IMG/VR virus record: IMGVR_UViG_3300044949_002606
Span: 1 to 57,930 of that record
Length of the DNA: 57,930 nt
DNA from: a virus
Strand: one strand, 5' to 3'
Part shown: one piece after another, positions 1 through 57,930 of the stretch
How positions within the stretch are numbered: position 1 is the stretch's first letter
Layout of the letters: each line of letters opens with the position of its first letter
The notes under the pieces: model-generated
What the model saw: only the letters and a program-made list of their open reading frames with translations
What the model was told of the DNA's origin: nothing
The model's database searches: none
Position numbers and translations under genes: made by a program

Positions 1-60
1 GTTTCTCAACTACATCTACAACATATCCACCCAGACAAGCGGCTTGTTGCCGATGGTGGG
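1..60. repeat. Left copy of the 60 bp terminal direct repeat
   Basis: Bases 1-60 are identical to bases 57871-57930. One reading frame starting at 57095 continues through this repeat and ends at the stop at 86-88, so the repeat joins the two ends into a circle. It may be an assembly overlap from a circular or circularly permuted genome. A real 60 bp terminal redundancy is less likely because it would cut a gene. Confidence 0.95.
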
Positions 61-88
61 GCAGGCGCAATTCATCTGGACACCGTAA
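1..88 (+). CDS. C-terminal end of a receptor-type structural protein whose start is at 57095
   Basis: Reading from base 2 the frame continues the gene that begins at 57095 and ends with TAA at 86-88, after the residues GQAQFIWTP. Removing one copy of the 60 bp terminal repeat gives a 287-residue protein. The next gene follows after nine bases with an AAGGA ribosome site at about 87-91. The protein resembles its neighbour at 98-976 along its length, as described at the 57095 entry. Confidence 0.85.
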   Translation, partial: FLNYIYNISTQTSGLLPMVGQAQFIWTP

Positions 89-97
89 GGAATCACC

Positions 98-976
98 ATG
101 CCATTCAGTTCAATGGACGATCTGGTAAACGAGATCACAAGCGGCAAGTTCAACCGCGCCGACTGGAACAAACTCACGGGCGCTCAAGCCTACACGGCGG
201 GACGGTGGTATGACTTCAGCGGACTGGCCGGAACGCCTGTCGCCAACGCCTTTGCGGGCACTGCGCTGGCGTGGAGAACCTGCGACGAAACCACCGGCAA
301 CGGCACGCAGATCTTCGGCCTTCAGCACGGCGGCAACGTCAGCCCAGACACGAAGCACGTCCTGAACGTCGCGGCGCTCACCTCCGTTGCCACGGGCGTT
401 CCGGCGCAGTTGATGCTGGTGGACTTGCAGGGCTACTGGCCCGGTATCACGAACAACAGCGCGGTGGCTCAGACCCTCACCGGCACGCCCAGCCTGCGCT
501 ACGCCAACGGGGCCGGGTGCAGGTTGTTCTGGGCGCAGACGGCTGCAGCGGGCGCCACGGCGCAGAACATCGCGCTGAGCTACAGCAACACCACGCCAAC
601 AGCAGGCAGGGCGCTGCCGGTCACGGTTTCCATGACGGCTTCCGGCATCGTGGGGCACATCAGCCACAGCGGCACGGCGGCCAACAACTACGGCCCATTC
701 CTGCCCCTGGCATCGGGCGACACGGGCGTGTCTACCGTGGCGACGGTTACGTTCTCTGCTGCCAATACCGGCACCGGTGCGCTGTGCCTTGCCCGCCCGC
801 TGCTCACGCTGCCGCTGACCACCGTGTCCGTCGCTGCCGAGCGGGATCTGCTCAACCAACTGCCGAGCCTTCCTCGGGTGATGGACGGTGCCTGCCTCAC
901 GTGGCTCTACTTCGCGGGTGCGGCTGCGGCGGCGTCCACCAACTTCTACGGCGCGGTCGAGGTCGGCTGGGGTTGA
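98..976 (+). CDS. Virion structural protein, paralogue of the gene spanning the ends
   Basis: This 292-residue protein has no signal peptide or membrane segment and is rich in Ala, Thr, Gly and Ser, like phage surface proteins built from beta strands. It aligns by eye with the 287-residue protein immediately upstream. Both begin MPF(S/R)S, both contain a GPF(F/L)PLA block near residue 200, and both end with a (L)PR..DGA.L segment. A tandem duplication is therefore likely. The start is ATG 98, with AAGGA upstream. It sits between the capsid decoration genes and the adaptor module, so a decoration or tail-tip role is an inference. I do not recognise a named family. Confidence 0.8.
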   Translation: MPFSSMDDLVNEITSGKFNRADWNKLTGAQAYTAGRWYDFSGLAGTPVANAFAGTALAWRTCDETTGNGTQIFGLQHGGNVSPDTKHVLNVAALTSVATGVPAQLMLVDLQGYWPGITNNSAVAQTLTGTPSLRYANGAGCRLFWAQTAAAGATAQNIALSYSNTTPTAGRALPVTVSMTASGIVGHISHSGTAANNYGPFLPLASGDTGVSTVATVTFSAANTGTGALCLARPLLTLPLTTVSVAAERDLLNQLPSLPRVMDGACLTWLYFAGAAAAASTNFYGAVEVGWG

Positions 977-984
977 TCGGGCTC

Positions 985-1749
985 ATGGCTCTCAAGACAA
1001 ACACCACGCTCCTGGCGCAGCTTCCGTTGCGCCAGATCGGCGGCTCGCCTGGAACTTTCCGTTCCATGTGGGGGCGTGGCGACCGGATGAACCAGTCCGT
1101 GGGCCAGGGCATCCCGTCCAAGCTGGCGGGCATCCCCTCCGGGCACTTGGCTCCATCGTCGTGGGTGCTGCCGTACAAGCCGGGGGCGATGTCGTCGTTC
1201 ACCAATCTGGTGGTGACGGTCACGCCGGGCACGCTGAACCTCGCGGCGGGCGTTAATATTAACGGCTCTACGACGGTCACGATTACTGTCAACCCGGCAG
1301 ACGGGCAACTGATCGTCTCGGCGGTCGGCTCCACGTCGATCACGTTCAACCTTGCGGGCAACTTGGCTGGTGCCCTGTCCGCATCTGGCAGCACGTCCTT
1401 CTCGTTCACGGTGAACAACGCCACGCTCGGCGCCATCGTTGATGCTATCGGCGCTGCGCTGGTGCAGTTCTCAAACAGTGCCACGATCAGGGCCACGGGA
1501 AATTTGAGCGGCGACATCACACCGTTCACCGAACTCAGCCCGCAAAATTTAGCGGCGGCGGTATGGGAAACGATTGCCGCAGACTTTAACGATCCAGGCA
1601 CGATGGGCAACAAGTTGAACCTTGCAGCATCTGGCGGAGTAGACTACGATACGCTTGCGCAAGCTGTGTGGACCTATGTGAGCCGCACACTCACCTCGGG
1701 CAGCAATGACTGCCTGACCCTCCCCCAGTTCCTGGCTCTGAAAGACTGA
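985..1749 (+). CDS. Virion structural protein of unknown function
   Basis: A 254-residue protein that starts at ATG 985, eight bases after the preceding stop. The open frame extends far upstream, but that part lies over the previous gene and is a shadow. The middle (about residues 70-165) is Thr/Val/Asn/Ser-rich and looks like beta repeats. The C-terminal part has two AVWE/AVWTY blocks followed by PGTMGNKLN, a pattern I associate with phage tail-associated proteins. Residues 15-60 are Gly/Pro/Met-rich. It belongs to the same co-directional late block. No enzyme motif is visible. Confidence 0.75.
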   Translation: MALKTNTTLLAQLPLRQIGGSPGTFRSMWGRGDRMNQSVGQGIPSKLAGIPSGHLAPSSWVLPYKPGAMSSFTNLVVTVTPGTLNLAAGVNINGSTTVTITVNPADGQLIVSAVGSTSITFNLAGNLAGALSASGSTSFSFTVNNATLGAIVDAIGAALVQFSNSATIRATGNLSGDITPFTELSPQNLAAAVWETIAADFNDPGTMGNKLNLAASGGVDYDTLAQAVWTYVSRTLTSGSNDCLTLPQFLALKD

Positions 1750-1791
1750 TGCTGTGCGCTCTGTAATTTTCAATCAACTCTGGACGCTGTG

Positions 1792-2040
1792 ATGGACGCA
1801 ACTCTTCTCTGGAACACGTTGCTCACCGTTTTGCTGGGCATCGTCGCCTTCTTCATGTCCTCGAAGTTCAAGGAGCTTGACCGACTCAGCGTGCTGCTCA
1901 ACCGCACGCGGGAAGAGGTGGCCCGCGACCATATTACGCGGGCTGAGTTCCGGCAGGACATGAAGCAGCTGATCGAGCGGCTGGACAACCTGAGTCTGAA
2001 ACTAGACGCCTTGCGCGAGCGCAGGGTCAACCCCAACTGA
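1792..2040 (+). CDS. Small membrane protein with a coiled-coil tail
   Basis: An 82-residue protein with one hydrophobic helix at about residues 6-22 (LLWNTLLTVLLGIVAFFM), then a charged helix rich in Leu, Arg and Glu to the end. ATG 1792 follows an in-frame GTG at 1789 and either could start translation. The layout resembles spanin-like or accessory lysis proteins and the small membrane proteins often found near phage tail genes. The true holin-endolysin pair lies elsewhere (8656-9635), so a lysis role is only a possibility. Confidence 0.65.
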   Translation: MDATLLWNTLLTVLLGIVAFFMSSKFKELDRLSVLLNRTREEVARDHITRAEFRQDMKQLIERLDNLSLKLDALRERRVNPN

Positions 2041-2059
2041 GATCACAAGGAGCGTCGCA

Positions 2060-2320
2060 ATGGCTTGCAAGTACGTTAAAGAATTCGACTTCGGTCCGCA
2101 GAAGACCTACGTGAAGGGCTACGCCCGTGGGGGCGCGGCCAGCTGCGGCATGGCCAAGGGCGGGTACGCCATGGGCGGCGCCGCGGCGGCCAAGGTCGGC
2201 CGGGTGATGGGTGAGTACAAGGCCGGCGAGCTGCACTCGGGCAGCAAGGCGGGTCCCGTGGTCAAGAACCCCAAGCAAGCCGTCGCCATCGCGCTGAGCG
2301 AGGCGCGGCGCAAGAAGTGA
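2060..2320 (+). CDS. DUF6496-like small basic phage protein
   Basis: An 86-residue protein. Its first half is Gly/Ala-rich with YARGGA, AKGGYAMGG and related turns. Its second half carries KVGRVMGEYKAGELHSG and NPKQAVAIALSEARRKK, which match the conserved pattern of the DUF6496 family from memory. An AAGGAG ribosome site lies before ATG 2060. The family is common in phage genomes but its function is unknown. The ARGG motif recurs in several other late proteins here. The gene ends just before a strong promoter that restarts transcription for the adaptor module. Confidence 0.75.
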   Translation: MACKYVKEFDFGPQKTYVKGYARGGAASCGMAKGGYAMGGAAAAKVGRVMGEYKAGELHSGSKAGPVVKNPKQAVAIALSEARRKK

Positions 2321-2330
2321 TGAGCGGCGG

Positions 2331-2359
2331 TTGCCGCCGTGGTGCAAAAAGGCTATAAT
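2331..2359 (+). promoter_or_regulatory. Sigma70-like late promoter P1
   Basis: TTGCCG at 2331-2336 and a perfect TATAAT at 2354-2359 are separated by exactly 17 bp. The bases after the -10 (TCACCC) match those after the promoters at 9624 and 52594. It drives the adaptor gene at 2422. The 62-base leader contains GCGCGCTGCAACCAGC, closely matched in the leader of promoter P2. Confidence 0.85.
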
Positions 2360-2421
2360 TCACCCGTTCGGGCGCGCTGCAACCAGCCGCCGTCTTGCCG
2401 CCCGGTGAACACGAGGTAAAG

Positions 2422-3414
2422 ATGGCGTATTCTGGCGTAGTAGGCGAAACAACATTCAACGCGATGAAGGTGGTGGACCACGCCTTCAGGCGTTGCCGCC
2501 TGCCCGCGCAGGTCATCACCTCGGAGATGCAGACCTACGCGCTGGAGGCGCTGCACCTGATGCTGGCCGACCTGGCCAACCCGCGGCCCCCGAGCTGGTG
2601 CATCGAGCGGCAGGTGTACCCGCTGTACCAAGGACAGCCGCTTGTCACGTTGGCCGCGGGCACCGTGGCGGTGCTGAACGCCAACCTGCGCACGATGCAG
2701 GAGCTGACCGGCGTCACCGTCACCACCAGCACCGCGTACACCGTCGACTTCAACGCGCAGGACGGCGGCGTCGGCACTGTGAACTCGGTGGGCGTGAAGT
2801 GGTCGGCCGCGGCGGTCGACCTGACGTTCCAGACCTCGGCCGACGGGCTGGCCTGGACCACGGTCGGCACCCAGACCACCACAGCCGCCGCGGGCGAGTG
2901 GACGTGGTCAGACATCGTGCCCGCCAACGCGGCGCGGTTCTTCCGCTTCACGAGCACGGCGCCTTGGGCGGCGACCGAGGTGTACCTGGGCACGCTGCCG
3001 CAGGAGATCCCGATGGGCGTGCTCAACCGCGACACCTACGTCGCGCAGAGCAACAAGGTGTTCCAGGGGCGTCCGCTCACCTACTGGTTTCAGCGCGACT
3101 TGCCGCGGCCGGTGATGAACCTATGGCCCGCGCCCAACGCTGCGGCCGAGACGCAGCAGCTCATCGTCTGGCGCCAGCGCAACATCATGGACACCGAGAA
3201 CCTGCGCCAGGAGGTCGAGGTGCCGCCGCGGTGGCTGGAGGCGATTGTCAATGGGCTGGCTGCCCGGGTCGGCGCTGAGACGCCCAGCGTGGATGCGGGC
3301 CTTGTGCCGGTGCTGGAGCAGCGAGCGGCAACGTCGCTGCAGCGCGCCTGGGACGGCGACAACGACGGCTCGCCCACGTACATCAACCCCGGCATCGGGT
3401 GCTACACGCGATGA
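2422..3414 (+). CDS. Head-to-tail adaptor, P22 gp4-like, with an inserted discoidin-like domain
   Basis: A 330-residue protein. The N-terminal part (about 1-95) holds helices around LEALHLMLADLANPRPP. The C-terminal part (about 195-330) holds NRDTYVAQSNK, GRPLTYWF, NLWPAPN and IVWRQRNIMD, the pattern of P22 gp4-like adaptors that bind the portal and extend the tail. Between them, about residues 100-190 read as a beta domain (VKWSAAAVDLTFQTSADG, AARFFRFTS) resembling an F5/8 type C domain. ATG 2422 has GAGG upstream; the longer in-frame opening lies in the leader of P1 and is not used. The stop overlaps the next start (ATGA). Confidence 0.75.
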   Translation: MAYSGVVGETTFNAMKVVDHAFRRCRLPAQVITSEMQTYALEALHLMLADLANPRPPSWCIERQVYPLYQGQPLVTLAAGTVAVLNANLRTMQELTGVTVTTSTAYTVDFNAQDGGVGTVNSVGVKWSAAAVDLTFQTSADGLAWTTVGTQTTTAAAGEWTWSDIVPANAARFFRFTSTAPWAATEVYLGTLPQEIPMGVLNRDTYVAQSNKVFQGRPLTYWFQRDLPRPVMNLWPAPNAAAETQQLIVWRQRNIMDTENLRQEVEVPPRWLEAIVNGLAARVGAETPSVDAGLVPVLEQRAATSLQRAWDGDNDGSPTYINPGIGCYTR

Positions 3415-3719
3415 GCCGGTTCATCGACCCCGCGGGCCAGCCCACCTACGGGCTCGGCATCTGCGCCCGCTGCTCGCGCAAGTTCCGGCTGGCCGAGCTG
3501 AACCCGGACGCCAACTACCCCAACCTCATGGTGTGCCGTGAGGACAGCGACGACTACGATCCGTACCGCCTGGCCGCCAAGCGCGAGGACCAGGTGGTGT
3601 TGCCTTTCGTGCGGCCGGATACCCCCGTGACCACCAACCCGTCGGGCCTCATCACGCAGGACGGGACGCAGTTCGTCATCTCAGAAGACGGCCAGCGGTT
3701 CATCTACTTGGTGGACTGA
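3411..3719 (+). CDS. Small phage protein with an N-terminal zinc-ribbon-like CxxC
   Basis: A 102-residue protein coupled to the adaptor by an ATGA overlap. Residues about 17-45 hold ICARCSRKF and a later Cys (MVCRED), a possible zinc knuckle. The rest is acidic and ends in short beta-prone stretches (GTQFVISEDGQRFIYLVD). It lies between the adaptor and a fibre gene, so a small structural or chaperone role is plausible. No named family is recognised. Confidence 0.7.
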   Translation: MSRFIDPAGQPTYGLGICARCSRKFRLAELNPDANYPNLMVCREDSDDYDPYRLAAKREDQVVLPFVRPDTPVTTNPSGLITQDGTQFVISEDGQRFIYLVD

Positions 3720-3728
3720 GGAAGAGCC

Positions 3729-5033
3729 ATGGCGCAAGTGCCCAGCAATCTGATCCCTACCCGCGTCACCGAGCTGCCGCTGCCGCAGACCTATTCTCCG
3801 CAGGGGTTGCTGCTGTTCGTGCAGGACGGCGTCTCGTACCGCGTCAGCGCGCAGGCGCTCATGCAGGCGCTGGGGCCGGTGAGCTCGGTGGACGCGAGCG
3901 GCGGCACAACGGGCTTGACGTTCAGCGGCGGGCCGATCACCTCCACCGGCGTGCTCACGCTGGGCGGCACACTGAACGTGGCCAACGGCGGCACGGGCGT
4001 TACAACCAGCACGGGTACCGGTAGCACCGTGTTGTCCACCAGCCCGACGCTGGTCACTCCGATCCTCGGCACGCCCACCTCGGTCACGCTGACCAACGGT
4101 ACAGGCTTGCCAATCGGCACAGGAGTCTCTGGGCTGGGTACGGGTGTTGCGACAGCCCTGGCGGTCAACGTAGGCTCTGCAGGCGCTCCCGTGGTGAATG
4201 GCGGGGCTTTGGGTACGCCTTCGTCTGGTACGCTGACCAACGGTACGGGTTTGCCGCTGACCACAGGAGTGACGGGCACACTCCCAATAGCCAACGGCGG
4301 CACCGGCGCCGTGGACGCGCCCGGTGCGCGCGCCAACTTGTCCGCAGCGGTGCTGGGCGCCAACGGCGACATCACCAGCCTCACCGGCGTGACTGGGGGC
4401 ATCAGTTCCCCCGACTTTGTCCAACTAGACACGGCAGCCGCTGCTAGTATTGCGATTGCGAAGCTGCGCTGGAACGTCGACACTGCCACCGCGGCGTTTG
4501 GCATCATTGACGGCACCCAAGAGGTGAACATCGGCCAGCAGATGTACGCGCAGGTGGTGAACGCGGATTCGGTGACGATCACGCGGGGCCAGGCGGTGTA
4601 CTTGTTTGAGGCCACCGGTAACCGCGCTAGCGTCAAGCTCGCCAGCAACGTCGGCGACGCCACCTCCGCCAAGACGCTGGGCCTGGCCGCGCAGAGCATT
4701 GCCCCGAGTGCTATTGGGTTCGTGATGACGCAGGGCGTGCTGGACAAGGTGAACACCGCGGCGTTTGCTGAAGGCACCACGCTGTACCTCGGGGCCACGG
4801 CCGGCTCGCTCACCGCCACCAAGCCCGTCGCCCCCAACCACCTCGTGTACATCGGCGTGGTCGAGCGCGCCAACGCCGGCAACGGCCAGATCTATGTCAA
4901 GCCGCAGAACGGCTACGAGCTGGACGAGATTCATGACGTGTTGATCACGTCGCCGGCCACGGGGCAGGTGCTGACTTACGAAGCGGCCACCGACCTGTGG
5001 AAAAACAGCTACATTGGCGGAGGGGTGTTCTGA
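3729..5033 (+). CDS. Tail fibre-like structural protein 1
   Basis: A 434-residue protein. The first 60 residues are an attachment-like head (LIPTRVTELP, YRVSAQALMQAL). Residues about 60-205 are collagen- or beta-helix-like repeats with NGTGLP, GALGTP and ANGGTG units, typical of phage fibre shafts. The remaining residues form a compact C-terminal domain (GTQEVNIGQQMYAQV, RGQAVYLFEATGNRASVKLA) seen in many phage fibre and structural proteins. It ends with GGGVF, similar to the GGAF end of the protein at 10350. A GGAAGAG ribosome site precedes ATG 3729. Host recognition is inferred. Confidence 0.8.
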   Translation: MAQVPSNLIPTRVTELPLPQTYSPQGLLLFVQDGVSYRVSAQALMQALGPVSSVDASGGTTGLTFSGGPITSTGVLTLGGTLNVANGGTGVTTSTGTGSTVLSTSPTLVTPILGTPTSVTLTNGTGLPIGTGVSGLGTGVATALAVNVGSAGAPVVNGGALGTPSSGTLTNGTGLPLTTGVTGTLPIANGGTGAVDAPGARANLSAAVLGANGDITSLTGVTGGISSPDFVQLDTAAAASIAIAKLRWNVDTATAAFGIIDGTQEVNIGQQMYAQVVNADSVTITRGQAVYLFEATGNRASVKLASNVGDATSAKTLGLAAQSIAPSAIGFVMTQGVLDKVNTAAFAEGTTLYLGATAGSLTATKPVAPNHLVYIGVVERANAGNGQIYVKPQNGYELDEIHDVLITSPATGQVLTYEAATDLWKNSYIGGGVF

Positions 5034-5034
5034 G

Positions 5035-5394
5035 ATGGCGGCTGTTGAGAAACTGATCGACCGCGCATTCGCGCTCCGTGGCGCGGCGCACGCGGCACAT
5101 TGGAAGGCGACCGGCGCCGGCTCGTACGCCCGGCACACGGCTCTGGGCGAGTTCTACGACGGGCTGATTGACGGGCTCGACCGGTACGTCGAGGCACACC
5201 AAGGCACGTTCGGGTTGGTGGGCAAGTTGGCTGCAGACACCGACGACATCGTGGCGCAGATCCGCACCGAGTTGGTGTGGCTCACCGAGCACCGTAGCGA
5301 GGTGGCGCGTGGCGTGCCCGCGCTGGAGAACATCCTGGACGAGCTCGCTGCGTTGCACATGAGCACGCTGTACAAGCTGGAAAATTTGAGGTAA
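5035..5394 (+). CDS. DUF5856-like ferritin-fold phage protein
   Basis: A 119-residue all-helical protein with the pattern AAHAAHWKATGAGSYARH, LGEFYDGLIDGLDRYVEAHQG and a final helix STLYKLENL. From memory this matches DUF5856, a Dps/ferritin-like helical bundle found in phages. The His, Glu and Asp residues expected for a metal site are present, but whether it binds metal or protects DNA is unknown. The start at ATG 5035 lies one base after the fibre stop. Its position between two fibre genes is unexpected for a DNA-protection protein. Confidence 0.7.
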   Translation: MAAVEKLIDRAFALRGAAHAAHWKATGAGSYARHTALGEFYDGLIDGLDRYVEAHQGTFGLVGKLAADTDDIVAQIRTELVWLTEHRSEVARGVPALENILDELAALHMSTLYKLENLR

Positions 5395-5400
5395 CACACC

Positions 5401-6231
5401 ATGGCGCAGAGCGGCTTCACCCCTATCCTAACCTACGCGAGCAACACTGCCGCCAGCGTGCCCTCGGCGGGCAACCTGACCAACAGCGCCAACGGCTCGG
5501 AGCTCGCCGTGAACACGGCCGACCGGCGGTTGTTCACCAAAAACTCCGGCGGCACGGTGGTCGAGCTGGGCACCAACCCGTCGTCGCTGACGATCGCTTC
5601 GCCGTTGGGCGTGGCTTCAGGTGGCACCGGGGCCGCTACGTTTACGGCCAACAACGTCCTGCTCGGCAACGGTACTTCGGCCTTTCAGGCGGTGGCACCA
5701 GGCGCCAACGGCAACGTGCTGACCAGCAACGGCACGACTTGGCAGTCCACTACGCCAGCGGCAGGCGTTTCCTTGAGCGCGGACAACACTTGGACCGGCA
5801 CGCAGACATTCAGCGGCACGTCGGCCAAACTAGCGGCGGTTCTGACAGACGCAGCCGAAGTTGCCACCATCAGCGCCACAGCGGCCACGGGCACGATCAA
5901 CTACGACATCACCACGCAGTCGGTGCTGTACTACACCAGCAACGCCTCGGCCAACTGGACGGTGAACTTCCGCGCATCAAGCGGCACCAGCCTGAACACG
6001 GCGATGAGCACGGGGCAGAGCGTGACGGTGGCGTTCCTTGTGACGCAGGGCGCTACGGCGTACTACAACAACGTGGTGCAGGTGGATGGGTCTTCGGTAA
6101 CGCCCAAGTACCAAGGCGGCACGGCATGGGCGGCAGGTAATGCTTCCAGCATCGACGCCTACGTCTACACCATCGTGAAGACCGGCAGTGCTGCGTTTAC
6201 CGTGTTTGCATCGCAGACGAGGTTTGCATAA
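5401..6231 (+). CDS. Fibre-like structural protein 2
   Basis: A 276-residue protein. The N-terminal SAGNLTNSANGSELAVNTAD and LFTKNSGGTVVELGT resemble the head of phage fibre proteins. ASGGTGAAT and LLGNGTSAFQ are shaft-type repeats, and the C-terminal half is a Ser/Thr-rich beta domain ending SAAFTVFASQTRFA. Its stop overlaps the next ATG by one base (TAATG). It belongs with the fibre group before the lysis genes. The exact role (fibre, decoration or receptor domain) is not visible from sequence. Confidence 0.75.
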   Translation: MAQSGFTPILTYASNTAASVPSAGNLTNSANGSELAVNTADRRLFTKNSGGTVVELGTNPSSLTIASPLGVASGGTGAATFTANNVLLGNGTSAFQAVAPGANGNVLTSNGTTWQSTTPAAGVSLSADNTWTGTQTFSGTSAKLAAVLTDAAEVATISATAATGTINYDITTQSVLYYTSNASANWTVNFRASSGTSLNTAMSTGQSVTVAFLVTQGATAYYNNVVQVDGSSVTPKYQGGTAWAAGNASSIDAYVYTIVKTGSAAFTVFASQTRFA

Positions 6232-8189
6232 TGCCGTTGCTTGAAACCAAAGGCGCTGCCTCTGCCCAAGGGTTTGGGCTTACGTCTGCTGCTGCTGCTG
6301 CCAACTACATAGAAGATTGTTTTTCTGTCTGGCTTTACACCGGCACCAGCGCCACCCAGACCATCACCAACGGGATTGATCTGTCTACAAAGGGTGGGTT
6401 GGTGTGGATAAAAGAACGCTCAAATGGAACAGGGGTTGGCCACTATCTATTTGACACCGCCAGAGGGCTTTCGTTCGCACTCGAAACAGAGACCGCCGCC
6501 TCACAGGCGAACAGAACAACCACAGTAAACGCTTTTAATTCCAACGGTTTCTCCATGGGTTCGGGCGGTAACACCAACAATAATGGCACCTTCTACGCCT
6601 CATGGACCTTCCGCAAGCAGCCCAAGTTCTTTGATGTGGTGACGTATACGGGGAATGGCAGCAACCGCACCATTACTCACAACCTCGGCTCGGTGCCGGG
6701 GTGCATCATCGTCAAGCGCACAGACACTAGTGCTGACTGGCAGGTTTACCACCGCAGCAACGCCAACACTGAATACATGGTGCTCAACAGCACAGCAGCA
6801 AAGGCTACTGGCACCACGCGCTGGAACAGCACCACGCCCACCAGCACGGAGTTCAGCCTCGGTACTGATACAACTGTCAACGCCTCAGGCGGCACCTACG
6901 TAGCCTACCTCTTCGCCCACGATGCAGGCGGCTTCGGCGCGTCTGGCACGGACAATGTGATTTCGTGTGGGTCGTTTACGACTGATGGCAGTGGCAACGC
7001 GACCGTGACGTTGGGGTATGAGCCGCAGTTTTTGCTGACAAAATCTACCAACGATACCGATTCTTGGTTGATAAACGATCAGATGCGCGGGTGGCCTGTT
7101 GATAGTAATTCAAGCAATTTGTCGGCTAATACATCAACGGCTGAAGTAGTTGGTGCTGGTATGTGGAGACCAAGGGCAACTGGATTTGTGGCCCGTGGAG
7201 GTGCTTCTGGGCCGTACACCTACATCTACATCGCCATCCGCCGTGGCCCGATGCGGACTCCGACGACGGGGACGAGTGTGTATCAACCTGTGACTCGGGT
7301 TGGCTCGGGAGTTGCTGGCAATCAAGGCGCATCTATCGCCACGGATTCCGCATTTACGGCCCCCCTCAACCTCACGGGTACAACTATGTTCACTGCTAGT
7401 ACGCGTTTAACCAGCGCGTATCTATATACAGCAGACCCGACTATTGAACAGACCGCGACGTCGATCCTTCCGTCAGGCGCGTATGCGCAGCAAACCGGAT
7501 TTTTGGTTGGAACTTCCGGCCCAGTGAATGCTGGTGGCGGCGGGTACAACTACATCGACTACGCACTTCGCCGCGCCCCCGGGTTCTTCGATGTGGTGTG
7601 TTACACGGGGACGGGAGCCAACCGCACAGTGAGTCACAACTTGGGAGTCGTGCCTGAGTTAATGATCGTAAAACGGCGGAATTTGTCGGCAGATTGGCAG
7701 GCCTATAGTAATGCATTATCTAACACCGAATATTTGGTGTTTAACAGCACTGCAGCCAAAGCAACCGGCACGACTCGGTGGAATAGCACTACACCGACAT
7801 CTTCCGTGTTTACGGTTGGGACAGACGCCGCCGTCAACGCATCTGGCGGAAATTACGTCACTTACCTTTTTGCCACTGTTGCAGGCGTAAGCAAAGTGTT
7901 CTCCTACACCGGTAATGGCAGCAGCCAGACAATTAACTGCGGCTTCACTGGAGGTAGCCGGTTCATCATGATCAAGCGCACGGACAGTACAGGCGATTGG
8001 TATGTCTGGGACAGCGCACGCGGCATTGTGGCGGGTAATGATCCGTACTCGCGCTTTAACACCATTGGCGATGAAGTAACGACCAACGACAGCGTGGACA
8101 CCGACAGCACGGGCTTTGTGGTCAATCAAGTAGCCGCTACCAACGTCAACGTCACTTCCGCGACCTATATAGGGCTTGCGATTGCGTAA
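6231..8189 (+). CDS. Large receptor-type tail protein with internal repeats
   Basis: A 652-residue protein containing two long copies of a roughly 95-residue unit and a shorter third one. Copy 1 (about residues 135-230) has VTYTGNGSNRTITHNLG, then VKRTDTSADWQVYH and AAKATGTTRWNSTTPTS. Copy 2 (about 458-553) repeats these with small changes. Copy 3 begins near residue 560 with VFSYTGNGSSQTI. This layout is typical of phage receptor-binding or fibre proteins. Its base composition is visibly more AT-rich than its neighbours, which suggests recent transfer. It is followed by a probable fibre-assembly gene, which supports a fibre role. Confidence 0.8.
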   Translation: MPLLETKGAASAQGFGLTSAAAAANYIEDCFSVWLYTGTSATQTITNGIDLSTKGGLVWIKERSNGTGVGHYLFDTARGLSFALETETAASQANRTTTVNAFNSNGFSMGSGGNTNNNGTFYASWTFRKQPKFFDVVTYTGNGSNRTITHNLGSVPGCIIVKRTDTSADWQVYHRSNANTEYMVLNSTAAKATGTTRWNSTTPTSTEFSLGTDTTVNASGGTYVAYLFAHDAGGFGASGTDNVISCGSFTTDGSGNATVTLGYEPQFLLTKSTNDTDSWLINDQMRGWPVDSNSSNLSANTSTAEVVGAGMWRPRATGFVARGGASGPYTYIYIAIRRGPMRTPTTGTSVYQPVTRVGSGVAGNQGASIATDSAFTAPLNLTGTTMFTASTRLTSAYLYTADPTIEQTATSILPSGAYAQQTGFLVGTSGPVNAGGGGYNYIDYALRRAPGFFDVVCYTGTGANRTVSHNLGVVPELMIVKRRNLSADWQAYSNALSNTEYLVFNSTAAKATGTTRWNSTTPTSSVFTVGTDAAVNASGGNYVTYLFATVAGVSKVFSYTGNGSSQTINCGFTGGSRFIMIKRTDSTGDWYVWDSARGIVAGNDPYSRFNTIGDEVTTNDSVDTDSTGFVVNQVAATNVNVTSATYIGLAIA

Positions 8190-8198
8190 GGAATCATC

Positions 8199-8645
8199 AT
8201 GCAAATCAGACTTCGCGCCACAGGCGCAGTGATGCTGGAGGGCGAGTTCCGCGCTTACCAGCAGGCCAACGGTGGCCCGACTTGGGACCGCACCACGGAC
8301 GAGGTGCTGCAGGCGCTGGGCGCTGACCCAGTATTTGAAGGCCCGCAGGCCCAGCCTACGCGCTACCAGACGGCTTTCCGTGATGGCGTGGAGCAGATTG
8401 ATGGCAAGTGGTACACCAAGTACAGCGTGGCTGACATGGACGCCGAAGCGATTGCAGCCAAGGACGCCGAGCAGGCCAAGTCTGTGCGTGAAACCCGCAA
8501 CCAGAAACTCAAGGACTCCGACTGGACGCAAGTGGCCGACGCCCCGGTGGACAAAGCCGCATGGGCAACGTACCGACAGGAACTGCGGGACATCACTGCA
8601 CAGGCCGGGTTCCCGTGGAATGTGACTTGGCCTGATGCGCCGTAA
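8199..8645 (+). CDS. Probable tail fibre assembly protein
   Basis: A 148-residue protein whose C-terminal half has RETRNQKLKDSDWTQVADAP followed by WATYRQELRDITAQAGFP. This is the signature arrangement of tail-fibre-assembly chaperones, with RNxLLxxSDWT, PW and RQxLRDI in related families. The N-terminal half (MQIRLRATG) matches the start of similar small phage proteins. It lies directly after the large fibre-like gene, the usual partner, with an AAGGA site before ATG 8199. A chaperone role is well supported by family and context. Confidence 0.8.
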   Translation: MQIRLRATGAVMLEGEFRAYQQANGGPTWDRTTDEVLQALGADPVFEGPQAQPTRYQTAFRDGVEQIDGKWYTKYSVADMDAEAIAAKDAEQAKSVRETRNQKLKDSDWTQVADAPVDKAAWATYRQELRDITAQAGFPWNVTWPDAP

Positions 8646-8655
8646 GGAGTGAGTG

Positions 8656-9153
8656 ATGCTTGACATCCTCGGCGGGGGCCTTCTCGGTTCCATCTTTGGC
8701 GGGTTGTTCCGGCTTGCACCAGAAGTCCTGAAGTTCTTGGACCGCAAGAACGAGCGCCTGCACGAACTCAAGATGTTTGAGCAGCAGTGCCAACTGGAGA
8801 GCATGCGCGGGGCGCAGAAGTTGCAGGAGATCGGCGCTCAGCATGGGATGGCCGTGGATGTTGGCGTGCTGGATGCGTTCAAGTCCGCGCTGGATCAGCA
8901 GACCGAGATGGTCAAAGTTGCAGGCGGCTGGGTGGCGTCCCTCAGCGCTTCAGTCCGTCCAGTCGTGACCTACTGGATCTTGTTCATCTGGTCGTTCGTT
9001 CACATCTGGTTTGCGTGGAACGCATGGCTGCAAGGCATGCCGCCAGTGGAAGTGTTCAAGACTGCTATGTCGCCTGACTTCGCGGCGCTGGTGGCAGGCA
9101 CCATAAATTTCTGGTTCCTTGATCGCACCTTGAAGGCACGGGGGCTTGCGTGA
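8656..9153 (+). CDS. Holin of the 3TM type
   Basis: A 165-residue membrane protein. The N terminus is a Gly/Leu-rich helix (ILGGGLLGSIFGGLFRLAP), then comes a long charged helix with many Gln and Glu residues. Two more membrane segments lie near residues 98-118 (VVTYWILFIWSFVHIWFAW) and 138-156 (FAALVAGTINFWFLD). This fits the three-helix holin family first described in gene-transfer agents. ATG 8656 is preceded by AAGGAG; an in-frame GTG at 8653 is less likely. Its stop overlaps the endolysin start, as expected for a lysis cassette. Confidence 0.82.
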   Translation: MLDILGGGLLGSIFGGLFRLAPEVLKFLDRKNERLHELKMFEQQCQLESMRGAQKLQEIGAQHGMAVDVGVLDAFKSALDQQTEMVKVAGGWVASLSASVRPVVTYWILFIWSFVHIWFAWNAWLQGMPPVEVFKTAMSPDFAALVAGTINFWFLDRTLKARGLA

Positions 9154-9635
9154 ACCTCGACGTAGCGGTGGCGCTGTGCAAACAGTTTGAGGGCCTGCAC
9201 CGGCTCGGCAAGGACGGCCTGATCTACCCCTACATCTGCCCCGCAGGCTACCCTACCATTGGCTGGGGAACCGTTTACAAGCCTGACGGCTCCAAGGTTA
9301 CGATGGAGCACCCGCCCATCACGCGGGAGGTGGCCGACGCTTGGCTCATGGACGAATTGCGCCGGGTTTGTGCTTCGGCTGTGATCAGGCAGTGTCCTGA
9401 GCTTTTTGCCTGGAGCGTGACCAACGGGAACTGGCGGGCCTTCTGTGCTATCGCAGACTTCACCTACAACCTCGGTTCCGGTAGACTACAGACCTCCACC
9501 CTGCGGCGCAAACTCCGTGCGCTTGACTGGGAAGGTGCCAAGGAGCAGTTGGCCCTGTGGGTGCGCGGTGGCGGGCGTGTACTGCCCGGTCTGGTCAAGC
9601 GTAGAGCCGCAGAGTGCGACCTGTTGCCTTTGTGA
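9150..9635 (+). CDS. Endolysin, GH24 lysozyme family
   Basis: A 161-residue muramidase that cleaves peptidoglycan. The catalytic Glu is in CKQFEGL (E14), and the family motif is at YICPAGYPTIGWGT, where C30 takes the place of the more common Asp and T36 completes an E-C-T triad. The stretch between E14 and C30 is longer than the usual eight residues. FTYNLGSGRLQTSTLRRKL and GLVKRRAAECDLL are further lysozyme hallmarks. It begins with GTG 9150, overlapping the holin stop by four bases. No signal peptide is seen, so the holin releases it. Confidence 0.9.
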   Translation: MNLDVAVALCKQFEGLHRLGKDGLIYPYICPAGYPTIGWGTVYKPDGSKVTMEHPPITREVADAWLMDELRRVCASAVIRQCPELFAWSVTNGNWRAFCAIADFTYNLGSGRLQTSTLRRKLRALDWEGAKEQLALWVRGGGRVLPGLVKRRAAECDLLPL

Positions 9636-9652
9636 AGTGTATGCGCTATAAT
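9624..9652 (+). promoter_or_regulatory. Sigma70-like late promoter P2
   Basis: TTGCCT at 9624-9629 and TATAAT at 9647-9652 have a 17 bp spacer. The -35 lies inside the last codons of the endolysin. TTCACGCC follows the -10, as in P1 and P3. The leader contains GCGCGCTGCACCAGC, nearly the same as in P1. It drives the second adaptor module from 9715. Confidence 0.85.
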
Positions 9653-9714
9653 TCACGCCAAGGTAGAAGCGCGCTGCACCAGCGGCTGCTGAAGAACATT
9701 CGGGAGCCCGGCGC

Positions 9715-10347
9715 ATGAGCTACACCATGACCTACGACAGCTTGCTGGTCGACGTGCGTCGCTACCTGGAGCGTGGGTTCACCGCAGAAAGCGATCAGCT
9801 CGTCTACGAGCAACTGCCCCGGCTCATCACGCTGGGCGAGCGACGCTGCGCCCGCGAACTCAAGGTTCAAGGCTTCATTCGCGCGGTGCAAACCCCGCTT
9901 CAAGCCGACGTGGCCGTCTACCTGAAGCCCGACCGCTGGCGCGACACCGTCAGCATGGCCGTGGACGGGAGGCCCATCCAGGCCCGCTCGTACGAGTACT
10001 GCCGCGGCTACTGGCCCGACGAAGCCGAAACGGGCACGCCCGAGTTCTACGCGGACTACGACTACCAGCATTGGTTGCTCACGCCCACGCCGGCCACGGC
10101 GCAGACGCTGGAGGTCTTGTACTACGAGCAGCCCGCGCTGCTCGGCGACGACTCGCAAAGCAACTGGCTCACCGAGTACGCGCCGGACGTATTGCTGTAC
10201 GCGGTGTTGCTGGAGGCGTCGCCCTTCCTGAAAAACGACCAGCGCATTGCCACGTGGCAGGCGATGTATGACCGCGCCGCGCAGGCGCTCAGCGGCGAGG
10301 ACCTCAAGCGCATACTGGACCGCGCCGCCCAGCGGAGTGAAGCCTGA
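9715..10347 (+). CDS. Second head-tail adaptor-like protein (tail tubular A/gp6-like)
   Basis: A 210-residue mainly helical protein: TYDSLLVDVRRYLERGF, EQLPRLITLGERRCARELK, PDRWRDTVSM and, near the end, EYAPDVLLYAVLLEASPFLKN with WQAMYDRAAQAL. This order of motifs is typical of phage adaptor proteins that extend the portal ring (gp6 or tail tubular A type). It follows promoter P2 and precedes a fibre-like gene, repeating the order seen at 2422-5033. The ATG at 9715 has GGGAG upstream. The family call is from remembered patterns. Confidence 0.7.
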   Translation: MSYTMTYDSLLVDVRRYLERGFTAESDQLVYEQLPRLITLGERRCARELKVQGFIRAVQTPLQADVAVYLKPDRWRDTVSMAVDGRPIQARSYEYCRGYWPDEAETGTPEFYADYDYQHWLLTPTPATAQTLEVLYYEQPALLGDDSQSNWLTEYAPDVLLYAVLLEASPFLKNDQRIATWQAMYDRAAQALSGEDLKRILDRAAQRSEA

Positions 10348-10349
10348 CC

Positions 10350-11549
10350 ATGCCTACTTACACCGACGTCTTCGGCGGCGCCAACATCTACCCGAGCGAA
10401 ATCACGTACAGCGCCGTGGCGTTGAGCGCGGACGTTGCGCTCAGCTGGCCGGAGGAAACCTCCACCAACACCAACCTCGCCACCCGCATCATGGACGTGA
10501 CGCCGTCCGCCGCGGGGTTCAGCGTCTATCTGCCCGAGGCGAACAAGACCGCCACCGGCAACACGATCTTGTTCAACAACCGGGGCGGCTCCAGCTTCAC
10601 GGTGCGTAACTCCACCGGCACGCAGGTGGTGGTGGTCGACTCCGGCGAGCTGTGGCAGGTGTACTTGGCCTCCAACACCACGGCCGCGGGCACTTGGCGC
10701 GCGCTGGAGTACGGCGTGGGCACGTCCACGGTGGACGCGTCCTCGCTGGCCGGCACTGGTATTGTGGCGGTGGGCACGCTGCTGTCGCAGTCGGTGCCCG
10801 TCACCACGCTCAGCGCCAGCTACTCGGCCGGCGTGAACGACCGTGCCAAGATGTTCCTTTGGACGGGTGCCGGGGGCACGTTCACGCTGCCTGCACCGGC
10901 CGACGTAGGCGGCAACTGGTTCTGTTACTTGCGCAATGGGGGTTCTGGCGCGGTCAGCGCGGACCCTTCGGGCGTCGCCACCATCAACGGCCTCAGCGCG
11001 CTGAGCTTTCAGCCCGGCGACTCGGCGGCGCTCATCACGGATGGCACCAGCTACTACACGATCGGCTTCGGCCAGCAAGCGATCTTCGCCTTCGACTACA
11101 CCTCGGTCAGCGTGGCGGGCACCGGCAACTACACGCTGGCCGGCGCCGAACTGAACCGCATCGCTTACTCATTCACCGGGGTGCTGACCGGCAATCGCAA
11201 CGTGATTGTGCCCGCCACTGTGCAGCAATACTGGGTCGGCAACGACACCACCGGCGCCTACACGCTAGAGGTGAAGACCTCGGCCGGCACAGGCGTCACG
11301 GTGACTCAAGGCTCGCGAACCATTTTGTTCTGCGACGGAACCAATGTGTTGAGTGCCAGCACGCAGGGCGTGTCATTGCCGCTCACAGTGGCGCAAGGCG
11401 GCACCGGCGCCACCACCGCCAGCAACGCCCGCATCAACCTCGGCGGCACGTCCACCGGGATCGCGGTGTTCACCGCGGCGGACCAGGCCGCGGCCTATGC
11501 GGCTCTAGGCGTCGCGCCCGCAGGCGTGGTCATGGGCGGAGCATTCTGA
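10350..11549 (+). CDS. Structural protein with fibre-like C terminus
   Basis: A 399-residue protein rich in Gly, Thr, Ser and Ala with repeated short beta domains: SAGFSVYLPEANKTATGNTI, GGTFTLPAP with GGNWFCYLRNGG, and RNVIVPATVQQYWVGNDTTG. These resemble domains that recur in phage surface proteins. The end carries LTVAQGGTGATTASNAR, a classic tail fibre shaft motif, and finishes MGGAF. It starts two bases after the adaptor stop and precedes the gp10-like gene. A role in the tail knob or fibre is inferred. Confidence 0.75.
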   Translation: MPTYTDVFGGANIYPSEITYSAVALSADVALSWPEETSTNTNLATRIMDVTPSAAGFSVYLPEANKTATGNTILFNNRGGSSFTVRNSTGTQVVVVDSGELWQVYLASNTTAAGTWRALEYGVGTSTVDASSLAGTGIVAVGTLLSQSVPVTTLSASYSAGVNDRAKMFLWTGAGGTFTLPAPADVGGNWFCYLRNGGSGAVSADPSGVATINGLSALSFQPGDSAALITDGTSYYTIGFGQQAIFAFDYTSVSVAGTGNYTLAGAELNRIAYSFTGVLTGNRNVIVPATVQQYWVGNDTTGAYTLEVKTSAGTGVTVTQGSRTILFCDGTNVLSASTQGVSLPLTVAQGGTGATTASNARINLGGTSTGIAVFTAADQAAAYAALGVAPAGVVMGGAF

Positions 11550-11553
11550 GGCC

Positions 11554-13086
11554 ATGCCCGGCGACAACAAAACCATCGTGCTCCGGTCCACCCCGGGCAT
11601 CAAGCGCGACGGCACCAAGTACGAAGGCGACTTCTACGTCGACGGCCGCTGGGTGCGGTTTCAGCGCGGGCTGCCGCGCAAGATCGGCGGCTACCGCTCG
11701 ATCAGCAAGTACCTCACCGAGATCAGCCGCGGGTTCACCACGTTCACGCAGCAGCTGTTGCAGTACTGTCACTCGGGCAGCGCCGCGCGGCTTGAGCGGT
11801 TCACCATCGACGCCAGCAAGAACAGCTCCATCATCAGCAACCGCACCCCCGCCGCGTTGACCGCCTCGGCCCAAAACCGCTGGATGTTTCAGTACATGTT
11901 CGACAGCTCGTCGACGCAAAACTCGCTCATCGCTCACGTGGCGCCGAACGGAGCTTGTTTGTGCAATGACGTGGGTGGGCAGATCTTCATCGGTGACCTG
12001 CTGGGCACCAGCGCGTTGACGCAGATCACGCTGCCCGCGGGGGCCAACGCCACCGGGGGCATCGTGGTGCTGCACCCGTACTTGTTCTACTACGGCACGG
12101 CCGGCGTCCTCGGGCATTCGGTGGCCGGCGAGCCGACCGACCTGACCGGCGCGGGCAGCGGCATCGCCCGCCCCTGGGGCCAGAAAATTGTGAAAGGCAT
12201 GCCGCTGCGCGCCGGGGCGGGCTCGGCGCCTGCGGGTTTGTTTTGGGCGTTTGACGCTGTGATTCGGGCGACGTTTTCGGGCGGCGCCACCGTGTTCCAG
12301 TACGATGTGATTGCCACCGACACCTCGATTTTGTCTTCAGACTGTGTGGTGGACTACGACGGCGTGTTCTACTGGGCCGGGGTGGACCGGTTTTTGATGT
12401 TCAACGGCGTGGTGCGGGATGTGCCCAACTCGCTGAACCTGAACTACTTCTACGACGGGTTGAACCCCAACCAGCACAGCAAGGTGTTCGCCTTCAAGGT
12501 GCCGCGGTACAGCGAGATCTGGTGGTGCTACCCGCGCGACGACGCCACCGAGTGCACCCACGCCGTCATCTACAACGTGCGCGAGAACACCTGGTACGAC
12601 ACCGAGCTGCCCGCCTCGCTGCGGTCGGCGGGGGCGTTCAACAACGCCTTCGCCGCGCCGCTGCTCACCGACGCGGTGCCCACCGCCAACGGCTACCGCG
12701 TTTGGATCCACGAGCAAGGCGCCGACCAGATCGACGGCCAGAGCATCGAGCCGATTCAGTCGTACTTTGAGACCGCCGACCTGTCCACGCTGCCCGCGGG
12801 CGACCCTTCGGCGTTGCGCATCGCGGCGATCGAGCCCGACTTTGTGCAGTCGGGACCTATGAGCGTGCAAATTACCGGCCGCGCCAACGCCCGCGCTCCG
12901 GAGGTGACGAGCACCTCGGTGACGTTCCCGGCCTCGGCCACGCAACCCTACGAGCAAATCGTCACGCTCAAGGAGCAACGCCGCGAGCTGCGTGTGCGCT
13001 TCGAGAGCAATGCCGTGGGCGGCGACTACCAAGCCGGCCAGATCATCGGGCACGTTGCCCCGGGCGACGGCACCATGCTGGGCTGA
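11554..13086 (+). CDS. Tail accessory/DNA stabilisation protein, P22 gp10-like
   Basis: A 510-residue protein. The start RSTPGIKRDGTKYEGDFY with GRWVRFQRGLPRKIGGYR is characteristic of the phage stabilisation family (P22 gp10), which plugs the portal and carries the rest of the tail. The middle reads as a beta-propeller-like series of Trp/Tyr-rich blades (RWMFQYMFDSSS, GVFYWAGVDRFLMFNGV, SEIWWCYPRDD, AVIYNVRENTWYDTELP). The C-terminal beta domain ends DYQAGQIIGHVAPGDG. It is adjacent to the adaptor module, matching the order in podoviruses. Confidence 0.8.
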   Translation: MPGDNKTIVLRSTPGIKRDGTKYEGDFYVDGRWVRFQRGLPRKIGGYRSISKYLTEISRGFTTFTQQLLQYCHSGSAARLERFTIDASKNSSIISNRTPAALTASAQNRWMFQYMFDSSSTQNSLIAHVAPNGACLCNDVGGQIFIGDLLGTSALTQITLPAGANATGGIVVLHPYLFYYGTAGVLGHSVAGEPTDLTGAGSGIARPWGQKIVKGMPLRAGAGSAPAGLFWAFDAVIRATFSGGATVFQYDVIATDTSILSSDCVVDYDGVFYWAGVDRFLMFNGVVRDVPNSLNLNYFYDGLNPNQHSKVFAFKVPRYSEIWWCYPRDDATECTHAVIYNVRENTWYDTELPASLRSAGAFNNAFAAPLLTDAVPTANGYRVWIHEQGADQIDGQSIEPIQSYFETADLSTLPAGDPSALRIAAIEPDFVQSGPMSVQITGRANARAPEVTSTSVTFPASATQPYEQIVTLKEQRRELRVRFESNAVGGDYQAGQIIGHVAPGDGTMLG

Positions 13087-13091
13087 ACGCG

Positions 13092-13322
13092 ATGTCCAAC
13101 ATCACCCGCCCCACCGGCTTGGCGCTTCGCGACTGGGCCGATCAGATCGTGCTCGACCTGGACAACTACGGCGCGTTCGGCAAGTTGATGAACGACGCCG
13201 ACTGGCAGGACTGGGCCGTCCAGTTCACCAACAACACCACGCTGGGGCGCAACCTGCCCAACCCGTATGCGTTTTCCGACTGGCGCGACTGGGCCGAGCG
13301 GATGGCGCAGCTGCTTTCCTGA
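13092..13322 (+). CDS. Small Trp/Asp-rich phage protein
   Basis: A 76-residue protein starting at ATG 13092, five bases after the gp10-like stop. It contains two related pieces, LALRDWADQIVLDLDNYG near the start and FSDWRDWAERMAQLL at the end. An internal duplication of a WRDWA-type helix is therefore possible. A further LMNDADWQDWAVQF lies between them. Small proteins of this type occur between tail genes in related phages. No function is recognised. Confidence 0.65.
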   Translation: MSNITRPTGLALRDWADQIVLDLDNYGAFGKLMNDADWQDWAVQFTNNTTLGRNLPNPYAFSDWRDWAERMAQLLS

Positions 13323-13336
13323 ACAGGCCGCACATC

Positions 13337-15199
13337 ATGGACATTCGCCAACTCACCGCGGCGCTGAGCCGGTCTCCCGAGTTTCAGCCGGCGCTGCGCG
13401 CCGCGGCTGACGAGCTGGGCGACGCCTCGCCGGAGCAAGTCGCCGAGCTCATCAAGCTCATTGAGTTCGCCCTGGAACGCCCTCAGCAGTACGCCGAGAT
13501 TCGCGCCGCGGCCATCCGCGACGACATGTTGGAAGAAGGCGACCTGCCCGAGCAGTTCGACGCGCAAGCGCTGTTGGCCGTCTTGGTGGTGCTCTATCGC
13601 TTGAGCGAGGGGGTTGACGGCGCCGAAGTGGCGATGCGCCGCGGCGGGCTGACGCGCGTGCGCACGCTTGCTTCTCGCGGCCGGTTGGGCGACACGATGC
13701 TCGCGCACATCTCGCCGGAAGAGGCCGCGCTGCTCAGGGCGCGCGGCGGCGCCGGCACGCTCAACCCCGACACCGGGTTGCCGCAGTACTTCAGCCTGAA
13801 GAAGCTCATCGGCGCCATACTTCCCATTGCGCTGAACTTCATCGCCCCGGGCATCGGCACCGCGATCGGCGCCGCGCTGGGTGCGAGCGGCACGGCAGCG
13901 GCCATGGTCGGCCAGGCCGTCATCGGCGGCGTAAGCGCCGGCATAGGCGGCGGCAACGTGCTGCAGGGCGCGGTGCTTGGCGGCCTGGGCGGCGGATTGG
14001 GTTCCACGGTGGGCGGCGCCGCCAGCGAGGCGCTAGGTTTGGGGCTCGGCCAGACAGGGCAGCAGCTGCTCGGCGGCGCGCTGGTGGGCGGGGCAACCGG
14101 GGCGCTCACCGGGCAAGGCTTCGGCCGTGGGGCGCTAATGGGTGCCGCGGGGGCAGGGCTGGGCGCGGCGACGCAGGGCGTGGGGTCGGGTGCGCTGGGG
14201 GCCGGCATTGGCGCCGGGGGCCAAATGGCGGGCAACATGCTCACCGCGGGCTACAAGCCCAAGGAGGCGCTGGCCGGCGGTGCGCTGGCCGGGCTCGCCG
14301 CGGGGCTGACGAGCGGGTCGGCTGGCCCGGGCATGCGCGCGCCGAAGCCGTCCGACCTGGCTTTGGAAGGGCTGCGCGCCCCGGCGGATTACGGCCTGTC
14401 CAGCCCCGTCGGCGCCGAGGTGTCCGACTTGGCGAGCCGGTACGGTGCCGAGCCGGCAGGCCCAGGCGTCAGGCTGCCCGGCGCGCAACAGGCCGTGGGC
14501 GAGGGCATGGTTGCTGGGCCGGGCGCCAAGCTGCCCGGCACGGTCGGCGACAGCATTGGCCGCGCCCCACCGGCCGGCATGTCTCCGCTCAAGACGCTGG
14601 GCACCTTGTCGATGCTCAGCAGCCTCGCCGGCACGCGGCCCCCGGAGGTGAACCAGGCGATTCAGACGCTCAACCCGCGGCAGCAGGAGTACTTCAACCG
14701 TCCGAGCATTCAGTGGGACTGGGGCAAGATGCAAACCGACGCCAATATGCGCAACATGTCGCTGGCGCAGTTCATGGCCGCGTACTGGCCGCAACTCACT
14801 TCCGGCGCGTACAACACAACGCCGGCACCGGCAGCGGCTCCTGCTCCCGCCGCGGCAGCGCCCGTTGCGCCCGCGCAGCCGCCGCTCGATCAGGGCGGCG
14901 GGTATGCCCGCGGCGGGTACGCCTACGGCATGGCCGGGGGCGGGTTGAGCGCCATGGCGCGGTTGATGCGCGGGGGCGGCACCGGCCGCGACGACACCAT
15001 TCCGGCCCGGCTGTCTGACGGCGAGTACGTGATGGACGCCGAGACGGTGGCCATGCTGGGTGACGGCTCCACCAAGGCCGGCGCGCAGAAATTAGACCGG
15101 ATGCGCGAAGAACTGCGCCGCCACAAAGGCCGCGCGCTGTCGCGCGGCAAGTTCAGCCCCAATGCGCGCTCGCCGTTGGCCTACCTGAAGGGAGCTTGA
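13337..15199 (+). CDS. Large Gly/Ala-rich internal virion protein with ARGG motif
   Basis: A 620-residue protein. Residues 1-130 are helical and charged. Residues about 155-330 are a long Gly/Ala-rich stretch (IGAILPIALNFIAPG, GGLGGGLGSTVGG) that could insert into or line a membrane, as seen in ejection proteins. About 500-540 is Pro/Ala-rich. The C-terminal part reads YARGGYAYGMAGGG then DTIPARLSDGEYVMDAETV, a conserved tail found in many environmental phage proteins. ATG 13337 opens the real protein; the upstream open frame covers other genes. It is the first of four large proteins likely ejected with the DNA; this is inferred from size, composition and position. Confidence 0.7.
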   Translation: MDIRQLTAALSRSPEFQPALRAAADELGDASPEQVAELIKLIEFALERPQQYAEIRAAAIRDDMLEEGDLPEQFDAQALLAVLVVLYRLSEGVDGAEVAMRRGGLTRVRTLASRGRLGDTMLAHISPEEAALLRARGGAGTLNPDTGLPQYFSLKKLIGAILPIALNFIAPGIGTAIGAALGASGTAAAMVGQAVIGGVSAGIGGGNVLQGAVLGGLGGGLGSTVGGAASEALGLGLGQTGQQLLGGALVGGATGALTGQGFGRGALMGAAGAGLGAATQGVGSGALGAGIGAGGQMAGNMLTAGYKPKEALAGGALAGLAAGLTSGSAGPGMRAPKPSDLALEGLRAPADYGLSSPVGAEVSDLASRYGAEPAGPGVRLPGAQQAVGEGMVAGPGAKLPGTVGDSIGRAPPAGMSPLKTLGTLSMLSSLAGTRPPEVNQAIQTLNPRQQEYFNRPSIQWDWGKMQTDANMRNMSLAQFMAAYWPQLTSGAYNTTPAPAAAPAPAAAAPVAPAQPPLDQGGGYARGGYAYGMAGGGLSAMARLMRGGGTGRDDTIPARLSDGEYVMDAETVAMLGDGSTKAGAQKLDRMREELRRHKGRALSRGKFSPNARSPLAYLKGA

Positions 15200-15203
15200 G
15201 ATC

Positions 15204-18200
15204 ATGAGTCTGTTTTCCGGCACGCCGCAAAGGGCGCCTAGCTACACCACCTCCACCACGGAGACGCCGCAGTGGATGCAGGACGCAATCTACAACCAGG
15301 TGCAGTGGGCGCAGAACATCGCCAACATGCCGTTCCAGCAGTACCAGCTGCCGCGGGTGGCGGGGCTTTCCCCGCTGCAGCAGCAGGCGTACACCAATCT
15401 GCAAGCAAACCAAGGCGCCTGGCAGCCCGCGATGCAGACCGCGGCTTACGGGTTGCAGGGGCTTGCCGGCGCGGGCACGGCTGGCGGGTTGCAGGCGGCG
15501 CAAACCGGCTACTTGCAGCCGGGCATGGTGGGAAGTGAGCTGGGTGCGGCGCAACGCCTTTACGGCAGCGCAGAGGGAATGAACGCGCCAAGCGCGGCGG
15601 CGAGTTACTTTCAGCAGGCACAAGCCGCCGACCCGACGCAGGCCGCCGCGGGCTACTTGAGCGGGGCGCAAGGCACCAACATTACCGGTGCAGGGGCGGG
15701 CGCGTTCGGCTCCGCGCTGGGGCAAAGCGCCACGGGCGCAGCGGCACCGTATTTGTTCGCCGCCTCCGGCAACATCCAGGCCGGCATGGGCGACACCGCC
15801 GGCCGCCTGCGCGCTGATCAAGCAACAGCCCTTGGCCAAACCGCGCTCGGTGCGGCGCAGCCATACATGACGCAAGCGGGAGCAGGTTACACCGCAGCCG
15901 AGGGGTTGAACACGGCCGGTCAGTTGTCCGCTGCGCAACAAGCCGCGTTGCAACAGAGCGCGTTGGGCGTTGCGTCGCCATACTTCTCACAAGCCGGCGC
16001 GGGTTACCAAACCGCGGCCGGCACTGACACCGCTGCGCAGCTCCGCGCCGAGCAACAAGCCGCGCTACAGCAGTCGGGTCTTTCCGCCGCGCAAGGCGCG
16101 TTGGGCGCAGCGCTCAGCGGAGCACAAACCGCCGGCAACGTCAACACCGCAGACCGGCTTTCCGCCGCGCAACAAGCCGCCTTGCAACAATCGGGCCTTT
16201 CCCTGGCGCAACCCGCGCTGAATGACGCCATCAGCCGCGCGCAGGCCGCTGGCGACACCAATACCGTTAACCGCCTCATCTCTCAGCAGGCCCAGTACAC
16301 TCGGCCCGATTTGGTCTCGCGAGCGTTAAACGCGGGGCAAGAGCTGATGGGGCGCGCGGCGGGCATGGACATCGTCGGGGCCGCACAACCGTACTTGCGG
16401 ACTGCCGGCGGTGTCGACATCGCTGGCGCGGCGCAGCCGCTGCTCGGCCGGTCGGCGCAAGCCACCGAACAAACGATGGCCGAGCGGGCGCTGGCCGCTG
16501 CGCAGCCGTACATGCAGGCCGCGGGCCGCACCGCGGCTGAAGGTGTCGCCGGGTACATGAACCCGTACACCGACGCGGTCACCGGACAGATTGCGCGGCT
16601 CGGTTCGCGCAACTTGACTGAGAGCTTGCTGCCCGGCGTGTCCGACGCCTTCATCAGGGCGGGGCAATTTGGCTCCAGCCGTATGGGCGAGTTTGGCTCG
16701 CGCGCCTTGCGCGACACGCAGGAAGCGGTGCTGCGCGAGCAGGCGCAGGCGTTGCAGCAGGGCTACGGCCAAGCGCTTCAAGCCTCGCAGGCTGATCTCG
16801 CGCGCCAAGCCCAGTTGGCTGGCACCGCCGGTGGGATTGCCGGGGCGGACCTTTCGCGCCTGCTGCAGGGGGCGGGTCAGTTTGGCAGTCTCGGCCAAAT
16901 GACGGGACAACTCGCCGGGCAGCAAGCCGCCAATCAACTCGCCGTAGGCCAGACCACCGGACAACTCACCGGTCAGCAGATGCAGCAGCTCGCTAACCTA
17001 GGTCAGGCGCAAACTGCGGCAGGTCAGGCTCAGCAACAAATCGGCCTACAAACTGCCCAAGCCGAACAAGTTGCTCAGGCTTCAGACGCGGCCCGAGCGC
17101 TCGCGGCGGCTCAGGCGCAGGCCGGCATGGGGCAAACCCTGGGTCAGTTCGGCAATCAGCAGCAAGCGGCAATGCTGCAAGCGGCGCAGGCGGTGCAGGC
17201 GGCTCAAACCTCAGACGCGGCCCGAGCGCTCGCGGCGGCTCAGGCGCAAGGAAACATCGGCCAAACGCTGGGCCAGCTCGGCACTCAGCAGCAAGCCGCT
17301 GCGCTGCAAGCGTCTCAAGCGGGTCAGGCGGCTCAAACTTCAGACGCCGCTCGGGCACTTGCCGCCGCCCAGGCGCAAGCTGGGCTGGGCCAAGCTGCAG
17401 GCGCCATGCAAGGTCAGCAACAGGCTGCCGCGCTGCAAGCTGCGCAAACAACTCAGGCGGCCCAGACGACGGATGCAGCTCGAGCTTTGGCTGCCGCGCA
17501 GGCTCGAGCGCAGCTTGGTCAGACGGCCGGACAGTTTGCCGGCCAGCAACAAGCCGCCGCACTCAACGCTGCGCAGGCCGCGGCGGGGCAACAAGCCGCG
17601 GATTACCAGCGGAGTTTGGCCGCTGGGCAGGCGCAAGGCCAGCTCGCACAAACGGCGGGCGGCTTGTCTGCTCAACAGATGGCCGCGCTCACCAACGTCG
17701 GCCAGGCGCAGGCCTCGGCCGCGGCGCAGCAAGCCAACCTGCTGGCCAACTTGGGTCAGACTGCGGGCCAGCTCACCGGCCAGCGCATGACTGGGCTCAC
17801 CAACCTTGGGCAAGCCGCGGGGCAACTCACTAGCCAACAGATGCAGAACCTGGCTTCGATGGCGCAGGCGCGCGCCGGCATGGGACAGACGCAACAGCAG
17901 TTCGGGCTCACCGCCGCGCAGCAGCTCGCCGGGCAGCAAGCCGCCGACTACCAGCGTCAGGCCGGCGCGCTGGGCCAGCTGGCCGGGCTCGCACAGCAGG
18001 AGCAGGGCATGCGCACCGCCGACGTGGCCGCGCTGGAGACCGCCGGGCTCAGCCAGCAGGCGCAACAACAGCGTCAGCTTGACGCGGCGTACCAACAGTT
18101 TATGGAGCAGCAACTGTATCCAAGGCAGCAAATGGACTGGCTCAGCACGCAGATCCGCGGCATGGCGCCCATCACGCCGCAGACCACGACGCAACAAGGC

Positions 18201-18287
18201 TACACGACACAATTCGCCCCGTCGCCGCTGTCGCAGCTGGCGTCAGGGTTGTTTGCGTACCAAGGCCTGAACCGGATGGGTTCCTAA
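15204..18287 (+). CDS. Very large Gln/Ala-rich repeat protein, probable ejection protein
   Basis: A 1027-residue protein, extremely rich in Ala, Gln and Gly. Residues 1-80 are less repetitive (TTETPQWMQDAIYNQVQWAQ). About 180-340 carry repeats built on LSAAQQAALQQSGL. About 627-798 carry four tandem 43-residue units built on DAARALAAAQA (see the repeat entry). About 435-515 is a non-repetitive domain (NPYTDAVTGQIARLGSRNL, FGSSRMGEFGSRALRD). The layout suggests a long, mostly alpha-helical rod. Proteins like this sit next to the gp10-like gene in related podoviruses, and an internal or ejected role is an inference. The preceding gene's stop lies just before ATG 15204. Confidence 0.75.
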   Translation: MSLFSGTPQRAPSYTTSTTETPQWMQDAIYNQVQWAQNIANMPFQQYQLPRVAGLSPLQQQAYTNLQANQGAWQPAMQTAAYGLQGLAGAGTAGGLQAAQTGYLQPGMVGSELGAAQRLYGSAEGMNAPSAAASYFQQAQAADPTQAAAGYLSGAQGTNITGAGAGAFGSALGQSATGAAAPYLFAASGNIQAGMGDTAGRLRADQATALGQTALGAAQPYMTQAGAGYTAAEGLNTAGQLSAAQQAALQQSALGVASPYFSQAGAGYQTAAGTDTAAQLRAEQQAALQQSGLSAAQGALGAALSGAQTAGNVNTADRLSAAQQAALQQSGLSLAQPALNDAISRAQAAGDTNTVNRLISQQAQYTRPDLVSRALNAGQELMGRAAGMDIVGAAQPYLRTAGGVDIAGAAQPLLGRSAQATEQTMAERALAAAQPYMQAAGRTAAEGVAGYMNPYTDAVTGQIARLGSRNLTESLLPGVSDAFIRAGQFGSSRMGEFGSRALRDTQEAVLREQAQALQQGYGQALQASQADLARQAQLAGTAGGIAGADLSRLLQGAGQFGSLGQMTGQLAGQQAANQLAVGQTTGQLTGQQMQQLANLGQAQTAAGQAQQQIGLQTAQAEQVAQASDAARALAAAQAQAGMGQTLGQFGNQQQAAMLQAAQAVQAAQTSDAARALAAAQAQGNIGQTLGQLGTQQQAAALQASQAGQAAQTSDAARALAAAQAQAGLGQAAGAMQGQQQAAALQAAQTTQAAQTTDAARALAAAQARAQLGQTAGQFAGQQQAAALNAAQAAAGQQAADYQRSLAAGQAQGQLAQTAGGLSAQQMAALTNVGQAQASAAAQQANLLANLGQTAGQLTGQRMTGLTNLGQAAGQLTSQQMQNLASMAQARAGMGQTQQQFGLTAAQQLAGQQAADYQRQAGALGQLAGLAQQEQGMRTADVAALETAGLSQQAQQQRQLDAAYQQFMEQQLYPRQQMDWLSTQIRGMAPITPQTTTQQGYTTQFAPSPLSQLASGLFAYQGLNRMGS
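17082..17597 (+). repeat. Four tandem 129 bp units encoding 43-residue repeats
   Basis: The start of each unit (TCAGACGC or its variant ACGGATGC) falls at 17082, 17211, 17340 and 17469, a constant period of 129 bp or 43 codons. Units 1 and 2 share long identical stretches at DNA level, units 3 and 4 are more diverged. The period is not a multiple of seven, so it would not keep a plain heptad coiled coil in register. Confidence 0.9.
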
Positions 18288-18299
18288 GGAGCAATAGAC

Positions 18300-20669
18300 A
18301 TGGGATTTGAACTCGACCGGCTGATGCGCCAATACGGCGTGGCCACGCCCACGTTGCCCGCTGAGGCCGCGCCGGAGTACAAAGAAGCGTACCAAAGGCG
18401 GCTGGAGCAGACGCCGATGTACCTGCAGGAGCAATTTCAGCCCGGCACTTCAACCGCGCCTCCGGCGGTGACGTTTTCAACTGCGCAGCGTTATGCGGTC
18501 AGCGGCGCCAACCCCAACATGAACCTGGACGTGATGAACCGCAACATCCGGGACTGGTTCGCCGCCAACCCGGGCGCTACTGAGGCGCAGATTCGCGCCG
18601 CGCAGCAAGAGTGGGGCGTGTCCGACCTCGACATCCGCAACGCGATTGGCGCCTCCCGGCCGCGCGGCTCCACGGCTTACAGCTATGCCACAAGTCCGGG
18701 CGGCATCGGGCTGCCGGCGATGAACGAAAACATCCGCCAATATCTCGCCCAAAACCCCAACGCCACGCCCGCGCAGATCGCGGCGGAGCAGGCTCGCTGG
18801 GGCGTCAGCAACGAAGACTTGTACCGCGCCACCGGCAGCTATTGGGGCCGCGCGCTGACGCCCACGTGGGCCGGCGGGCCGCCAACGCCGCTCCCCACCC
18901 CGGCACCCACCCCGGCACCCACCCCGGCACCCGCCACTTACCAGTCGACGCCAGAGCAACAATTCTCTCGGTTCGGATTCATGATGCCGTCGAATTGGAA
19001 CTCGATCACCAACCCCATGGAGCGAATTGGAATCCTCAACAGCATGGGCATAACCTCGGGCCAGTTGGGTGCGTTGGGTTATTCTCCTGCAGACATCGCT
19101 TGGATGGAGGCGCGCGGCTTAGGTTCGGGCGGCGCAGGGGTCGGCGACGGCGGCATCGGGATCGGAGACGGCGGCATCGGGATCGGAGACGGCAGTGTCG
19201 GCTCGGGCATCGGCTCGGGCATCGGCGCAGACGGCACTGATGGGGGCGCAGGCGGTACTGGTGGCGGAGGTGCAGGCAGCGCCGGGTCGTCTGGCGCAGA
19301 CGGCACTGATGGGGGCGCAGGCGGCACTGGCGGAAGTGACGGGGTTGGGGTTGGCGACGGCACAGGGGGCGTGTACGCACGCGGCGGCGCGGCGCGTTTC
19401 TTTAAGGGCGGCTTGAACGCGGCAGACGAGCGCGCAGACTTCGCGGAGCTGGCCGAGCGGTACAACGCGCCGCCGCCTGAACCCGAGCTGCCGCCCGCGC
19501 CAGCGCCCATGCAAGCGGCGCCGGGCGTTGCCGCCGCGGCTCAGCTCATGGACCTTCAATCAATGTTGGCTAGGTACATGCAGCCCGGCGCCAGCTCCTA
19601 CGGCACGGAGCTCGCTGAGGCACGCGGTCGCGCTCGCGCCGAGACCGAGGCGTTCAACAAGATGCTGCAGGACGCGATCAAGGGCTCGGGCGAAGGCAGC
19701 GGCCCCTCCAAGTCGGAGATGTACTTCCGGCTCGCCGCCGCCTTCGCCGACCCGGGCAAGACGGGCAGCTTCGGCGAGGGGCTGGGCCGCGCGGCCGGCG
19801 CCATGGCCGAGCAACAGAAAGCGGAGCGCGAAGCCAAGCGCGCAGCGGCCCGCGAGCGGCTGCAGCTCGGGCTCACCGCGCAGCAAGCGCGCATGACCGG
19901 CGCCCGCGAGGACGTCAGCTCCCTGCGCCAGCTGGCCGGCGAGGAGATGAAAGACAAGCGCACCATCACCGCCGAACTGCTCAAAGAGTGGACCAAGCGC
20001 AACGACCCCGTGTCCACCGCGGGCAAGCAAGCGCAGGACGAAGGGCTGAAGCCCGGCACGCCGCAGTTCCAGGCGCGGGTGCGCGAGATCAGCGAGCTGG
20101 CGGTCGAAAAGGCCAACGCGCAGATCCAGGCCACCGTCGCCGGTATGAGCGTGGCGGCGGCCAACCTGGCGCTGGGGCAGGCCCGGTTCACGCAGCAGCA
20201 AACAGAAGCCCGGCGCCTCACCCCGCAAGAGCTCACGCTGAAGACCGAAACCGAGAACGCTGTCGCGGCGTCAGACTCCGCCATGCGCTCGCTCAAGCAG
20301 GCCTACCAGCTCAACCCCAACAGCTTCGACGCGTCGCTGCCCGACCTGGCGCAACGCAAGATCCTAGAGGCCGCGGGCAGCAAGGACACGAAACTCGTCA
20401 ACACACGGACGATGGAGAACTTGCTGGGTGAGCAGGCCTTGTCGCAACTCAAGACCACCTTTGGCTCGGCGCCGACCGAGGGCGAGCGCAAGATCTTGAT
20501 GGACTTGCAAGGCATCGGCGCCAAGAGCCGCGAAGAGCGCGCCATCATCATGCGCAACGCGTACAAGTCGCTGCAGTCTGCCCGTGAGCGGCAGCAGAAG
20601 CGGCTCAACGAGATCAACCAGGGCCTCTACCGCGAAGTCGGCACGCCCACAGCGGGAGGGCTGGAGTGA
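18300..20669 (+). CDS. Large internal virion protein with Gly-rich linker
   Basis: A 789-residue protein. Residues about 70-180 hold two copies of a helical unit: MNRNIRDWFAANPGATEAQI and MNENIRQYLAQNPNATPAQI, each followed by WGVS. Then come a Pro-Thr linker near 200 and a Gly/Asp-rich stretch near 275-360 encoded by tandem DNA repeats. VYARGGAARFFKGG and FAELAERYNAPPPEP follow. The C-terminal half (about 430-789) is long alpha-helical with many charged residues. An AAGGAG site precedes ATG 18300, and the stop overlaps the next start (TGATG). An ejection or core-protein role is inferred from context. Confidence 0.7.
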   Translation: MGFELDRLMRQYGVATPTLPAEAAPEYKEAYQRRLEQTPMYLQEQFQPGTSTAPPAVTFSTAQRYAVSGANPNMNLDVMNRNIRDWFAANPGATEAQIRAAQQEWGVSDLDIRNAIGASRPRGSTAYSYATSPGGIGLPAMNENIRQYLAQNPNATPAQIAAEQARWGVSNEDLYRATGSYWGRALTPTWAGGPPTPLPTPAPTPAPTPAPATYQSTPEQQFSRFGFMMPSNWNSITNPMERIGILNSMGITSGQLGALGYSPADIAWMEARGLGSGGAGVGDGGIGIGDGGIGIGDGSVGSGIGSGIGADGTDGGAGGTGGGGAGSAGSSGADGTDGGAGGTGGSDGVGVGDGTGGVYARGGAARFFKGGLNAADERADFAELAERYNAPPPEPELPPAPAPMQAAPGVAAAAQLMDLQSMLARYMQPGASSYGTELAEARGRARAETEAFNKMLQDAIKGSGEGSGPSKSEMYFRLAAAFADPGKTGSFGEGLGRAAGAMAEQQKAEREAKRAAARERLQLGLTAQQARMTGAREDVSSLRQLAGEEMKDKRTITAELLKEWTKRNDPVSTAGKQAQDEGLKPGTPQFQARVREISELAVEKANAQIQATVAGMSVAAANLALGQARFTQQQTEARRLTPQELTLKTETENAVAASDSAMRSLKQAYQLNPNSFDASLPDLAQRKILEAAGSKDTKLVNTRTMENLLGEQALSQLKTTFGSAPTEGERKILMDLQGIGAKSREERAIIMRNAYKSLQSARERQQKRLNEINQGLYREVGTPTAGGLE
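18893..18930 (+). repeat. Three 12 bp tandem repeats encoding a Pro-Thr-Pro-Ala linker
   Basis: The unit CCGGCACCCACC occurs three times in a row (the last copy slightly changed), encoding repeated PTPA. It forms a flexible linker between the helical unit and the next domain. Length variation by slippage is likely. Confidence 0.8.
19146..19330 (+). repeat. Nested Gly-rich tandem repeats (21 bp pair plus 38 bp pair)
   Basis: A 21 bp unit encoding GDGGIGI occurs at 19146-19166 and 19167-19187, with a degenerate third copy after it. A 38 bp unit encoding GADGTDGGAGGTG occurs at 19224-19261 and 19293-19330, differing at only one base. The stretch encodes a long flexible linker and is a likely site of expansion or contraction. 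Confidence 0.85.
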
Positions 20670-22666
20670 TGGCAGACGGCGTCAACCCCTACGTCGGCGC
20701 GGCGCGCGCCGTCTTGGGCCAGGGCCTCGGCATGGGCTGGGGCGACGAGGCCGAAGCGTGGCTCCGCGCCAAGGCCGGCCAGGGCTCCTACGAGGACAAC
20801 CTGGCGCGCATCCGCCGCGAGTACGGTCAGTACGCGCAGCAGAGCCCCTTCACCTCCGGTGCGCTGGAGTTTGCCGGGGGCGTGGCGCCCGGGGTAGCGG
20901 CGATGTTCATTCCCGGCCTGCAGCCCCTGGGCGCAGGCCAGGTGCAGCGCAGCACGCTCGGGGCGCTGGGGCGGTTGGCCGCGGTGGGCTCAGCCACCGG
21001 CGCGGTGTCTGGCGCCGGCTCGGCCACCGAGGGCGAGCGGCTGGGTGGCGCGGGCACCGGGGCGCTGATCGGCGGGGTGCTAGGCGGCGCGGTGCCGGTG
21101 GGCATGCGCGCGGGCAAGGGCGCATACGACTTTGCCCGGGAGCGGCTCGCGCCGACCGCGGGCTCAGTGGAGCGCCGGGCGCTGGACAAGCTCAGCCGCG
21201 CGGCGGGTGAAGCGCAAATGACGCCGCAGCAAATTGAGCGTGCGCTGCTCACCGACAAGGCGATGGGGGTGCCCTCAGTGGTCGCCAACGTCAACCCCGC
21301 GCTGGCCGAGCTGGCCGAGGCGGTGGCCCAGCGGACGGGCCGCGGCGCCCGCAAAATCGAGGAAACGCTCAACCGCCAGAAGGCCGGTTCACGCGAGCGC
21401 ACCTATCAACAGACGGTGCGGGGCCTGAAGCCCGGCGACTACTACGCCGACGAGGAGCGCATGGTGGGCGCGCTGCGGCAGAAGGCCAACACACTGTACG
21501 ACGACGCATACGCGGTGGGCGAGGTACTGGACCCCAAGCTCCAGCTCATCCTGGACGCGCCGGAAGTGAAGGGCGCCTACGACACCGCCCGCAAGATCGC
21601 CGAGGCGCAGGCCTCGCTGGCGCGCATCCGCGGCGAAGACCCGGCGCAGTTTGCGCTGCGCGAGATCTACACCCCGGTGACCGACGCCTCGGGCAAGATG
21701 GTCGAGCTGAAGCTCAGCCATGCGCCGGATGTGCGCACGCTGGACTACATGAAGCGCGCGCTGGACGCCAAGATCTCGGCCGGCTACGCCTCGGAGGACG
21801 CCGCCACCCGCGCCAACACCGCCGTGCTCAAGCAGATTCGCAATGAGCTGCGCGACACCTTGAAGGACCGCGTGCCCGAGTACGGGCAGGCGCTGCGCGG
21901 CTACGCGGGCGACATGGAGGTGATCGACGCCATGCGCCGCGGCTTCGGCGAGTTCGGCAAGATGGACCACGAACAGGTCATCAAGATGGTGGCCGGCATG
22001 AGCCAGTCCGAGAAGGAAGCGTTCCGTACCGGAGTGGCGCGCGACCTGTACGGCAAGCTGATGAACCCGTCCGGCAACTTCAATGCTGCGCAGCGCTTGG
22101 TCGGGTCGCCCGAGATGCAAGCCAAGCTGCAGCCGTTGTTCGACAGCCCGGCCGAGTTCGAGCTGTTCCGCGCCGCGTTGACTCGGGAGTCACAGCTCTT
22201 CAACACCGCCAACCGCGTGCTCGGCGGCTCGCAGACCGGCAAGCGGCTGCAAATGCGCGAGGCGTTGGAGGAAGGCCCCGGCATGGGCGAGGCGGTGGCC
22301 CAGGCGGTGACGGGCGGGTTCTGGAGCTCGCTCACCGGCATGGCCGCGCGGGCCATCCGTGCGGGCGAAATGTCCGAGCGCACCGCGGCGCGGCTGGCCG
22401 AGATGCTGATGTCCAAAGACCCCACCGAGGTGGCCGCGGTCGTCAAGGCGCTGGAGCAGCATGCGCAGTCCGCCGCACCCCGGGCAGTGCGCGCCAGCAA
22501 GGCTGAGGCCGGCGCCGGCACGGGCACGACCACGGCGATCTTTCCCGCGCCGAGCCCCGAGGGCGAAGCGCCGAGCATTGAGAGCGGAGACATTGATGCC
22601 GCTCCCCAGGCTCCGGCCGGCCCCGACATTGAAGCCGACATCGCGGCGGAGCTGAAGAAGCGCTAG
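20669..22666 (+). CDS. Large internal virion/ejection protein, last gene of the late operon
   Basis: A 665-residue protein. The N-terminal 70 residues (NPYVGAARAVLGQGLGMGWG, EAWLRAKAG) and a hydrophobic stretch near 65-120 (GGVAPGVAAMFIPG, GALIGGVLGGAVPVG) are followed by long, charged, mostly helical sequence. The C terminus is acidic and Pro-rich. The hydrophobic part could cross or insert into a membrane, as ejection proteins do. ATG 20669 overlaps the previous stop in a TGATG arrangement; an in-frame GTG at 20666 is the alternative. Similar proteins with this start occur in environmental phages. No enzyme motif is identified. Confidence 0.7.
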   Translation: MADGVNPYVGAARAVLGQGLGMGWGDEAEAWLRAKAGQGSYEDNLARIRREYGQYAQQSPFTSGALEFAGGVAPGVAAMFIPGLQPLGAGQVQRSTLGALGRLAAVGSATGAVSGAGSATEGERLGGAGTGALIGGVLGGAVPVGMRAGKGAYDFARERLAPTAGSVERRALDKLSRAAGEAQMTPQQIERALLTDKAMGVPSVVANVNPALAELAEAVAQRTGRGARKIEETLNRQKAGSRERTYQQTVRGLKPGDYYADEERMVGALRQKANTLYDDAYAVGEVLDPKLQLILDAPEVKGAYDTARKIAEAQASLARIRGEDPAQFALREIYTPVTDASGKMVELKLSHAPDVRTLDYMKRALDAKISAGYASEDAATRANTAVLKQIRNELRDTLKDRVPEYGQALRGYAGDMEVIDAMRRGFGEFGKMDHEQVIKMVAGMSQSEKEAFRTGVARDLYGKLMNPSGNFNAAQRLVGSPEMQAKLQPLFDSPAEFELFRAALTRESQLFNTANRVLGGSQTGKRLQMREALEEGPGMGEAVAQAVTGGFWSSLTGMAARAIRAGEMSERTAARLAEMLMSKDPTEVAAVVKALEQHAQSAAPRAVRASKAEAGAGTGTTTAIFPAPSPEGEAPSIESGDIDAAPQAPAGPDIEADIAAELKKR

Positions 22667-22722
22667 TGAACTGAGTCTCCCTCGGCGGGCCGCAGTTGCC
22701 AATCTCCTGAGCCGCCCGCCCT

Positions 22723-22935
22723 TCAACCCTGCCGGCCGGAGTTCTGGTCGGCAGGGTTATTTTTCGGCTCGTCCATGTTGACGACGTCGCGCATGCGGAG
22801 GATGATGCGCAAGTGATGCGCCGCGTCGAGCATGCCGTCCCGCTCGGCACGCTGGATCGCGGCGAGGAGTTCGTCTTGCGACCGACCCCAGTGGAGCCCC
22901 GGACCCAATAGCGCTCGTATATAGGCCCAGGGCAC
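22723..22935 (-). CDS. Small protein at the end of the early operon
   Basis: A 70-residue reading frame that starts with GTG (22935) 14 bases after the stop of the preceding gene. It carries LHWGRSQDELLAAIQRAER and DAAHHLRIILRMRDVVNMDE, a helix-rich charged protein. No good ribosome site is visible, so the start is uncertain. The last codons overlap the late-operon terminator hairpin. The amino acid composition looks like a real protein and not a shadow of another gene, but I recognise no family. Confidence 0.5.
   Translation of the reverse strand: MPWAYIRALLGPGLHWGRSQDELLAAIQRAERDGMLDAAHHLRIILRMRDVVNMDEPKNNPADQNSGRQG
22725..22764 (+). terminator. Strong intrinsic terminator of the late operon
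   Basis: AACCCTGCCG at 22725-22734 pairs with CGGCAGGGTT at 22749-22758 (10 bp stem, 14-base loop), followed by ATTTTT. It lies 58 bp after the last late gene and separates it from the converging minus-strand genes. It sits inside the 3' end of the minus-strand gene at 22723. Confidence 0.88.
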
Positions 22936-22949
22936 AACGATCGCGGGGA

Positions 22950-23792
22950 TTAGAAGCCCGACTCCTGAGCGACCTCTTCGATTGGCGCCTGGTCCTCGTA
23001 GCGGACGTTGACGGCGCCCTTGGCGAGGTTGGCGTGGAAGACCTTGGCCGCGGCGTAGACCTCGTTGCGCGTCACTTGCCCGGCGAGCTCGAACTTGACG
23101 CCAAACCACGTGCCCTTGTCGTTGCTCTCCGGGACGGTGGTGACGCGGACGCAGTTGGCGAACGTGGGCGGCGTGAACATCTGCCCCGCGCCGTTCTTGA
23201 GCTTCACCGCGGCGAGTGCCGACATGAGCATCTTGGACTTCTTGATCTGGGTGGAGGTGAGCGACAGCAGCGCCTCGGTCCAGCCGCCCGTAGCTTCGTC
23301 CAGGATCAGCACGTAGTGGTTGCGCGTGTCGTTGAACCGGTCGCTCTTCTCGGGGTTGACGGAGCCGTCGGGCTCAGGCGCGTAGAGCCGCCCATTCAAC
23401 TCGACGATCTGGCCCTTGGCGCGGGCGTCGGCCACCGCCTCGGGCGTGGACGCGCCCTTGTAGCCGCCGCCGTTGGAGCGGGCGCCCCAGCGCAGGAACT
23501 CACGGCGATAGGCGCACGGCACGATCAGCACGCCGTCCTTGCCCGGGAACATGCGCCCGGTGACGTTCTCGAACAGCATGCCGGAGCGCGCACCTTCGAT
23601 GGCGGAGCCGGAGGCTTCGTCGACTTGCGGCGAACCCTTCTGCAGCACGCTCAGGAACGGGATCGCGAACGAATCCTGCCCCGCACCTTCCATGCCCTGG
23701 CCGGCGTCTGCGGCAAAGTCCATCGGCGGCAGCGCCAGCGCGGTGGAGGTCTCTTGCGCCACGGCGACCGCGGCAGTGTTTTTCTTGCTCAT
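22950..23792 (-). CDS. Conserved phage protein, possible single-strand DNA-binding protein
   Basis: A 280-residue protein. Its first third has GQGMEGAGQDSFAIPFLSVL with QKGSPQVD, then GVLIVPCAYRREFLRWG with GGGYKG. This pattern recurs in a conserved phage family encoded near polymerase and helicase genes. The rest is beta-strand rich (RNHYVLILDEATGGWTEALL, NCVRVTTVPESNDKGTWFGV). A role in coating single-stranded DNA would suit the location in the replication operon but is an inference; I see no diagnostic OB-fold motif. The start is ATG 23792. Confidence 0.65.
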   Translation of the reverse strand: MSKKNTAAVAVAQETSTALALPPMDFAADAGQGMEGAGQDSFAIPFLSVLQKGSPQVDEASGSAIEGARSGMLFENVTGRMFPGKDGVLIVPCAYRREFLRWGARSNGGGYKGASTPEAVADARAKGQIVELNGRLYAPEPDGSVNPEKSDRFNDTRNHYVLILDEATGGWTEALLSLTSTQIKKSKMLMSALAAVKLKNGAGQMFTPPTFANCVRVTTVPESNDKGTWFGVKFELAGQVTRNEVYAAAKVFHANLAKGAVNVRYEDQAPIEEVAQESGF

Positions 23793-23857
23793 GATCAGGA
23801 TCTCACTTTCTTGCGTTGCGTGGGGCACAGAACCGCCGCCCCACAGAGCGGTTTGCG

Positions 23858-24367
23858 TTAGCGCTTGGGCGCCGTGATCTTGACGCGCTGGAACGGATGC
23901 ACACCGAACACGTCGAACGGAATCGCGGTGCCCGCGGCCATCTGTTCCTTGATGAAGGACTTGAGCGTGCTGGGGTGCACGCGCTCGATGAGGTTGGGGT
24001 GCTTGCCTTGTTCGGCGCATGCGTTGGCAAAGTCTTCCGCCTCGCCGTGCTCGCCGCGGCCGAAGGAAACGACCACCTCCGTCTTGATCAAGCCGCCGAA
24101 CCCGCGGGCCACCAGCCAGCTGTGCGCGGCGGCGCGGCGCTCTTCGGTGATGGCGCAGGTGACGTCAGGCTGCACCTCCAATGTCTCTCCGGTGTTGAGC
24201 ACGAACTTGCTCAGCCCAAGCTCCTGCATCAGGTCGGGCAGGTCTTCCTGCTCCAGGCGCTGCACGTCAGCTTTGGCCGTGGCGAGTTCAGACTCCAGCC
24301 GCTCCACGATCTTGCGCGCAGAAAGCAACGTCTCTGCCATCTGCACCGCACGCTTCAAGTCGCTCAT
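23858..24367 (-). CDS. Conserved phage protein with N-terminal coiled coil
   Basis: A 169-residue protein. The first 60 residues form a likely coiled coil (MAETLLSARKIVERLESELA, LPDLMQELG). Then comes a compact domain with LNTGETLEVQPDVTC, RAAAHSWLVARGFGGLIKTE and HPSTLKSFIKEQ. I recognise the second part as a recurrent phage protein of unknown function, often next to replication genes. The start at ATG 24367 overlaps the upstream stop by four bases (ATGA), so it is translationally coupled. Confidence 0.7.
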   Translation of the reverse strand: MSDLKRAVQMAETLLSARKIVERLESELATAKADVQRLEQEDLPDLMQELGLSKFVLNTGETLEVQPDVTCAITEERRAAAHSWLVARGFGGLIKTEVVVSFGRGEHGEAEDFANACAEQGKHPNLIERVHPSTLKSFIKEQMAAGTAIPFDVFGVHPFQRVKITAPKR

Positions 24368-24699
24368 ACCTGTGCCTCCACGGAGATGTACGCCGACGTC
24401 TGTCGGTCCCACTTCAAAACCTTCAACAGCCCGCCCGTCTTGCGCACAGCGATGCACGCCGCGGCCGCGATCAGCGACGGGTCGCCCACAGCGATGATGT
24501 GGTCGTCGGGACCGTAGTCCTTCATCTGTTCGCGCAACGCGGTCACCAATGGCGCGATGTGCAAGCGGTTGGCATTCGGGGGCAGCATCACGACCACCTC
24601 GCCGAAATTCTTGGCGTGATCGACGTTGATGGAAGGCACCCACAACTTGGTGGCGCCGTCGTACTTCGACGGCACCTGCGGAGCGTAGACTTTCGGCAC
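24364..24699 (-). CDS. Conserved small phage protein of unknown function
   Basis: A 111-residue protein. It holds INVDHAKNFGEVVVMLPPNA and DHIIAVGDPSLIAAAACIAV, giving an alternating strand-helix pattern. The pattern recurs in phages next to polymerase and helicase genes. A ribosome site AGAAAGGA lies upstream (24709-24718), part of the recurring leader motif described in the findings. This marks the start of a new cistron block after the helicase. Function unknown. Confidence 0.7.
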   Translation of the reverse strand: MPKVYAPQVPSKYDGATKLWVPSINVDHAKNFGEVVVMLPPNANRLHIAPLVTALREQMKDYGPDDHIIAVGDPSLIAAAACIAVRKTGGLLKVLKWDRQTSAYISVEAQV

Positions 24700-24734
24700 G
24701 GGACAGTTTCCTTTCTAGCGGTTCTGAGGACGAA

Positions 24735-26213
24735 TTATCCTTGCGTCGCCGCGACGCGGTCGCCCAGCACGAGTGCGGCGGTACGCTTCTTGCGGCGCAA
24801 ATTCTTGGTGATCTGTTCGTCGATCGTGTTCTCGGCGGCGATGTCGATGTACACGACGTTCTTCTTCGTGCCGATGCGGTGAGCGCGGTCTTCACTCTGC
24901 AGCCGCGTCTCGAGGTTGAAGTCGTTGCTGAAGTAAAACACCGTCTCCGCCGCGGTGAGCGTGAGTCCGATACCGCCGGACTGGGGCTGACCCACGAAGA
25001 CGCGCACATCACCGTTCTGAAACTGATCGACCGCAGCTTCACGGTTGTCGCGGCTCACCCCGCCGTGATACTGCACACACGGGATGCCCGCATCGGTGAG
25101 CGCATCCGAGATCGCGTCCAGCTCCTCGCGGAACCGCGCCCACACGATGAACTTGCCTTCCACGTCCTCGATCGCGTCGAGCAGCGTCTTGAGCCGTGGG
25201 TTGTCCGCGGAGATGTAGCGCACGCCCATCGGGGTGTTCACGTACCCGCTCGTGATCTGCTGCAACTTGATCAGCGCGGCCAACTCGCTGACGGGCAGCT
25301 CGGTGTTGTCGCCGAGCTCGATGCGGAGCTCGTCTTGCATCTTGTCGTAGGCGCGTTGTTGCTGTGCGTCGAGCTCGAACGTGATGGTCTTGTAGATCTT
25401 GTCGGGCAGGTCCAGGCAGTCTTTCTTCAACACGCGGAACGAATTCGGCTCGAGCAGTCGCTGCAGCTTGTCGAGGTTGCGCCACCGCGGCGAGCCGTCA
25501 GGGTTGCGGGCGATCACTTGCGCGTACGCCGCCTTGGGGTTGCGGCTGACCATGTTCTGGATCAGCGGATGCGTGTTGGGCAGCACGTCCGCGTACTCGG
25601 CCACGAACGCCCGGTAGCTCGTGGTGCCGAGCAAGCCACTTTCCAAGAACTCCATCTGCGCGAAGATGTCCACCGGCGAGTTCGTCACCGGGGTGCCGGA
25701 CGCGATGCGCGCGCCGACCGCCATGCGCCTGAGCCGCATGAGCGCCTTGGTGCGCGCGGCGTCCGGGTTCTTGATGCGGGAGCTCTCGTCCAGGATGATC
25801 AGCGCCTTGCCCGAGAGCAAGAACCGCTCGGCGCAGGCGCACCCCTTCTTGGTCACCAGCGCGTCGATGTTCATGGCCAGCACGCGCAATGGCGGCGGCA
25901 CGCCGGGCGGGCGCAGTTTAAACAGCTCTTCGAGCGCCCGCATGTGCCGCGCCCCGGCGCCCGAGCGCCACGCACGCGCGACGATGGTGCCTTCCATGTG
26001 CGCGGGGATCTCGCGCGTGACCCAGTTCAGGTGCACGCCGTTGGGCGCCACGACGAGCACGGAGTCGATGGAGCCCTTGGCGTACAGCCGCTCGGCGTCC
26101 GCGAGCAACGTCCAGGTCTTGCCTGTGCCTTGTTCCATGAACAGCGCATAGGTGCGGCGCCCGACCATGCGTTGGACGGCTTGCAGCTGGTGTTGCATGC
26201 CCTGCGTTTTCAT
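24735..26213 (-). CDS. SNF2-family DNA helicase/translocase
   Basis: A 492-residue superfamily 2 ATPase that moves along double-stranded DNA. Motif I is EQGTGKT (about residues 27-33), motif II is IILDESSRI (about 127-135), motif III is ASGTPVTN. The C-terminal lobe has QYHGGVSRDNREAAV, SGGIGLTLTAAE and SEDRAHRIGT (motifs IV-VI). ATG 26213 overlaps the stop of the upstream nuclease gene by four bases. Phages often pair this helicase with a VRR nuclease. It may clear protein from DNA or drive recombination during replication; that is inferred from the operon. Confidence 0.92.
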   Translation of the reverse strand: MKTQGMQHQLQAVQRMVGRRTYALFMEQGTGKTWTLLADAERLYAKGSIDSVLVVAPNGVHLNWVTREIPAHMEGTIVARAWRSGAGARHMRALEELFKLRPPGVPPPLRVLAMNIDALVTKKGCACAERFLLSGKALIILDESSRIKNPDAARTKALMRLRRMAVGARIASGTPVTNSPVDIFAQMEFLESGLLGTTSYRAFVAEYADVLPNTHPLIQNMVSRNPKAAYAQVIARNPDGSPRWRNLDKLQRLLEPNSFRVLKKDCLDLPDKIYKTITFELDAQQQRAYDKMQDELRIELGDNTELPVSELAALIKLQQITSGYVNTPMGVRYISADNPRLKTLLDAIEDVEGKFIVWARFREELDAISDALTDAGIPCVQYHGGVSRDNREAAVDQFQNGDVRVFVGQPQSGGIGLTLTAAETVFYFSNDFNLETRLQSEDRAHRIGTKKNVVYIDIAAENTIDEQITKNLRRKKRTAALVLGDRVAATQG

Positions 26214-26632
26214 CTTCGTTCTCCGAGTTGGATCAGCATGTCCACGAGCTGTTCGGCTCCGATGCACATCGCGGCGGCGCGGAACTGAGCTGTGTTGTAT
26301 TCGTTGACGTGGTCCGCGGTCGCGCCGTTGAATGTGAACACCTCGTCCGCCACCCCGACGACAATGAGCGACTGGCCGCCCCAATTGCGCCAGTTCAGGT
26401 GCCAGTTCTTCTGCACTCGGCTCAGCCCGCGGTCGCCCAGCACTCGGGTGGCGGGCCGGGCGGGCCAACCGTCAATTTGCTTGAGCTCGATGGGCATGAA
26501 GCTCCCGCCCACCAACGTGTCGAGGTCCGGGCGGCCGGCTCCGACGAGATTTTCGATGCGCTCGGTGTGCAGCCGCCCAGCGGCAACCTTGCGCAACCTA
26601 TCCCACAAGCGCTGTTCCGGTCTGCGACTCAC
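26210..26632 (-). CDS. VRR-type PD-(D/E)xK nuclease
   Basis: A 140-residue protein. The core motif is GAGRPDLDTL, then PIELKQ after a strand, followed by LSRVQKNWHLNWRNWGGQ. This is the VRR-NUC arrangement, where the Asp of RPD, the Glu and the Lys of IELKQ form the metal site. Start is GTG 26632, with CAGGAG seven bases before it. It overlaps the polymerase end by 35 bases and the helicase start by four. Family members act as stand-alone nucleases on structured DNA. Confidence 0.85.
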   Translation of the reverse strand: MSRRPEQRLWDRLRKVAAGRLHTERIENLVGAGRPDLDTLVGGSFMPIELKQIDGWPARPATRVLGDRGLSRVQKNWHLNWRNWGGQSLIVVGVADEVFTFNGATADHVNEYNTAQFRAAAMCIGAEQLVDMLIQLGERR

Positions 26633-29417
26633 TGAGCGACTCCTGACGGTTGAGGACCTTGATGCGTTCGACCTTGATCATGCCGAAGCCCGGGATCTTG
26701 CGCCCACGCACCAGCAGCACGTCCTCCTCCGCCAGCAGCCTCTCCATCGCCACGCGCCCGAGCGGCTCGTACTTGAAGCGGTCGATGCGGCAGATGATCG
26801 GGATGCCGGTGTCGTCCTTGAGGAAGAGATCGGTGAAGAGCGTCTGCCCCGTGAGCCGGCGCCCGTCGCGCCGCGCGACGCGCACGGTCTCGTTCTCGTC
26901 GCGCAACTCCTTCTTCGCGATCTTGCCGATGAACAGCACGTCGCCCTGGTCGGGCAAGCGGTCCGCCGTGCACACCACCGATCCCGCCCGGCACCCGTGC
27001 GCCACGGGGTCCGCATAGAGCGCGGCGTACGTGCGCCCAATGGGGTAGAGGTCGGAGAACTTGACCGCCGCCGCCGCGATGCGGGCGCGGAGCTTGTTGT
27101 CCGTGCGCCCGAGCCGGCGCGCTTCCACCGCGGCCACAGCCTTCGCGGGGCCGAAACCCACCAAGTTCATGAACCCGCCCACGAGCTTGCCGTCCTGCAC
27201 GGACCAGTTGATGTCGGAGAGCTCGGGGTCGAACGCGACGTAGCCCACCCCTTCCGCCACCATCTCGCGCAGGATCTCGGTGGCTTGGTCGTCGTCCTTG
27301 GCGGAGCGCAAGCACGCCGCCGCGTATTCGAGCGGGTAGTACGCCTTCATCCACGCGCACCAGTAGCTGATCACCGCGTACGCGCACGTGTGACTCTTGT
27401 TCATGCCCCACGCGCCGAAGTTGCAGATCTCGTTCCAGATGTCGTGCGCGGTGCGGTCGTCGATGCCGTCCTGCGCGGCACCGGCGATGAACTTGGCGCC
27501 TTGCTGGTCGAAGTATTCCTTGCCCTTGCGGCCCGACATCGCCTTGCGGATCACGGTGGTTTCGTCCCAGGAGAACTTGCCGATGTCGCGCACGATGCGC
27601 ATCACCTGTTCCTGATACAGCACCACCCCATACGTGTCCGCCAACAACTCCTCCAGCGCGGGGTGCGTGTACGTGACGGGCTCGGAGCCGGCCTTGCGGG
27701 CGATGTACTTGCCCGTGGCGCCGCCGCCCAGCGGCCCCGGGCGGGCCAGCGCGGTGAGGTGGTCCACGGTGCGGAAACTGTCCACGTGCACCTGCGCGGA
27801 GATGGTGCGCTGGCTCTGGCCTTCGAATTGGAAGACGCCCGTGTACTTGCGCTGGTTGAAGACGTCGAGCACCTGCGGGTCGTCGAGCTTCAGCCCATAC
27901 AACGTCTCCGCCGTCACCACGCCGCTGTCCTCGATCACGCCCAGCGTCCGCAGCCCGAGCGCGTCTATCTTGAGCAGGTTCAGGTACTCGCTGTCGGGCT
28001 TGTCGATCTGCGCCACGCCGTCGGCGCCCACGGTGCAGTATTCGTCCACGGGCACGTTGCAGACGATGACGCCCGCGGCGTGCACGCCGGTGTGCCACGC
28101 GTGGTTCTCCACCTCGCTCATCACCGCCGCCTTGGGCCACCGGCTCATGAACGCGCGCCCGATCTCGGTGTTGCTGAGCGTGTCCTCCAACCCCTTGCCG
28201 TAGCGGCTGTCGCCCGACGAATACTCGATCAGCACGTTCAGCAGCTGGAACCGCTCCTTGTCGGGGATGCCGAACCGCTTGCACACCTCGGCCATCACGG
28301 AGCGCGGCTTCAGCGTGTTCACGTTGCCGATGCGCGCCACGCAGCTGCGCCCGTACTTGTTGGCCAAGTACTCGAAGCACTCGTCGCGCTTCACGTCGCT
28401 GAAGTCGATGTCGATGTCGGGCAAGTCCTTGCGCGTCAGGTCAATGAACCGCTCGAACAACAACCCGTGCGGGATGGGGTCGACTTCGGTGATGCCGAGC
28501 AGGTAGCACAACAACGACCCCGCCGACGAGCCGCGCCCGGGGCCGACGAGCATGCGCTGCTTGGCCCAAGCGATCAGGTCGGCCACGACGATGAAGTAGC
28601 TTTCGAACGCTTTGGCTTCGATGGCGGAGAGCTCGCGCTGCAACCGATCCTCGTACTCCCGCGGCCACGCCGGCAAGTGCCCGAGCGCCAACCTCCGCTG
28701 CCGCCCCTCCTCGGCCAGCGCGCGCAAGTCGCCGGGCACACGAATGATCGGCGCGGTGCGCAACGTCCCGGCGCATCGCTCGGCAACCTCGTGAGTGTTG
28801 CGCACAGCCTGCGCCCACTCCGCGTCGCTCAACCCGCGGATCGCGCGGCGCAACTCCTGCTCGCTCAACAAGTGCTGCGGCGTCGCCGCCTCGCGCACCC
28901 CGATCGCCAGCGCCGCAGTCGCGTCCGCCGCGGCGGGGAAGCTGTTGGAGGAGGTGAGCACGAGCGGCTTGCCGGTGCGGCGGTGCAGCATGATCGCCGC
29001 GCGCTGCGCCACGAGCGACGCCGGGTTGAGGTCGACGTAATCGAACAACTCCGGGTCCGTCAACGCCTCCCCCGCGAACCGCAACACGCCAGAGCTCTCG
29101 CGCAACAAACGCACGGCGTCCGCGTCTGGGCGCCGCAGCGCCGTGCTGAACTTGTAGAACCCGCGCACGTCCTCAGCGAGCGCCCACGCCTGTGGCTTGC
29201 GCCCGTCGGGTAGGGGTACGGTGAGCTCGGTGCCGAATAAAGGCTTAAATCCTGCGTTTGCTGCAGCCTTTGCCCACCGGACATGCCCCCACGTGCCGCC
29301 GTCCACGATCCCCGCGGCCGGGGCTTCCAAAGCTCGCACCGCGGCCGCCGCCCGCGGCACCGGCCCGAACGCCTGCCGGAAGCTGAACTCCGTGCGGCAA
29401 CGCAGCTGCGGCAACAT
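26598..29417 (-). CDS. dnaE: C-family replicative DNA polymerase (DnaE-type alpha subunit)
   Basis: A 939-residue polymerase, shorter than cellular DnaE (about 1160). Signature motifs are GPGRGSSAGSLL (about 293-304), PDIDIDF (about 333-339, two catalytic Asp) and LLKIDALGLRTL (third Asp near 485). A PHP domain lies at the N terminus, but its metal-binding His residues look lost: LRCRTEFS stands where LHxHSEYS is usual, and IVDGGTWG where a DHG is usual. Proofreading is therefore likely supplied by the DnaQ-type exonuclease encoded just upstream, whose stop overlaps this ATG (TGATG). Probably the phage's own replicase. Confidence 0.95.
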   Translation of the reverse strand: MLPQLRCRTEFSFRQAFGPVPRAAAAVRALEAPAAGIVDGGTWGHVRWAKAAANAGFKPLFGTELTVPLPDGRKPQAWALAEDVRGFYKFSTALRRPDADAVRLLRESSGVLRFAGEALTDPELFDYVDLNPASLVAQRAAIMLHRRTGKPLVLTSSNSFPAAADATAALAIGVREAATPQHLLSEQELRRAIRGLSDAEWAQAVRNTHEVAERCAGTLRTAPIIRVPGDLRALAEEGRQRRLALGHLPAWPREYEDRLQRELSAIEAKAFESYFIVVADLIAWAKQRMLVGPGRGSSAGSLLCYLLGITEVDPIPHGLLFERFIDLTRKDLPDIDIDFSDVKRDECFEYLANKYGRSCVARIGNVNTLKPRSVMAEVCKRFGIPDKERFQLLNVLIEYSSGDSRYGKGLEDTLSNTEIGRAFMSRWPKAAVMSEVENHAWHTGVHAAGVIVCNVPVDEYCTVGADGVAQIDKPDSEYLNLLKIDALGLRTLGVIEDSGVVTAETLYGLKLDDPQVLDVFNQRKYTGVFQFEGQSQRTISAQVHVDSFRTVDHLTALARPGPLGGGATGKYIARKAGSEPVTYTHPALEELLADTYGVVLYQEQVMRIVRDIGKFSWDETTVIRKAMSGRKGKEYFDQQGAKFIAGAAQDGIDDRTAHDIWNEICNFGAWGMNKSHTCAYAVISYWCAWMKAYYPLEYAAACLRSAKDDDQATEILREMVAEGVGYVAFDPELSDINWSVQDGKLVGGFMNLVGFGPAKAVAAVEARRLGRTDNKLRARIAAAAVKFSDLYPIGRTYAALYADPVAHGCRAGSVVCTADRLPDQGDVLFIGKIAKKELRDENETVRVARRDGRRLTGQTLFTDLFLKDDTGIPIICRIDRFKYEPLGRVAMERLLAEEDVLLVRGRKIPGFGMIKVERIKVLNRQESLSESQTGTALVG

Positions 29418-29992
29418 CACACTTGCTCCTCTTCAACAGTTTCCAGCGCCAGCTCGTGCAGCCCCAGCGCCACCACGACTTCCACCAGCGCCAGCACGTC
29501 GTCGAGCGCCCGGTGCGTCTGCGGCAGTGGTCGGCCCAGCGTGTGTTCGTACAACTCGGTGAGCTTCGGGTTGCGGCCCCAGGCGCCGCGGTGCAGCCCG
29601 ACGGTGCAGAACTCTGCGGCGGGCCAGGGGAACTCCACCGCACCGCACCGCGCCAAGTCGTAGTGCAGCAGCGCCTTGTCGAACGGCAAGTTGTGCGCGA
29701 ACACGGCGCGCGCTTGCCCGAAGATGTGCCGCAGCTGAGGCAAGCACTCTCCGAACGGCGGCGCCCCGACCAAGTCGGCGTTGGTGATGCCGGTGATCTT
29801 GGTGATCTCGGCGGACACCTCCTCGCCGGGGTGCACGAGCTGGCTGAGCGTTTCGACCACCTGCCCGCGACGGTCGACGAGCGCCGCGCCGAGCTCAATG
29901 ATCTTGGGTTGCTTGGCGAGCGGGGCGTCCGGGTGCAGCGTGAGGCCCGTGGTCTCCGTGTCGAAAACAACGATGAGCGGCTCGGCGTTCAC
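29417..29992 (-). CDS. dnaQ: DnaQ-like 3'-5' exonuclease (proofreading subunit)
   Basis: A 191-residue DEDDh exonuclease. Exo I is VVFDTETTGL (D11, E13), Exo II is AHNLPFDKALL (D105), Exo III is HRALDDV (H160, D165). These four acidic residues and the His bind two metals and remove mismatched bases. The gene directly precedes the polymerase with overlapping stop and start codons, a strong sign of a paired polymerase and proofreader. No clamp-binding or theta-like tail is obvious. It begins at ATG 29992, overlapping the stop of the gene upstream by four bases. Confidence 0.95.
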   Translation of the reverse strand: MNAEPLIVVFDTETTGLTLHPDAPLAKQPKIIELGAALVDRRGQVVETLSQLVHPGEEVSAEITKITGITNADLVGAPPFGECLPQLRHIFGQARAVFAHNLPFDKALLHYDLARCGAVEFPWPAAEFCTVGLHRGAWGRNPKLTELYEHTLGRPLPQTHRALDDVLALVEVVVALGLHELALETVEEEQV

Positions 29993-30471
29993 TGGTCGGC
30001 CTTTTCGCGCCGGACAATGAACTTCAAATCAACCCCGAGCACGTCGCGCGTGTCGAAGATCACGTACTGGTACTTGCGACCGTTGCCGACCAGGAACGGG
30101 TTGGTGTGGCTCTCCGTGAACACCTCCTGGGCCACGCGGATGTCCAGGTCAGCGAACTTGCGGCGGAAGGCGTCCAGCTCCTCCGCGGTGCAATGCATGC
30201 CGAGGTGCGACACGCTCGGCACCCGCGCGGCCATCCAGTTGCGCCCCGCCGTGTAGTGCAGCACCTCGAGCTCGAGCGGCTTGCCTTCCGGGCGAGTGTT
30301 CTCGTAGTTGAACGCGAGGTCGGCGACGTTCTTGCCGCCGTGACCCCACACCGTGCCCGCGGCCACGACCGTATCCGTGGTCCAGGCCTTGAGCCCCAGC
30401 TCGGCGAGCAGCGCCCGGGCGCGCTCGGGGTTGGGTGGGCAGAGGGCGATTTGTTCGATGAAGAATTGCAT
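29989..30471 (-). CDS. VOC/glyoxalase-fold protein of unknown substrate
   Basis: A 160-residue protein with the beta-alpha-beta-beta-beta layout of the vicinal oxygen chelate fold. It has MQFFIEQIALCPPNPERARA at the N terminus. The second half reads PLELEVLHYTAGRNWM, VSHLGMHCTAEELDAF and a final YQYVIFDTRDVLGVDLKFI. Possible metal ligands are E in LELEVLHY, H in VSHLGMHC and the D/E residues of the last strand. It sits between an SDR gene and the polymerase exonuclease. VOC proteins include glyoxalases, dioxygenases and resistance proteins, so no reaction is assigned. Confidence 0.65.
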   Translation of the reverse strand: MQFFIEQIALCPPNPERARALLAELGLKAWTTDTVVAAGTVWGHGGKNVADLAFNYENTRPEGKPLELEVLHYTAGRNWMAARVPSVSHLGMHCTAEELDAFRRKFADLDIRVAQEVFTESHTNPFLVGNGRKYQYVIFDTRDVLGVDLKFIVRREKADQ

Positions 30472-30475
30472 GGCG

Positions 30476-31156
30476 TCAGGCTCCGTAGGGAAGGATGCAC
30501 CCGGTGAGGAATTTGTGCCGGGGCTTGGTTGAGAGAAGGTGGGCGACGAAGTCAGCGAGCTGTGCGGGGTCGGTCTCCTCGCCCGCGAGCAGCGCGTTGA
30601 GCTGGTACTGCGCGGCGTACTCCCGGGTCCAGCCGCGCAGCGCGACGACTTGGTCCTCGATGTCCCGCGACATCTCGGTGCCGCGCAGCTTGTTGGGGCT
30701 GATGCCGAAGACGGTGATGCCGTGCTTCTTGGTGAGCTCGCGCGCCAGCTGCAACGTCATGATGTGCGCCGCGCCCTTGCTGGCGTTGTAGGCGAGAGAG
30801 GTCGTCATCGGCATGTGCGCCGCGTTGCTCACGATGTTGAGGATGGTGCCGCGGGACTTGATCAACTCGGGCAGCGCCCACTGGGCCATGCGGTAGATGC
30901 CCTTTGCGTTCACGTCCATCACCTCGTCCCACACGTCCTGCTCCAGGTCCTCCAGCCACGCGGTCTTGTTGATCCCGGCGCAGTTCACCAGGATGTCCAG
31001 CTTCTCCGGCGGCGGCCCGTAAGTCGTGGCCGGGAAGCGCACGTCGTGCCCCTTCTTGCGGTCGAAGTCGAACACCTCGTGCCCCGCGATGCGCAACTCG
31101 TACGCGATGGCCGCGCCCAACCCGGCGCCCGACCCTGTCACCAATATCTTGCTCAC
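30476..31156 (-). CDS. Short-chain dehydrogenase/reductase (SDR)
   Basis: A 226-residue Rossmann-fold oxidoreductase. The cofactor loop is TGSGAGLG (residues 7-14), followed by VNCAGIN (57-63). The catalytic tetrad is complete: N83, S110 (NIVSNA), Y123 and K127 (YNASK). Around residue 31 the FDFDRKKG strand end could favour either NAD or NADP. Start is GTG 31156 with AGGAG upstream and a four-base overlap with the DUF6378 gene. Phage SDRs are uncommon; the substrate could be a sugar or a nucleotide derivative, which is speculation. Confidence 0.88.
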   Translation of the reverse strand: MSKILVTGSGAGLGAAIAYELRIAGHEVFDFDRKKGHDVRFPATTYGPPPEKLDILVNCAGINKTAWLEDLEQDVWDEVMDVNAKGIYRMAQWALPELIKSRGTILNIVSNAAHMPMTTSLAYNASKGAAHIMTLQLARELTKKHGITVFGISPNKLRGTEMSRDIEDQVVALRGWTREYAAQYQLNALLAGEETDPAQLADFVAHLLSTKPRHKFLTGCILPYGA

Positions 31157-31446
31157 TGTGAGTTCTCCTGCTTGTTGAGATTGATGGCTTCACACATGGC
31201 GCAGTACACACCGGCGTCGTGGATGGAGTCCACGTGCTGCAAGCCGCTGATCGCGTACCGGCTCAGCTTCACGAGGATCAGCTCGAACAGATGGAATTGG
31301 TCCGAGTGCAACAGCTCTGGCGGCGCCCCTTTGGGGAACAAGACCGCCATCATCCGTCCGACCATCTTGAAGTTGTCGCCGTACACCGCGTTGCGCTCAC
31401 GGAACGTGGCGGCCATGCCGTCGAGGATGTCTGCCGCGGTGTTCAT
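31153..31446 (-). CDS. DUF6378 domain protein
   Basis: A 97-residue protein. It reads ILDGMAATFRERNAVYGDNF, then LHSDQFHLFELILVKLSRYA and HVDSIHDAGVYCAMCEAI. I recognise this as DUF6378, a small helical phage family often encoded with thymidylate synthase and other nucleotide genes. A relation to MazG-like nucleotide pyrophosphatases is possible from the acidic helix pattern but is not shown. ATG 31446 overlaps the upstream stop (ATGA), which decides the start over an earlier in-frame opening. Confidence 0.78.
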   Translation of the reverse strand: MNTAADILDGMAATFRERNAVYGDNFKMVGRMMAVLFPKGAPPELLHSDQFHLFELILVKLSRYAISGLQHVDSIHDAGVYCAMCEAINLNKQENSQ

Positions 31447-31934
31447 GCTGCGCTCGCTGTGGTTGTGGTGGGCGGGGTGTACGCGCACACGTTGTGCACG
31501 GCGCGCACCTCAGAGTGGATGCCGTGCTTCAGGTACATCTCCACCACATCGGGCCGGTCGTCGTACGCCGCAGTGATTGAACCCCAGCGCACGCCGTAGA
31601 CTTCCGGCAGCCAGTGCAACATGTGGCGCTTCAGCTCGAGCGACGAGCGATGGTCGTTGTTGTTGCGCATGATGAGGTGCTGGAACGGCACCTTGCGCCG
31701 CCGCAGCCACTCCTCGGTGATGGGCCGGTACTGCACGGGGCGCGCGGTGAACACGAGGATGAGGCTGCCCTTGGAGTCCTGCAGAATTTCCTCGTTGCGC
31801 AGCTCGTCGAAGCCGCTCAGCGAGTGGTAGTCGTGGTAGCGCTCCATGGGGTTGGCCTTCTGCCAGTTTATCCGCGGAATGCGCCAAGCGTCATCGGCGA
31901 TGCAGTTGTCGAGGTCGACTATGACGTGGTTCAT
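31443..31934 (-). CDS. HAD-superfamily phosphatase
   Basis: A 163-residue protein. The HAD nucleophile motif is VDLDNCIADD (D7 and D9), motif II is LVFTARPVQYRP, and the last acidic motif is AAYDDRPDVVEMY. The layout matches phage 5'-nucleotidase or polynucleotide 3'-phosphatase (PNK C-terminal) domains. Its place next to ThyX and endonuclease V suggests nucleotide salvage or DNA-end repair. ATG 31934 overlaps the upstream stop by four bases, and the leader TCCTTTCTAAG element (31945) is also present just upstream. Confidence 0.82.
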   Translation of the reverse strand: MNHVIVDLDNCIADDAWRIPRINWQKANPMERYHDYHSLSGFDELRNEEILQDSKGSLILVFTARPVQYRPITEEWLRRRKVPFQHLIMRNNNDHRSSLELKRHMLHWLPEVYGVRWGSITAAYDDRPDVVEMYLKHGIHSEVRAVHNVCAYTPPTTTTASAA

Positions 31935-32296
31935 GATGCAGTTGTCCTTTCTAAGATGCGTTGGCGGTTGATGGCGAGGGCGGCGGCGGTGGGCTCCCAG
32001 TCTTGGAACCAATCCGTGCCGACCTCGACCATCGGCGGGTAGGCGTAGCTGGGCTTGTACCCGCGGCGCAGCATCTCCTCCTTGAGCCGGAAGAACCGCC
32101 GTGAGCAGTAGCCCAGCCGCGAGTAGAAGAACTTAACGTGCCCAGCGCCCAACGTATACTGCGTAGGCGCCACGAGCGCGGCGCGCTTGGGGTAAGCCCT
32201 GTCCGCCAGCGCGAAAACGCGCGGCAGCTCGCGGTACTCGGCCAGCAGGTGCTGCCGCGAGAGCTCTTCGGGAGGGACGCAGTTGATGCGGGTCAT
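31931..32296 (-). CDS. denV: Pyrimidine dimer DNA glycosylase (T4 endonuclease V family)
   Basis: A 121-residue protein aligning closely with T4 endonuclease V: MTRIN at the start, QHLLAEYRELPRVF (residues 15-28) and YTLGAGHVKFFY. The N-terminal Thr that forms the Schiff base (residue 2) and the catalytic Glu (E23) are both conserved. The last 15-20 residues of the T4 enzyme, which help contact DNA, are missing. The enzyme excises UV-induced cyclobutane pyrimidine dimers. ATG 32296 overlaps the ThyX stop by four bases. Confidence 0.93.
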   Translation of the reverse strand: MTRINCVPPEELSRQHLLAEYRELPRVFALADRAYPKRAALVAPTQYTLGAGHVKFFYSRLGYCSRRFFRLKEEMLRRGYKPSYAYPPMVEVGTDWFQDWEPTAAALAINRQRILERTTAS

Positions 32297-33018
32297 GATT
32301 GACGGTCCTTGCGCATGGCGTCGACGATCTTGAGCAACTTGCCTTTCTTGAGCAGGTCGCCGCCGTACTCGGCTTCGGCGAAAGATTCGATCTCCGCAAA
32401 GTGGTCGCGCCCCTGCCTGAACAGGAACTTCGCCGCCCAAGGGTGCACGGCGAGCACGGCGTCGGCCATGGCTTGCGCCACGCGCTGGTACTCGCCTTGC
32501 GTGCGGCCGCCGGTGCGGCTCGCCACCAGCTCCGACAAGGCGCGGAGGTTGAACTTGGCGCAGATGTTGGTGGCGATGTTGGTGGGGAGAATGCCGCGGG
32601 CGTCCTCGGGCGGGAGCCCGAGCTGGATGAGCCGGCGGTAGGCGTTGCGGATCTGGTGGTTGACCAACCCCACGACGCCCGCCGCGTCAGCATTGTTCGC
32701 CACCCGGTCGGGCATCACGTAGTCGTACTCGCCCATGTCCAGCACGCGCATCGTCTGCTGAGCGTAGCTGGCGTTGCGGCTCCGCACGAACTGGTGGGTG
32801 AAGGCGCGGCTGACGCCTTCGATCATGAACACGTAGTCGACGAACTCCCACGAGCTGGGGATGGTGGCGGCCATGTATTCGAGCTCGGCGAGCTTCTTTT
32901 CCTCGGGCCAGCTCATGATCTCGTCCATCAAGCCCGGCGACATGTTCAGTCGCGTGGACTTGGTGAAGATGAGCAGCTCCGCCGCGTGAGGCGTGTGGCT
33001 GATGAGAGAGACCTTCAT
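32293..33018 (-). CDS. thyX: FAD-dependent thymidylate synthase, ThyX
   Basis: A 241-residue enzyme that converts dUMP to dTMP using FAD, methylenetetrahydrofolate and NADPH. The family motif reads HQFVRSRNASYAQQTMR (about residues 76-92), a variant of the usual RHRxxSxNExSxRY. The C-terminal block GILPTNIATNICAKFNLRAL and EYQRVAQAM is also typical. Start is ATG 33018 with AAGGAAAC upstream; an adjacent in-frame GTG at 33021 is less likely. It is the first gene of a metabolic operon and has its own -10 sequence at 33051-33056. Confidence 0.9.
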   Translation of the reverse strand: MKVSLISHTPHAAELLIFTKSTRLNMSPGLMDEIMSWPEEKKLAELEYMAATIPSSWEFVDYVFMIEGVSRAFTHQFVRSRNASYAQQTMRVLDMGEYDYVMPDRVANNADAAGVVGLVNHQIRNAYRRLIQLGLPPEDARGILPTNIATNICAKFNLRALSELVASRTGGRTQGEYQRVAQAMADAVLAVHPWAAKFLFRQGRDHFAEIESFAEAEYGGDLLKKGKLLKIVDAMRKDRQS

Positions 33019-33050
33019 CACGTTTCCTTTCTGAGTTGTGGATGGTGAGA

Positions 33051-33056
33051 ATTATA
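33051..33056 (-). promoter_or_regulatory. Candidate -10 box upstream of thyX
   Basis: A perfect TATAAT on the minus strand lies 33 bp before the thyX start in the only gap (57 bp) of this operon. No good -35 is seen at 16-19 bp (ATAGCT at 17 bp). It may need an activator, or be a weak internal promoter. The leader also carries the CAACTCAGAAAGGA ribosome element. Confidence 0.5.
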
Positions 33057-33075
33057 CCCCGCGTTGCGTGGCGAG

Positions 33076-33390
33076 CTATGCGCGCATCGCTGCTCGGATT
33101 TGCCGCACGCGGGCGGAGCTGATGGAGTGTTCCGCGGCGATCACCGCAGCGGGGCGAGTGTCCCGAGCGATCGCCACGTCACGCTTGTGCAGCGCGATGC
33201 GCCGCTCGATCTTGCGCAGTGCGGAGGTCATCTCGCGCCCATTGGCCAGCTGCGAGGGGTGCACCTCCCACGTGCTGAAGTCGTGCCCATTCACGCACCG
33301 CCGCAGCCGCAAGCACATGCGCACTTCTGGAGAGGCTTCCACCAGCAGCACGGAGCTACGCTCCACGCCGCAAACAGGACAGTTCATCAT
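33076..33390 (-). CDS. Zinc-ribbon plus helix-turn-helix protein, possible regulator
   Basis: A 104-residue protein. It has MNCPVCGVERSSVLLVEA and RRCVNGHDFSTWEVH, an arrangement like the NrdR zinc ribbon. The C-terminal half is basic and helical, ending with HSISSARVRQIRAAMRA, which looks like the recognition helix of a sigma region 4 or similar helix-turn-helix. A transcriptional regulator is a reasonable inference. ATG 33390 overlaps the upstream stop (ATGA); a second ATG at 33387 is possible. Confidence 0.65.
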   Translation of the reverse strand: MMNCPVCGVERSSVLLVEASPEVRMCLRLRRCVNGHDFSTWEVHPSQLANGREMTSALRKIERRIALHKRDVAIARDTRPAAVIAAEHSISSARVRQIRAAMRA

Positions 33391-34298
33391 GCTGCGGCCC
33401 TCCGCAAGTCGTAGGCGCTGCTCGACTTCAACAGCCGCTTCACCTGCACGATGTCGTCGACCACATCGTCGAGCAGGATGTTGCGCCAAGTGGCGAACCG
33501 CCCCAGCGAGAACACGTTGTGCTCATGCGTGAGCCGGAACAAGAGCTGCTTGCGCAGCGCGTCGTCGATCGGCGCGATCTTGCCGAAGGACTGCTGGACT
33601 TGCTCCTTGTTCACCCAGCAGTCCTTGCGCACTCCGAAGGCGTGCTCCACCGCCCCGATGTCCTCCAGCTCCAGCGGCCCGACCGACTCCACGATGAGCG
33701 TCGAGCCGGTGATGCTGGCGCGGTAGACGCTCAGGTGCGGCTCGGGGAAGTACACCGTCTGGAACACATCCGCCCCGGGCACCGCCCAGCGCGACACCGT
33801 GATCGGCGCCCGCGGGAAGTCGCACTCCGGCTTCATGCCCAGCGCCGCCAGCGTCGCGGGCAGCGGTGCCGTGCTCACGACCGCGCCGCGCATGCCGGCG
33901 AAGTCTGCCGGGGTGTTCCAGTGGATGCGCGGCCCGACGGCCTCGATCATCTGTTCGTACAACGTCTCCGGCGCAATGAACCGCTCGACGGTGTCGAGGT
34001 TCCAGACGCTGCGGTCGCCCAGCAGCCGATCGGGGCCGAGCACCTTCTGCGCGTAGGTGTTGGCGTGCCGAATGTTGGGCGCGCAGAACTCGCCCGCGGC
34101 CCAGAGCCCCTTGCGCACCGTGACGCGGCGGAACTCGATGCCCGTCAGCCGCGCGACGGCGTCCGTGCGGAACCGCAGCAGCGCCCGGTGCGCCTGCCGC
34201 GGGCCGGGGCCGGCCTCAAGGACCGTCGCGGTGGGCCACGCGTGCGCCGCGATCAGCCCCGCGAGCCCGGCGCCGACGATGGTGGGTGTGATGGTCAT
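33387..34298 (-). CDS. FAD-dependent oxidoreductase of amine oxidase/mutase-like fold
   Basis: A 303-residue flavoprotein. The dinucleotide-binding motif is IVGAGLAGLIAA (GxGxxG at 9-14), followed by a strand TVLEAG. Near the C terminus FSLGRFATWRNILLDDVVDD resembles the second FAD contact of UDP-galactopyranose mutase-like enzymes. Middle residues (TAPLPATLAALGM, YRASITGSTLIVES) fit the substrate domain of this superfamily. It is shorter than the usual 370-400 residues. ATG 34298 overlaps the upstream stop. Substrate unknown. Confidence 0.78.
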   Translation of the reverse strand: MTITPTIVGAGLAGLIAAHAWPTATVLEAGPGPRQAHRALLRFRTDAVARLTGIEFRRVTVRKGLWAAGEFCAPNIRHANTYAQKVLGPDRLLGDRSVWNLDTVERFIAPETLYEQMIEAVGPRIHWNTPADFAGMRGAVVSTAPLPATLAALGMKPECDFPRAPITVSRWAVPGADVFQTVYFPEPHLSVYRASITGSTLIVESVGPLELEDIGAVEHAFGVRKDCWVNKEQVQQSFGKIAPIDDALRKQLLFRLTHEHNVFSLGRFATWRNILLDDVVDDIVQVKRLLKSSSAYDLRRAAA

Positions 34299-34843
34299 TG
34301 CTGCGTCTCCTCTGTGACGGGGGTCAGGTGGTTCTTCTCGATCAGCTTCTGCAGGTAGCCGCGCACGGGCTGAGCGAAGTGCTTTTCCAGCGCCTCGATG
34401 GTGCAGCAGTTGTCGGGGGCCGCCTGCACGTAGGCCAGCACCGCGGCACGCACGGAGCCTGCCTGCGGCCGAGACGTGCCGGCGAACGTGGCGCGGACCC
34501 GGGAGAACTTGACACGGGGCTGCGCCGGCAGCGCCGTGCGCGGGGCGATGGGCTGCTGCGCGTGCACAGCGGCGTGCAGCGCATGGCTCATCGACCCCGG
34601 CACGTACGGGTTGTGCCCGAGCTCGGCGACGGTCTTGGCGCGGGGGCGGGTGTTGGGCGGGACGCCGACGTGCCCGACCGCGTCCTCGGCGGCCATGATG
34701 GCGTTTTGTACCTGCGTGCGGGCGGCGTCGACGTTCGTGAACCCGGGGTGGTCGGGCTCACCGCGCAGGGCGCGGAAGGTGTGGTTCAGGTCCTCGATTG
34801 ACGCGGTGAGCGTGGCGGACTTTTCGCGGAGAATGGTGGGCAT
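34295..34843 (-). CDS. Early phage protein of unknown function
   Basis: A 182-residue protein. It has a helical N-terminal half (ILREKSATLTASIEDLN, ARTQVQNAIMAAEDAVGHVG), a Pro/Ala-rich centre, and a C-terminal region (RAAVLAYVQAAPDNCCTIEA then KHFAQPVRGYLQKLIEKNHL) that looks like a small winged-helix domain. The start at ATG 34843 is preceded by the leader AACTCAGAAAGGACAACACATC. It overlaps the next gene by four bases. The winged-helix reading suggests DNA binding but is tentative. Confidence 0.65.
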   Translation of the reverse strand: MPTILREKSATLTASIEDLNHTFRALRGEPDHPGFTNVDAARTQVQNAIMAAEDAVGHVGVPPNTRPRAKTVAELGHNPYVPGSMSHALHAAVHAQQPIAPRTALPAQPRVKFSRVRATFAGTSRPQAGSVRAAVLAYVQAAPDNCCTIEALEKHFAQPVRGYLQKLIEKNHLTPVTEETQQ

Positions 34844-34881
34844 GATGTGTTGTCCTTTCTGAGTTAAGAAGCGTTGCGCGC

Positions 34882-35619
34882 TCACCAGGTCTCGGCCACC
34901 TCATCGGCGAGGGACCAGAGCTGCTGATTGTAGTCCACCGAGCGCGTGATGTCGCTGAGCGGACGGCTGGTGGCTGAGCGACCCGAGCGGCTCAGGCCTT
35001 CGACGCCGCCGCGGATGGTGTTTTCCTGCACGCGGTTGAACGTCGACCACAGGTCGCCGTGGTCGTCTTCGGCGCGCCGCACCATGAGCAGGTCCTCGGG
35101 CGCGAACCGCTGCGCGTCGCCCCAACGCAGCTGTGCGGCGAAGCGCGCGAACTCGTGGCGCTGCGCCTTGGTGAGTTGCTTGTTGGACCAAGCGTCGATC
35201 GACTCGTAGAGCTTGCTGGTGTTCTTGGCCAGCTGCTGCACGCGATGGATCAGGTCCGCCGCCGCGTCGCCCGAGTGGCGCACCACCTCGGAGCCGACCG
35301 TGTTGCCGACGACGAGTCCGTTGCTGCACACGAACCGGAACACGCCGGCCAGGAGCTTGGCGGACGAGGAGCCGTCGTGGCTGTTGGTGAAGATCAGCCG
35401 GGGCGTGGCGCCGTGCACGGGCTGGTGGTCGGGGTGGCGGAAGTCGATCATGTGCTTGGACCACAGCGGGTCGCGCTTGCGCGGGGCGGCCACCTGCGTG
35501 GAGGCCACCCGCCACCCCTCGGCGCCGAGCCGCTCGACGACGGCGTTGGTGTTGATGAACTGGTACCGGGCACTGACGTTGGGCGCGGGGGACACGGCGA
35601 GAGCGGAACGAGGCAGCAT
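34882..35619 (-). CDS. DUF932 phage/plasmid-related protein
   Basis: A 245-residue protein with the DUF932 pattern: SARYQFINTNAVVERL, KHMIDFRHPD, RLIFTNSHDGSSSAKL and RFVCSNGLVVG, then HSGDAAADLIHRVQQL. DUF932 proteins occur on plasmids and phages and are unexplained, although a role in recombination or plasmid maintenance has been suggested. Start ATG 35619 follows CAGGAG. The gene belongs to an early block with no overlap to its neighbours. Confidence 0.82.
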   Translation of the reverse strand: MLPRSALAVSPAPNVSARYQFINTNAVVERLGAEGWRVASTQVAAPRKRDPLWSKHMIDFRHPDHQPVHGATPRLIFTNSHDGSSSAKLLAGVFRFVCSNGLVVGNTVGSEVVRHSGDAAADLIHRVQQLAKNTSKLYESIDAWSNKQLTKAQRHEFARFAAQLRWGDAQRFAPEDLLMVRRAEDDHGDLWSTFNRVQENTIRGGVEGLSRSGRSATSRPLSDITRSVDYNQQLWSLADEVAETW

Positions 35620-35663
35620 GGTGGGCTCCTGTGTGGTGGTGGGTGTTGTTCGAAAAAGGCCGA

Positions 35664-36245
35664 TCACTCGGCCACGATCGCGAACTTGAAGCCCTGGATC
35701 TCGGCAGACCCAGCGGCCTTCAGCGCGCCGCGGAACTTGATGTGCCGGCCGAGGGGCAGCGCCAGCACCAGGAAGGCCTCGCGCACGGACTTGTAGTTGC
35801 CCTGGCCGTTGCTCGGGTCGGTGACGCGCACGGCGTGGCGCGTGGCGCGACGGGCGGCGACGTCCTTGTTCTTCCAGCTGGCGGCGATCGCGGCGGAGCG
35901 GTCGGGGTTGGCGGCGGCGGAGCGACGCTTCAGAGCGCGGCCGGTGTCGTAGTTGAACTCGTGGCCGCAGTTGTGGCACAGCGCTTCGTGCTCGTTGGTG
36001 ACGTGCTGGCGACCGTGAGACTCGACCACGGTGCCGCAAGTGATGTCGGTGGTGGCGCCGCAGTTGGGGCAGGTGCCGACGACGTAGGCGGGCTTGGCGG
36101 CCGGCTTCAACGTCGCCAGCAGCTCGGTGACGCGGCGCTCGGCGGTCTTGCGGTCGGCGAACTTGTTGACGGGCTTCACGGCGTGGGCGTTGTAGAACGC
36201 GACGAGCTCGGAGGTCTTGGCGGTGGAGACGTTGATGGAGTTCAT
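35664..36245 (-). CDS. Early zinc-ribbon protein with FYNAHA motif
   Basis: A 193-residue protein. The N-terminal 45 residues read SELVAFYNAHAVKPVNKFAD and ERRVTELLAT, a helix pattern also found in mobile-element proteins. Then a four-Cys zinc ribbon (GTCPNCGATTDITC, LCHNCGHEF) follows. The C-terminal part is basic. It starts at ATG 36245 after the promoter cassette and the leader CAACTTAGAAAGGA. The ELVAFYNAHA segment also ends the upstream gene at 36356, as described in the findings. Probable nucleic-acid binding, not shown. Confidence 0.7.
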   Translation of the reverse strand: MNSINVSTAKTSELVAFYNAHAVKPVNKFADRKTAERRVTELLATLKPAAKPAYVVGTCPNCGATTDITCGTVVESHGRQHVTNEHEALCHNCGHEFNYDTGRALKRRSAAANPDRSAAIAASWKNKDVAARRATRHAVRVTDPSNGQGNYKSVREAFLVLALPLGRHIKFRGALKAAGSAEIQGFKFAIVAE

Positions 36246-36253
36246 GATCGGGG

Positions 36254-36345
36254 TCCTTTCTAAGTTGGCGATCGCTGATTCGACCGTGATTGAATTTTAG
36301 AACGGAAAGTGGAATGACGGCAACAGATTTTTGAAAGACCCTCCG
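36254..36345 (-). promoter_or_regulatory. Promoter cassette A (duplicated early promoter and leader)
   Basis: On the minus strand a -35 TTGCCG (36323-36318) and a -10 TAAAAT (36299-36294) are 18 bp apart. TCAATCACGGTCGA and the leader CAACTTAGAAAGGA follow. The same elements recur at 37638-37730 (cassette B) upstream of the gene at 37629. The 19 bp stretch at 36280-36298 is identical in both. It likely drives the gene at 36245 and those after it. Confidence 0.7.
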
Positions 36346-36356
36346 CGATGGAGGGT
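36338..36356 (-). terminator. Hairpin after the 36356 gene, candidate terminator
   Basis: ACCCTCC (36338-36344) and GGAGGGT (36350-36356) form a 7 bp GC-rich stem with a 5-base loop directly after the stop of the minus-strand gene. The following tail on the minus strand is only CTTTC, so termination may be partial. Promoter cassette A follows at once. Confidence 0.4.
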
Positions 36357-36631
36357 TATTCGCAGTCCCCGGCCCGGGCGTGCGCATTGTAGAACGCGAC
36401 GAGTTCGCGGGCGCACCGCACGATCGTGCGCTCGAGCGCGGCGCGGTCGCGGCTGTCCATCTTCCGCTCGAGCCAAGGCGCCGGCCGGCCGCGCCGGTCC
36501 AGCACGGCGTAGTCCAGCTCGCTGGGCTCGTGGCACCAGCTGTCCGGGTGGCCGTGCAGCCGCGAGCGGTCCTCGCTGAACGTGGCGCGCACGAGGCAAG
36601 GGATGCCGGCGATGCGAGTGTCAATGAGCAT
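36356..36631 (-). CDS. Small early phage protein
   Basis: A 91-residue protein with ATFSEDRSRLHGHPDSWC, ELDYAVLDRRGRPAPWLERK and a C-terminal ELVAFYNAHARAGDCE. The start at ATG 36631 is chosen because GAGGAG lies nine bases before it. Alternative starts are ATG 36640, too close to that site, and TTG 36652. The last residues repeat the N-terminal motif of the next gene. No function recognised. Confidence 0.6.
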   Translation of the reverse strand: MLIDTRIAGIPCLVRATFSEDRSRLHGHPDSWCHEPSELDYAVLDRRGRPAPWLERKMDSRDRAALERTIVRCARELVAFYNAHARAGDCE

Positions 36632-36672
36632 GATGTTCATCTCCTCTTTCAAAACGGGGCGGAGGTTGGTCT

Positions 36673-37167
36673 TTAGGCGGCCAGGCGCTTGAGCGGCTTG
36701 CCGGTCTTGCCGAGGGTGGCTTGGTAGGCGAGGGCCGCCGCGTGCAGCGCCTGTTTCTGCTCGGCGGTCTGCGCTTTGCGCAGCTTGGTGTCGGGCGAGC
36801 AGGTGCAGGATTGGCCGGCGAACTGGTCGTAACCGGCACGCTTCACGTCTACGCCGGTCAACACGAGCTGGCCGTCTTCACGCTTTTCGATGGACTCGAT
36901 CTTGATCCAGCGGTTGGGCTCGGTGAACGAGCCAGCGCTGAAGCCTTGGCTGAAGTAGGTGTCGCCGACCTTGAAATCACTGGCGGGGACCATGCGCTGC
37001 TCGTTGAGCCACTCCTGAGCGGCACGACCACGCTTGGTGAGGACTTCGCCACGACCCTTGCAGCCGTAGCACATGCTGCCGTGCATCAGGTTGAAGCTGT
37101 AGCTGCCGGAGCCGCCACAGCGACCGCAAGTGGTGGATTCGAGGAGGAGCTTGGATTGGGTGTTCAT
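36673..37167 (-). CDS. DnaJ-type zinc-finger early protein
   Basis: A 164-residue protein. Near the N terminus TTCGRCGGSGSYS and MCYGCKGRGEV form two CxxCxGxG units like those of the DnaJ zinc domain. The rest (NEQRMVPASDFKVGDTYF, NRWIKIESIEK, GQLVLTGVDVK) looks like a small beta domain. It might bind nucleic acid or unfolded protein; no J-domain is present. ATG 37167 has GGGAGC upstream, within a 19 bp repeat shared with the previous start region. Confidence 0.7.
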   Translation of the reverse strand: MNTQSKLLLESTTCGRCGGSGSYSFNLMHGSMCYGCKGRGEVLTKRGRAAQEWLNEQRMVPASDFKVGDTYFSQGFSAGSFTEPNRWIKIESIEKREDGQLVLTGVDVKRAGYDQFAGQSCTCSPDTKLRKAQTAEQKQALHAAALAYQATLGKTGKPLKRLAA

Positions 37168-37184
37168 GTTCGTTGCTCCCGGGT

Positions 37185-37433
37185 TCACAGCACGGTCGAA
37201 ACGGCAACAGCGGCTTCGCCAACAGTCATTGGGGTGCAGAGCCGTTCGCGCAGGGAAGGTTCACCAGAGACCATCCACGCTTGACCTCCGTTTGACAATT
37301 TGGCTACGAACTCGACGCCATAGTCATCCGCTCTCAAGGCACTGATCGTTTTGTGCGCGGTACGGCTGTTGAGAACCGCGATGTACCTTCCGTGTTTTTG
37401 CACTTCGGGTTTGATGGTCTTGATGTTGTCCAT
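37185..37433 (-). CDS. Small early phage protein
   Basis: An 82-residue protein with alternating short strands: HGRYIAVLNSRTAHKTI, YGVEFVAKLSNGGQAWMV, then RLCTPMTVGEAAVAV. The start ATG 37433 is preceded by the 19 bp repeat GTGAACCCGGGAGCAAC (minus strand), also present before the gene at 37167. A small beta-rich protein of unknown role, possibly an inhibitor of a host function by analogy with early phage proteins. Confidence 0.6.
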   Translation of the reverse strand: MDNIKTIKPEVQKHGRYIAVLNSRTAHKTISALRADDYGVEFVAKLSNGGQAWMVSGEPSLRERLCTPMTVGEAAVAVSTVL

Positions 37434-37449
37434 GTTGTTGCTCCCGGGT

Positions 37450-37629
37450 TCACAGCGATTGTTGCTCAACGGCGACGGCGTAGCCCAGGCGCTTGATCTG
37501 CTCGAGAGCGCGAGGGGTGAAGGTCTTGGTGCCGATGAGGTCAGCCAGCTTGCGCGCGGTGTCGCAGGCGGGGTACACTGCGCGCTGGCCGTAGTTGTTG
37601 GCGATGCGGACGGTGACAGTTGCGTTCAT
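37450..37629 (-). CDS. Very small early protein, first gene of the minus-strand block
   Basis: A 59-residue protein with VTVRIANNYGQRAVYPAC, KLADLIGTKTFTPRALEQI and a C-terminal YAVAVEQQSL. It starts at ATG 37629 after a leader AACTTAGAAAGGATCC, the promoter cassette B and its -10 box. Being first in the early block makes it a candidate host-takeover protein, but no family is recognised. Confidence 0.6.
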   Translation of the reverse strand: MNATVTVRIANNYGQRAVYPACDTARKLADLIGTKTFTPRALEQIKRLGYAVAVEQQSL

Positions 37630-37637
37630 GTTCAGGA

Positions 37638-37730
37638 TCCTTTCTAAGTTGACGATCAATCGACCGTGATTGAATTTTCGAAGAAAAAACGTGCTCACGG
37701 CAACACGTTTTCGAAAGACCCTTTACGACG
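37638..37730 (-). promoter_or_regulatory. Promoter cassette B (duplicate of cassette A)
   Basis: Minus-strand -35 TTGCCG (37703-37698) and -10 GAAAAT (37679-37674) are 18 bp apart. They are followed by TCAATCACGGTCGA, then CAACTTAGAAAGGATCC before the gene at 37629. The 19 bp segment at 37660-37678 is identical to 36280-36298. It probably drives the first early genes. Confidence 0.7.
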
Positions 37731-37840
37731 CACGGGATTGACAGGGAAATCCCTGGCGCGCCGCAGAGCTGCGGGAAACGGCGTCCGTCCTGAGACGCCC
37801 GACAATAGCTGAAACTCAGACAGCAGAAAGGAAAATCAGC
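37731..37840. promoter_or_regulatory. Divergent intergenic control region
   Basis: This 110 bp lies between the start of the minus-strand early block and the plus-strand primase. It holds the near-palindrome CAGGGAAATCCCTG (37742-37755), a hairpin GGCGTC-GACGCC (37780-37785 with 37794-37799), and the ribosome element CAGAAAGGA before ATG 37841. The palindrome is a candidate operator. TTGACA at 37738 has no -10 at proper spacing. Confidence 0.5.
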
Positions 37841-38773
37841 ATGACCACCGATTCGACGGCGTTTTTGGAGGACTTGGCCTCGGGGTTGAGCGGAGAGGAG
37901 CGGGTGATCCTGTGCGGATTTCCGGGCGACCCGTACGCCGCGGAGCCCAGCGCGTGGCGCCCGAGGGTGTGGCGGCCGGGGCAGGAGTTGCCCTTCGGCC
38001 CCCAGGACAACGCCTACGCCACGGTGGGGGCATTCCGGCGTGCACCGGACGGTACGTTCCGGCGGCGTACGGAGACATTTTCCGCGGGCTTGGCGCTCAT
38101 GGTGGACGATGTGGGCACGAAAGTTGACCGCACCACGGTGGAAGCGATGGAGCCGACCTGGCGCATCGAGACGTCACCCGGCAACGAGCAGTGGTGGTTC
38201 ATGCTTGCCGCGCCGGAGCGGGACGCCGCGCGGTTCGACGGGCTGATCCGGGCGTTCATCGCGGGCAAGTTGCTCGGCGCCGACCCCGGCATGAGCGGAG
38301 TGACGCGCGTGGGGCGACTCCCCGGGCACCTGAACGGGAAGAAGGCGTACAACGGCTGGATCACCAAGACCCTCGAGCGCACAGCGCGCCGCTGGACGCC
38401 GGAGCAGCTGCTGGAGGGGTTCGGGCTGCAGATTCAGGGGCGCCGCGTGGCGCGCGAGAAGTTGCCCACCGCCGAGGCCGTGGAGCGCAACCGCATGTTC
38501 GCCGCCGCGTACAAGTGGCTCGACCAGCACAGCATGCTGAAGCGTCACGAGCCTGACCCGAGCGGGTGGACGGAGATGCGGTGCCCCTGGACGGACGACC
38601 ACACTGGAGGCGTCGACTCTGGCGCGGCGGTGCGCGAGCCGGCTTCCGAAAACGACTGGTACGGCGCCTTCCGCTGCCACCACGGCCACTGCCTCGGCAA
38701 GGGCTGGAAAGACCTCACCGACTGGGTCAACGAGCAGTCGGTCGAGGAGTTGGATCGCGCCGCGCAGGCGTGA
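37841..38773 (+). CDS. PrimPol-type DNA primase with C-terminal zinc module
   Basis: A 310-residue protein. The archaeo-eukaryotic primase-like core has LALMVDDVGTKVD (about 84-96), RIETSPGNEQWWFML (108-122) and RVGRLPGHLNGKKAYNG (156-172), matching RepB-like PrimPol proteins where the DD pair and the following His/Arg residues form the active site. The C terminus has MRCPWTDDH (near 247) and FRCHHGHC (near 278), a zinc-binding finger. It probably makes primers for the phage helicase encoded at 40123. The ribosome site is AGAAAGGA. Confidence 0.8.
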   Translation: MTTDSTAFLEDLASGLSGEERVILCGFPGDPYAAEPSAWRPRVWRPGQELPFGPQDNAYATVGAFRRAPDGTFRRRTETFSAGLALMVDDVGTKVDRTTVEAMEPTWRIETSPGNEQWWFMLAAPERDAARFDGLIRAFIAGKLLGADPGMSGVTRVGRLPGHLNGKKAYNGWITKTLERTARRWTPEQLLEGFGLQIQGRRVAREKLPTAEAVERNRMFAAAYKWLDQHSMLKRHEPDPSGWTEMRCPWTDDHTGGVDSGAAVREPASENDWYGAFRCHHGHCLGKGWKDLTDWVNEQSVEELDRAAQA

Positions 38774-38810
38774 CCCGTTGTTTGCAACCACGAACGGAGA
38801 ACTTAGAACC

Positions 38811-39017
38811 ATGAAGCTGATCGACATCTTGCGCAAGCCCGCACCCGCCACACTGATGGCCACCGAGCTGGACGACGCGCGCCGCGCGCTGCTGGAGGCG
38901 CAGAGCGCCAGGGACTACGCCACGGCGATGGTCGCCTACCACGAAAACCGCATCGATCGGCTCCGCGCCATGCTGGAGTTGGAGGCCAACACAGGCGCGG
39001 AGCAGCGTGCCTCATGA
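38811..39017 (+). CDS. Small helical phage protein
   Basis: A 68-residue protein starting KLIDILRKPAPATLMATELD and continuing ARRALLEAQSARDYATAMVA with YHENRIDRLRAM. It is nearly all alpha-helix with regular Leu/Ala spacing. A protein of this pattern is common in proteobacterial phages near replication genes. The start ATG 38811 is preceded by a GGAG site. It overlaps the next start by four bases. Function unknown. Confidence 0.68.
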   Translation: MKLIDILRKPAPATLMATELDDARRALLEAQSARDYATAMVAYHENRIDRLRAMLELEANTGAEQRAS

Positions 39018-39355
39018 CCACCAACCGCAAAGACGAAGAAGCCGCGCTGGTGCCGCGTGTGGAGCAGACGCTGCGGCTCATCCGCGAGCTGCGCAACCCG
39101 AACCGCACCGAGCTCGCGTCGCGGCTGGGGTGCTCGCCGTCGACGGCCGCAGTCTACACCGCGGAGCTCAGGGCCCGGGGGTTGATTGTGCCGAGCAGCG
39201 CGGGGCGGTTTGCGCGTTGGCGCCTGGCCGAGGAGCCCGCAAAAACGAAGGCCGGCCCCGCCCCGCGCCTACTTGAGCAAACGAGCAGCGTTTGGCACTA
39301 CGCGCAACGCTGCGCCACGTACAACCTGAAAGGAGAGTGCAATGAACAAAGATGA
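39014..39355 (+). CDS. Winged helix-turn-helix DNA-binding protein
   Basis: A 113-residue protein. Residues about 15-70 read VEQTLRLIRELRNPN, RTELASRLGCSPSTAAVYTA and ELRARGLIVPSSAGRFARW, a clear helix-turn-helix plus wing in the style of MarR or IclR N-terminal domains. The C-terminal tail (TSSVWHYAQRCATYNLKG) has no known motif. It could act as a repressor of the early or replication genes. ATG 39014 overlaps the previous stop (ATGA). Confidence 0.75.
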   Translation: MTTNRKDEEAALVPRVEQTLRLIRELRNPNRTELASRLGCSPSTAAVYTAELRARGLIVPSSAGRFARWRLAEEPAKTKAGPAPRLLEQTSSVWHYAQRCATYNLKGECNEQR

Positions 39356-39518
39356 CGCTCCGCCGCCCGCTGAAGCGGCAACCGAGGTGGGCCAAGACGA
39401 CCCGGACTTCTACAACCGCCAGTTCATGCTGGAGGAGTTGGGTTCACTGCTGGCCTGGGCGCTCGGCATCTTCGCCGTTGTCGCGCTGCTGGGATTTGTT
39501 GTGGGGAGGTTCGTATGA
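39342..39518 (+). CDS. 58-residue single-pass membrane protein
   Basis: Starts at ATG 39342, with AAAGGAGAG four bases upstream, and ends at TGA 39516-39518, overlapping the next start by four bases and the previous stop by 14. Residues 1-34 are acidic (DDAPPPAEAATEVGQDDPDF) and residues about 38-56 form one membrane helix (LAWALGIFAVVALLGFVVG). An acidic outside or inside tail with one helix suits a membrane anchor for another protein. No family is recognised. Confidence 0.7.
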   Translation: MNKDDAPPPAEAATEVGQDDPDFYNRQFMLEELGSLLAWALGIFAVVALLGFVVGRFV

Positions 39519-40126
39519 CCACCCTACGCGAAGCCGCCCAGCAGGCGCTGGAAGCGTGGGAGCAAATAAACCTGTACGGCTTTGTCTTGGCCGATTACGA
39601 AGGCCCGATGGAGCAAGCCATCACCGCCCTCAAGGCCGCGCTGGAGAAGCCAGCGCGGCCGTTGTGCAAGGGCATACCCCGGCGCGGATGCAACTACCTC
39701 GCCCCTTGCGACACCGTGTGCAACAAGTGCGGCGAGATCCACCACCATCACCAGATGGTCGCTCACTTTGAAGCAGCGCAGCAGCCAGAGCAGGAGCCGG
39801 TGGCTTGGGGGTGCTTCCGGAACGGTGAGCTACAAACGGAACTCGTCGGCACCGAAGCCGATGTCGATTTCTGGTGCGCATCGGACGAACCGGAGATGCA
39901 GGGCATGGTGAAGGGCGCCCTCTTCACCCACTTACCCCGCCGCGAGTGCCTGCATGCCTTCGCGCGGTGCGCGGGCAACCCCGAGCGCACCGAGTGCGGC
40001 ACGTGCTCCCGGCGCGCCGACCCGCGCTCACCGCTGCGCCGGACGGAGTGGTGGATTGGACCCTGGGTGGGCCATGGCTCCTGCCCCGACCGGCGCGCGA
40101 CGCCTGAAAGCGCAACACCACAATGA
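39515..40126 (+). CDS. Cys/His-containing phage protein of the REAAQQALEAWE type
   Basis: A 203-residue protein. The start TLREAAQQALEAWEQIN matches a helix common in Burkholderiales and enterobacterial phage proteins. The centre has NYLAPCDTVCNKCGEIHHHH, a likely zinc site, and EQEPVAWGCFRNGEL, a linker also seen in such proteins. The C terminus has several more Cys and is less regular. It starts at ATG 39515 overlapping the membrane-protein stop (ATGA) and overlaps the helicase start. Function unknown. Confidence 0.65.
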   Translation: MTTLREAAQQALEAWEQINLYGFVLADYEGPMEQAITALKAALEKPARPLCKGIPRRGCNYLAPCDTVCNKCGEIHHHHQMVAHFEAAQQPEQEPVAWGCFRNGELQTELVGTEADVDFWCASDEPEMQGMVKGALFTHLPRRECLHAFARCAGNPERTECGTCSRRADPRSPLRRTEWWIGPWVGHGSCPDRRATPESATPQ

Positions 40127-41598
40127 CCAACACCATCGACGAACGCACCGCGGCGCGGGAGGCCGCGCTGCTGCAACGCATCGCTCACGCCCGCCGGCTC
40201 GCCCGGCCGGAAGACTACGTGTTCGACAAGGCGCAAGAAGCGTTCTGGGACCTGCGCGACGGCACCCAGCACTCGGAAAAAGCCGTCGACGCGTCCATCC
40301 CCGTCGAGCTGTGGCGCGTGGTGGTGGACGAAGGAGCAGGCGACGACGAGGCACCAGCTGAAGGTCGACGCCAACGTGGGCGGCCACGCCGCCGTCGAGA
40401 ACGGCTCGTCCCTCCCTCGCGCGACATCCTGCGCGTGGAAAATGACCAGTTTGTCGAAGGCAGCACGTGGTGGCCCGGCGAGCCGCAGATCATTCACGAC
40501 ATCTTCATCGACGCCAACGGCTGGCGCCCCGCCCCGGGCCGGCGCATCTACAACAAGTACCTCCCGCCGCCCCAGTTCGACCGCGGCGACCCGGAAAAGG
40601 CCGGCTGGTGGGTCAACCACGTCCGCAAGCTCTGGCCCGACCCCGCCGAGCATGAGTACTTTTTCGACTTCTGCGCGCACATGGTGCAGCGCCCCCAAGA
40701 AAAGTGCAACGCCGCGGTGGTGCTCTCCGGCACGCAAGGCATCGGCAAGGACGCCGCGCTCATGCCCGTGAAGGCCGCGATCGGTGCGTGGAACACCAAG
40801 AACATCGACCCCGACGAACTGTTCAGCCCGTACAAACCCTGGCTCGAAACACTCATGCTCGTCGTCGACGAGGTGCGCCCGAACAAGGACGAGTTCCACG
40901 CCAGCAGCGCGTACAACATTCTGAAGCCCATGATCGTTGCGCCGCCCGACACGCTGCCGCTGAACGACAAGTACGCCAAGCTCCGCCACATCATCAACCG
41001 GCTCCGCGTCTTCATCACCACCAACGACTGGATGAGCATGTACATCCCGCCCGAAGACCGCCGCATGTTCATCATGCACTCCCCGCTGCAACAAAAGTGG
41101 CACGAAGTCGAGGGCCGGCACAGCTACTTCCGTGAGTTCTTCGGCTGGTGCGAGCGCGGCGGCATCGAGCACGTTGCGGCGTGGCTCGCGGCGCGGGACC
41201 TGAGCGCCTTCGACCCCAAGGCTCAAGCCGCGCGCACCGCGGGGTGGGGCGCCGTGGCCGCGAGCTGGGGCGAGCCGGAAGACGCCGTCGCCTGGGCCAT
41301 AGACCACCTCGGCCGCCCGGACGCGGTCTTCGGCCAGGAACTCGTCATCCCGCAATTCGACCACCACGAAGAGGTCGCCGGCATGCTCAAGTCGCCGCGG
41401 AAGATCGCGCATCGAATGAACCGCGCCGGCTACGTGCAAGTGCCCGCCCCGGACGGCGAGCCGCGGTGGACGTTCCGCGCCGCGGGGAAAGTGTTGCGCG
41501 CGAGGTACGCCTTTGTGCGCTCGGAGCTCGGCGGGGATGTCGTCGCGGCCGTCGCTGCGGTGAAGGAACGGGGCCGCGCGATGCTGGAAAAGGGCTGA
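40123..41598 (+). CDS. Primase-associated helicase (superfamily 3-like, DUF5906 type)
   Basis: A 491-residue protein. Walker A is SGTQGIGKD (about 202-210), with Asp instead of Ser or Thr after the Lys, as in related phage proteins. Walker B is LMLVVDEV (about 244-251). The sensor block RVFITTNDWMSMYIPPEDRR lies near 285-304. The N-terminal part has DYVFDKAQEAFWDL and the pattern VPPSRDI then WWPGEPQIIHDIF, as in phage primase-helicases. The stretch at about 70-93 is Arg-rich and unusual, possibly a disordered insertion. It unwinds DNA at the origin with the PrimPol protein. Confidence 0.85.
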   Translation: MTNTIDERTAAREAALLQRIAHARRLARPEDYVFDKAQEAFWDLRDGTQHSEKAVDASIPVELWRVVVDEGAGDDEAPAEGRRQRGRPRRRRERLVPPSRDILRVENDQFVEGSTWWPGEPQIIHDIFIDANGWRPAPGRRIYNKYLPPPQFDRGDPEKAGWWVNHVRKLWPDPAEHEYFFDFCAHMVQRPQEKCNAAVVLSGTQGIGKDAALMPVKAAIGAWNTKNIDPDELFSPYKPWLETLMLVVDEVRPNKDEFHASSAYNILKPMIVAPPDTLPLNDKYAKLRHIINRLRVFITTNDWMSMYIPPEDRRMFIMHSPLQQKWHEVEGRHSYFREFFGWCERGGIEHVAAWLAARDLSAFDPKAQAARTAGWGAVAASWGEPEDAVAWAIDHLGRPDAVFGQELVIPQFDHHEEVAGMLKSPRKIAHRMNRAGYVQVPAPDGEPRWTFRAAGKVLRARYAFVRSELGGDVVAAVAAVKERGRAMLEKG

Positions 41599-41605
41599 CA
41601 AGCCC

Positions 41606-42061
41606 TCAGCGCGCCGGCCCCCGCGTCCTGCGCGGACGCGCGACGGGCGTAGGCTCGTACCGCTCGCCCAACGCAGGCAACGGACGGCGCGCGGCGTTGT
41701 CGACGCGCCACGGGTGCGCTCGGTCCGGGTCGTGAGCCAAGTCCCGGGCCGCCAAGTGCCCCACCACGACCCACTCCGGGTCCACCAACAACCACACCTC
41801 CCTCCCCGGCGTGAGCGCGTCCAGCTCCGCCTCCCACCAAGCCAACTCCGCCGCGCACCACGCGTCCATCAACAACGCCGTGGTCCATCCGCTGGCCACG
41901 TCCGTGAGCGTCAACGCCCCACCGCTGGCCGAACGCTGGGCGGCGTAGGCGTTGCCCGCCCGGTCCTCCACCAACAGCCGCCCGCCATCGATTCGGGCCG
42001 ACTTGAGCAAGGACTGCGCGGTCTGCTCGCGCAGCGTTTTCTTGGGCTTTTTGTGGTCCAT
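41606..42061 (-). CDS. Lone minus-strand protein of unknown function
   Basis: A 151-residue protein in the middle of plus-strand genes. It starts at ATG 42061 with AAAGGACACCC upstream; a longer start at 42082 lacks a ribosome site. It contains LKSARIDGGRLLVEDRAGN, a Trp-rich centre (AAELAWWEAELDAL, REVWLLVDPEWVVVGH) and an Arg-rich C terminus. It converges on the helicase with only seven bases between stops. No family is recognised; its promoter must be in the AT-rich gap. Confidence 0.6.
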   Translation of the reverse strand: MDHKKPKKTLREQTAQSLLKSARIDGGRLLVEDRAGNAYAAQRSASGGALTLTDVASGWTTALLMDAWCAAELAWWEAELDALTPGREVWLLVDPEWVVVGHLAARDLAHDPDRAHPWRVDNAARRPLPALGERYEPTPVARPRRTRGPAR

Positions 42062-42091
42062 GGGTGTCCTTTTTGGGTTCATTGAGGGGTC

Positions 42092-42366
42092 GCCGCGCCA
42101 ATCTCGGGTCGTGGGCGGATCGGCCTTCTTTGCATTATCTCGGCTTCTTCGGCGTTTGGCAACCGTTCGTGCGAAAAGCCGCTGTTTTGGGTGATTTTCG
42201 CAAATCCGGAATTCGCGTCGATATCACACAATTCCCGAAGTTTCCCGAGCTACTAATTGTTGGAAAAAAACAAAATTAAATGAGTAGAATAAGGGATTTA
42301 ATTTAAAAAAGAGGAAACAATAGCAAACTCGGGCCTCTTTGCGATCTCGGGTCGGATTGGCGCGGC
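42092..42366. repeat. 12 bp inverted repeat flanking the AT-rich region
   Basis: GCCGCGCCAATC (42092-42103) and GATTGGCGCGGC (42355-42366) are perfect reverse complements, 251 bp apart. Each overlaps or adjoins a copy of ATCTCGGGTC, so the two arms look like halves of a larger organised site. Confidence 0.75.
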
Positions 42367-42456
42367 TCGAGCTGGATTTTGGCGGTTCATAACCCGAGAT
42401 TTCGATCTTTTTGCGACGCAGCGTGGATATTCGAGCGCGGCTTCAAGAAGAAAGTG

Positions 42457-42485
42457 TTGCCCGCGGCTGCGGCGTGAGCGATAAT
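42457..42485 (+). promoter_or_regulatory. Sigma70-like late promoter P4 for the terminase operon
   Basis: TTGCCC at 42457-42462 and GATAAT at 42480-42485 are 17 bp apart, the same form and spacing as the promoters at 2331, 9624 and 52594. It lies 54 bp before the terminase small-subunit start. A second weaker candidate in the AT-rich stretch (TTGGAA at 42260, TAGAAT at 42285) has a 19 bp spacer. Confidence 0.75.
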
Positions 42486-42538
42486 CGCGGCGCGAAGTGC
42501 TGCAGTAGCAACTTCAATAAAATTCGAGGCTTGAAGAA

Positions 42539-42955
42539 ATGGCTGGTGTGAAAGGTCGCGGTGGTCGTCCTCCGGGCAGTGGCGGCAGACCGCCAGGAAT
42601 CCCCAACAAAGCCACCCGCGCGGCTCGTGAAGCGATTGCGGCGTTCGTCGACAACAACGCGCACCGCCTGCAGGAGTGGCTGGACAAGATCGCTGATGGT
42701 GTTCCGATGCTCGACGCGCAAGGCAAACCAGTTTACACCGACGAAGGCGAACCGCGTTTCCTGACCACGCCCAACCCCGAGAAGGCCGCCACGATGTTCA
42801 ACAACGTCATCGAGTACCACGTGCCCAAGCTCGCCCGCAGCGAGGTCACGGGCGCCAATGGCGGCCCCGTCAGCATCGCGGCGATCGACTTGAAGGGCTT
42901 GACGGATGTGGAGCTCGAGCAGGTGCAGCGGCTGTTGGGCAAGGCGGCGCAGTGA
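42539..42955 (+). CDS. terS: Terminase small subunit-like protein
   Basis: A 138-residue protein. The N terminus is GRGGRPPGSGGRPPGIPN, a basic, Gly-Arg-Pro-rich tail often found in phage terminase small subunits. Then come helices TRAAREAIAAFVDNNAHRLQ and NPEKAATMFNNVIEYHVPKL followed by ARSEVTG. The order (small then large subunit, 11 bases apart) supports the call. It should bind the packaging site in phage DNA and regulate the large subunit. The packaging mode (pac or cos) is not visible here. Confidence 0.78.
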   Translation: MAGVKGRGGRPPGSGGRPPGIPNKATRAAREAIAAFVDNNAHRLQEWLDKIADGVPMLDAQGKPVYTDEGEPRFLTTPNPEKAATMFNNVIEYHVPKLARSEVTGANGGPVSIAAIDLKGLTDVELEQVQRLLGKAAQ

Positions 42956-42966
42956 GCCGCTGATCA

Positions 42967-44550
42967 ATGAACGCGCCGCTCAGCCCCGCCGTGCTGCTGG
43001 ACATGGTCCAGCGCGAGCGCGACCGTCGCGCGGCGCAGCGCGGCTTGTACGAGTTCGTGAAGCAAGCGTGGAGCACCGTCGAGCCCGGCGTGAAGTTCAT
43101 TGCCTCGTGGCACATCGAGGCGATCTGTGAACACCTCGAGGCGATCACTCACGGCCAGCTGCGCAAGCTGCTCATCAACATTCCACCGCGGCACAGCAAG
43201 TCCACCATCGTCAGCGTGATGTGGCCGATGTGGGAGTGGCTGCACAACCCGGCGGAAAAGTACTTGTGCGCCAGCTACTCCGGCACGCTCAGTATCCGCG
43301 ACAACTTGAAGGCGCGGCGGCTGGTGCAGTCGCCTTGGTACCAGGAGCGGTGGGGCACGCAGTTCGAGCTGGCCGGCGACCAGAACGCCAAGCAGCGGTT
43401 CGAGAACGACAAGACGGGCTACCGCCTGGCCACCAGCGTGGGCGGTACGGCCACGGGCGAGGGCGGCTCAAGGCTCATCCTCGACGACCCACACAGCGCC
43501 CAGGAAGCCAACTCCGACGCCATGCGCGAGTCGGCGCTGGAGTGGTTCGACGTTGTGTGGTCCACGCGGTTGAATGACCCCAAGCGCGACGCGATGGTCA
43601 CCGTCATGCAGCGGCTCCACGAGCGCGATGTGTCCGGGCACATCCTCGAGGACATTGGCGGGTGGGAACACATCTGCATCCCTGCCGAGTGGGACGGGCG
43701 CGCTCGCAAGACCGCGCTCGGCGCGTACGACCCGCGCACCAAGCGCGGCGAGCTGATCTGTCCGGAGCGGTTCGGCGAGAAGGAAGTCACCGAGCTGAAG
43801 CAGCTGCTCGGCACATATGGCGCCGCGGGCCAGCTGCAGCAGGAACCTTCGCCCGCCGAGGGCGGCATCCTGAAGACCAAGCACTTCCGGCTGTGGCCCG
43901 CCGAAAAGCCGTTGCCCCAGTTCGAGTACGTGCTGCAGAGCTACGACACCGCGTTCAGCGAGAAGACCTCCAACGACCCCACGGGCTGCGAGGTGTGGGG
44001 CATGTTCACTTACGAGAACGCACGGCACGCGATGCTGCTCGACGCGTGGGACGAGCGGCTCACCTACCCCGAGCTGCGGCAGCGCGTCATCCGCGACTGG
44101 AACACCGAGTACGGCGGCACGAGCGGCGCCCAGCGTGGGCAGGTGACGCGCTCTGTTCGCCCCTCGCGCATCCTCGTGGAGGCGAAGGCCAGCGGCCAGT
44201 CGCTGTTGCAGGACCTGCGGCTCGCACGTGTGCCGGCCGTGGGGTACAACCCTGGGACAGCCGACAAGGTGAGCCGGGCGCATCAAGCCGCGCCCACGCT
44301 CGAGCTGGGCATCTTGTGGGTGCCTGAGTCGGCCAAGAACCCTGGCCAACCCGTGAGCTGGGCTGCGCCGTTCATGCGCCAGCTGGAGAAGTTCCCCGTC
44401 GCCGAGCACGATGAGTACGTGGACTGCTTCACGCAGGCCGTGATCTTCCTGAAGAACGACGGATGGTTCGAGCTGCCCCAGGCCTCAGACCGCGACGAAC
44501 CGCGCCGCCGCGCACCCAACGCCGAGAGGGGCAACCCCTATGCCGCATAA
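42967..44550 (+). CDS. terL: Terminase large subunit
   Basis: A 527-residue packaging ATPase-nuclease. The ATPase has a Walker A-like NIPPRHSKST (71-80), Walker B RLILDDPH (about 169-176), and an adenine-binding start with FVKQAW. The RNase H-like nuclease has QSYDTAFSEKTSNDP, a middle strand RILVEAKASGQSLLQDL and the last Asp in DEYVDCFTQAVIFL. These are the hallmarks of phage large terminases. It pumps DNA into the prohead through the portal encoded at 48308. Start is ATG 42967. Confidence 0.95.
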   Translation: MNAPLSPAVLLDMVQRERDRRAAQRGLYEFVKQAWSTVEPGVKFIASWHIEAICEHLEAITHGQLRKLLINIPPRHSKSTIVSVMWPMWEWLHNPAEKYLCASYSGTLSIRDNLKARRLVQSPWYQERWGTQFELAGDQNAKQRFENDKTGYRLATSVGGTATGEGGSRLILDDPHSAQEANSDAMRESALEWFDVVWSTRLNDPKRDAMVTVMQRLHERDVSGHILEDIGGWEHICIPAEWDGRARKTALGAYDPRTKRGELICPERFGEKEVTELKQLLGTYGAAGQLQQEPSPAEGGILKTKHFRLWPAEKPLPQFEYVLQSYDTAFSEKTSNDPTGCEVWGMFTYENARHAMLLDAWDERLTYPELRQRVIRDWNTEYGGTSGAQRGQVTRSVRPSRILVEAKASGQSLLQDLRLARVPAVGYNPGTADKVSRAHQAAPTLELGILWVPESAKNPGQPVSWAAPFMRQLEKFPVAEHDEYVDCFTQAVIFLKNDGWFELPQASDRDEPRRRAPNAERGNPYAA

Positions 44551-44791
44551 GGTCGACAAGGCAGCGATGGGCTGCAACAAGCCGCGGCGCACGCCGGGCC
44601 ACCCCGCCAAGAGCCACGTCGTGAAGGCGTGCTCGGGCGGCACTGAGAAGGTGATCCGGTTCGGCCAGCAAGGCGTCAAGGGTTCACCCGAGGGCTCGGC
44701 CCGCAACGATGCGTTCAAGGCCCGGCACGCCAAGAACATCGCCAAGGGCAAGATGTCCGCCGCGTACTGGGCAGACAAGGTGAAGTGGTGA
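44540..44791 (+). CDS. DUF6321-like small phage protein
   Basis: An 83-residue protein with HPAKSHVVKACSGGTEKVIR, FGQQGVKG and ARNDAFKARHAKNIAKGKMS followed by AAYWADKVKW. I recognise this highly conserved pattern as DUF6321, found between terminase and portal genes of many phages. It is basic and probably binds DNA or the packaging complex. It starts inside the end of the terminase gene (11 bp overlap). Confidence 0.8.
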   Translation: MPHKVDKAAMGCNKPRRTPGHPAKSHVVKACSGGTEKVIRFGQQGVKGSPEGSARNDAFKARHAKNIAKGKMSAAYWADKVKW

Positions 44792-45324
44792 TCGACGTGC
44801 ACGGGTTGAACGCAATGCGCGCGGCGTACGCTGATGGGGGCGCGGTGCGCAACCCCGCGGCCCGCGGCCTGCCCAACCCGTCGCTGCTCAACTTGCAGCT
44901 GTACGCGCAGACGGTGGCGGAGGGGATGTACCCCGACGATGTGTTGCGCAGGGATGCCGCCCGGCACATGCTGGCCGCCGCGTTGGCGGCGCAGCGTTTT
45001 GGTCCTGGCACGGCCGAGGCGCTGGGCAAGGCCTACGAGTTCAAGGAGTCGCCTTTGCGCACCGCGGGGCATTGGATGGGGCTCAGCGCGCCGCGCGAAG
45101 ACTACCCAGTCGACACGCACAACAACGCGCTCGGCGCGCAGCTCGGTGCGCAATCGCGTTCGATGGACGATCTGCTGAGCGCGATTCAGCGCGCTGTGGA
45201 CCGCGGCACCGCGGGCATCGCAGAAGGGCAGGTGTCGTTGCGTCCGGACCCGGACACCCGCTACGTGAAAGGCAAGGCCCGCGGCGGTCTCGCCCAAGTG
45301 AAGGAGCGCAGCTGCAATGGCTGA
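44788..45324 (+). CDS. Phage protein with DUF6973-like helical motif
   Basis: A 178-residue protein starting at GTG 44788, overlapping the previous stop. It includes ADGGAVRNPAARGLPNPSL, then AARHMLAAALAAQRFGPG with EALGKAYEF, and YPVDTHNNALGAQLG. The RH..A and DxHNN residues fit a family I remember as DUF6973. The end has KARGGLAQVKE, one of the ARGG motifs. It is a candidate virion or packaging accessory protein; function unknown. Confidence 0.6.
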   Translation: MIDVHGLNAMRAAYADGGAVRNPAARGLPNPSLLNLQLYAQTVAEGMYPDDVLRRDAARHMLAAALAAQRFGPGTAEALGKAYEFKESPLRTAGHWMGLSAPREDYPVDTHNNALGAQLGAQSRSMDDLLSAIQRAVDRGTAGIAEGQVSLRPDPDTRYVKGKARGGLAQVKERSCNG

Positions 45325-47635
45325 AGATCTGTCCCGCCCCGCGTTCCGCTACTCGTCCTCCGGCCGGCGCCCCGAGCGGCTCAACCAGAGCCGCGGCGTG
45401 AACGCCCCGCTGCAGCTGTTGCGTGGGTGGGCCGCGGGCACGCTGGGGTTGCCCGGGGACATCGAGGGCTTGGTGCGCATGCTGCCCGGCATCAAGGACG
45501 AGACTCCGGTGCTCCCCACCAGCGACTTCTACCGCGAGTGGCTCCCGGGCTACGACGAGCGCCCCGCGGCCCGCGCCATGAGCGGGCTCGGTGCGCTCAC
45601 GGGCGGCATGGGCGCGACGAACGTGGCGCGGGCCGGGCTGGGCGCCGTGAAGCGCGCGACTGACGTGAACGCGATCCGCGACTACGTGCGGGCAGCGCAG
45701 GGCGTGTCGGGCATGCCGGGCGCGGCGGTCATCAAGCCCAAGGGCGGCAACTGGCTCGCCGGCAGCGTGGAAGGCGCGGTGCGTCCGTTGCGCAACGCAG
45801 ACGTTGACGAGCGCGCTTACATGGAATTCAACCGTGCGCAAGCGCAGTCCGGCGGCGAATTCCAAGACTGGCTGACGCAGCGTTGGCGCGAAGATCCTGA
45901 TTACCAAAAAGTCCCCGCAATCCAAGCCGCCAACGAGTTCCTGCGCTCCAAGGGTTTGTCTCCTCTGGCTCCGGAAGGTCCTGACGCCGCCCTCAACAAG
46001 TGGATCGACCAAAAGCTCGCCGGTTACATCCGCAACGAGATGGGCACGCCGGAGGACCCCTTGCGACTGCAGGCGGAGGCGTTCGGGCCTAAGAAGGCCG
46101 CGCTGTTAAAAGCCAAAAACGCGCAGATCGCCAAAGCTGAGGCCGACATGGAGCGGGCGCGGGCCGCACGCGGCTTCACCCCCGAGATGATGACGCAGTC
46201 GCAAGCGAGGCTCCGCGATCTGCGCCGCGAGCGGTCTCAGATCGAGGCGCAGACGGGGTTGCACATATACCCGGGTTTTGTGTCCACGCCGCCTGATGTG
46301 GCCAAGGCGCGGGTTGCGGCCGGTTTCCCCGAAGAGGGCATGGCGGCCGAACGCTGGTTGAAAACACCGCCCGAACAGATGACCGACGAGGCCTCGCTCG
46401 CAAACGAGCTGGCTTACAAGTGGGAGGTGCTGGCGGATGCGCCCATCTCGCCCGAGGGCAAGGCCGGCGAGCTCGCAGGCATCCAGTCTGCCCTGGACCG
46501 AAACCCCTGGCTCGCCAAGGCGTCGCCCGAGGCCACGGTCTATTCGCTGTACCCCGGCAGCACGGTGCGCAACGAGAATCTCGGCTTCGGCCACCTCGTC
46601 GACGAGCTGCGCAACGCAGTGAACCCGGAGTCGGGCCTGCCGCGGGAGTTGCTGCTCAAGTACGAGGACCTGCCCAAGCTCAGCGTGGCCCAGGCCGCCA
46701 AGCGCGTCGACGACATCAACGCCTGGCGCGCGGCGCAGAAGGCCGAGGCCGACCTGGCCCGCGCAATGAACCCGGCCACGCAGGTGTTCAAGGAGTACCC
46801 GGAGCAGGGGTACAAGTGGGTGGAGTTGAAGATGCCGGAGAAGACCTCCGGGTTACCCGAAGGCTACTCCTTGAGCGTCATCCGCAACGAGCGCCTGCCC
46901 GAGGGGCACATGGGCGCTCGCAGCTACGCCGTGGTCGACCCGCAAGGGCGCATGTTGGAAGACGTCGGGTTGGAGTACACAGAAGCCGACGCGCTGGACA
47001 AGTTCAGCCGCGCGTACTATGGCCGCGCGCTCGAAGACGCCCTCAAGTACGAAGGCGAACAGCTCAGTCATTGCGTCGGCGGTTACTGCCCGGATGTGGT
47101 CGAGGGGCGGTCGCGGATCTTCAGTTTGCGCGACGCCGAGGGTCGGCCGCATGTGACGGTGGAGGTGAAGCCTGACACCGCGCCACCTCGACACGACCAC
47201 ATCATAGATGAAATCAAGCGTGTCGTAGGCAGCAACAATATTCCTGACGACGATGCATACGACGCGCTGTACAAACAGGCGATGGCGAGCGTGATGGCCA
47301 ACCGTCCGCAAGACATCATCCAAATCAAAGGCAAAGCCAACAAAGCACCCAAAGAAGAGTACCTCCCGTTCGTCCAGGACTTTGTGCGCAGCGGGCAGTG
47401 GGGGCGGGTGGGGGACTTGGGGAATACGGGGTTGATTGACCTGAATGTTTCCGGTGTCCCTGAGAATCTCCGCGAAGGGCGGAGGTTTGTGCCCAAAGAA
47501 GAATACGACGCGATCGTGCGTCGCAACGCGGAAGGCTTCGCCCGCGGCGGCGCAGTGACCGCCCCGCCCGGCCCCGCGCAGTATGACCCGCTGGCCATTG
47601 ATTCACTGGCCGAGCAACTACTCATGGAGGCCTGA
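45317..47635 (+). CDS. Large late protein with a PcfJ-like domain
   Basis: A 772-residue protein. Residues about 1-130 are Gly/Ala-rich and basic. Residues about 160-380 are helical and charged, including EADMERARAARGFTPEM. Residues about 570-620 hold ALKYEGEQLSHCVGGYC with RSRIFSLRDAEGRPHVTVEV, the characteristic GxxLxHCVGxY...SLR...pHxTxEv signature of PcfJ-like domains first seen in conjugative plasmids. The C terminus has FARGGAVTAPPGP. Such large multidomain proteins may enter the host with the DNA. The coding sequence overlaps the previous stop by eight bases. Confidence 0.7.
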   Translation: MAEDLSRPAFRYSSSGRRPERLNQSRGVNAPLQLLRGWAAGTLGLPGDIEGLVRMLPGIKDETPVLPTSDFYREWLPGYDERPAARAMSGLGALTGGMGATNVARAGLGAVKRATDVNAIRDYVRAAQGVSGMPGAAVIKPKGGNWLAGSVEGAVRPLRNADVDERAYMEFNRAQAQSGGEFQDWLTQRWREDPDYQKVPAIQAANEFLRSKGLSPLAPEGPDAALNKWIDQKLAGYIRNEMGTPEDPLRLQAEAFGPKKAALLKAKNAQIAKAEADMERARAARGFTPEMMTQSQARLRDLRRERSQIEAQTGLHIYPGFVSTPPDVAKARVAAGFPEEGMAAERWLKTPPEQMTDEASLANELAYKWEVLADAPISPEGKAGELAGIQSALDRNPWLAKASPEATVYSLYPGSTVRNENLGFGHLVDELRNAVNPESGLPRELLLKYEDLPKLSVAQAAKRVDDINAWRAAQKAEADLARAMNPATQVFKEYPEQGYKWVELKMPEKTSGLPEGYSLSVIRNERLPEGHMGARSYAVVDPQGRMLEDVGLEYTEADALDKFSRAYYGRALEDALKYEGEQLSHCVGGYCPDVVEGRSRIFSLRDAEGRPHVTVEVKPDTAPPRHDHIIDEIKRVVGSNNIPDDDAYDALYKQAMASVMANRPQDIIQIKGKANKAPKEEYLPFVQDFVRSGQWGRVGDLGNTGLIDLNVSGVPENLREGRRFVPKEEYDAIVRRNAEGFARGGAVTAPPGPAQYDPLAIDSLAEQLLMEA

Positions 47636-47636
47636 A

Positions 47637-48254
47637 ATGGCAGGACCGTTGTTTGCTGTGGGGCGGGCGCTGCTGGGCAGCCAGCTCACCCAGCCGATTA
47701 TGAATGAGATGGCGATTCGCGGGTTGGGTAGCGGAACGCTGAGCCCGGAGTTGGCGCGGTTGCTGTACAGCAACCGCACTCTGGGCGAGCAGCTCGCCAG
47801 CAGCGTTGAGCCGCTGGGGCGGCTGCTGGGGTTCCTGCCCGAGGAGCGACCCAACTACAACCTGCCCGACGACTACAGCGTGGGTCCGCAGGGCGAGATT
47901 TACAACTTGGCCGGTGACCGCATGGTTACGGGCGAAGGCGTGACGGGGTTCCAGCCCGTAGCGCAATACGGGGAGTACGGGTTTCAAGAGCCTTTGCCGC
48001 CCCGTCCTGAAGGCTATCCGTCCGACGCGCCGTGGCCGCCGCCTGGGGCGGGGGGCGGCTTTATGCCTGCTGCGGAGGGGCCGCTCAGCCTACAGCAACC
48101 GCCCACCTGGGGAAGGGGTGCCGATGGCGGGGGCTTTAGCGGTGCGCGGGGTGATGACGGCGGCGGGCACGGCAGCTACGGTGGTGATTACTACGTCGAT
48201 GAGCTTGAGCGCCTTGCCGCTCGCTACGCCATTCAACCGCCTCCCGGAGGTTGA
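47637..48254 (+). CDS. Phage protein with Gly/Pro-rich C-terminal half
   Basis: A 205-residue protein. The N-terminal 70 residues contain GPLFAVGRALLGSQLTQPIM and ARLLYSNRTLGEQLASS, helical and moderately hydrophobic. The rest is Pro-, Gly- and Tyr-rich (NYNLPDDYSVGPQGEIYN, GADGGGFSGARGDDGGG). It ends DELERLAARYAIQPPPGG, a motif shared with other late proteins. It starts one base after the previous stop region and precedes the portal. Probably internal to the virion; inferred. Confidence 0.65.
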   Translation: MAGPLFAVGRALLGSQLTQPIMNEMAIRGLGSGTLSPELARLLYSNRTLGEQLASSVEPLGRLLGFLPEERPNYNLPDDYSVGPQGEIYNLAGDRMVTGEGVTGFQPVAQYGEYGFQEPLPPRPEGYPSDAPWPPPGAGGGFMPAAEGPLSLQQPPTWGRGADGGGFSGARGDDGGGHGSYGGDYYVDELERLAARYAIQPPPGG

Positions 48255-48307
48255 CCCCCAACCCCTTGCCCAACAAAACGCGCAGCAGCGCTGAGGACTT
48301 TTGACTC

Positions 48308-50842
48308 ATGGCCGACCAACTCAGACCCGAAGACGAAGAAGACGAGCGCGAGGCCGTCGGCGAGACGCTCTCGCTGGACGGCGAAGAGGAGCTCGAAGTC
48401 GAAGACACCGAGGACGGTGGCGCCGTGGTGCGCATGAAGAACGAGGAGCAGTCGCGCCGCGCGCAGCAGCACTTCGACAACATCGTCGAGGACGTGGACC
48501 CCGCGCGGCTCAGCGCGGCAGTGACTGACCTGCTCGACAAGATCGACAAGGACAAAGAGGCCAGGGAGAAGCGCGACAAGCAGTACGAGGAGGGCCTGCG
48601 CCGCACGGGGCTGGGCGACGACGCGCCGGGCGGGGCGCAGTTCACCGGCGCCAACAAAGTGGTGCACCCGATGCTCGTGGAAGCGTGCGTGGACTTCTCG
48701 GCCCGGTTCATGAAGGAAATGTTCCCGCCCGCGGGCCCTGTCAAGAGCAAGGTGCTCGGCACCCAGGACAAGAAGAAGGTCGAAAAGGCGCAGCGCAAGA
48801 CCGACTTCATGAACTGGCAGTGCACTGAGCAGATGCCCGAGCTGCGGAGCGAGCTGGAGCAGCTGAGCACGCAGTTGCCGCTGGGCGGCGGCCAGTACCT
48901 GAAGCTCATGTGGAGCCGGCAGCGCCAGCGCCCCACGGTGGAGTTCGTGCCGATCGACGACGTGTACCTGCCGTTCGCGGCCACCAACTTCTACACCGCC
49001 GAGCGCAAGACGCACGTGCAGTACGTGACGGCCGCGGAGTACACGCGGCGCGTCCGTTCGGGCATGTACCGCGACGTGGACTTGGGCGTCCCTGAGGACC
49101 CCGAGTTCAGCGCCGCCTCGCGCGCCAACGACAAGATCGAAGGTCGCAAGAGCACCGCCTACAACGAGGACGGACTCCGCACCGTGTTCGAGGTCTGCAC
49201 CGCGCTGGCGCTGGAGGACGGCGAAGACGACGACCCCGCCCCTTACATTCTCAGCATCGACAAGTCCTCCGGCCAGGCGCTGGGCTTGTACCGCAACTGG
49301 GAGCCCGACGACCCGCAGCGCAAGGAGCTCGAGTGGGTGGTGGAGTTTCCGTTCGTGCCTTGGCGGGGGGCCTACCCCATCGGGCTCACGCACATGATTG
49401 GCGGGCTCAGCGGTGCGGCCACCGGCGCGTTGCGCGCGCTGCTGGATTCGGCCCACATTCAGAACATCCCCACACTGCTGAAGCTGAAGGGCGGCCCCAA
49501 CGGCCAGACGCTCAACGTGCAGCCCACCGAGGTGGTCGAGCTGGAGGGCGGGGCGCTCATCGACGACGTGCGCAAGCTGGCCATGCCGATGCCGTTCAAC
49601 CCGCCGAGCCCAGTTCTGTTCCAGCTGCTGGGGTTCTTGGTGGATGCGGGCAAGGGCGTGGTGCAGACCTCGTTCGAGAAGCTCGCCGACAGCAACCCCA
49701 ACCAACCCGTCGGCACCACGCTCGCGATCATCGAGCAGGGCATGGTGGTGTTCAGCTCGATCCACTCGCGGCTGCACAACTCGATGGCGCGGGTGTTCAA
49801 GATACTGCACCGGCTGAACAGCGCCTACCTGACGCACGAGGCGCTCAAAGCCTACGACAACGGGCTGGAGGCGAAGCCCGAGGACTTTGACGGCCCGCTG
49901 GATGTGGTGCCGGTGAGCGACCCGGCGATCTTCAGCGAGACGCAGCGCTTTGCGCAGACGCAGGCGGTGATGCAGCGGGCCGCGACCGTGCCGCAGATGT
50001 ACGACGCGCGCAAGGTGGAGGAGATGTTCCTCCGCGGGTTGAAGCTCGCGCCCGCTGACCTGCTGCAGCCGCAACCCGGCCAGGACGACGTCGACCCCGT
50101 CAGCGAGAACGTGGCCGCAGCGATGGGCCGGCCCGTGTACGTGCTGCCCCGGCAGGACCACATGGCGCACCTGCGCACACACTTGGCGTTCCTCAAGTCG
50201 CCGCTGTTCGGCTCCAACCCGGCGATCGTGAAGACGTACTTGTTCCCGATGGCGCAGCATGTGCGCGACCACCTGCTCAACTACTACCTCACCGAGACCC
50301 ACGACGCCGTGAAGCGCGCCACCGAGGACGAACTCATCCGCGACGACGCCGATCAACAAGCCGAGGTCATTTTGCGGGTGCAGCAGCTCATCGAGCAGCA
50401 ACTGGGCGCCTTCGCGCAGGAGCTGGCGCAGCTGGACCAGGCCGCTCAGCAGTTCAAGCCGCAGCCCCCGATGCCGCCCGACAACTCGATGCAAGTCGCG
50501 CAGCTCAACGCCCAGCTGCAGGGTCAGCTCGCTCAGCAGCGCGCGCAGCTGGACCAAGCGCGGTTGGCACAACAGGCGCAGTCGGAACAGGCGCGCTTGG
50601 GTCAACAGGCGCAAGCCGAGCAGGCCCGGCTGCAGGACAAGCAGCAGGACCGCGCGACCGAACTCCAACGCGAGCAACTACGCCAGCAGGCGGAGGACGC
50701 CCGCCAGCAGCAGTCCGACGCGGTGCGCTACCAAATGAACACCGACGACAACGAAACCGCGCTGCGGCTCGCGGCGGCCGAGATCGCCTCTGGCGAGAAG
50801 GTGGCGGTCAGCACCGGCACCGGTATCAACCCCAACCCCTGA
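48308..50842 (+). CDS. Portal protein, P22-like
   Basis: An 844-residue protein. A highly acidic N terminus (EDEEDEREAVGETLSLDGEE) is followed by a portal core: GGAQFTGANKVVHPMLVEAC, DFSARFMKEMFPP, GQYLKLMWSRQRQRPTVEF and YPIGLTHMIGGLSGAATGAL, typical of podoviral P22-like portals. Residues about 680-790 form a long helical Gln/Ala-rich tail (QQLGAFAQELAQLDQAAQQF) that could be the barrel extension inside the capsid. It forms the ring through which DNA enters and leaves. The terminase, scaffold and capsid genes surround it as expected. Confidence 0.92.
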   Translation: MADQLRPEDEEDEREAVGETLSLDGEEELEVEDTEDGGAVVRMKNEEQSRRAQQHFDNIVEDVDPARLSAAVTDLLDKIDKDKEAREKRDKQYEEGLRRTGLGDDAPGGAQFTGANKVVHPMLVEACVDFSARFMKEMFPPAGPVKSKVLGTQDKKKVEKAQRKTDFMNWQCTEQMPELRSELEQLSTQLPLGGGQYLKLMWSRQRQRPTVEFVPIDDVYLPFAATNFYTAERKTHVQYVTAAEYTRRVRSGMYRDVDLGVPEDPEFSAASRANDKIEGRKSTAYNEDGLRTVFEVCTALALEDGEDDDPAPYILSIDKSSGQALGLYRNWEPDDPQRKELEWVVEFPFVPWRGAYPIGLTHMIGGLSGAATGALRALLDSAHIQNIPTLLKLKGGPNGQTLNVQPTEVVELEGGALIDDVRKLAMPMPFNPPSPVLFQLLGFLVDAGKGVVQTSFEKLADSNPNQPVGTTLAIIEQGMVVFSSIHSRLHNSMARVFKILHRLNSAYLTHEALKAYDNGLEAKPEDFDGPLDVVPVSDPAIFSETQRFAQTQAVMQRAATVPQMYDARKVEEMFLRGLKLAPADLLQPQPGQDDVDPVSENVAAAMGRPVYVLPRQDHMAHLRTHLAFLKSPLFGSNPAIVKTYLFPMAQHVRDHLLNYYLTETHDAVKRATEDELIRDDADQQAEVILRVQQLIEQQLGAFAQELAQLDQAAQQFKPQPPMPPDNSMQVAQLNAQLQGQLAQQRAQLDQARLAQQAQSEQARLGQQAQAEQARLQDKQQDRATELQREQLRQQAEDARQQQSDAVRYQMNTDDNETALRLAAAEIASGEKVAVSTGTGINPNP

Positions 50843-50861
50843 CCGAAAGGAACCCTGAACC

Positions 50862-50999
50862 ATGGCTGACAAACCCACCCCCGGCACCGTGCCCATGACT
50901 GGCGCGCTCGTCAAGCAGAAGCACCGCATGGCCGCAGGCAGCAAGGAAAACGGCCAAACGCTGCCCGCCGCCCCGGCAATGCCCAAGACCCCGGCGTGA
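50862..50999 (+). CDS. 45-residue basic protein
   Basis: A small gene with a good ribosome site (GAAAGGA) 11 bases before ATG 50862, ending TGA 50997-50999, overlapping the next start (GTGA). The sequence reads VPMTGALVKQKHRMAAGS and ends with many Pro, Ala and Lys residues. Similar short proteins lie between portal and scaffold genes in related phages. No function is recognised. Confidence 0.6.
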   Translation: MADKPTPGTVPMTGALVKQKHRMAAGSKENGQTLPAAPAMPKTPA

Positions 51000-51193
51000 A
51001 CCTGCCGGAGCGGTTGCTCGCTCGGCTCAAGGCCGAGCAGGCGAGCTTTGCGCTGCAGGCGATGCAGCGGCCCCAAACCCGTGATGCCTTTGAGTACGGG
51101 CATCGGGTCGGCACCGTAGCAGGCTACGAGGCCGCCATCAATGTGCTTTTGTCCCTTTTGAAAGAGGAGCGTGACAGTGACCCAGACTTGTGA
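50996..51193 (+). CDS. Small helical phage protein
   Basis: A 65-residue protein starting at GTG 50996. It has NLPERLLARLKAEQASFALQ, then DAFEYGHRVGTVAGYEAAIN with VLLSLLKEE, an all-helical layout seen in small phage proteins that follow the portal. The start overlaps the previous stop by four bases. The following gene's ribosome site (GAGGAG) lies inside its end. Confidence 0.65.
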   Translation: MNLPERLLARLKAEQASFALQAMQRPQTRDAFEYGHRVGTVAGYEAAINVLLSLLKEERDSDPDL

Positions 51194-51584
51194 GAACGCT
51201 ATGGCGGAGGCTTTCCCGACGGCGGACGCCGGGGTGCAGCCCTTCGGTAGCCGCGTTCTGGTGCAGATTCGCACACCGAAGACCAAGACCGCTTCCGGCA
51301 TCATCATCGACAACGGCTCGCGTGACACTGAAAAGTGGAACACGCAGGTCGCCAAGGTGGTGTCGCACGGCCCCGTCGCCTATCGCAACCGCAACACGCT
51401 GGAACCCTGGCCGGAAGGCGGCTGGGCGCACCCGGGCGACTACGTGCGCGTGCCCAAGTACGGCGGCGACCGGTGGGAGGTGCCGCTGCCCGATGGCAGC
51501 ACCGCGCTGTTCGTCATCTTCAACGACCTCGACATCATTGGCCGCGTCGAGGGCGACCCGCTGGCCATCCGCGCATTCATCTGA
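51177..51584 (+). CDS. GroES-like co-chaperonin
   Basis: A 135-residue protein with the Cpn10 pattern: PFGSRVLVQIRTPKTKTASG and IIIDNGSR at the base, then NTQVAKVVSHGPVAYRNRN, DYVRVPKYGGDRWEVPLPDG and ALFVIFNDLDIIGRVEG. The mobile-loop region (KTKTASGIIID) is preserved. It is likely to cap host GroEL so that the large capsid protein can fold inside, as T4 gp31 does. GTG 51177 is favoured by a GAGGAG seven bases upstream. It lies just before scaffold and capsid genes. Confidence 0.85.
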   Translation: MTQTCENAMAEAFPTADAGVQPFGSRVLVQIRTPKTKTASGIIIDNGSRDTEKWNTQVAKVVSHGPVAYRNRNTLEPWPEGGWAHPGDYVRVPKYGGDRWEVPLPDGSTALFVIFNDLDIIGRVEGDPLAIRAFI

Positions 51585-51601
51585 AGGAGATGTGACCCAT
51601 C

Positions 51602-52570
51602 ATGGCTGAAAAGCTCACCGACAAAGACCCCACCGACGACATTGTTGTCGTCGAGGACGCCCCCAAGGGCAACGTGCCGTCCGAGCCGACGGGCGTGCCC
51701 GACCCGGCGCAGGACGCGCGGCTCCGCGCTGGCGAGGACGACGAGGACGACGAGGACGAAGGCACCGCGGGCGACGGCCGCGACGACATCCGCGCCCGGC
51801 GCCGGCAAGAGAAGCTGGAGCGCAAGCAGCGCCGCGACGACGCCATCAAGCGCGACAAGCTCGAGATGGACTTTCTGCGTCGGCGCAACGACGACCTAGA
51901 GCGCCGGCTCACGGTGCAAGAGCAGCGCGCCGTGCAGGTGGACATGAACTCGCTGGACGCGCAGATTCAAGCCGCCATGCGCGACGCGGAGACCGCCGAG
52001 CGGGTGATCGCCAAGGCGGTGGAGGCCGGCAACGGCTCCGACGTCACGCAGGCCATGCGCTACCGTGACCAAGCGATCGACAAGGCGCGCCAGCTCCACG
52101 CCGTCAAGCAGGGCGCGCTCCAGCGCCCGGCGCCCGCCCCCGCCATCGACGACGCGACGATGCATCACGCGCAGGAGTTCCTGCGCCAGAACACCTGGTA
52201 CGACCCGCAGGGCCGCGACGAGGACTCGGCCATCGTGCTCGCCATCGACCAGGCGCTGGTCAAGGACGGGTTCAACCCCCAGTCGGGCGACTACTGGTCC
52301 GAGCTGCGGCGCCGGGCGGCGCGGCGGTTGCCGGAGCGGTTCGGCACTCCGCAGCGCGGCGGCGACGACGGCGCCCCCACGCGTGAAGCCCGTGGCGGCC
52401 CTGCGGTGGGTTCCGGCCGCGAGCACGCCCCCGCCACCACCCGCCGCGAGGTGTACATCAGCCCCGAGCGCAAGCAAGCGCTCGTCGACGCCGGTGTGTG
52501 GGACGACCCCGTGCTGCGCATGAAGTATGTGAAGCGCTACGCTGAGTATGACCGCGCCAACCGTGCGTGA
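51602..52570 (+). CDS. Scaffolding protein
   Basis: A 322-residue acidic and helical protein located between portal and major capsid. The first 65 residues are highly acidic. Then comes a charged coiled coil (RRRQEKLERKQRRDDAIKRD, LEMDFLRRRNDDLERRLTVQ). The C-terminal part has EVYISPERKQALVDAGVWDD and YVKRYAEYDRAN, a compact domain that could bind the coat. Position and composition fit a P22-like scaffold that is lost on maturation. An AAGGAG site precedes ATG 51602. Confidence 0.78.
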   Translation: MAEKLTDKDPTDDIVVVEDAPKGNVPSEPTGVPDPAQDARLRAGEDDEDDEDEGTAGDGRDDIRARRRQEKLERKQRRDDAIKRDKLEMDFLRRRNDDLERRLTVQEQRAVQVDMNSLDAQIQAAMRDAETAERVIAKAVEAGNGSDVTQAMRYRDQAIDKARQLHAVKQGALQRPAPAPAIDDATMHHAQEFLRQNTWYDPQGRDEDSAIVLAIDQALVKDGFNPQSGDYWSELRRRAARRLPERFGTPQRGGDDGAPTREARGGPAVGSGREHAPATTRREVYISPERKQALVDAGVWDDPVLRMKYVKRYAEYDRANRA

Positions 52571-52593
52571 ATTGCACCCGGCACACAAAGTGT

Positions 52594-52622
52594 TTGCCTC
52601 GCGCACAATTCTGCCCTATAAT
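52594..52622 (+). promoter_or_regulatory. Sigma70-like late promoter P3 for the capsid genes
   Basis: TTGCCT at 52594-52599 and TATAAT at 52617-52622 have a 17 bp spacer and are followed by TCACCC, as in P1. It lies in an 84 bp gap between scaffold and the gene at 52655. Separate transcription may give extra capsid message. Confidence 0.88.
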
Positions 52623-52631
52623 TCACCCACC

Positions 52632-52649
52632 ATCGCTGGAAGGAGCGAT
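52632..52649 (+). promoter_or_regulatory. Ribosome site inside a small hairpin
   Basis: ATCGCT (52632-52637) and AGCGAT (52644-52649) can pair around a GGAAGG loop, with the GGAAGGAG ribosome site partly in the loop, five bases before ATG 52655. The 6 bp stem is short, so the site may stay accessible. It could tune translation of the capsid-group genes. Confidence 0.4.
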
Positions 52650-52654
52650 CACAC

Positions 52655-53185
52655 ATGAACGACGAACGACTCAAGAAATCCGCAGGCGACCTGCGCACCA
52701 ACCGCGCGATGGAAGATCGCGCTGTGACGCACGATCGCGCCATCAGTGATGACGAGCGGGTTGAAATGTTCCGTCAGCAGTTCTTCAATTCCTCATTGCC
52801 GGACTTGCCCAAGATTCCGGGCTGGCACATGTGCTGGCTCACCACCACCAACCCACGCGACTCAATTCAGGGCCGCATTCGTCTCGGATATGAACCTGTG
52901 AAGCCGGAAGATGTGCCCGGCTGGGAATACGCCACGCTGAAGACCGGCGACTGGGCGGGGTTCATTGGCGTGAACGAGATGCTGGCTTTCAAGTTGCCGA
53001 TGAGCTTGTATAGCCGCTTCATGCAGGAGGCGCACCACAGCGCGCCGCTCCGCGAAGAGGAAAAGCTCACCGACACGGCCGAGTTCCTGGAGCAGCAGGC
53101 GCGGTCTTCCAAGTCGAAGCTCATGGTGGGCGAGGGCAACATGGAAATGGGGCAGCAGCGCGAGGCGCTCTTCGAGCTCTCGTGA
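52655..53185 (+). CDS. Conserved protein between scaffold and capsid
   Basis: A 176-residue protein. The first part is basic and helical (LRTNRAMEDRAVTHDRAISD). The centre contains LPDLPKIPGWHMCWLTTTNP then DSIQGRIRLGYEPVKPEDVP, and later WAGFIGVNEMLAFKLPMSLY. This order recurs in phages next to scaffold and coat genes. A capsid-assembly or head-completion role is likely but unproven. It has its own promoter (P3) and a ribosome site GGAAGGAG. Confidence 0.7.
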   Translation: MNDERLKKSAGDLRTNRAMEDRAVTHDRAISDDERVEMFRQQFFNSSLPDLPKIPGWHMCWLTTTNPRDSIQGRIRLGYEPVKPEDVPGWEYATLKTGDWAGFIGVNEMLAFKLPMSLYSRFMQEAHHSAPLREEEKLTDTAEFLEQQARSSKSKLMVGEGNMEMGQQREALFELS

Positions 53186-53237
53186 GGCAAAGAGTCCCAA
53201 TTCTCGCAATCTGAACCCATCTAAGGAGCCAAGCACT

Positions 53238-53831
53238 ATGTCTTCGACTAGCGCACCTTTCGGTTTCAGGCCGTCTTACCACAACAGTGGCCAGATGCGC
53301 CCGAAAGCGTACACGATCACTTCCACCTACGGCACGGATATCTTCTCCGGCGACCCCGTGAAGCTCACCGACAACGGTGTGATTCAACTGGGCTCCAGTG
53401 ACGGCACCCGTTCCGGCACCACCGACGGCATCGCGCTGCTCGGCATTTTTGCCGGGTGCCAGTACCTGGACGCCAGCGGCAAGCCCACCATCAGCCCGTT
53501 CTGGCCCGCCAGCACGACCGGCACCGAGATCATCGCCTGGGTCTACGACGACCCCGAGACGCTGTTCGACGTGCAGTACGACAACCCCTCCGCCGGCACC
53601 ACGGTTCAAACCGCGGTGGGCGAGGAGTGCGACTGGACCGTGGCCTCGCCGGGCGGCTCCACCCGCACCGGGCTGAGCAACACCAAGCTCTCGGTGATCC
53701 AAGCCACGTCTGGCCAGTTCCAGATCACGGGCTTCGCCGACAGCATCAACGACTCACTGACCGACGCCTTTGTGCAGGTGACTGTTCGCATCAACGAACA
53801 TCACTACAAGGCCGCTGTCAACTCGGTTTAA
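53238..53831 (+). CDS. Probable capsid decoration protein
   Basis: A 197-residue protein that directly precedes the major capsid gene. It begins STSAPFGFRPSYHNSGQMRP, then YGTDIFSGDPVKLTDNGVIQ, LLGIFAGCQYLDASGKP and TEIIAWVYDDPETLFDVQ, a beta-rich pattern of proteins reported next to coat genes in related podoviruses. No signal or membrane segment is found. It likely binds the outer face of the capsid, which is an inference from position and fold pattern. An AAGGAG site precedes ATG 53238. Confidence 0.72.
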   Translation: MSSTSAPFGFRPSYHNSGQMRPKAYTITSTYGTDIFSGDPVKLTDNGVIQLGSSDGTRSGTTDGIALLGIFAGCQYLDASGKPTISPFWPASTTGTEIIAWVYDDPETLFDVQYDNPSAGTTVQTAVGEECDWTVASPGGSTRTGLSNTKLSVIQATSGQFQITGFADSINDSLTDAFVQVTVRINEHHYKAAVNSV

Positions 53832-53845
53832 GGAGGGCTTGAACC

Positions 53846-54760
53846 ATGGCTACCCCAATGCGTAGTACCGACTTTAGGTCGGTTGTTGAGCCGATCCTGA
53901 ACGAGGTGTTCGACGGCGTCTATGAGCAGCGTGCTGACGAGTGGAAGATGGTTTTCCGCGAGCAGAAGGGCATTCCGCGCAACTACCACGAGGAGCCCGT
54001 CCTGTACGGGTTCGGCGCGGCGCCGGAGCTGCCCGACGGCATGGCTGTGTCGTACCAGTCGGGTGGTGTGCTGTTCCTGCAGCGCTACCTGTACAAGGTG
54101 TACGGCCTGGCCTTCGCGCTGACCAAGGTGCTGGTGGAGGACGGCGACCACATTCGTATCGGCCAGACCTACGCGAAGCATCTCGCGCAGTCGCTGATCG
54201 AGACGAAGGAGACGCTGTGCGCCAACATCCTGAACCGGGCCTTCAACGGCTCGTACACGGGTGGCGACGGTGTGTCTCTGGTTTCCGGCAGTCACCCGAT
54301 CGTGAACGGCACGTTCAGCAATCAGCTCACCACGGCGGCCGCGCTGAGCCAGACGTCGCTGGAGCAGATCCTGATCCAGATCCGCAACGCGGTCGACAAC
54401 AACGGCAAGCGCATTCGGCTCACCCCGAAGAAGATCGTTTCAGGTCCGTCCAACGTCTTCCAGGCCGAGGTGCTGCTTAAGAGCGTGTTGCGCACCGGCA
54501 CCGCCGACAACGACATCAACCCCGTCAAGTCGATGGGGCTGTTGTCCGAAGGCCAAGCCAACCTCTCGCGTATCACGTCGACCACCGCCTGGTGGGTGCA
54601 GACCGACGCGCCGGAAGGCCTGAAGGTGATGATGCGGCGTGGGCTGGAGAAGAGCATGGAGGGCGACTTCGAAACCGACTCCATGCGCTACAAGGCCACC
54701 GAGCGTTATGTGCCGGGTTGGACCGATCCGCGCGCCGTGTACGGCACTGCGGGCGTCTGA
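53846..54760 (+). CDS. Major capsid protein
   Basis: A 304-residue protein. The N-terminal arm is followed by VEPILNEVFDGVYEQRADEW, then YQSGGVLFLQRYLYKVYGLA, NILNRAFNGSYTGGDGVSLV with SGSHPIVNG, and IRLTPKKIVSGPSNVFQAEV. This is the pattern of HK97-fold coat proteins with the G-loop and spine helix of related podoviruses. It is preceded by an AAGGAGG ribosome site, the strongest in the window, and follows scaffold and decoration genes. A hairpin follows its stop. Confidence 0.9.
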   Translation: MATPMRSTDFRSVVEPILNEVFDGVYEQRADEWKMVFREQKGIPRNYHEEPVLYGFGAAPELPDGMAVSYQSGGVLFLQRYLYKVYGLAFALTKVLVEDGDHIRIGQTYAKHLAQSLIETKETLCANILNRAFNGSYTGGDGVSLVSGSHPIVNGTFSNQLTTAAALSQTSLEQILIQIRNAVDNNGKRIRLTPKKIVSGPSNVFQAEVLLKSVLRTGTADNDINPVKSMGLLSEGQANLSRITSTTAWWVQTDAPEGLKVMMRRGLEKSMEGDFETDSMRYKATERYVPGWTDPRAVYGTAGV

Positions 54761-54772
54761 CGCTGTGAAAGA

Positions 54773-54805
54773 CTCCCCCGCTCGGCGCTGGGTCGGGCGG
54801 GGGAG
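54773..54805 (+). terminator. Hairpin after the capsid gene, possible partial terminator
   Basis: CTCCCCCGC (54773-54781) pairs with GCGGGGGAG (54797-54805), a 9 bp GC-rich stem with a 15-base loop, 13 bp after the capsid stop. The tail GTGTT has few U residues, so termination may be partial. It would let capsid mRNA exceed that of the genes after it. Confidence 0.5.
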
Positions 54806-54901
54806 GTGTTCCGGGGAAGGTCAAGATCGCGCACCGCAGACAGCCCCCGGCTGACGACATGCAGACTGCGGCGCGTAACTCGCATGTGAGGTAAACAGAC
54901 A

Positions 54902-55297
54902 ATGGCTTCGACAACCTTTTCCGGCCCGGTGACTTCGACCAATGGTTTCATTGGCGCGGTCACGGGCAACATTACCGGCAACGTCACGGGCAACGTCACG
55001 GGCGACGTCTTCGCCACGGTGCAGTCGCTGTCCGGCGCGGGCGCCGTGAACTTGACCGACATGATGACCAGCCTGACCACCACCGGCGCGTCGCAAGCGC
55101 TGACGCTGGCCGACGGCTTGGTCGGTCAGCTCAAGCTCGTCACGCACACGGTTGACGGCGGCAGCGCTGTGTTGACCCCCACCACCAAGATCGGCTTCAC
55201 CACCATCACGTTCACCAACGTCGGCGAAAGCGCCACGCTGGTGTACACCTCGGCCGGGTGGTGCATTTTGTCCTTGCGCGGCGCGGTAGCAGCTTAA
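54902..55297 (+). CDS. Small beta-rich virion protein
   Basis: A 131-residue protein. The N-terminal third is a short beta-helix type repeat: FIGAVTGNITGNVTGNVTGD, often seen in phage fibre or decoration proteins. The rest is a compact domain (LKLVTHTVDGGSAVLTPTTK, GFTTITFTNVGESATLVYTS) ending ILSLRGAVAA. It follows the capsid gene directly and may form decoration spikes or head fibres. The start is ATG 54902 after a 141 bp gap. Confidence 0.72.
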   Translation: MASTTFSGPVTSTNGFIGAVTGNITGNVTGNVTGDVFATVQSLSGAGAVNLTDMMTSLTTTGASQALTLADGLVGQLKLVTHTVDGGSAVLTPTTKIGFTTITFTNVGESATLVYTSAGWCILSLRGAVAA

Positions 55298-55309
55298 AGG
55301 GAGGCACGC

Positions 55310-55633
55310 ATGCGGCCCGTAACCCTTACGGTCACGGGCGGGCAGGCTTCGGCCGTCTACCCGCCCGACCACTACGTCAGCCCGTTCAACGTGGCGTTGG
55401 GCGTGCGTGTGACCGGCACGGTGAACTACACCGTGCAGTACACGTTCGACAACGTCTTCGCTGAGAGTTACGTTCCCGGCTCGGGCAACTGGGTGGACCA
55501 CCCGTCGCTCACCGCGCAGACCGCGACCAAGGACTCCAACATCGCCTACCCCGTCACCGGGGTGCGCATTGTGGGCAACTCGGGCGCGGGCACCGCCACG
55601 CTGACCGCCATCCAGGCCGGGGGCATCGTATGA
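55310..55633 (+). CDS. Small beta-rich virion protein
   Basis: A 107-residue protein. Sequence segments VTLTVTGGQASAVYPPDHYV, FNVALGVRVTGTVNYTVQYT and YPVTGVRIVGNSGAGTATLT are all beta-strand rich. A small globular decoration or receptor-type protein is likely. An AAGGGAGG ribosome site precedes ATG 55310, and the stop overlaps the next ATG by four bases. Confidence 0.7.
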   Translation: MRPVTLTVTGGQASAVYPPDHYVSPFNVALGVRVTGTVNYTVQYTFDNVFAESYVPGSGNWVDHPSLTAQTATKDSNIAYPVTGVRIVGNSGAGTATLTAIQAGGIV

Positions 55634-56184
55634 TCGCCACCGACATCACGGGCGCGGCGGTCGGCGGCGCCAATCAGCTGCTCGACCTGCTCAGCAACGC
55701 GGCCGTGTATGAAGCGAAGATCAAAACGCTGCAAACCGCCACCGAAGAGCACCGCAGGTTTGTCGAACTTGTTGCCCCGGCAAGCGAAATCGCGGCACTG
55801 AAAGAGAAAGCCGTTTCTGACGCCAACCAGGCCAAGGCCGAGCTCCAAGCCGCCAAGGCTGAGGCCGCGCAGCTGAAGGCCGCTGCTCGCAAAGCCTCCA
55901 CCGACACCGCCAAGGCGGCAAAGCAGGCCGCTGAGCAGAAACTCGCCGAAGCCGATGCAACCCTGGCCGCGGCCCGGTCAGCGATGGCTGAAGCCGTGGC
56001 GCAAAAAACCGAGGTTGCCGCGGCGTGGGATGCGTTGAACGAAGCCAAGCAGAAGGTCGCCGACAGCGCTGCTGCTCTTGTCGCTGAGCAAGAGCGCTTG
56101 TCGGCGACGCAAGCCGAGGTTGTCGCTCTGCGCCAAGAACTGCGCAGGAAGCTGGCCGCGCTCGCCAAGTCGCTTGAAGCATGA
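55630..56184 (+). CDS. Coiled-coil protein of unknown function
   Basis: A 184-residue protein almost entirely a long alpha helix from residue 30 to the end, with regular Ala/Lys/Glu spacing (AVSDANQAKAELQAAKAEAA, KQAAEQKLAEADATLAAARS). The first 30 residues have ITGAAVGGANQLLDLLSN, a possible hydrophobic anchor. Long helices like this occur in tail and internal virion proteins. It overlaps its neighbours at both ends (ATGA). A rod-like linker is a guess. Confidence 0.65.
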   Translation: MIATDITGAAVGGANQLLDLLSNAAVYEAKIKTLQTATEEHRRFVELVAPASEIAALKEKAVSDANQAKAELQAAKAEAAQLKAAARKASTDTAKAAKQAAEQKLAEADATLAAARSAMAEAVAQKTEVAAAWDALNEAKQKVADSAAALVAEQERLSATQAEVVALRQELRRKLAALAKSLEA

Positions 56185-56507
56185 CGGGGATCGTCGACTT
56201 TCGCACGTCTCTGCTGGATGAGGCGGGTGCGCCGATTGACGGGGACAACCCGCTGCCGGTCACTGGCGGCGGAGGCGGGGGTCCTACCGAGGTTTATGCG
56301 CTCAACGACTTTCTTGACGGCGATCCTTTGTATCTCGGCAAAGTGAAAGCTGACGGCACGTGGTTGTTGCAAAGGTTCAGCGCAACCACGGGCCAAATGC
56401 GGTACGCCAACGTGTCCAACAATCCTAGTTACACAACGTATACATCCGCATGGGCGAACAGGTTGACGCTGACATATTCGCCGTTCCAAGAACTGAGTAA
56501 TGTGTAG
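56181..56507 (+). CDS. Small structural protein with Gly-rich linker
   Basis: A 108-residue protein. It begins IVDFRTSLLDEAGAPIDGDN and LPVTGGGGGGP, a flexible linker, followed by a folded part with LNDFLDGDPLYLGKVKADGT and WLLQRFSATTGQMRYANVSN. The second half resembles small beta-barrel structural proteins of other phages. The start overlaps the coiled-coil stop, so they may be made in fixed ratio. Confidence 0.65.
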   Translation: MTGIVDFRTSLLDEAGAPIDGDNPLPVTGGGGGGPTEVYALNDFLDGDPLYLGKVKADGTWLLQRFSATTGQMRYANVSNNPSYTTYTSAWANRLTLTYSPFQELSNV

Positions 56508-56516
56508 GAGTAGCTT

Positions 56517-56957
56517 ATGTCTATGACCAACGCCGCCGAAGCGGCACTCCTCGACCTTCTGTTCCTGAACGTCGATTGGGCCGACATCGGGGACGCTGCT
56601 GGCCTGCAGAACAGCGCCACGGCGGGTTCGTTTTACATCTCGCTGCACAGCGCAGACCCTGGAGAGGCGGGCAACCAGAGCACCAACGAGATCAGCTACA
56701 CCGGCTACGCCCGTGTAGCTGTGAACCGCACGGCAGGCGGCTGGACGCGGACAACCTCCACCATCGCCAACACCGCCCTGGTGCAGTTCGGTCAATGTAC
56801 GGCGGGGTCCGCCACGGCCACGCACTTCGGCATCGGCACGGACTCTACTGGTGCCGGAAATCTGCTGCTGAAAGGTGCGCTCAACGCCAGCCTGTCCATC
56901 TCCAACGGCATTCAGCCGCAGTTCGCTGCCGGCGCCATGACCGCCACGGTGGACTGA
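56517..56957 (+). CDS. Virion structural protein with LHSADPGEAG motif
   Basis: A 146-residue protein with a helix start (NAAEAALLDLLFLNVDWADI) and a beta part (GSFYISLHSADPGEAGNQST, ISYTGYARVAVNRTAGGW, THFGIGTDSTGAG). The motif LHxADPGExGxQxTNE...YTGYARV recurs in a family of phage structural proteins. The end (NGIQPQFAAGAMTATVD) is typical of the same family. It is likely a tail or surface component. A GGAGTAG site precedes ATG 56517. Confidence 0.75.
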   Translation: MSMTNAAEAALLDLLFLNVDWADIGDAAGLQNSATAGSFYISLHSADPGEAGNQSTNEISYTGYARVAVNRTAGGWTRTTSTIANTALVQFGQCTAGSATATHFGIGTDSTGAGNLLLKGALNASLSISNGIQPQFAAGAMTATVD

Positions 56958-56958
56958 T

Positions 56959-57105
56959 GTGGTGTACCGCTGCGCTCACTGCCGGGAACTGTTGACGCTG
57001 ACAGACACCGAGCTGTCGGCCTGCTCGGAGCACCCTGACGGCGGCGTGGAGTGGTCGCCCAACGAGGTGGAGTGGGCCCCGCTGGAGAACCCTGATGCCG
57101 TTTAG
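56959..57105 (+). CDS. 48-residue zinc-ribbon-like protein
   Basis: A short frame starting at GTG 56959 (or GTG 56962), right after the previous stop, and ending TAG 57103-57105 inside the start of the next gene. It contains YRCAHCRELLTLTD and ACSEHPDGGVEWS, with three Cys and a His in order CxxC...CxxH, a likely zinc site. The C terminus is acidic. Small proteins like this occur among phage structural genes. It is easily missed because it is short and begins with GTG. Confidence 0.6.
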   Translation: MVYRCAHCRELLTLTDTELSACSEHPDGGVEWSPNEVEWAPLENPDAV

Positions 57106-57930
57106 GTCCGTTGCCGAGGTGGCAGATGCCGTCCAGCAAGGGCGGCATCACATCCAGCATTTCATCCGCACATCGGTTTACGGTAGTTTCGGGACCAACC
57201 CGTTTGGTGATTTCAGCGTCGGCAGCGGCATCCCGTCTTACAACGCATACGTTGGCACCGCGCTTGAGGCCACGCAACTCATCGGCCAGCGCAACAACAG
57301 CATCTATGTCGGCCCCGGCATCAGCACGGAGCGGTATCTGCTCAGTATGTCGTTGACGCATGGCGGCACCACGGGCTTTCTGCCTTCGGTCTACTTTCTC
57401 GACTATTTGATGTTTTACCCGTACATCGACCTGGACAACACCGACCAGCAAGACTTGACCAACGATGTGACCTTGCCGCGATACACAGACGGCGAGGGTG
57501 TGCGGATGCTGATGATGATGCAAACGCCTGGAACAAGCACTGCCACGAACATCACCATCAACTACACCAACCAAGACGGCGTTGCCAAGACCATTACGAC
57601 AGCGTACAGAGCCTCGGGCGGCATTGGTGTCATTGGACCCAACATGATCAGCACCTCCGGGGGCTCTGCAGGGCCGTTCTTCCCGCTGGCCGGTGGTGAC
57701 AGGGGCGTGCGGTCTGTGCAGTCTGTGCAGCTTGCGGCAGGCGTGGGCGGGTTCGGCGTGATGCTGTTGGCCAAGCCGCTGTTCACGATGTCCGCCAACG
57801 AGTTGTCGTCAACCGTTGAAAAAAACTTCCTTCGTGAGCAGGCAGCGTTGCCCAGAATCTACGACGGCGCGTTTCTCAACTACATCTACAACATATCCAC
57901 CCAGACAAGCGGCTTGTTGCCGATGGTGGG
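57095..57930 (+). CDS. Receptor-type structural protein, continues across the end at position 1
   Basis: The gene starts at ATG 57095 with GGAG upstream and is open to the last base; it continues at bases 1-88, giving 287 residues after one copy of the end repeat is removed. It has FGDFSVGSGIPSYNAYVGTA, IYVGPGISTERYLLSMSLTH, then YFLDYLMFYPYIDLDNTDQQ, TNITINYTNQDG and SAGPFFPLAGGDRG. The same blocks appear in the next gene (98-976), so they are paralogues. A surface or tail role is inferred. Confidence 0.85.
   Translation, partial: MPFRSVAEVADAVQQGRHHIQHFIRTSVYGSFGTNPFGDFSVGSGIPSYNAYVGTALEATQLIGQRNNSIYVGPGISTERYLLSMSLTHGGTTGFLPSVYFLDYLMFYPYIDLDNTDQQDLTNDVTLPRYTDGEGVRMLMMMQTPGTSTATNITINYTNQDGVAKTITTAYRASGGIGVIGPNMISTSGGSAGPFFPLAGGDRGVRSVQSVQLAAGVGGFGVMLLAKPLFTMSANELSSTVEKNFLREQAALPRIYDGAFLNYIYNISTQTSGLLPMV
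57871..57930. repeat. Right copy of the 60 bp terminal direct repeat
   Basis: Identical to bases 1-60. The coding frame crosses the repeat without interruption, which supports a circular or circularly permuted genome. Confidence 0.95.

What the first reader, a model, noticed from the sequence alone, without database searches (positions are those of the whole stretch)
2422..3414. Head-tail adaptor carrying an inserted discoidin-like domain
The ends of this protein match P22 gp4-like adaptors, but about 90 residues in the middle (VKWSAAAVDLTFQTSADG, then AARFFRFTS) read like an F5/8 type C sugar-binding domain. A carbohydrate-binding domain projecting from the neck ring is unusual; it could aid surface attachment.
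Basis: partly seen in the sequence, partly recalled or inferred. Interest (0 to 1): 0.7.

Follow-up and report, generated by a model that had tools for sequence, protein, structure and literature searches.

The report
Phage neck protein with inserted discoidin domain
A protein of the ring that joins this virus's head to its tail carries an extra, self-contained domain of a fold best known for sugar-binding; the insertion is real and shared by hundreds of related viruses, but in this lineage the usual sugar-binding parts are missing, so it more likely serves as a structural attachment piece.

Summary
The gene at 2422-3414 (330 aa) is a head-tail adaptor of the T7/SU10 type. Residues about 91-194 form an inserted discoidin (F5/8 type C, CBM32/CBM62-like) domain.

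Evidence. The full-length model (pLDDT 83) splits cleanly. The core matches solved podovirus adaptors (cyanophage A4, Z 13.2). Residues 91-194 match CBM62 (Z 12.6, 2.2 A, 99 residues) and other discoidins. The domain also folds alone. Homologues without it (226-230 aa) align end to end with one ~100-residue gap (E 8e-34). On a core-only tree all insert-bearing proteins lie on one side of one branch (support 100/97). They include Caulobacter phages RW, RLK, KcrB and GB2A.

The carbohydrate reading is not supported for this lineage. The first ~44 Pfam positions are absent, including the calcium motif (0/82 relatives; 65/66 in a sister clade). Selection on the insert is purifying (omega 0.18, loops 0.25, core 0.09), with no sign of receptor-type diversification. 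A docking role (fibre, second ring or capsid) is my preferred guess; sugar binding remains open.

Extra observation: the window and 34 related records (35 of 35) encode two adaptor-family proteins, suggesting a two-ring neck. Kind: new variant of a known kind.

The parts
2422..3414 (+). Head-tail adaptor (phrog_12985 family) with inserted discoidin domain, 330 aa
2422..2691 (+). Adaptor core, N-terminal part (residues 1-90): helices 14-24 and 34-51, then beta strands
   Evidence: model; profile alignment to insert-less homologues
2692..3003 (+). Inserted discoidin / F5-8 type C domain (residues about 91-194), on a two-strand stem formed by strands 81-94 and 184-197
   Evidence: (2yg0_A Z 12.6, rmsd 2.2, 99 aligned); gap
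3004..3411 (+). Adaptor core, C-terminal part (residues 195-330): dock-domain strands and helices 269-286, 295-313
3411..3719 (+). Small cysteine-motif (zinc-ribbon-like) protein, 102 aa, start overlapping the adaptor stop; neighbour conserved beside insert-bearing adaptors, with divergent counterparts beside insert-less adaptors
9715..10347 (+). Second adaptor-family protein (phrog_2941 / PF24175, the family of SU10 gp11), 210 aa
   Evidence: PF24175 E 1e-26; phrog_2941
11554..13086 (+). Putative tail nozzle/hub protein (phrog_3287 virion structural protein)
   Evidence: function inferred from position
48308..50842 (+). Portal protein
   Evidence: phrog_1216 E 1e-14
53846..54760 (+). Major capsid protein
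   Evidence: 82% identical to the Caulobacter phage RW protein at that place and 79% to the annotated major capsid protein of ctpbd312; PF10124

Best explanation
The protein is a ring-forming head-tail adaptor whose beta (fibre-dock-type) domain has a discoidin domain grafted into one hairpin loop, so that if it forms the usual dodecamer, up to twelve discoidin domains would stand out around the neck. Shown by computation: the two-part fold, the clean insertion, and that one event explains its distribution. Inferred: dodecamer, position, outward direction. Most likely job in this lineage: a fixed protein-protein contact module (bracing or docking tail fibres, the second adaptor ring or the capsid vertex), not a sugar-binding one.
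For: Fold and insertion. One branch on the core-only tree. Insertion sits in the beta domain that in T7, SU10 and P-SCSP1u holds tail fibres, and SU10 dock loops project radially (PMC6702177, PMC9509320, PMC10575957). Precedent for a beta-sandwich on an adaptor touching the capsid: R4C Ig-like attachment domain (PMC10276861). Apical calcium/ligand segment absent: PF00754 match starts at profile position 45; AxDx[DN]xxT-type motif 0/82 here against 65/66 in the sister clade. Purifying selection on insert (omega 0.18) and loops (0.25), core 0.09. Insert and core divergence are correlated across pairs, r 0.79. A marine relative (HTVC027P) has an unrelated insert in the same region that resembles a tail-fibre module.
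Against: No contact partner was identified; the conserved small gene next door is not specific to insert-bearing adaptors. The insert evolves about twice as fast as the core, which also fits an exposed binding surface. A different apical site could bind sugar.
Confidence: 0.5

Rival explanations
1. The domain is a working carbohydrate-binding module: a collar of discoidin domains gives weak, multivalent binding to host surface polysaccharide or environmental glycans and helps attachment.
For: Closest folds are CBM62, CBM32 and other sugar-binding discoidins; loops vary more than strands; sister clade keeps the calcium-type motif and longer loops.
Against: In the window's clade the segment with the calcium motif is missing, and by inference most galactose-contact positions of CBM32 (E641, F656, H658, W661 in CpCBM32, PMC12926856); no diversifying selection; a shared fold shows no function; many discoidins bind protein or lipid.
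Confidence: 0.3
2. The insert is a passenger domain with no essential role, kept as a neutral decoration of the ring.
For: Insert evolves twice as fast as the core; insert-less adaptors work in related phages.
Against: Purifying selection, omega 0.18; present at full length in nearly all window-clade and sister-clade proteins read from the loci; invariant W127, S139, W145, W162, R175, G190.
Confidence: 0.12
3. The region is part of the ordinary adaptor core (an enlarged fibre-dock jelly roll), not an inserted domain.
For: The T7 fibre dock is itself a small jelly-roll (PMC6702177).
Against: Homologues without it have a complete core; the domain matches discoidins over its whole length while the rest matches adaptors; it folds alone.
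Confidence: 0.03

Closest known systems
SU10 gp11 / T7 gp11 / cyanophage A4 and GP4 adaptors (dodecameric head-tail adaptors with fibre-dock domain; PF24175, phrog_2941, phrog_12985)
   Same: Same core fold (9k09_d Z 13.2, 3.9 A, 207 residues; 8jov_2 Z 12.1, 5.6 A, 205; 8zkk_B Z 11.5, 4.2 A, 192); gene lies between capsid and nozzle genes
   Different: A 100-residue discoidin domain in a hairpin of the beta domain; a second adaptor-family gene in the same genome
CBM62 of C. thermocellum Xyl5A and CBM32 / F5-8 type C (discoidin) domains
   Same: Same fold over 90-104 residues at about 2 A, Z 10-12.6
   Different: About 100 rather than 130-150 residues; lacks the N-terminal calcium/ligand segment; sits inside a virion ring protein
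R4C siphophage adaptor with Ig-like attachment domain (PMC10276861)
   Same: Extra beta-sandwich on an adaptor ring
   Different: Ig-like and at the N-terminus; touches the capsid; adaptor core of another type
Pelagibacter phage HTVC027P gp64
   Same: Same adaptor family (phrog_12985 E 1e-49), with an insert in the same region
   Different: Insert unrelated to discoidin, one strand upstream, resembling a tail-fibre module
crAss001 ring proteins R1-R4 (PMC10172136)
   Same: More than one adaptor-fold protein per genome; rings carry fibre-docking hubs
   Different: Four paralogues and a long barrel; no discoidin domain mentioned in the passages read

Membership tests
T7/SU10-type head-tail adaptor | Helix bundle plus beta dock domain fold | tested here: met
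   AlphaFold model matches 9k09_d, 8jov_2, 8zkk_B, 7wmp_m over 185-207 residues
T7/SU10-type head-tail adaptor | Sequence homology to the family (PF24175 / phrog_12985) | tested here: met
   Window protein below Pfam cut-off (15.6 vs 27 bits), but phrog_12985 E 1e-6, insert-less homologues pass the Pfam cut-off (37-52 bits) and align full length to the insert family, E 8e-34
T7/SU10-type head-tail adaptor | Gene between capsid and nozzle genes | tested here: met
   major capsid gene upstream (across the record ends in the window, on one record in RW), nozzle-like gene downstream
T7/SU10-type head-tail adaptor | Dodecamer bound to the portal clip | not testable with these tools
   Needs a virion structure; a second adaptor gene (9715-10347) leaves open which one touches the portal
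   P22 gp4 and Sf6 gp7 are the only sequence hits of the insert-less profile, but E 0.2-0.5; they lack the dock domain present here (PMC9509320)
F5/8 type C (discoidin) domain | Discoidin jelly-roll fold | tested here: met
   Whole and isolated models, Z up to 12.6 at about 2 A over 90-104 residues
F5/8 type C (discoidin) domain | Passes the curated Pfam score | tested here: not met
   19 vs 28.2 bits; best of 45 relatives E 1e-5
CBM32/CBM62 carbohydrate-binding module | Calcium-site motif of the N-terminal loop | tested here: not met
   Motif 0/82 in this clade, 65/66 in the sister clade
CBM32/CBM62 carbohydrate-binding module | Conserved galactose-contact residues | tested here: inconclusive
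   Segment where most should lie is deleted (residues from PMC12926856), placed by inference and not by superposition; CBM32 sites vary (PMC5291390)
CBM32/CBM62 carbohydrate-binding module | Binds sugar | not testable with these tools
   Needs a binding assay

The most novel reading that the evidence does not exclude
These phages build a neck of two stacked adaptor rings outside the crassviruses, and one ring bears a collar of twelve discoidin domains that holds host or environmental glycans, a second adsorption device separate from the tail fibres.
Probability: 0.15. Interest if true: 0.72.

Novelty: new variant of a known kind. Interest (0 to 1): 0.45.

Why it matters
Adaptor rings are usually seen as conserved plumbing. 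Here a lectin-type fold has been built into one of them, kept across a large phage group (hundreds of contigs) and present in cultured Caulobacter phages, so its role can be tested directly. Together with the different insert in HTVC027P it shows that the adaptor's beta domain tolerates domain insertion. The paired adaptor genes make the question of multi-ring necks outside crassviruses testable.

Tried and rejected
(1) Discoidin similarity as chance: rejected by profiles, structure and family-wide hits. (2) Region as adaptor core: rejected by insert-less homologues. (3) The small protein 3411-3719 as an insert-specific partner: by tblastn it seemed perfect (82/82 and 79/79 with insert, 0/63 and 0/75 without), but the insert-less clades have divergent cysteine-motif or degenerate counterparts at the same place, so the link is not specific. 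(4) Swapping of the insert between lineages: no sign; one branch explains it and insert divergence follows core divergence. (5) Receptor-type hypervariation: none. (6) First hhalign runs shared sequences between the two sides; only searches are treated as independent (and 106 share no adaptor of the compared kinds). (7) Direct sequence search of the window protein against the PDB gave only chance nanobody hits. (8) A broad mixed alignment was too divergent to scan contigs with. (9) Direct profile comparison of the two adaptor families gave E 8e-6 over the beta domain for insert-less members but nothing for insert-bearing ones; the link rests mainly on shared Pfam and fold. (10) Papers on a discoidin or carbohydrate domain in an adaptor: none found in the held library; most subscription papers are not covered.

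Full report
What is there. The open reading frame 2422-3414 (+) encodes 330 residues starting MAYSG, a start shared by relatives. The window is a 57,930-base virus record of a tailed phage with a portal (48308-50842), a major capsid protein (53846-54760), tail fibre-like genes, a nozzle-like gene (11554-13086) and ejection-type genes downstream. Short-tailed (podovirus) form is inferred from this gene set.

Check of the observation. Single-sequence searches give weak hits on both halves: PF00754 F5/8 type C E 0.0016 at residues 118-182, PF22633 E 0.0038, SU10_adaptor E 0.022, all below the curated cut-offs, and phrog_12985 E 1e-6 at residues 194-286. Across 45 relatives, 22 match PF00754 (best 1e-5), 20 match PF22633 and 39 match SU10_adaptor. 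A profile of the family finds the discoidin-like part of bifidobacterial beta-hexosaminidase at E 5e-4.

Structure. AlphaFold2 with 45 relatives gives mean pLDDT 83, mostly 87-95 across the insert. Foldseek and VIA-align split the model. Residues 9-330 match solved podovirus adaptors: cyanophage A4 9k09_d Z 13.2, 3.9 A over 207; GP4 8jov_2 Z 12.1, 5.6 A over 205; VP1 8zkk_B Z 11.5, 4.2 A over 192. Residues 91-194 match CBM62 2yg0 Z 12.6, 2.2 A over 99, AlyQ CBM32, galactose oxidase domain 1, APC10 and neuropilin b1. The isolated domain (residues 84-198) also folds (pLDDT 83) and matches the same superfamily (2yg0 Z 11.6, 2.3 A over 99). The two long strands 81-94 and 184-197 run from the adaptor's beta domain into the insert; I read them as its stem.

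With and without the insert. Roseobacter phages CRP-901/902 (226 aa), Manatee Spring phages ct7L0027 (230) and ct2G2228 (220), and hundreds of IMG/VR loci lack the insert. Insert-less and insert-bearing profiles with no shared members align over the whole length at E 8e-34 with essentially one long gap. On a maximum-likelihood tree of the core only, all 37 insert-bearing proteins lie on one side of one branch (100/97). Caveat: some outgroup branches are long and the root is unknown, so gain is inferred from the wider family. Insert-bearing loci number at least 316 for the window's clade search and 289 for the sister clade search (only the best 80 of each were kept and read, and the two counts may overlap), plus Caulobacter phages RW, RLK, KcrB, GB2A at 46% identity. 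The clades differ: the sister clade (ctpbd312 type, 350-360 aa) has a longer domain with the AFDGNxxT-type motif of calcium-binding CBM32/62; the window's clade has lost about 25 residues there. Pelagibacter phage HTVC027P carries an unrelated insert one strand upstream that resembles tail-fibre modules.

Evolution. Among 67 close relatives the insert is more variable than the core (mean column entropy 1.14 against about 0.6) and divergence of the two parts is correlated, r 0.79. For 135 pairs with unsaturated core synonymous sites, dN/dS is 0.09 for the core, 0.18 for the insert, 0.11 for its strands and 0.25 for its loops (rough Nei-Gojobori counts, pairs not independent). This is purifying selection with moderately relaxed loops, not receptor-type diversification.

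Mechanism. In T7, P-SCSP1u and SU10 the adaptor's beta domain docks tail fibres, and SU10 dock loops project radially and hold the fibre (PMC6702177, PMC10575957, PMC9509320). In R4C an Ig-like domain on the adaptor touches the capsid (PMC10276861). The discoidin insert lies in a hairpin of this beta domain, so I infer that it projects from the ring. Whether this is the same hairpin as the SU10 dock loop could not be settled. Sugar binding by CBM32 uses apical loops with His, Arg, Asn and aromatic residues, and the family has a conserved calcium site (PMC5291390, PMC12926856). The window's clade lacks the stretch that would carry the calcium motif and, by inference, most of those contacts. I therefore favour a fixed protein-protein role (about 0.5) over glycan binding (about 0.3); neither is shown.

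Two adaptors. The window also encodes 9715-10347, a member of the SU10 gp11 family (PF24175 E 1e-26, phrog_2941). Searching 37 records, 35 have both a phrog_12985 and a phrog_2941 protein; SU10 has only the second and the 40-kb ct2G2228 only the first. The crAss001 paper states that other podoviruses had been seen with only one such ring (PMC10172136). A two-ring neck is therefore a plausible but untested prediction, and it means that which of the two proteins touches the portal is not known.

Verdict. This is a real, lineage-wide domain insertion in a virion ring protein: a new variant of a known kind.

Noticed in passing
window 9715-10347 and 2422-3414; relatives: Two divergent adaptor-family proteins in one genome, in 35 of 35 records of this group (phrog_12985 plus phrog_2941); suggests a two-ring neck outside crassviruses.
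   Followed up: partly
window 3411-3719: 102-aa cysteine-motif protein whose start codon overlaps the adaptor stop; conserved next to insert-bearing adaptors, with divergent (cysteine-motif or cysteine-less) counterparts next to insert-less ones; no Pfam, PHROG or NCBIfam match.
   Followed up: partly
L085:5458-6393 (HTVC027P gp64): Adaptor with a different inserted module that matches tail-fibre families (phrog_11439), at a neighbouring loop.
   Followed up: partly
G027:24282-24875 and 24953-25555 (record behind L230): Two adjacent phrog_2941 proteins plus one phrog_12985 protein, so perhaps three adaptor-fold proteins in one phage.
   Followed up: no
window 53846-54760: Major capsid protein shows weak similarity to Mu gpT and to protease-capsid fusion models (PF10124 E 5e-5, NF045541 E 1e-11).
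   Followed up: no

What the first reader, a model, noticed from the sequence alone, without database searches (positions are those of the whole stretch)
29989..34298. SDR, VOC and FAD enzymes grouped with ThyX: a possible uncharacterised nucleotide or small-molecule pathway
Between 29.9 and 34.3 kb three metabolic-type enzymes (VOC-fold at 29989, SDR at 30476 with a full N-S-Y-K tetrad, FAD oxidoreductase at 33387) are coupled by four-base overlaps with ThyX, DUF6378 and a HAD phosphatase. No known phage pathway combines these. They could make or remove a modified nucleotide, or alter a cofactor or cell-wall sugar (the FAD enzyme looks like the galactopyranose mutase group).
Basis: partly seen in the sequence, partly recalled or inferred. 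Interest (0 to 1): 0.7.

Follow-up and report, generated by a model that had tools for sequence, protein, structure and literature searches.

The report
Conserved phage DNA-base modification gene cassette
Phages with unrelated particles, including relatives of widely used therapeutic phages, carry the same small set of enzyme genes beside their DNA polymerase; the pattern suggests an unrecognised pathway that chemically alters their DNA bases, which would explain why some of them shrug off bacterial DNA-cutting defences.

Summary
The set is not random. In about 150 distinct related viral loci the order FAD–ThyX–HAD/DUF6378–[SDR–VOC]–DnaQ–DnaE is conserved. SDR and VOC come and go together on at least 14 independent branches. 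Loci without them often hold a SAM methyltransferase, carbamoyltransferase, radical-SAM enzyme or aldolase in that region; other relatives carry a sulfotransferase or a DNA-glucosyltransferase-like protein. A fixed core with swappable tailoring enzymes resembles known DNA hypermodification clusters, but the 5-hmdU kinase/transferase machinery was not found. The core also sits in unrelated 206-kb Rhizobium phages, and this window joins it to a podovirus-like virion. [quoted passage not shown] I conclude: probable new variant of phage DNA (likely thymidine) hypermodification, about 70%. No modified base has been measured; the chemistry is inferred.

The parts
33387..34298 (-). FAD enzyme (PHROG 4828, unknown function); core gene 1; FAD fold nearest to UDP-galactopyranose mutase / amine oxidases / renalase
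   Evidence: no cellular relative found in the GTDB contig scan
32293..33018 (-). ThyX-like flavin-dependent thymidylate synthase; core gene 2; canonical motif RHRxxSxNxxSxR altered to RSRNASYAQQTMR
   Evidence: Pfam Thy1 8e-32, NCBIfam TIGR02170 94 bits vs cut-off 87.9, motif statistics
31443..31934 (-). HAD phosphatase, PNKP-type (DLD, T, K, DD motifs); core gene 3a
   Evidence: Pfam HAD_PNKP 1e-7, PHROG 415 1.5e-20
31153..31446 (-). DUF6378 protein; core gene 3b (fused to the HAD in most named relatives)
   Evidence: PHROG 4889 C-terminal part 5e-26; Pfam DUF6378 6.9e-4, below its cut-off; fusion seen in A5
30476..31156 (-). short-chain dehydrogenase/reductase; optional tailoring gene, paired with VOC
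   Evidence: Pfam adh_short 1e-33; alignment A3
29989..30471 (-). VOC-fold protein; optional tailoring gene, paired with SDR; fold nearest methylmalonyl-CoA epimerase
   Evidence: Pfam Glyoxalase_4; model pLDDT 91; Foldseek 3gm5 E=5e-8
31931..32296 (-). DenV-type pyrimidine-dimer DNA glycosylase; frequent passenger, not core
   Evidence: Pfam Pyr_excise 2e-13, PHROG 1183 7e-37; present in 34 of 168 loci
33076..33390 (-). small Zn-ribbon protein; passenger in close relatives
   Evidence: weak NrdR Zn-ribbon match 2.5e-4, below cut-off; 28 of 168 loci
34295..34843 (-). unknown protein preceding FAD with a 4-nt overlap; frequent neighbour
29417..29992 (-). DnaQ-type 3'-5' exonuclease; fixed downstream neighbour
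   Evidence: PHROG 192 9e-41
26598..29420 (-). DNA polymerase III alpha (DnaE); fixed downstream neighbour
   Evidence: PHROG 405 2e-230

Best explanation
The cassette encodes a DNA-base hypermodification pathway, most likely on thymidine, built into the replication operon. Inferred mechanism: the core (ThyX-like flavoenzyme, UGM-fold FAD enzyme, HAD phosphatase, DUF6378) makes a pyrimidine nucleotide or DNA base carrying a reactive hydroxyl-type handle. A swappable tailoring step then finishes it. In this phage the SDR oxidises the handle to a carbonyl and the VOC protein, an epimerase-like fold, isomerises or adds to it. In relatives a methyltransferase, carbamoyltransferase, radical-SAM enzyme or aldolase takes that role. 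The product shields the phage DNA from restriction. Shown here: gene identities, conserved order, obligate core, all-or-none SDR-VOC, slot replacement and transfer between unrelated virions. From papers: restriction resistance of carriers. Inferred: that the target is DNA, that it is thymidine, and every reaction step.
For: Core linkage: 118/118 loci with FAD and DnaQ also have ThyX and DUF6378; after dereplication ThyX in 109/109. All 73 VOC loci with more than 6.5 kb upstream have FAD, ThyX, DUF6378 and SDR. SDR/VOC: 71 both, 39 neither, 3 SDR only; at least 14 independent changes, moving together in 13 of 14 and about 13.6 of 15 independent pairs (median p=0.0002 and 0.0001). L033/L034 flanks are 86-94% identical DNA and differ by loss of both genes. 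Alternatives: SAM methyltransferase in 11 loci, never with SDR, at least 8 independent occurrences; carbamoyltransferase, radical SAM/SPASM and sulfotransferase, DNA-glucosyltransferase-like protein (PHROG 842, 6e-6), class II aldolase. Core in unrelated Rhizobium phages beside RNR and dUTPase. The window's portal is closest to podovirus-type phages such as Caulobacter RW, in whose searched part no cassette gene was found. Phenotypes: Wifcevirus insensitive to all tested RM except EcoP1_I (PMC11990801) although Bas98 has 18 EcoRI and 3 EcoRV sites; JG024 (Pbunavirus) not cut by ScaI, NdeI or BsaI but cut by XbaI and, previously, SacII (PMC10913387); PB1-like P1-14pyo incompletely cut by EcoRI and HindIII (PMC3634792). 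SacII sites are all G/C and the uncut sites contain T, which favours T (or A) over C or G.
Against: No modified nucleoside has been measured. Wifcevirus is sensitive to EcoP1_I, and Pbunavirus DNA is cut by XbaI, Sau3A and AluI, so any modification is partial or context-dependent. Restriction resistance could come from an unrelated anti-restriction gene or, as the JG024 authors suggested, methylation. The window ThyX passes the NCBIfam ThyX equivalog cut-off, so plain dTMP synthesis is possible. UGM-like, NodU-type carbamoyltransferase, sulfotransferase and FkbM methyltransferase enzymes also serve glycan pathways. Methyltransferase-SDR exclusion is only p about 0.06 after phylogenetic pairing.
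Confidence: 0.7

Rival explanations
1. Nucleotide-supply module without DNA modification: ThyX makes dTMP, HAD and DUF6378 tune dNTP pools, and FAD, SDR and VOC recycle or detoxify cofactors (flavin, folate, NAD) for fast replication.
For: ThyX passes the equivalog cut-off; the cassette is embedded with DnaQ/DnaE and, in Rhizobium phages, lies near RNR and dUTPase.
Against: Does not explain the swap of SDR-VOC for methyl-, carbamoyl- or radical-SAM enzymes, nor the restriction phenotypes.
Confidence: 0.13
2. Surface-glycan or nucleotide-sugar pathway altering the host O-antigen (for example superinfection exclusion): UGM-like FAD enzyme, SDR, epimerase-like VOC and various transferases.
For: FAD fold nearest to UDP-galactopyranose mutase; Nod-type carbamoyltransferase and sulfotransferase in relatives; Wifcevirus and Pbunavirus use O-antigen or LPS receptors (PMC11990801).
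Against: None of the window cassette proteins has an obvious membrane segment (highest 19-residue hydropathy 1.4); most loci carry no glycosyltransferase; the core is ThyX and PNKP-type HAD in the polymerase operon.
Confidence: 0.08
3. Vertical inheritance only: these are ancestral neighbours of the polymerase genes with unrelated functions.
For: Most named carriers belong to one family, Lindbergviridae.
Against: The core occurs in unrelated Rhizobium phages and across virion types; SDR and VOC are lost or gained together at least 14 times and sit together at a different place, upstream of FAD, in L221.
Confidence: 0.06

Closest known systems
Thymidine hypermodification pathways derived from 5-hydroxymethyl-dU (phages M6, ViI, phiW-14, SP-15; Lee et al. 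2018 and 2022, as cited in PMC11955845 and PMC11946847; details from own knowledge)
   Same: Phage gene clusters with a fixed first step and permuted tailoring enzymes (radical SAM, flavin enzymes, transferases); thymidylate synthase-type enzyme; restriction resistance.
   Different: No 5-hmdU kinase, no aGPT-PPlase-type transferase and no ThyA-type dUMP hydroxymethylase among the window genes scanned; a ThyX-like enzyme plus a UGM-fold flavoenzyme and an SDR-VOC pair are present instead.
Glucosylated or arabinosylated cytosine systems (T4, RB69)
   Same: Pyrimidine handle followed by a transferase; one relative (L181) has a protein similar to a phage DNA glucosyltransferase family.
   Different: No dCMP hydroxymethylase or hydroxylase found; ThyX rather than ThyA family; restriction data point to T or A, not C.
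UDP-galactopyranose mutase
   Same: Predicted fold of the FAD enzyme (best PDB hits 3hdq, E=1.5e-9, TM 0.55).
   Different: No sequence-family match; shorter (303 aa); 15% identity; the same model also matches amine oxidases and renalase.
Methylmalonyl-CoA epimerase / VOC superfamily
   Same: Predicted fold of the VOC protein (3gm5, E=5e-8).
   Different: No PHROG or NCBIfam match; the usual last metal-ligand Glu appears replaced by an invariant Lys or Asp (by motif position only).

Membership tests
5-hmdU-derived thymidine hypermodification pathway | dUMP hydroxymethyltransferase of the ThyA family | tested here: not met
   No ThyA-type match among window genes scanned with PHROGs/Pfam; ThyX is present instead. 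Small ORFs were not all scanned.
5-hmdU-derived thymidine hypermodification pathway | 5-hmdU DNA kinase and amino-acid/aGPT-PPlase-type transferase | tested here: not met
   No match in the scanned window genes (same calls)
5-hmdU-derived thymidine hypermodification pathway | Combinatorial tailoring enzymes at one locus | tested here: met
   SDR-VOC, methyltransferase, carbamoyltransferase, radical SAM, sulfotransferase, aldolase, GT-like protein
Any DNA hypermodification system | Modified nucleoside in virion DNA | not testable with these tools
   Needs LC-MS/MS
Any DNA hypermodification system | Restriction resistance of carriers although sites are present | tested here: inconclusive
   Published for Wifcevirus and Pbunavirus; sites counted in Bas98; not linked to these genes by mutation, and partial
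ThyX | Family profile (Thy1 / TIGR02170) | tested here: met
ThyX | Signature motif RHRxxSxNxxSxR | tested here: not met
   His is T/S/N in 146 of 147 family members, Asn in none; the three Arg are kept
UDP-galactopyranose mutase | Sequence-family membership | tested here: not met
   No Pfam or NCBIfam match; no UGM among PDB sequence hits
UDP-galactopyranose mutase | Fold | tested here: met
   Foldseek best hit on an AlphaFold model with pLDDT 87; not specific, amine oxidases are also matched
SDR superfamily | TGxxxGxG and N-S-Y-K tetrad | tested here: met
VOC superfamily | VOC fold | tested here: met
Glyoxalase/epimerase-type VOC enzyme | Complete four-residue metal site | tested here: inconclusive
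   Q7, E67/E69 and H89 are invariant; the fourth position is K150 or D148; placement by motif only

The most novel reading that the evidence does not exclude
A previously undescribed DNA hypermodification chemistry whose handle is made by two flavoenzymes (a motif-altered ThyX and a UGM-fold FAD enzyme) instead of 5-hydroxymethyl-dU, with interchangeable SDR-VOC, methyl-, carbamoyl-, sulfo- and radical-SAM finishing steps. It would be spread across PB1-like therapeutic phages, Wifcevirus, podovirus-like phages and Rhizobium phages.
Probability: 0.45. Interest if true: 0.87.

Novelty: new variant of a known kind. Interest (0 to 1): 0.75.

Why it matters
It would explain why Wifcevirus phages resist almost all tested restriction systems without a known mechanism (stated as unexplained in PMC11990801) and why Pbunavirus DNA resists several restriction enzymes. 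Both groups are in collections, and Pbunaviruses are in clinical use, so the test is immediate. It would also give candidate roles to PHROG 4828 and several 'hypothetical proteins' found in hundreds of sequenced phages, and supply new DNA-modifying enzymes.

Tried and rejected
Near-identical DNA in phage records: none. Cellular relatives of the FAD enzyme in GTDB contigs: 25 pattern matches, none confirmed. Sequence search of FAD and VOC against PDB: nothing useful. DUF6378 as a MazG relative by profile comparison with accessory MazG proteins: no support (hhalign probability 0.2%), so I do not call it a dNTPase. The serine of the ThyX motif (S88) as a group-specific change: rejected, since it is S/T/A mixed across the family. 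The altered RxR motif is not unique to FAD-linked ThyX: Streptomyces phage Yara has RSR without the FAD gene in the region searched. Korf 2019 and the Abidjan collection gave no digest data for these genera. The NAR 2022 and 2024 hypermodification papers were not held.
Full report
What is there. The stretch is part of a minus-strand operon. In transcription order: unknown 182-aa protein (34295-34843), FAD enzyme (33387-34298), Zn-ribbon protein (33076-33390), ThyX (32293-33018), DenV-type pyrimidine-dimer glycosylase (31931-32296), PNKP-type HAD (31443-31934), DUF6378 (31153-31446), SDR (30476-31156), VOC (29989-30471), DnaQ (29417-29992), DnaE (26598-29420), then a small gene (26210-26632) that looks like a VRR-NUC nuclease by eye, and a helicase. 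The window is a whole IMG/VR record of 57,930 bases.

Co-occurrence in named phages. VOC, SDR, HAD/DUF6378, ThyX and FAD lie in the same order in Carpasinavirus (Xanthomonas), Wifcevirus (E. coli), Myosmarvirus (Serratia, Erwinia), Kylevirus (Pantoea), Plutovirus (Luteibacter) and Aeromonas phage Gekk3-15. Pbunavirus E217 and Burkholderia phage WTB have the core but no SDR or VOC. FAD relatives occur in 359 phage records, mostly PB1-like Lindbergviridae.

Co-occurrence in metagenomic viruses. Scans with FAD and VOC profiles found 477 and 156 relatives, of which the best 80 each were kept; further seeds added more. Every dereplicated locus with FAD and DnaQ also has ThyX (109/109), and in the first set also DUF6378 (118/118). 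SDR and VOC are both present in 71 and both absent in 39, with 3 SDR-only. On trees of ThyX+DnaQ the SDR-VOC state changes at least 14 times on supported branches. In independent pairs the two genes go the same way in 13 of 14 and 13.6 of 15 on average, never in opposite ways. Loci L033 and L034, with 86-94% identical flanks, differ by presence of these two genes. Caveats: FastTree topology, and recombination could inflate event counts.

Swappable tailoring slot. In loci without SDR-VOC the gap to DnaQ is often closed, but several carry other enzymes between FAD and DnaQ: a SAM methyltransferase (11 loci in all, one of them placed after DnaQ; none with SDR; Fisher p=3e-6, but p about 0.06 after phylogenetic pairing), a NodU/TobZ-type carbamoyltransferase (3), a radical SAM/SPASM enzyme (3), a protein similar to the phage beta-glucosyl-HMC alpha-glucosyltransferase family (L181, PHROG 842, E=6e-6), and a class II aldolase next to a lone SDR. 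Two loci have radical SAM and FkbM methyltransferase genes between SDR and VOC (L057, L247). In L221 SDR-VOC sits upstream of FAD while a sulfotransferase fills the usual slot. Most of these transferase types act on hydroxyl groups, which is why I infer that the core supplies a hydroxyl-type handle.

Mobility. Rhizobium phages of 206 kb (Kleczkowskaviridae) hold FAD, ThyX and a HAD-DUF6378 protein near RNR and dUTPase genes, without the DnaQ/DnaE neighbours. The window's portal is closest to Caulobacter phage RW, Roseobacter CRP-901/902 and Pelagibacter podovirus-type phages, and its virion proteins match DNA-ejection and SU10-adaptor families. The parts of RW (50 of 62 kb) and DSL-LC04 (48 of 62 kb) that I read have no cassette gene detectable by profile. 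So the replication-plus-modification block is shared between unrelated virion types.

Enzymes. The FAD model (pLDDT 87) is nearest to UDP-galactopyranose mutase, then nicotine and amine oxidases and renalase; large RMSDs mean fold class only. No relative was found in a scan of 84,980 bacterial and archaeal species genomes with the patterns used. ThyX keeps the three signature arginines and the QxE region but replaces the signature His in 146 of 147 members and Asn in all; whether this changes the reaction is unknown. The VOC model (pLDDT 91) is nearest to methylmalonyl-CoA epimerase.

Phenotypes in carriers. [quoted passage not shown] I counted 18 EcoRI and 3 EcoRV sites in Bas98. Pbunavirus JG024 DNA is not cut by ScaI, NdeI or BsaI, is cut by XbaI, and was earlier cut by SacII (PMC10913387; the authors suggested methylation). 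PB1-like P1-14pyo is incompletely cut by EcoRI and HindIII but is cut by Sau3A and AluI (PMC3634792). I checked the cassette in E217, not in JG024 or P1-14pyo themselves; the link is by genus.

Conclusion. The best reading is a DNA hypermodification pathway, probably on thymidine because the core holds a ThyX and resistance is seen at T-containing but not all-G/C sites. It works like the 5-hmdU pathways but fails their membership test, so I do not file it there. Target, chemistry and protective role are inferred and need the measurements listed.

Noticed in passing
window 31931-32296: DenV/T4 endonuclease V-type pyrimidine-dimer glycosylase inside the cassette, with an N-terminal MTRIN and a YRELPRVF motif like the T4 enzyme (recalled); a different, weakly similar Pyr_excise protein sits near the same place in other relatives (e.g. 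L160 3291-3893).
   Followed up: partly
window 1-22666 and 42967-54760: Virion genes are closest to Caulobacter RW / Roseobacter CRP-901 / Pelagibacter HTVC023P podovirus-type phages, whereas the replication operon is PB1-like (DnaE/DnaQ): the phage is a mosaic.
   Followed up: partly
L199 11387-12559, L183 5932-6810, L216 7997-8827: A protein without Pfam or PHROG match always accompanies the radical SAM/SPASM gene in the tailoring slot of three related loci: possible partner protein.
   Followed up: no
L220, L231 (5890-7035), L268, L274: A roughly 380-aa protein of unknown family (looks like a GHKL-type ATPase by eye) recurs near the cassette.
   Followed up: no
L168 (Streptomyces phage Yara) 2758-3858: ThyX with the same altered motif (RSRNAAFHQQSQRA) next to DnaE but without the FAD gene in the region searched; may be a related or simpler system.
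   Followed up: partly
L050 5563-6909: Protein with an ADP-ribosyltransferase exoenzyme domain (Pfam 1e-24) inside the same region of one relative.
   Followed up: no
window 22950-24020: Strong match to the Pam3 phage gp34-like family (Pfam PF23977, 3e-73; PHROG 2402), function unknown, downstream of the helicase genes.
   Followed up: no
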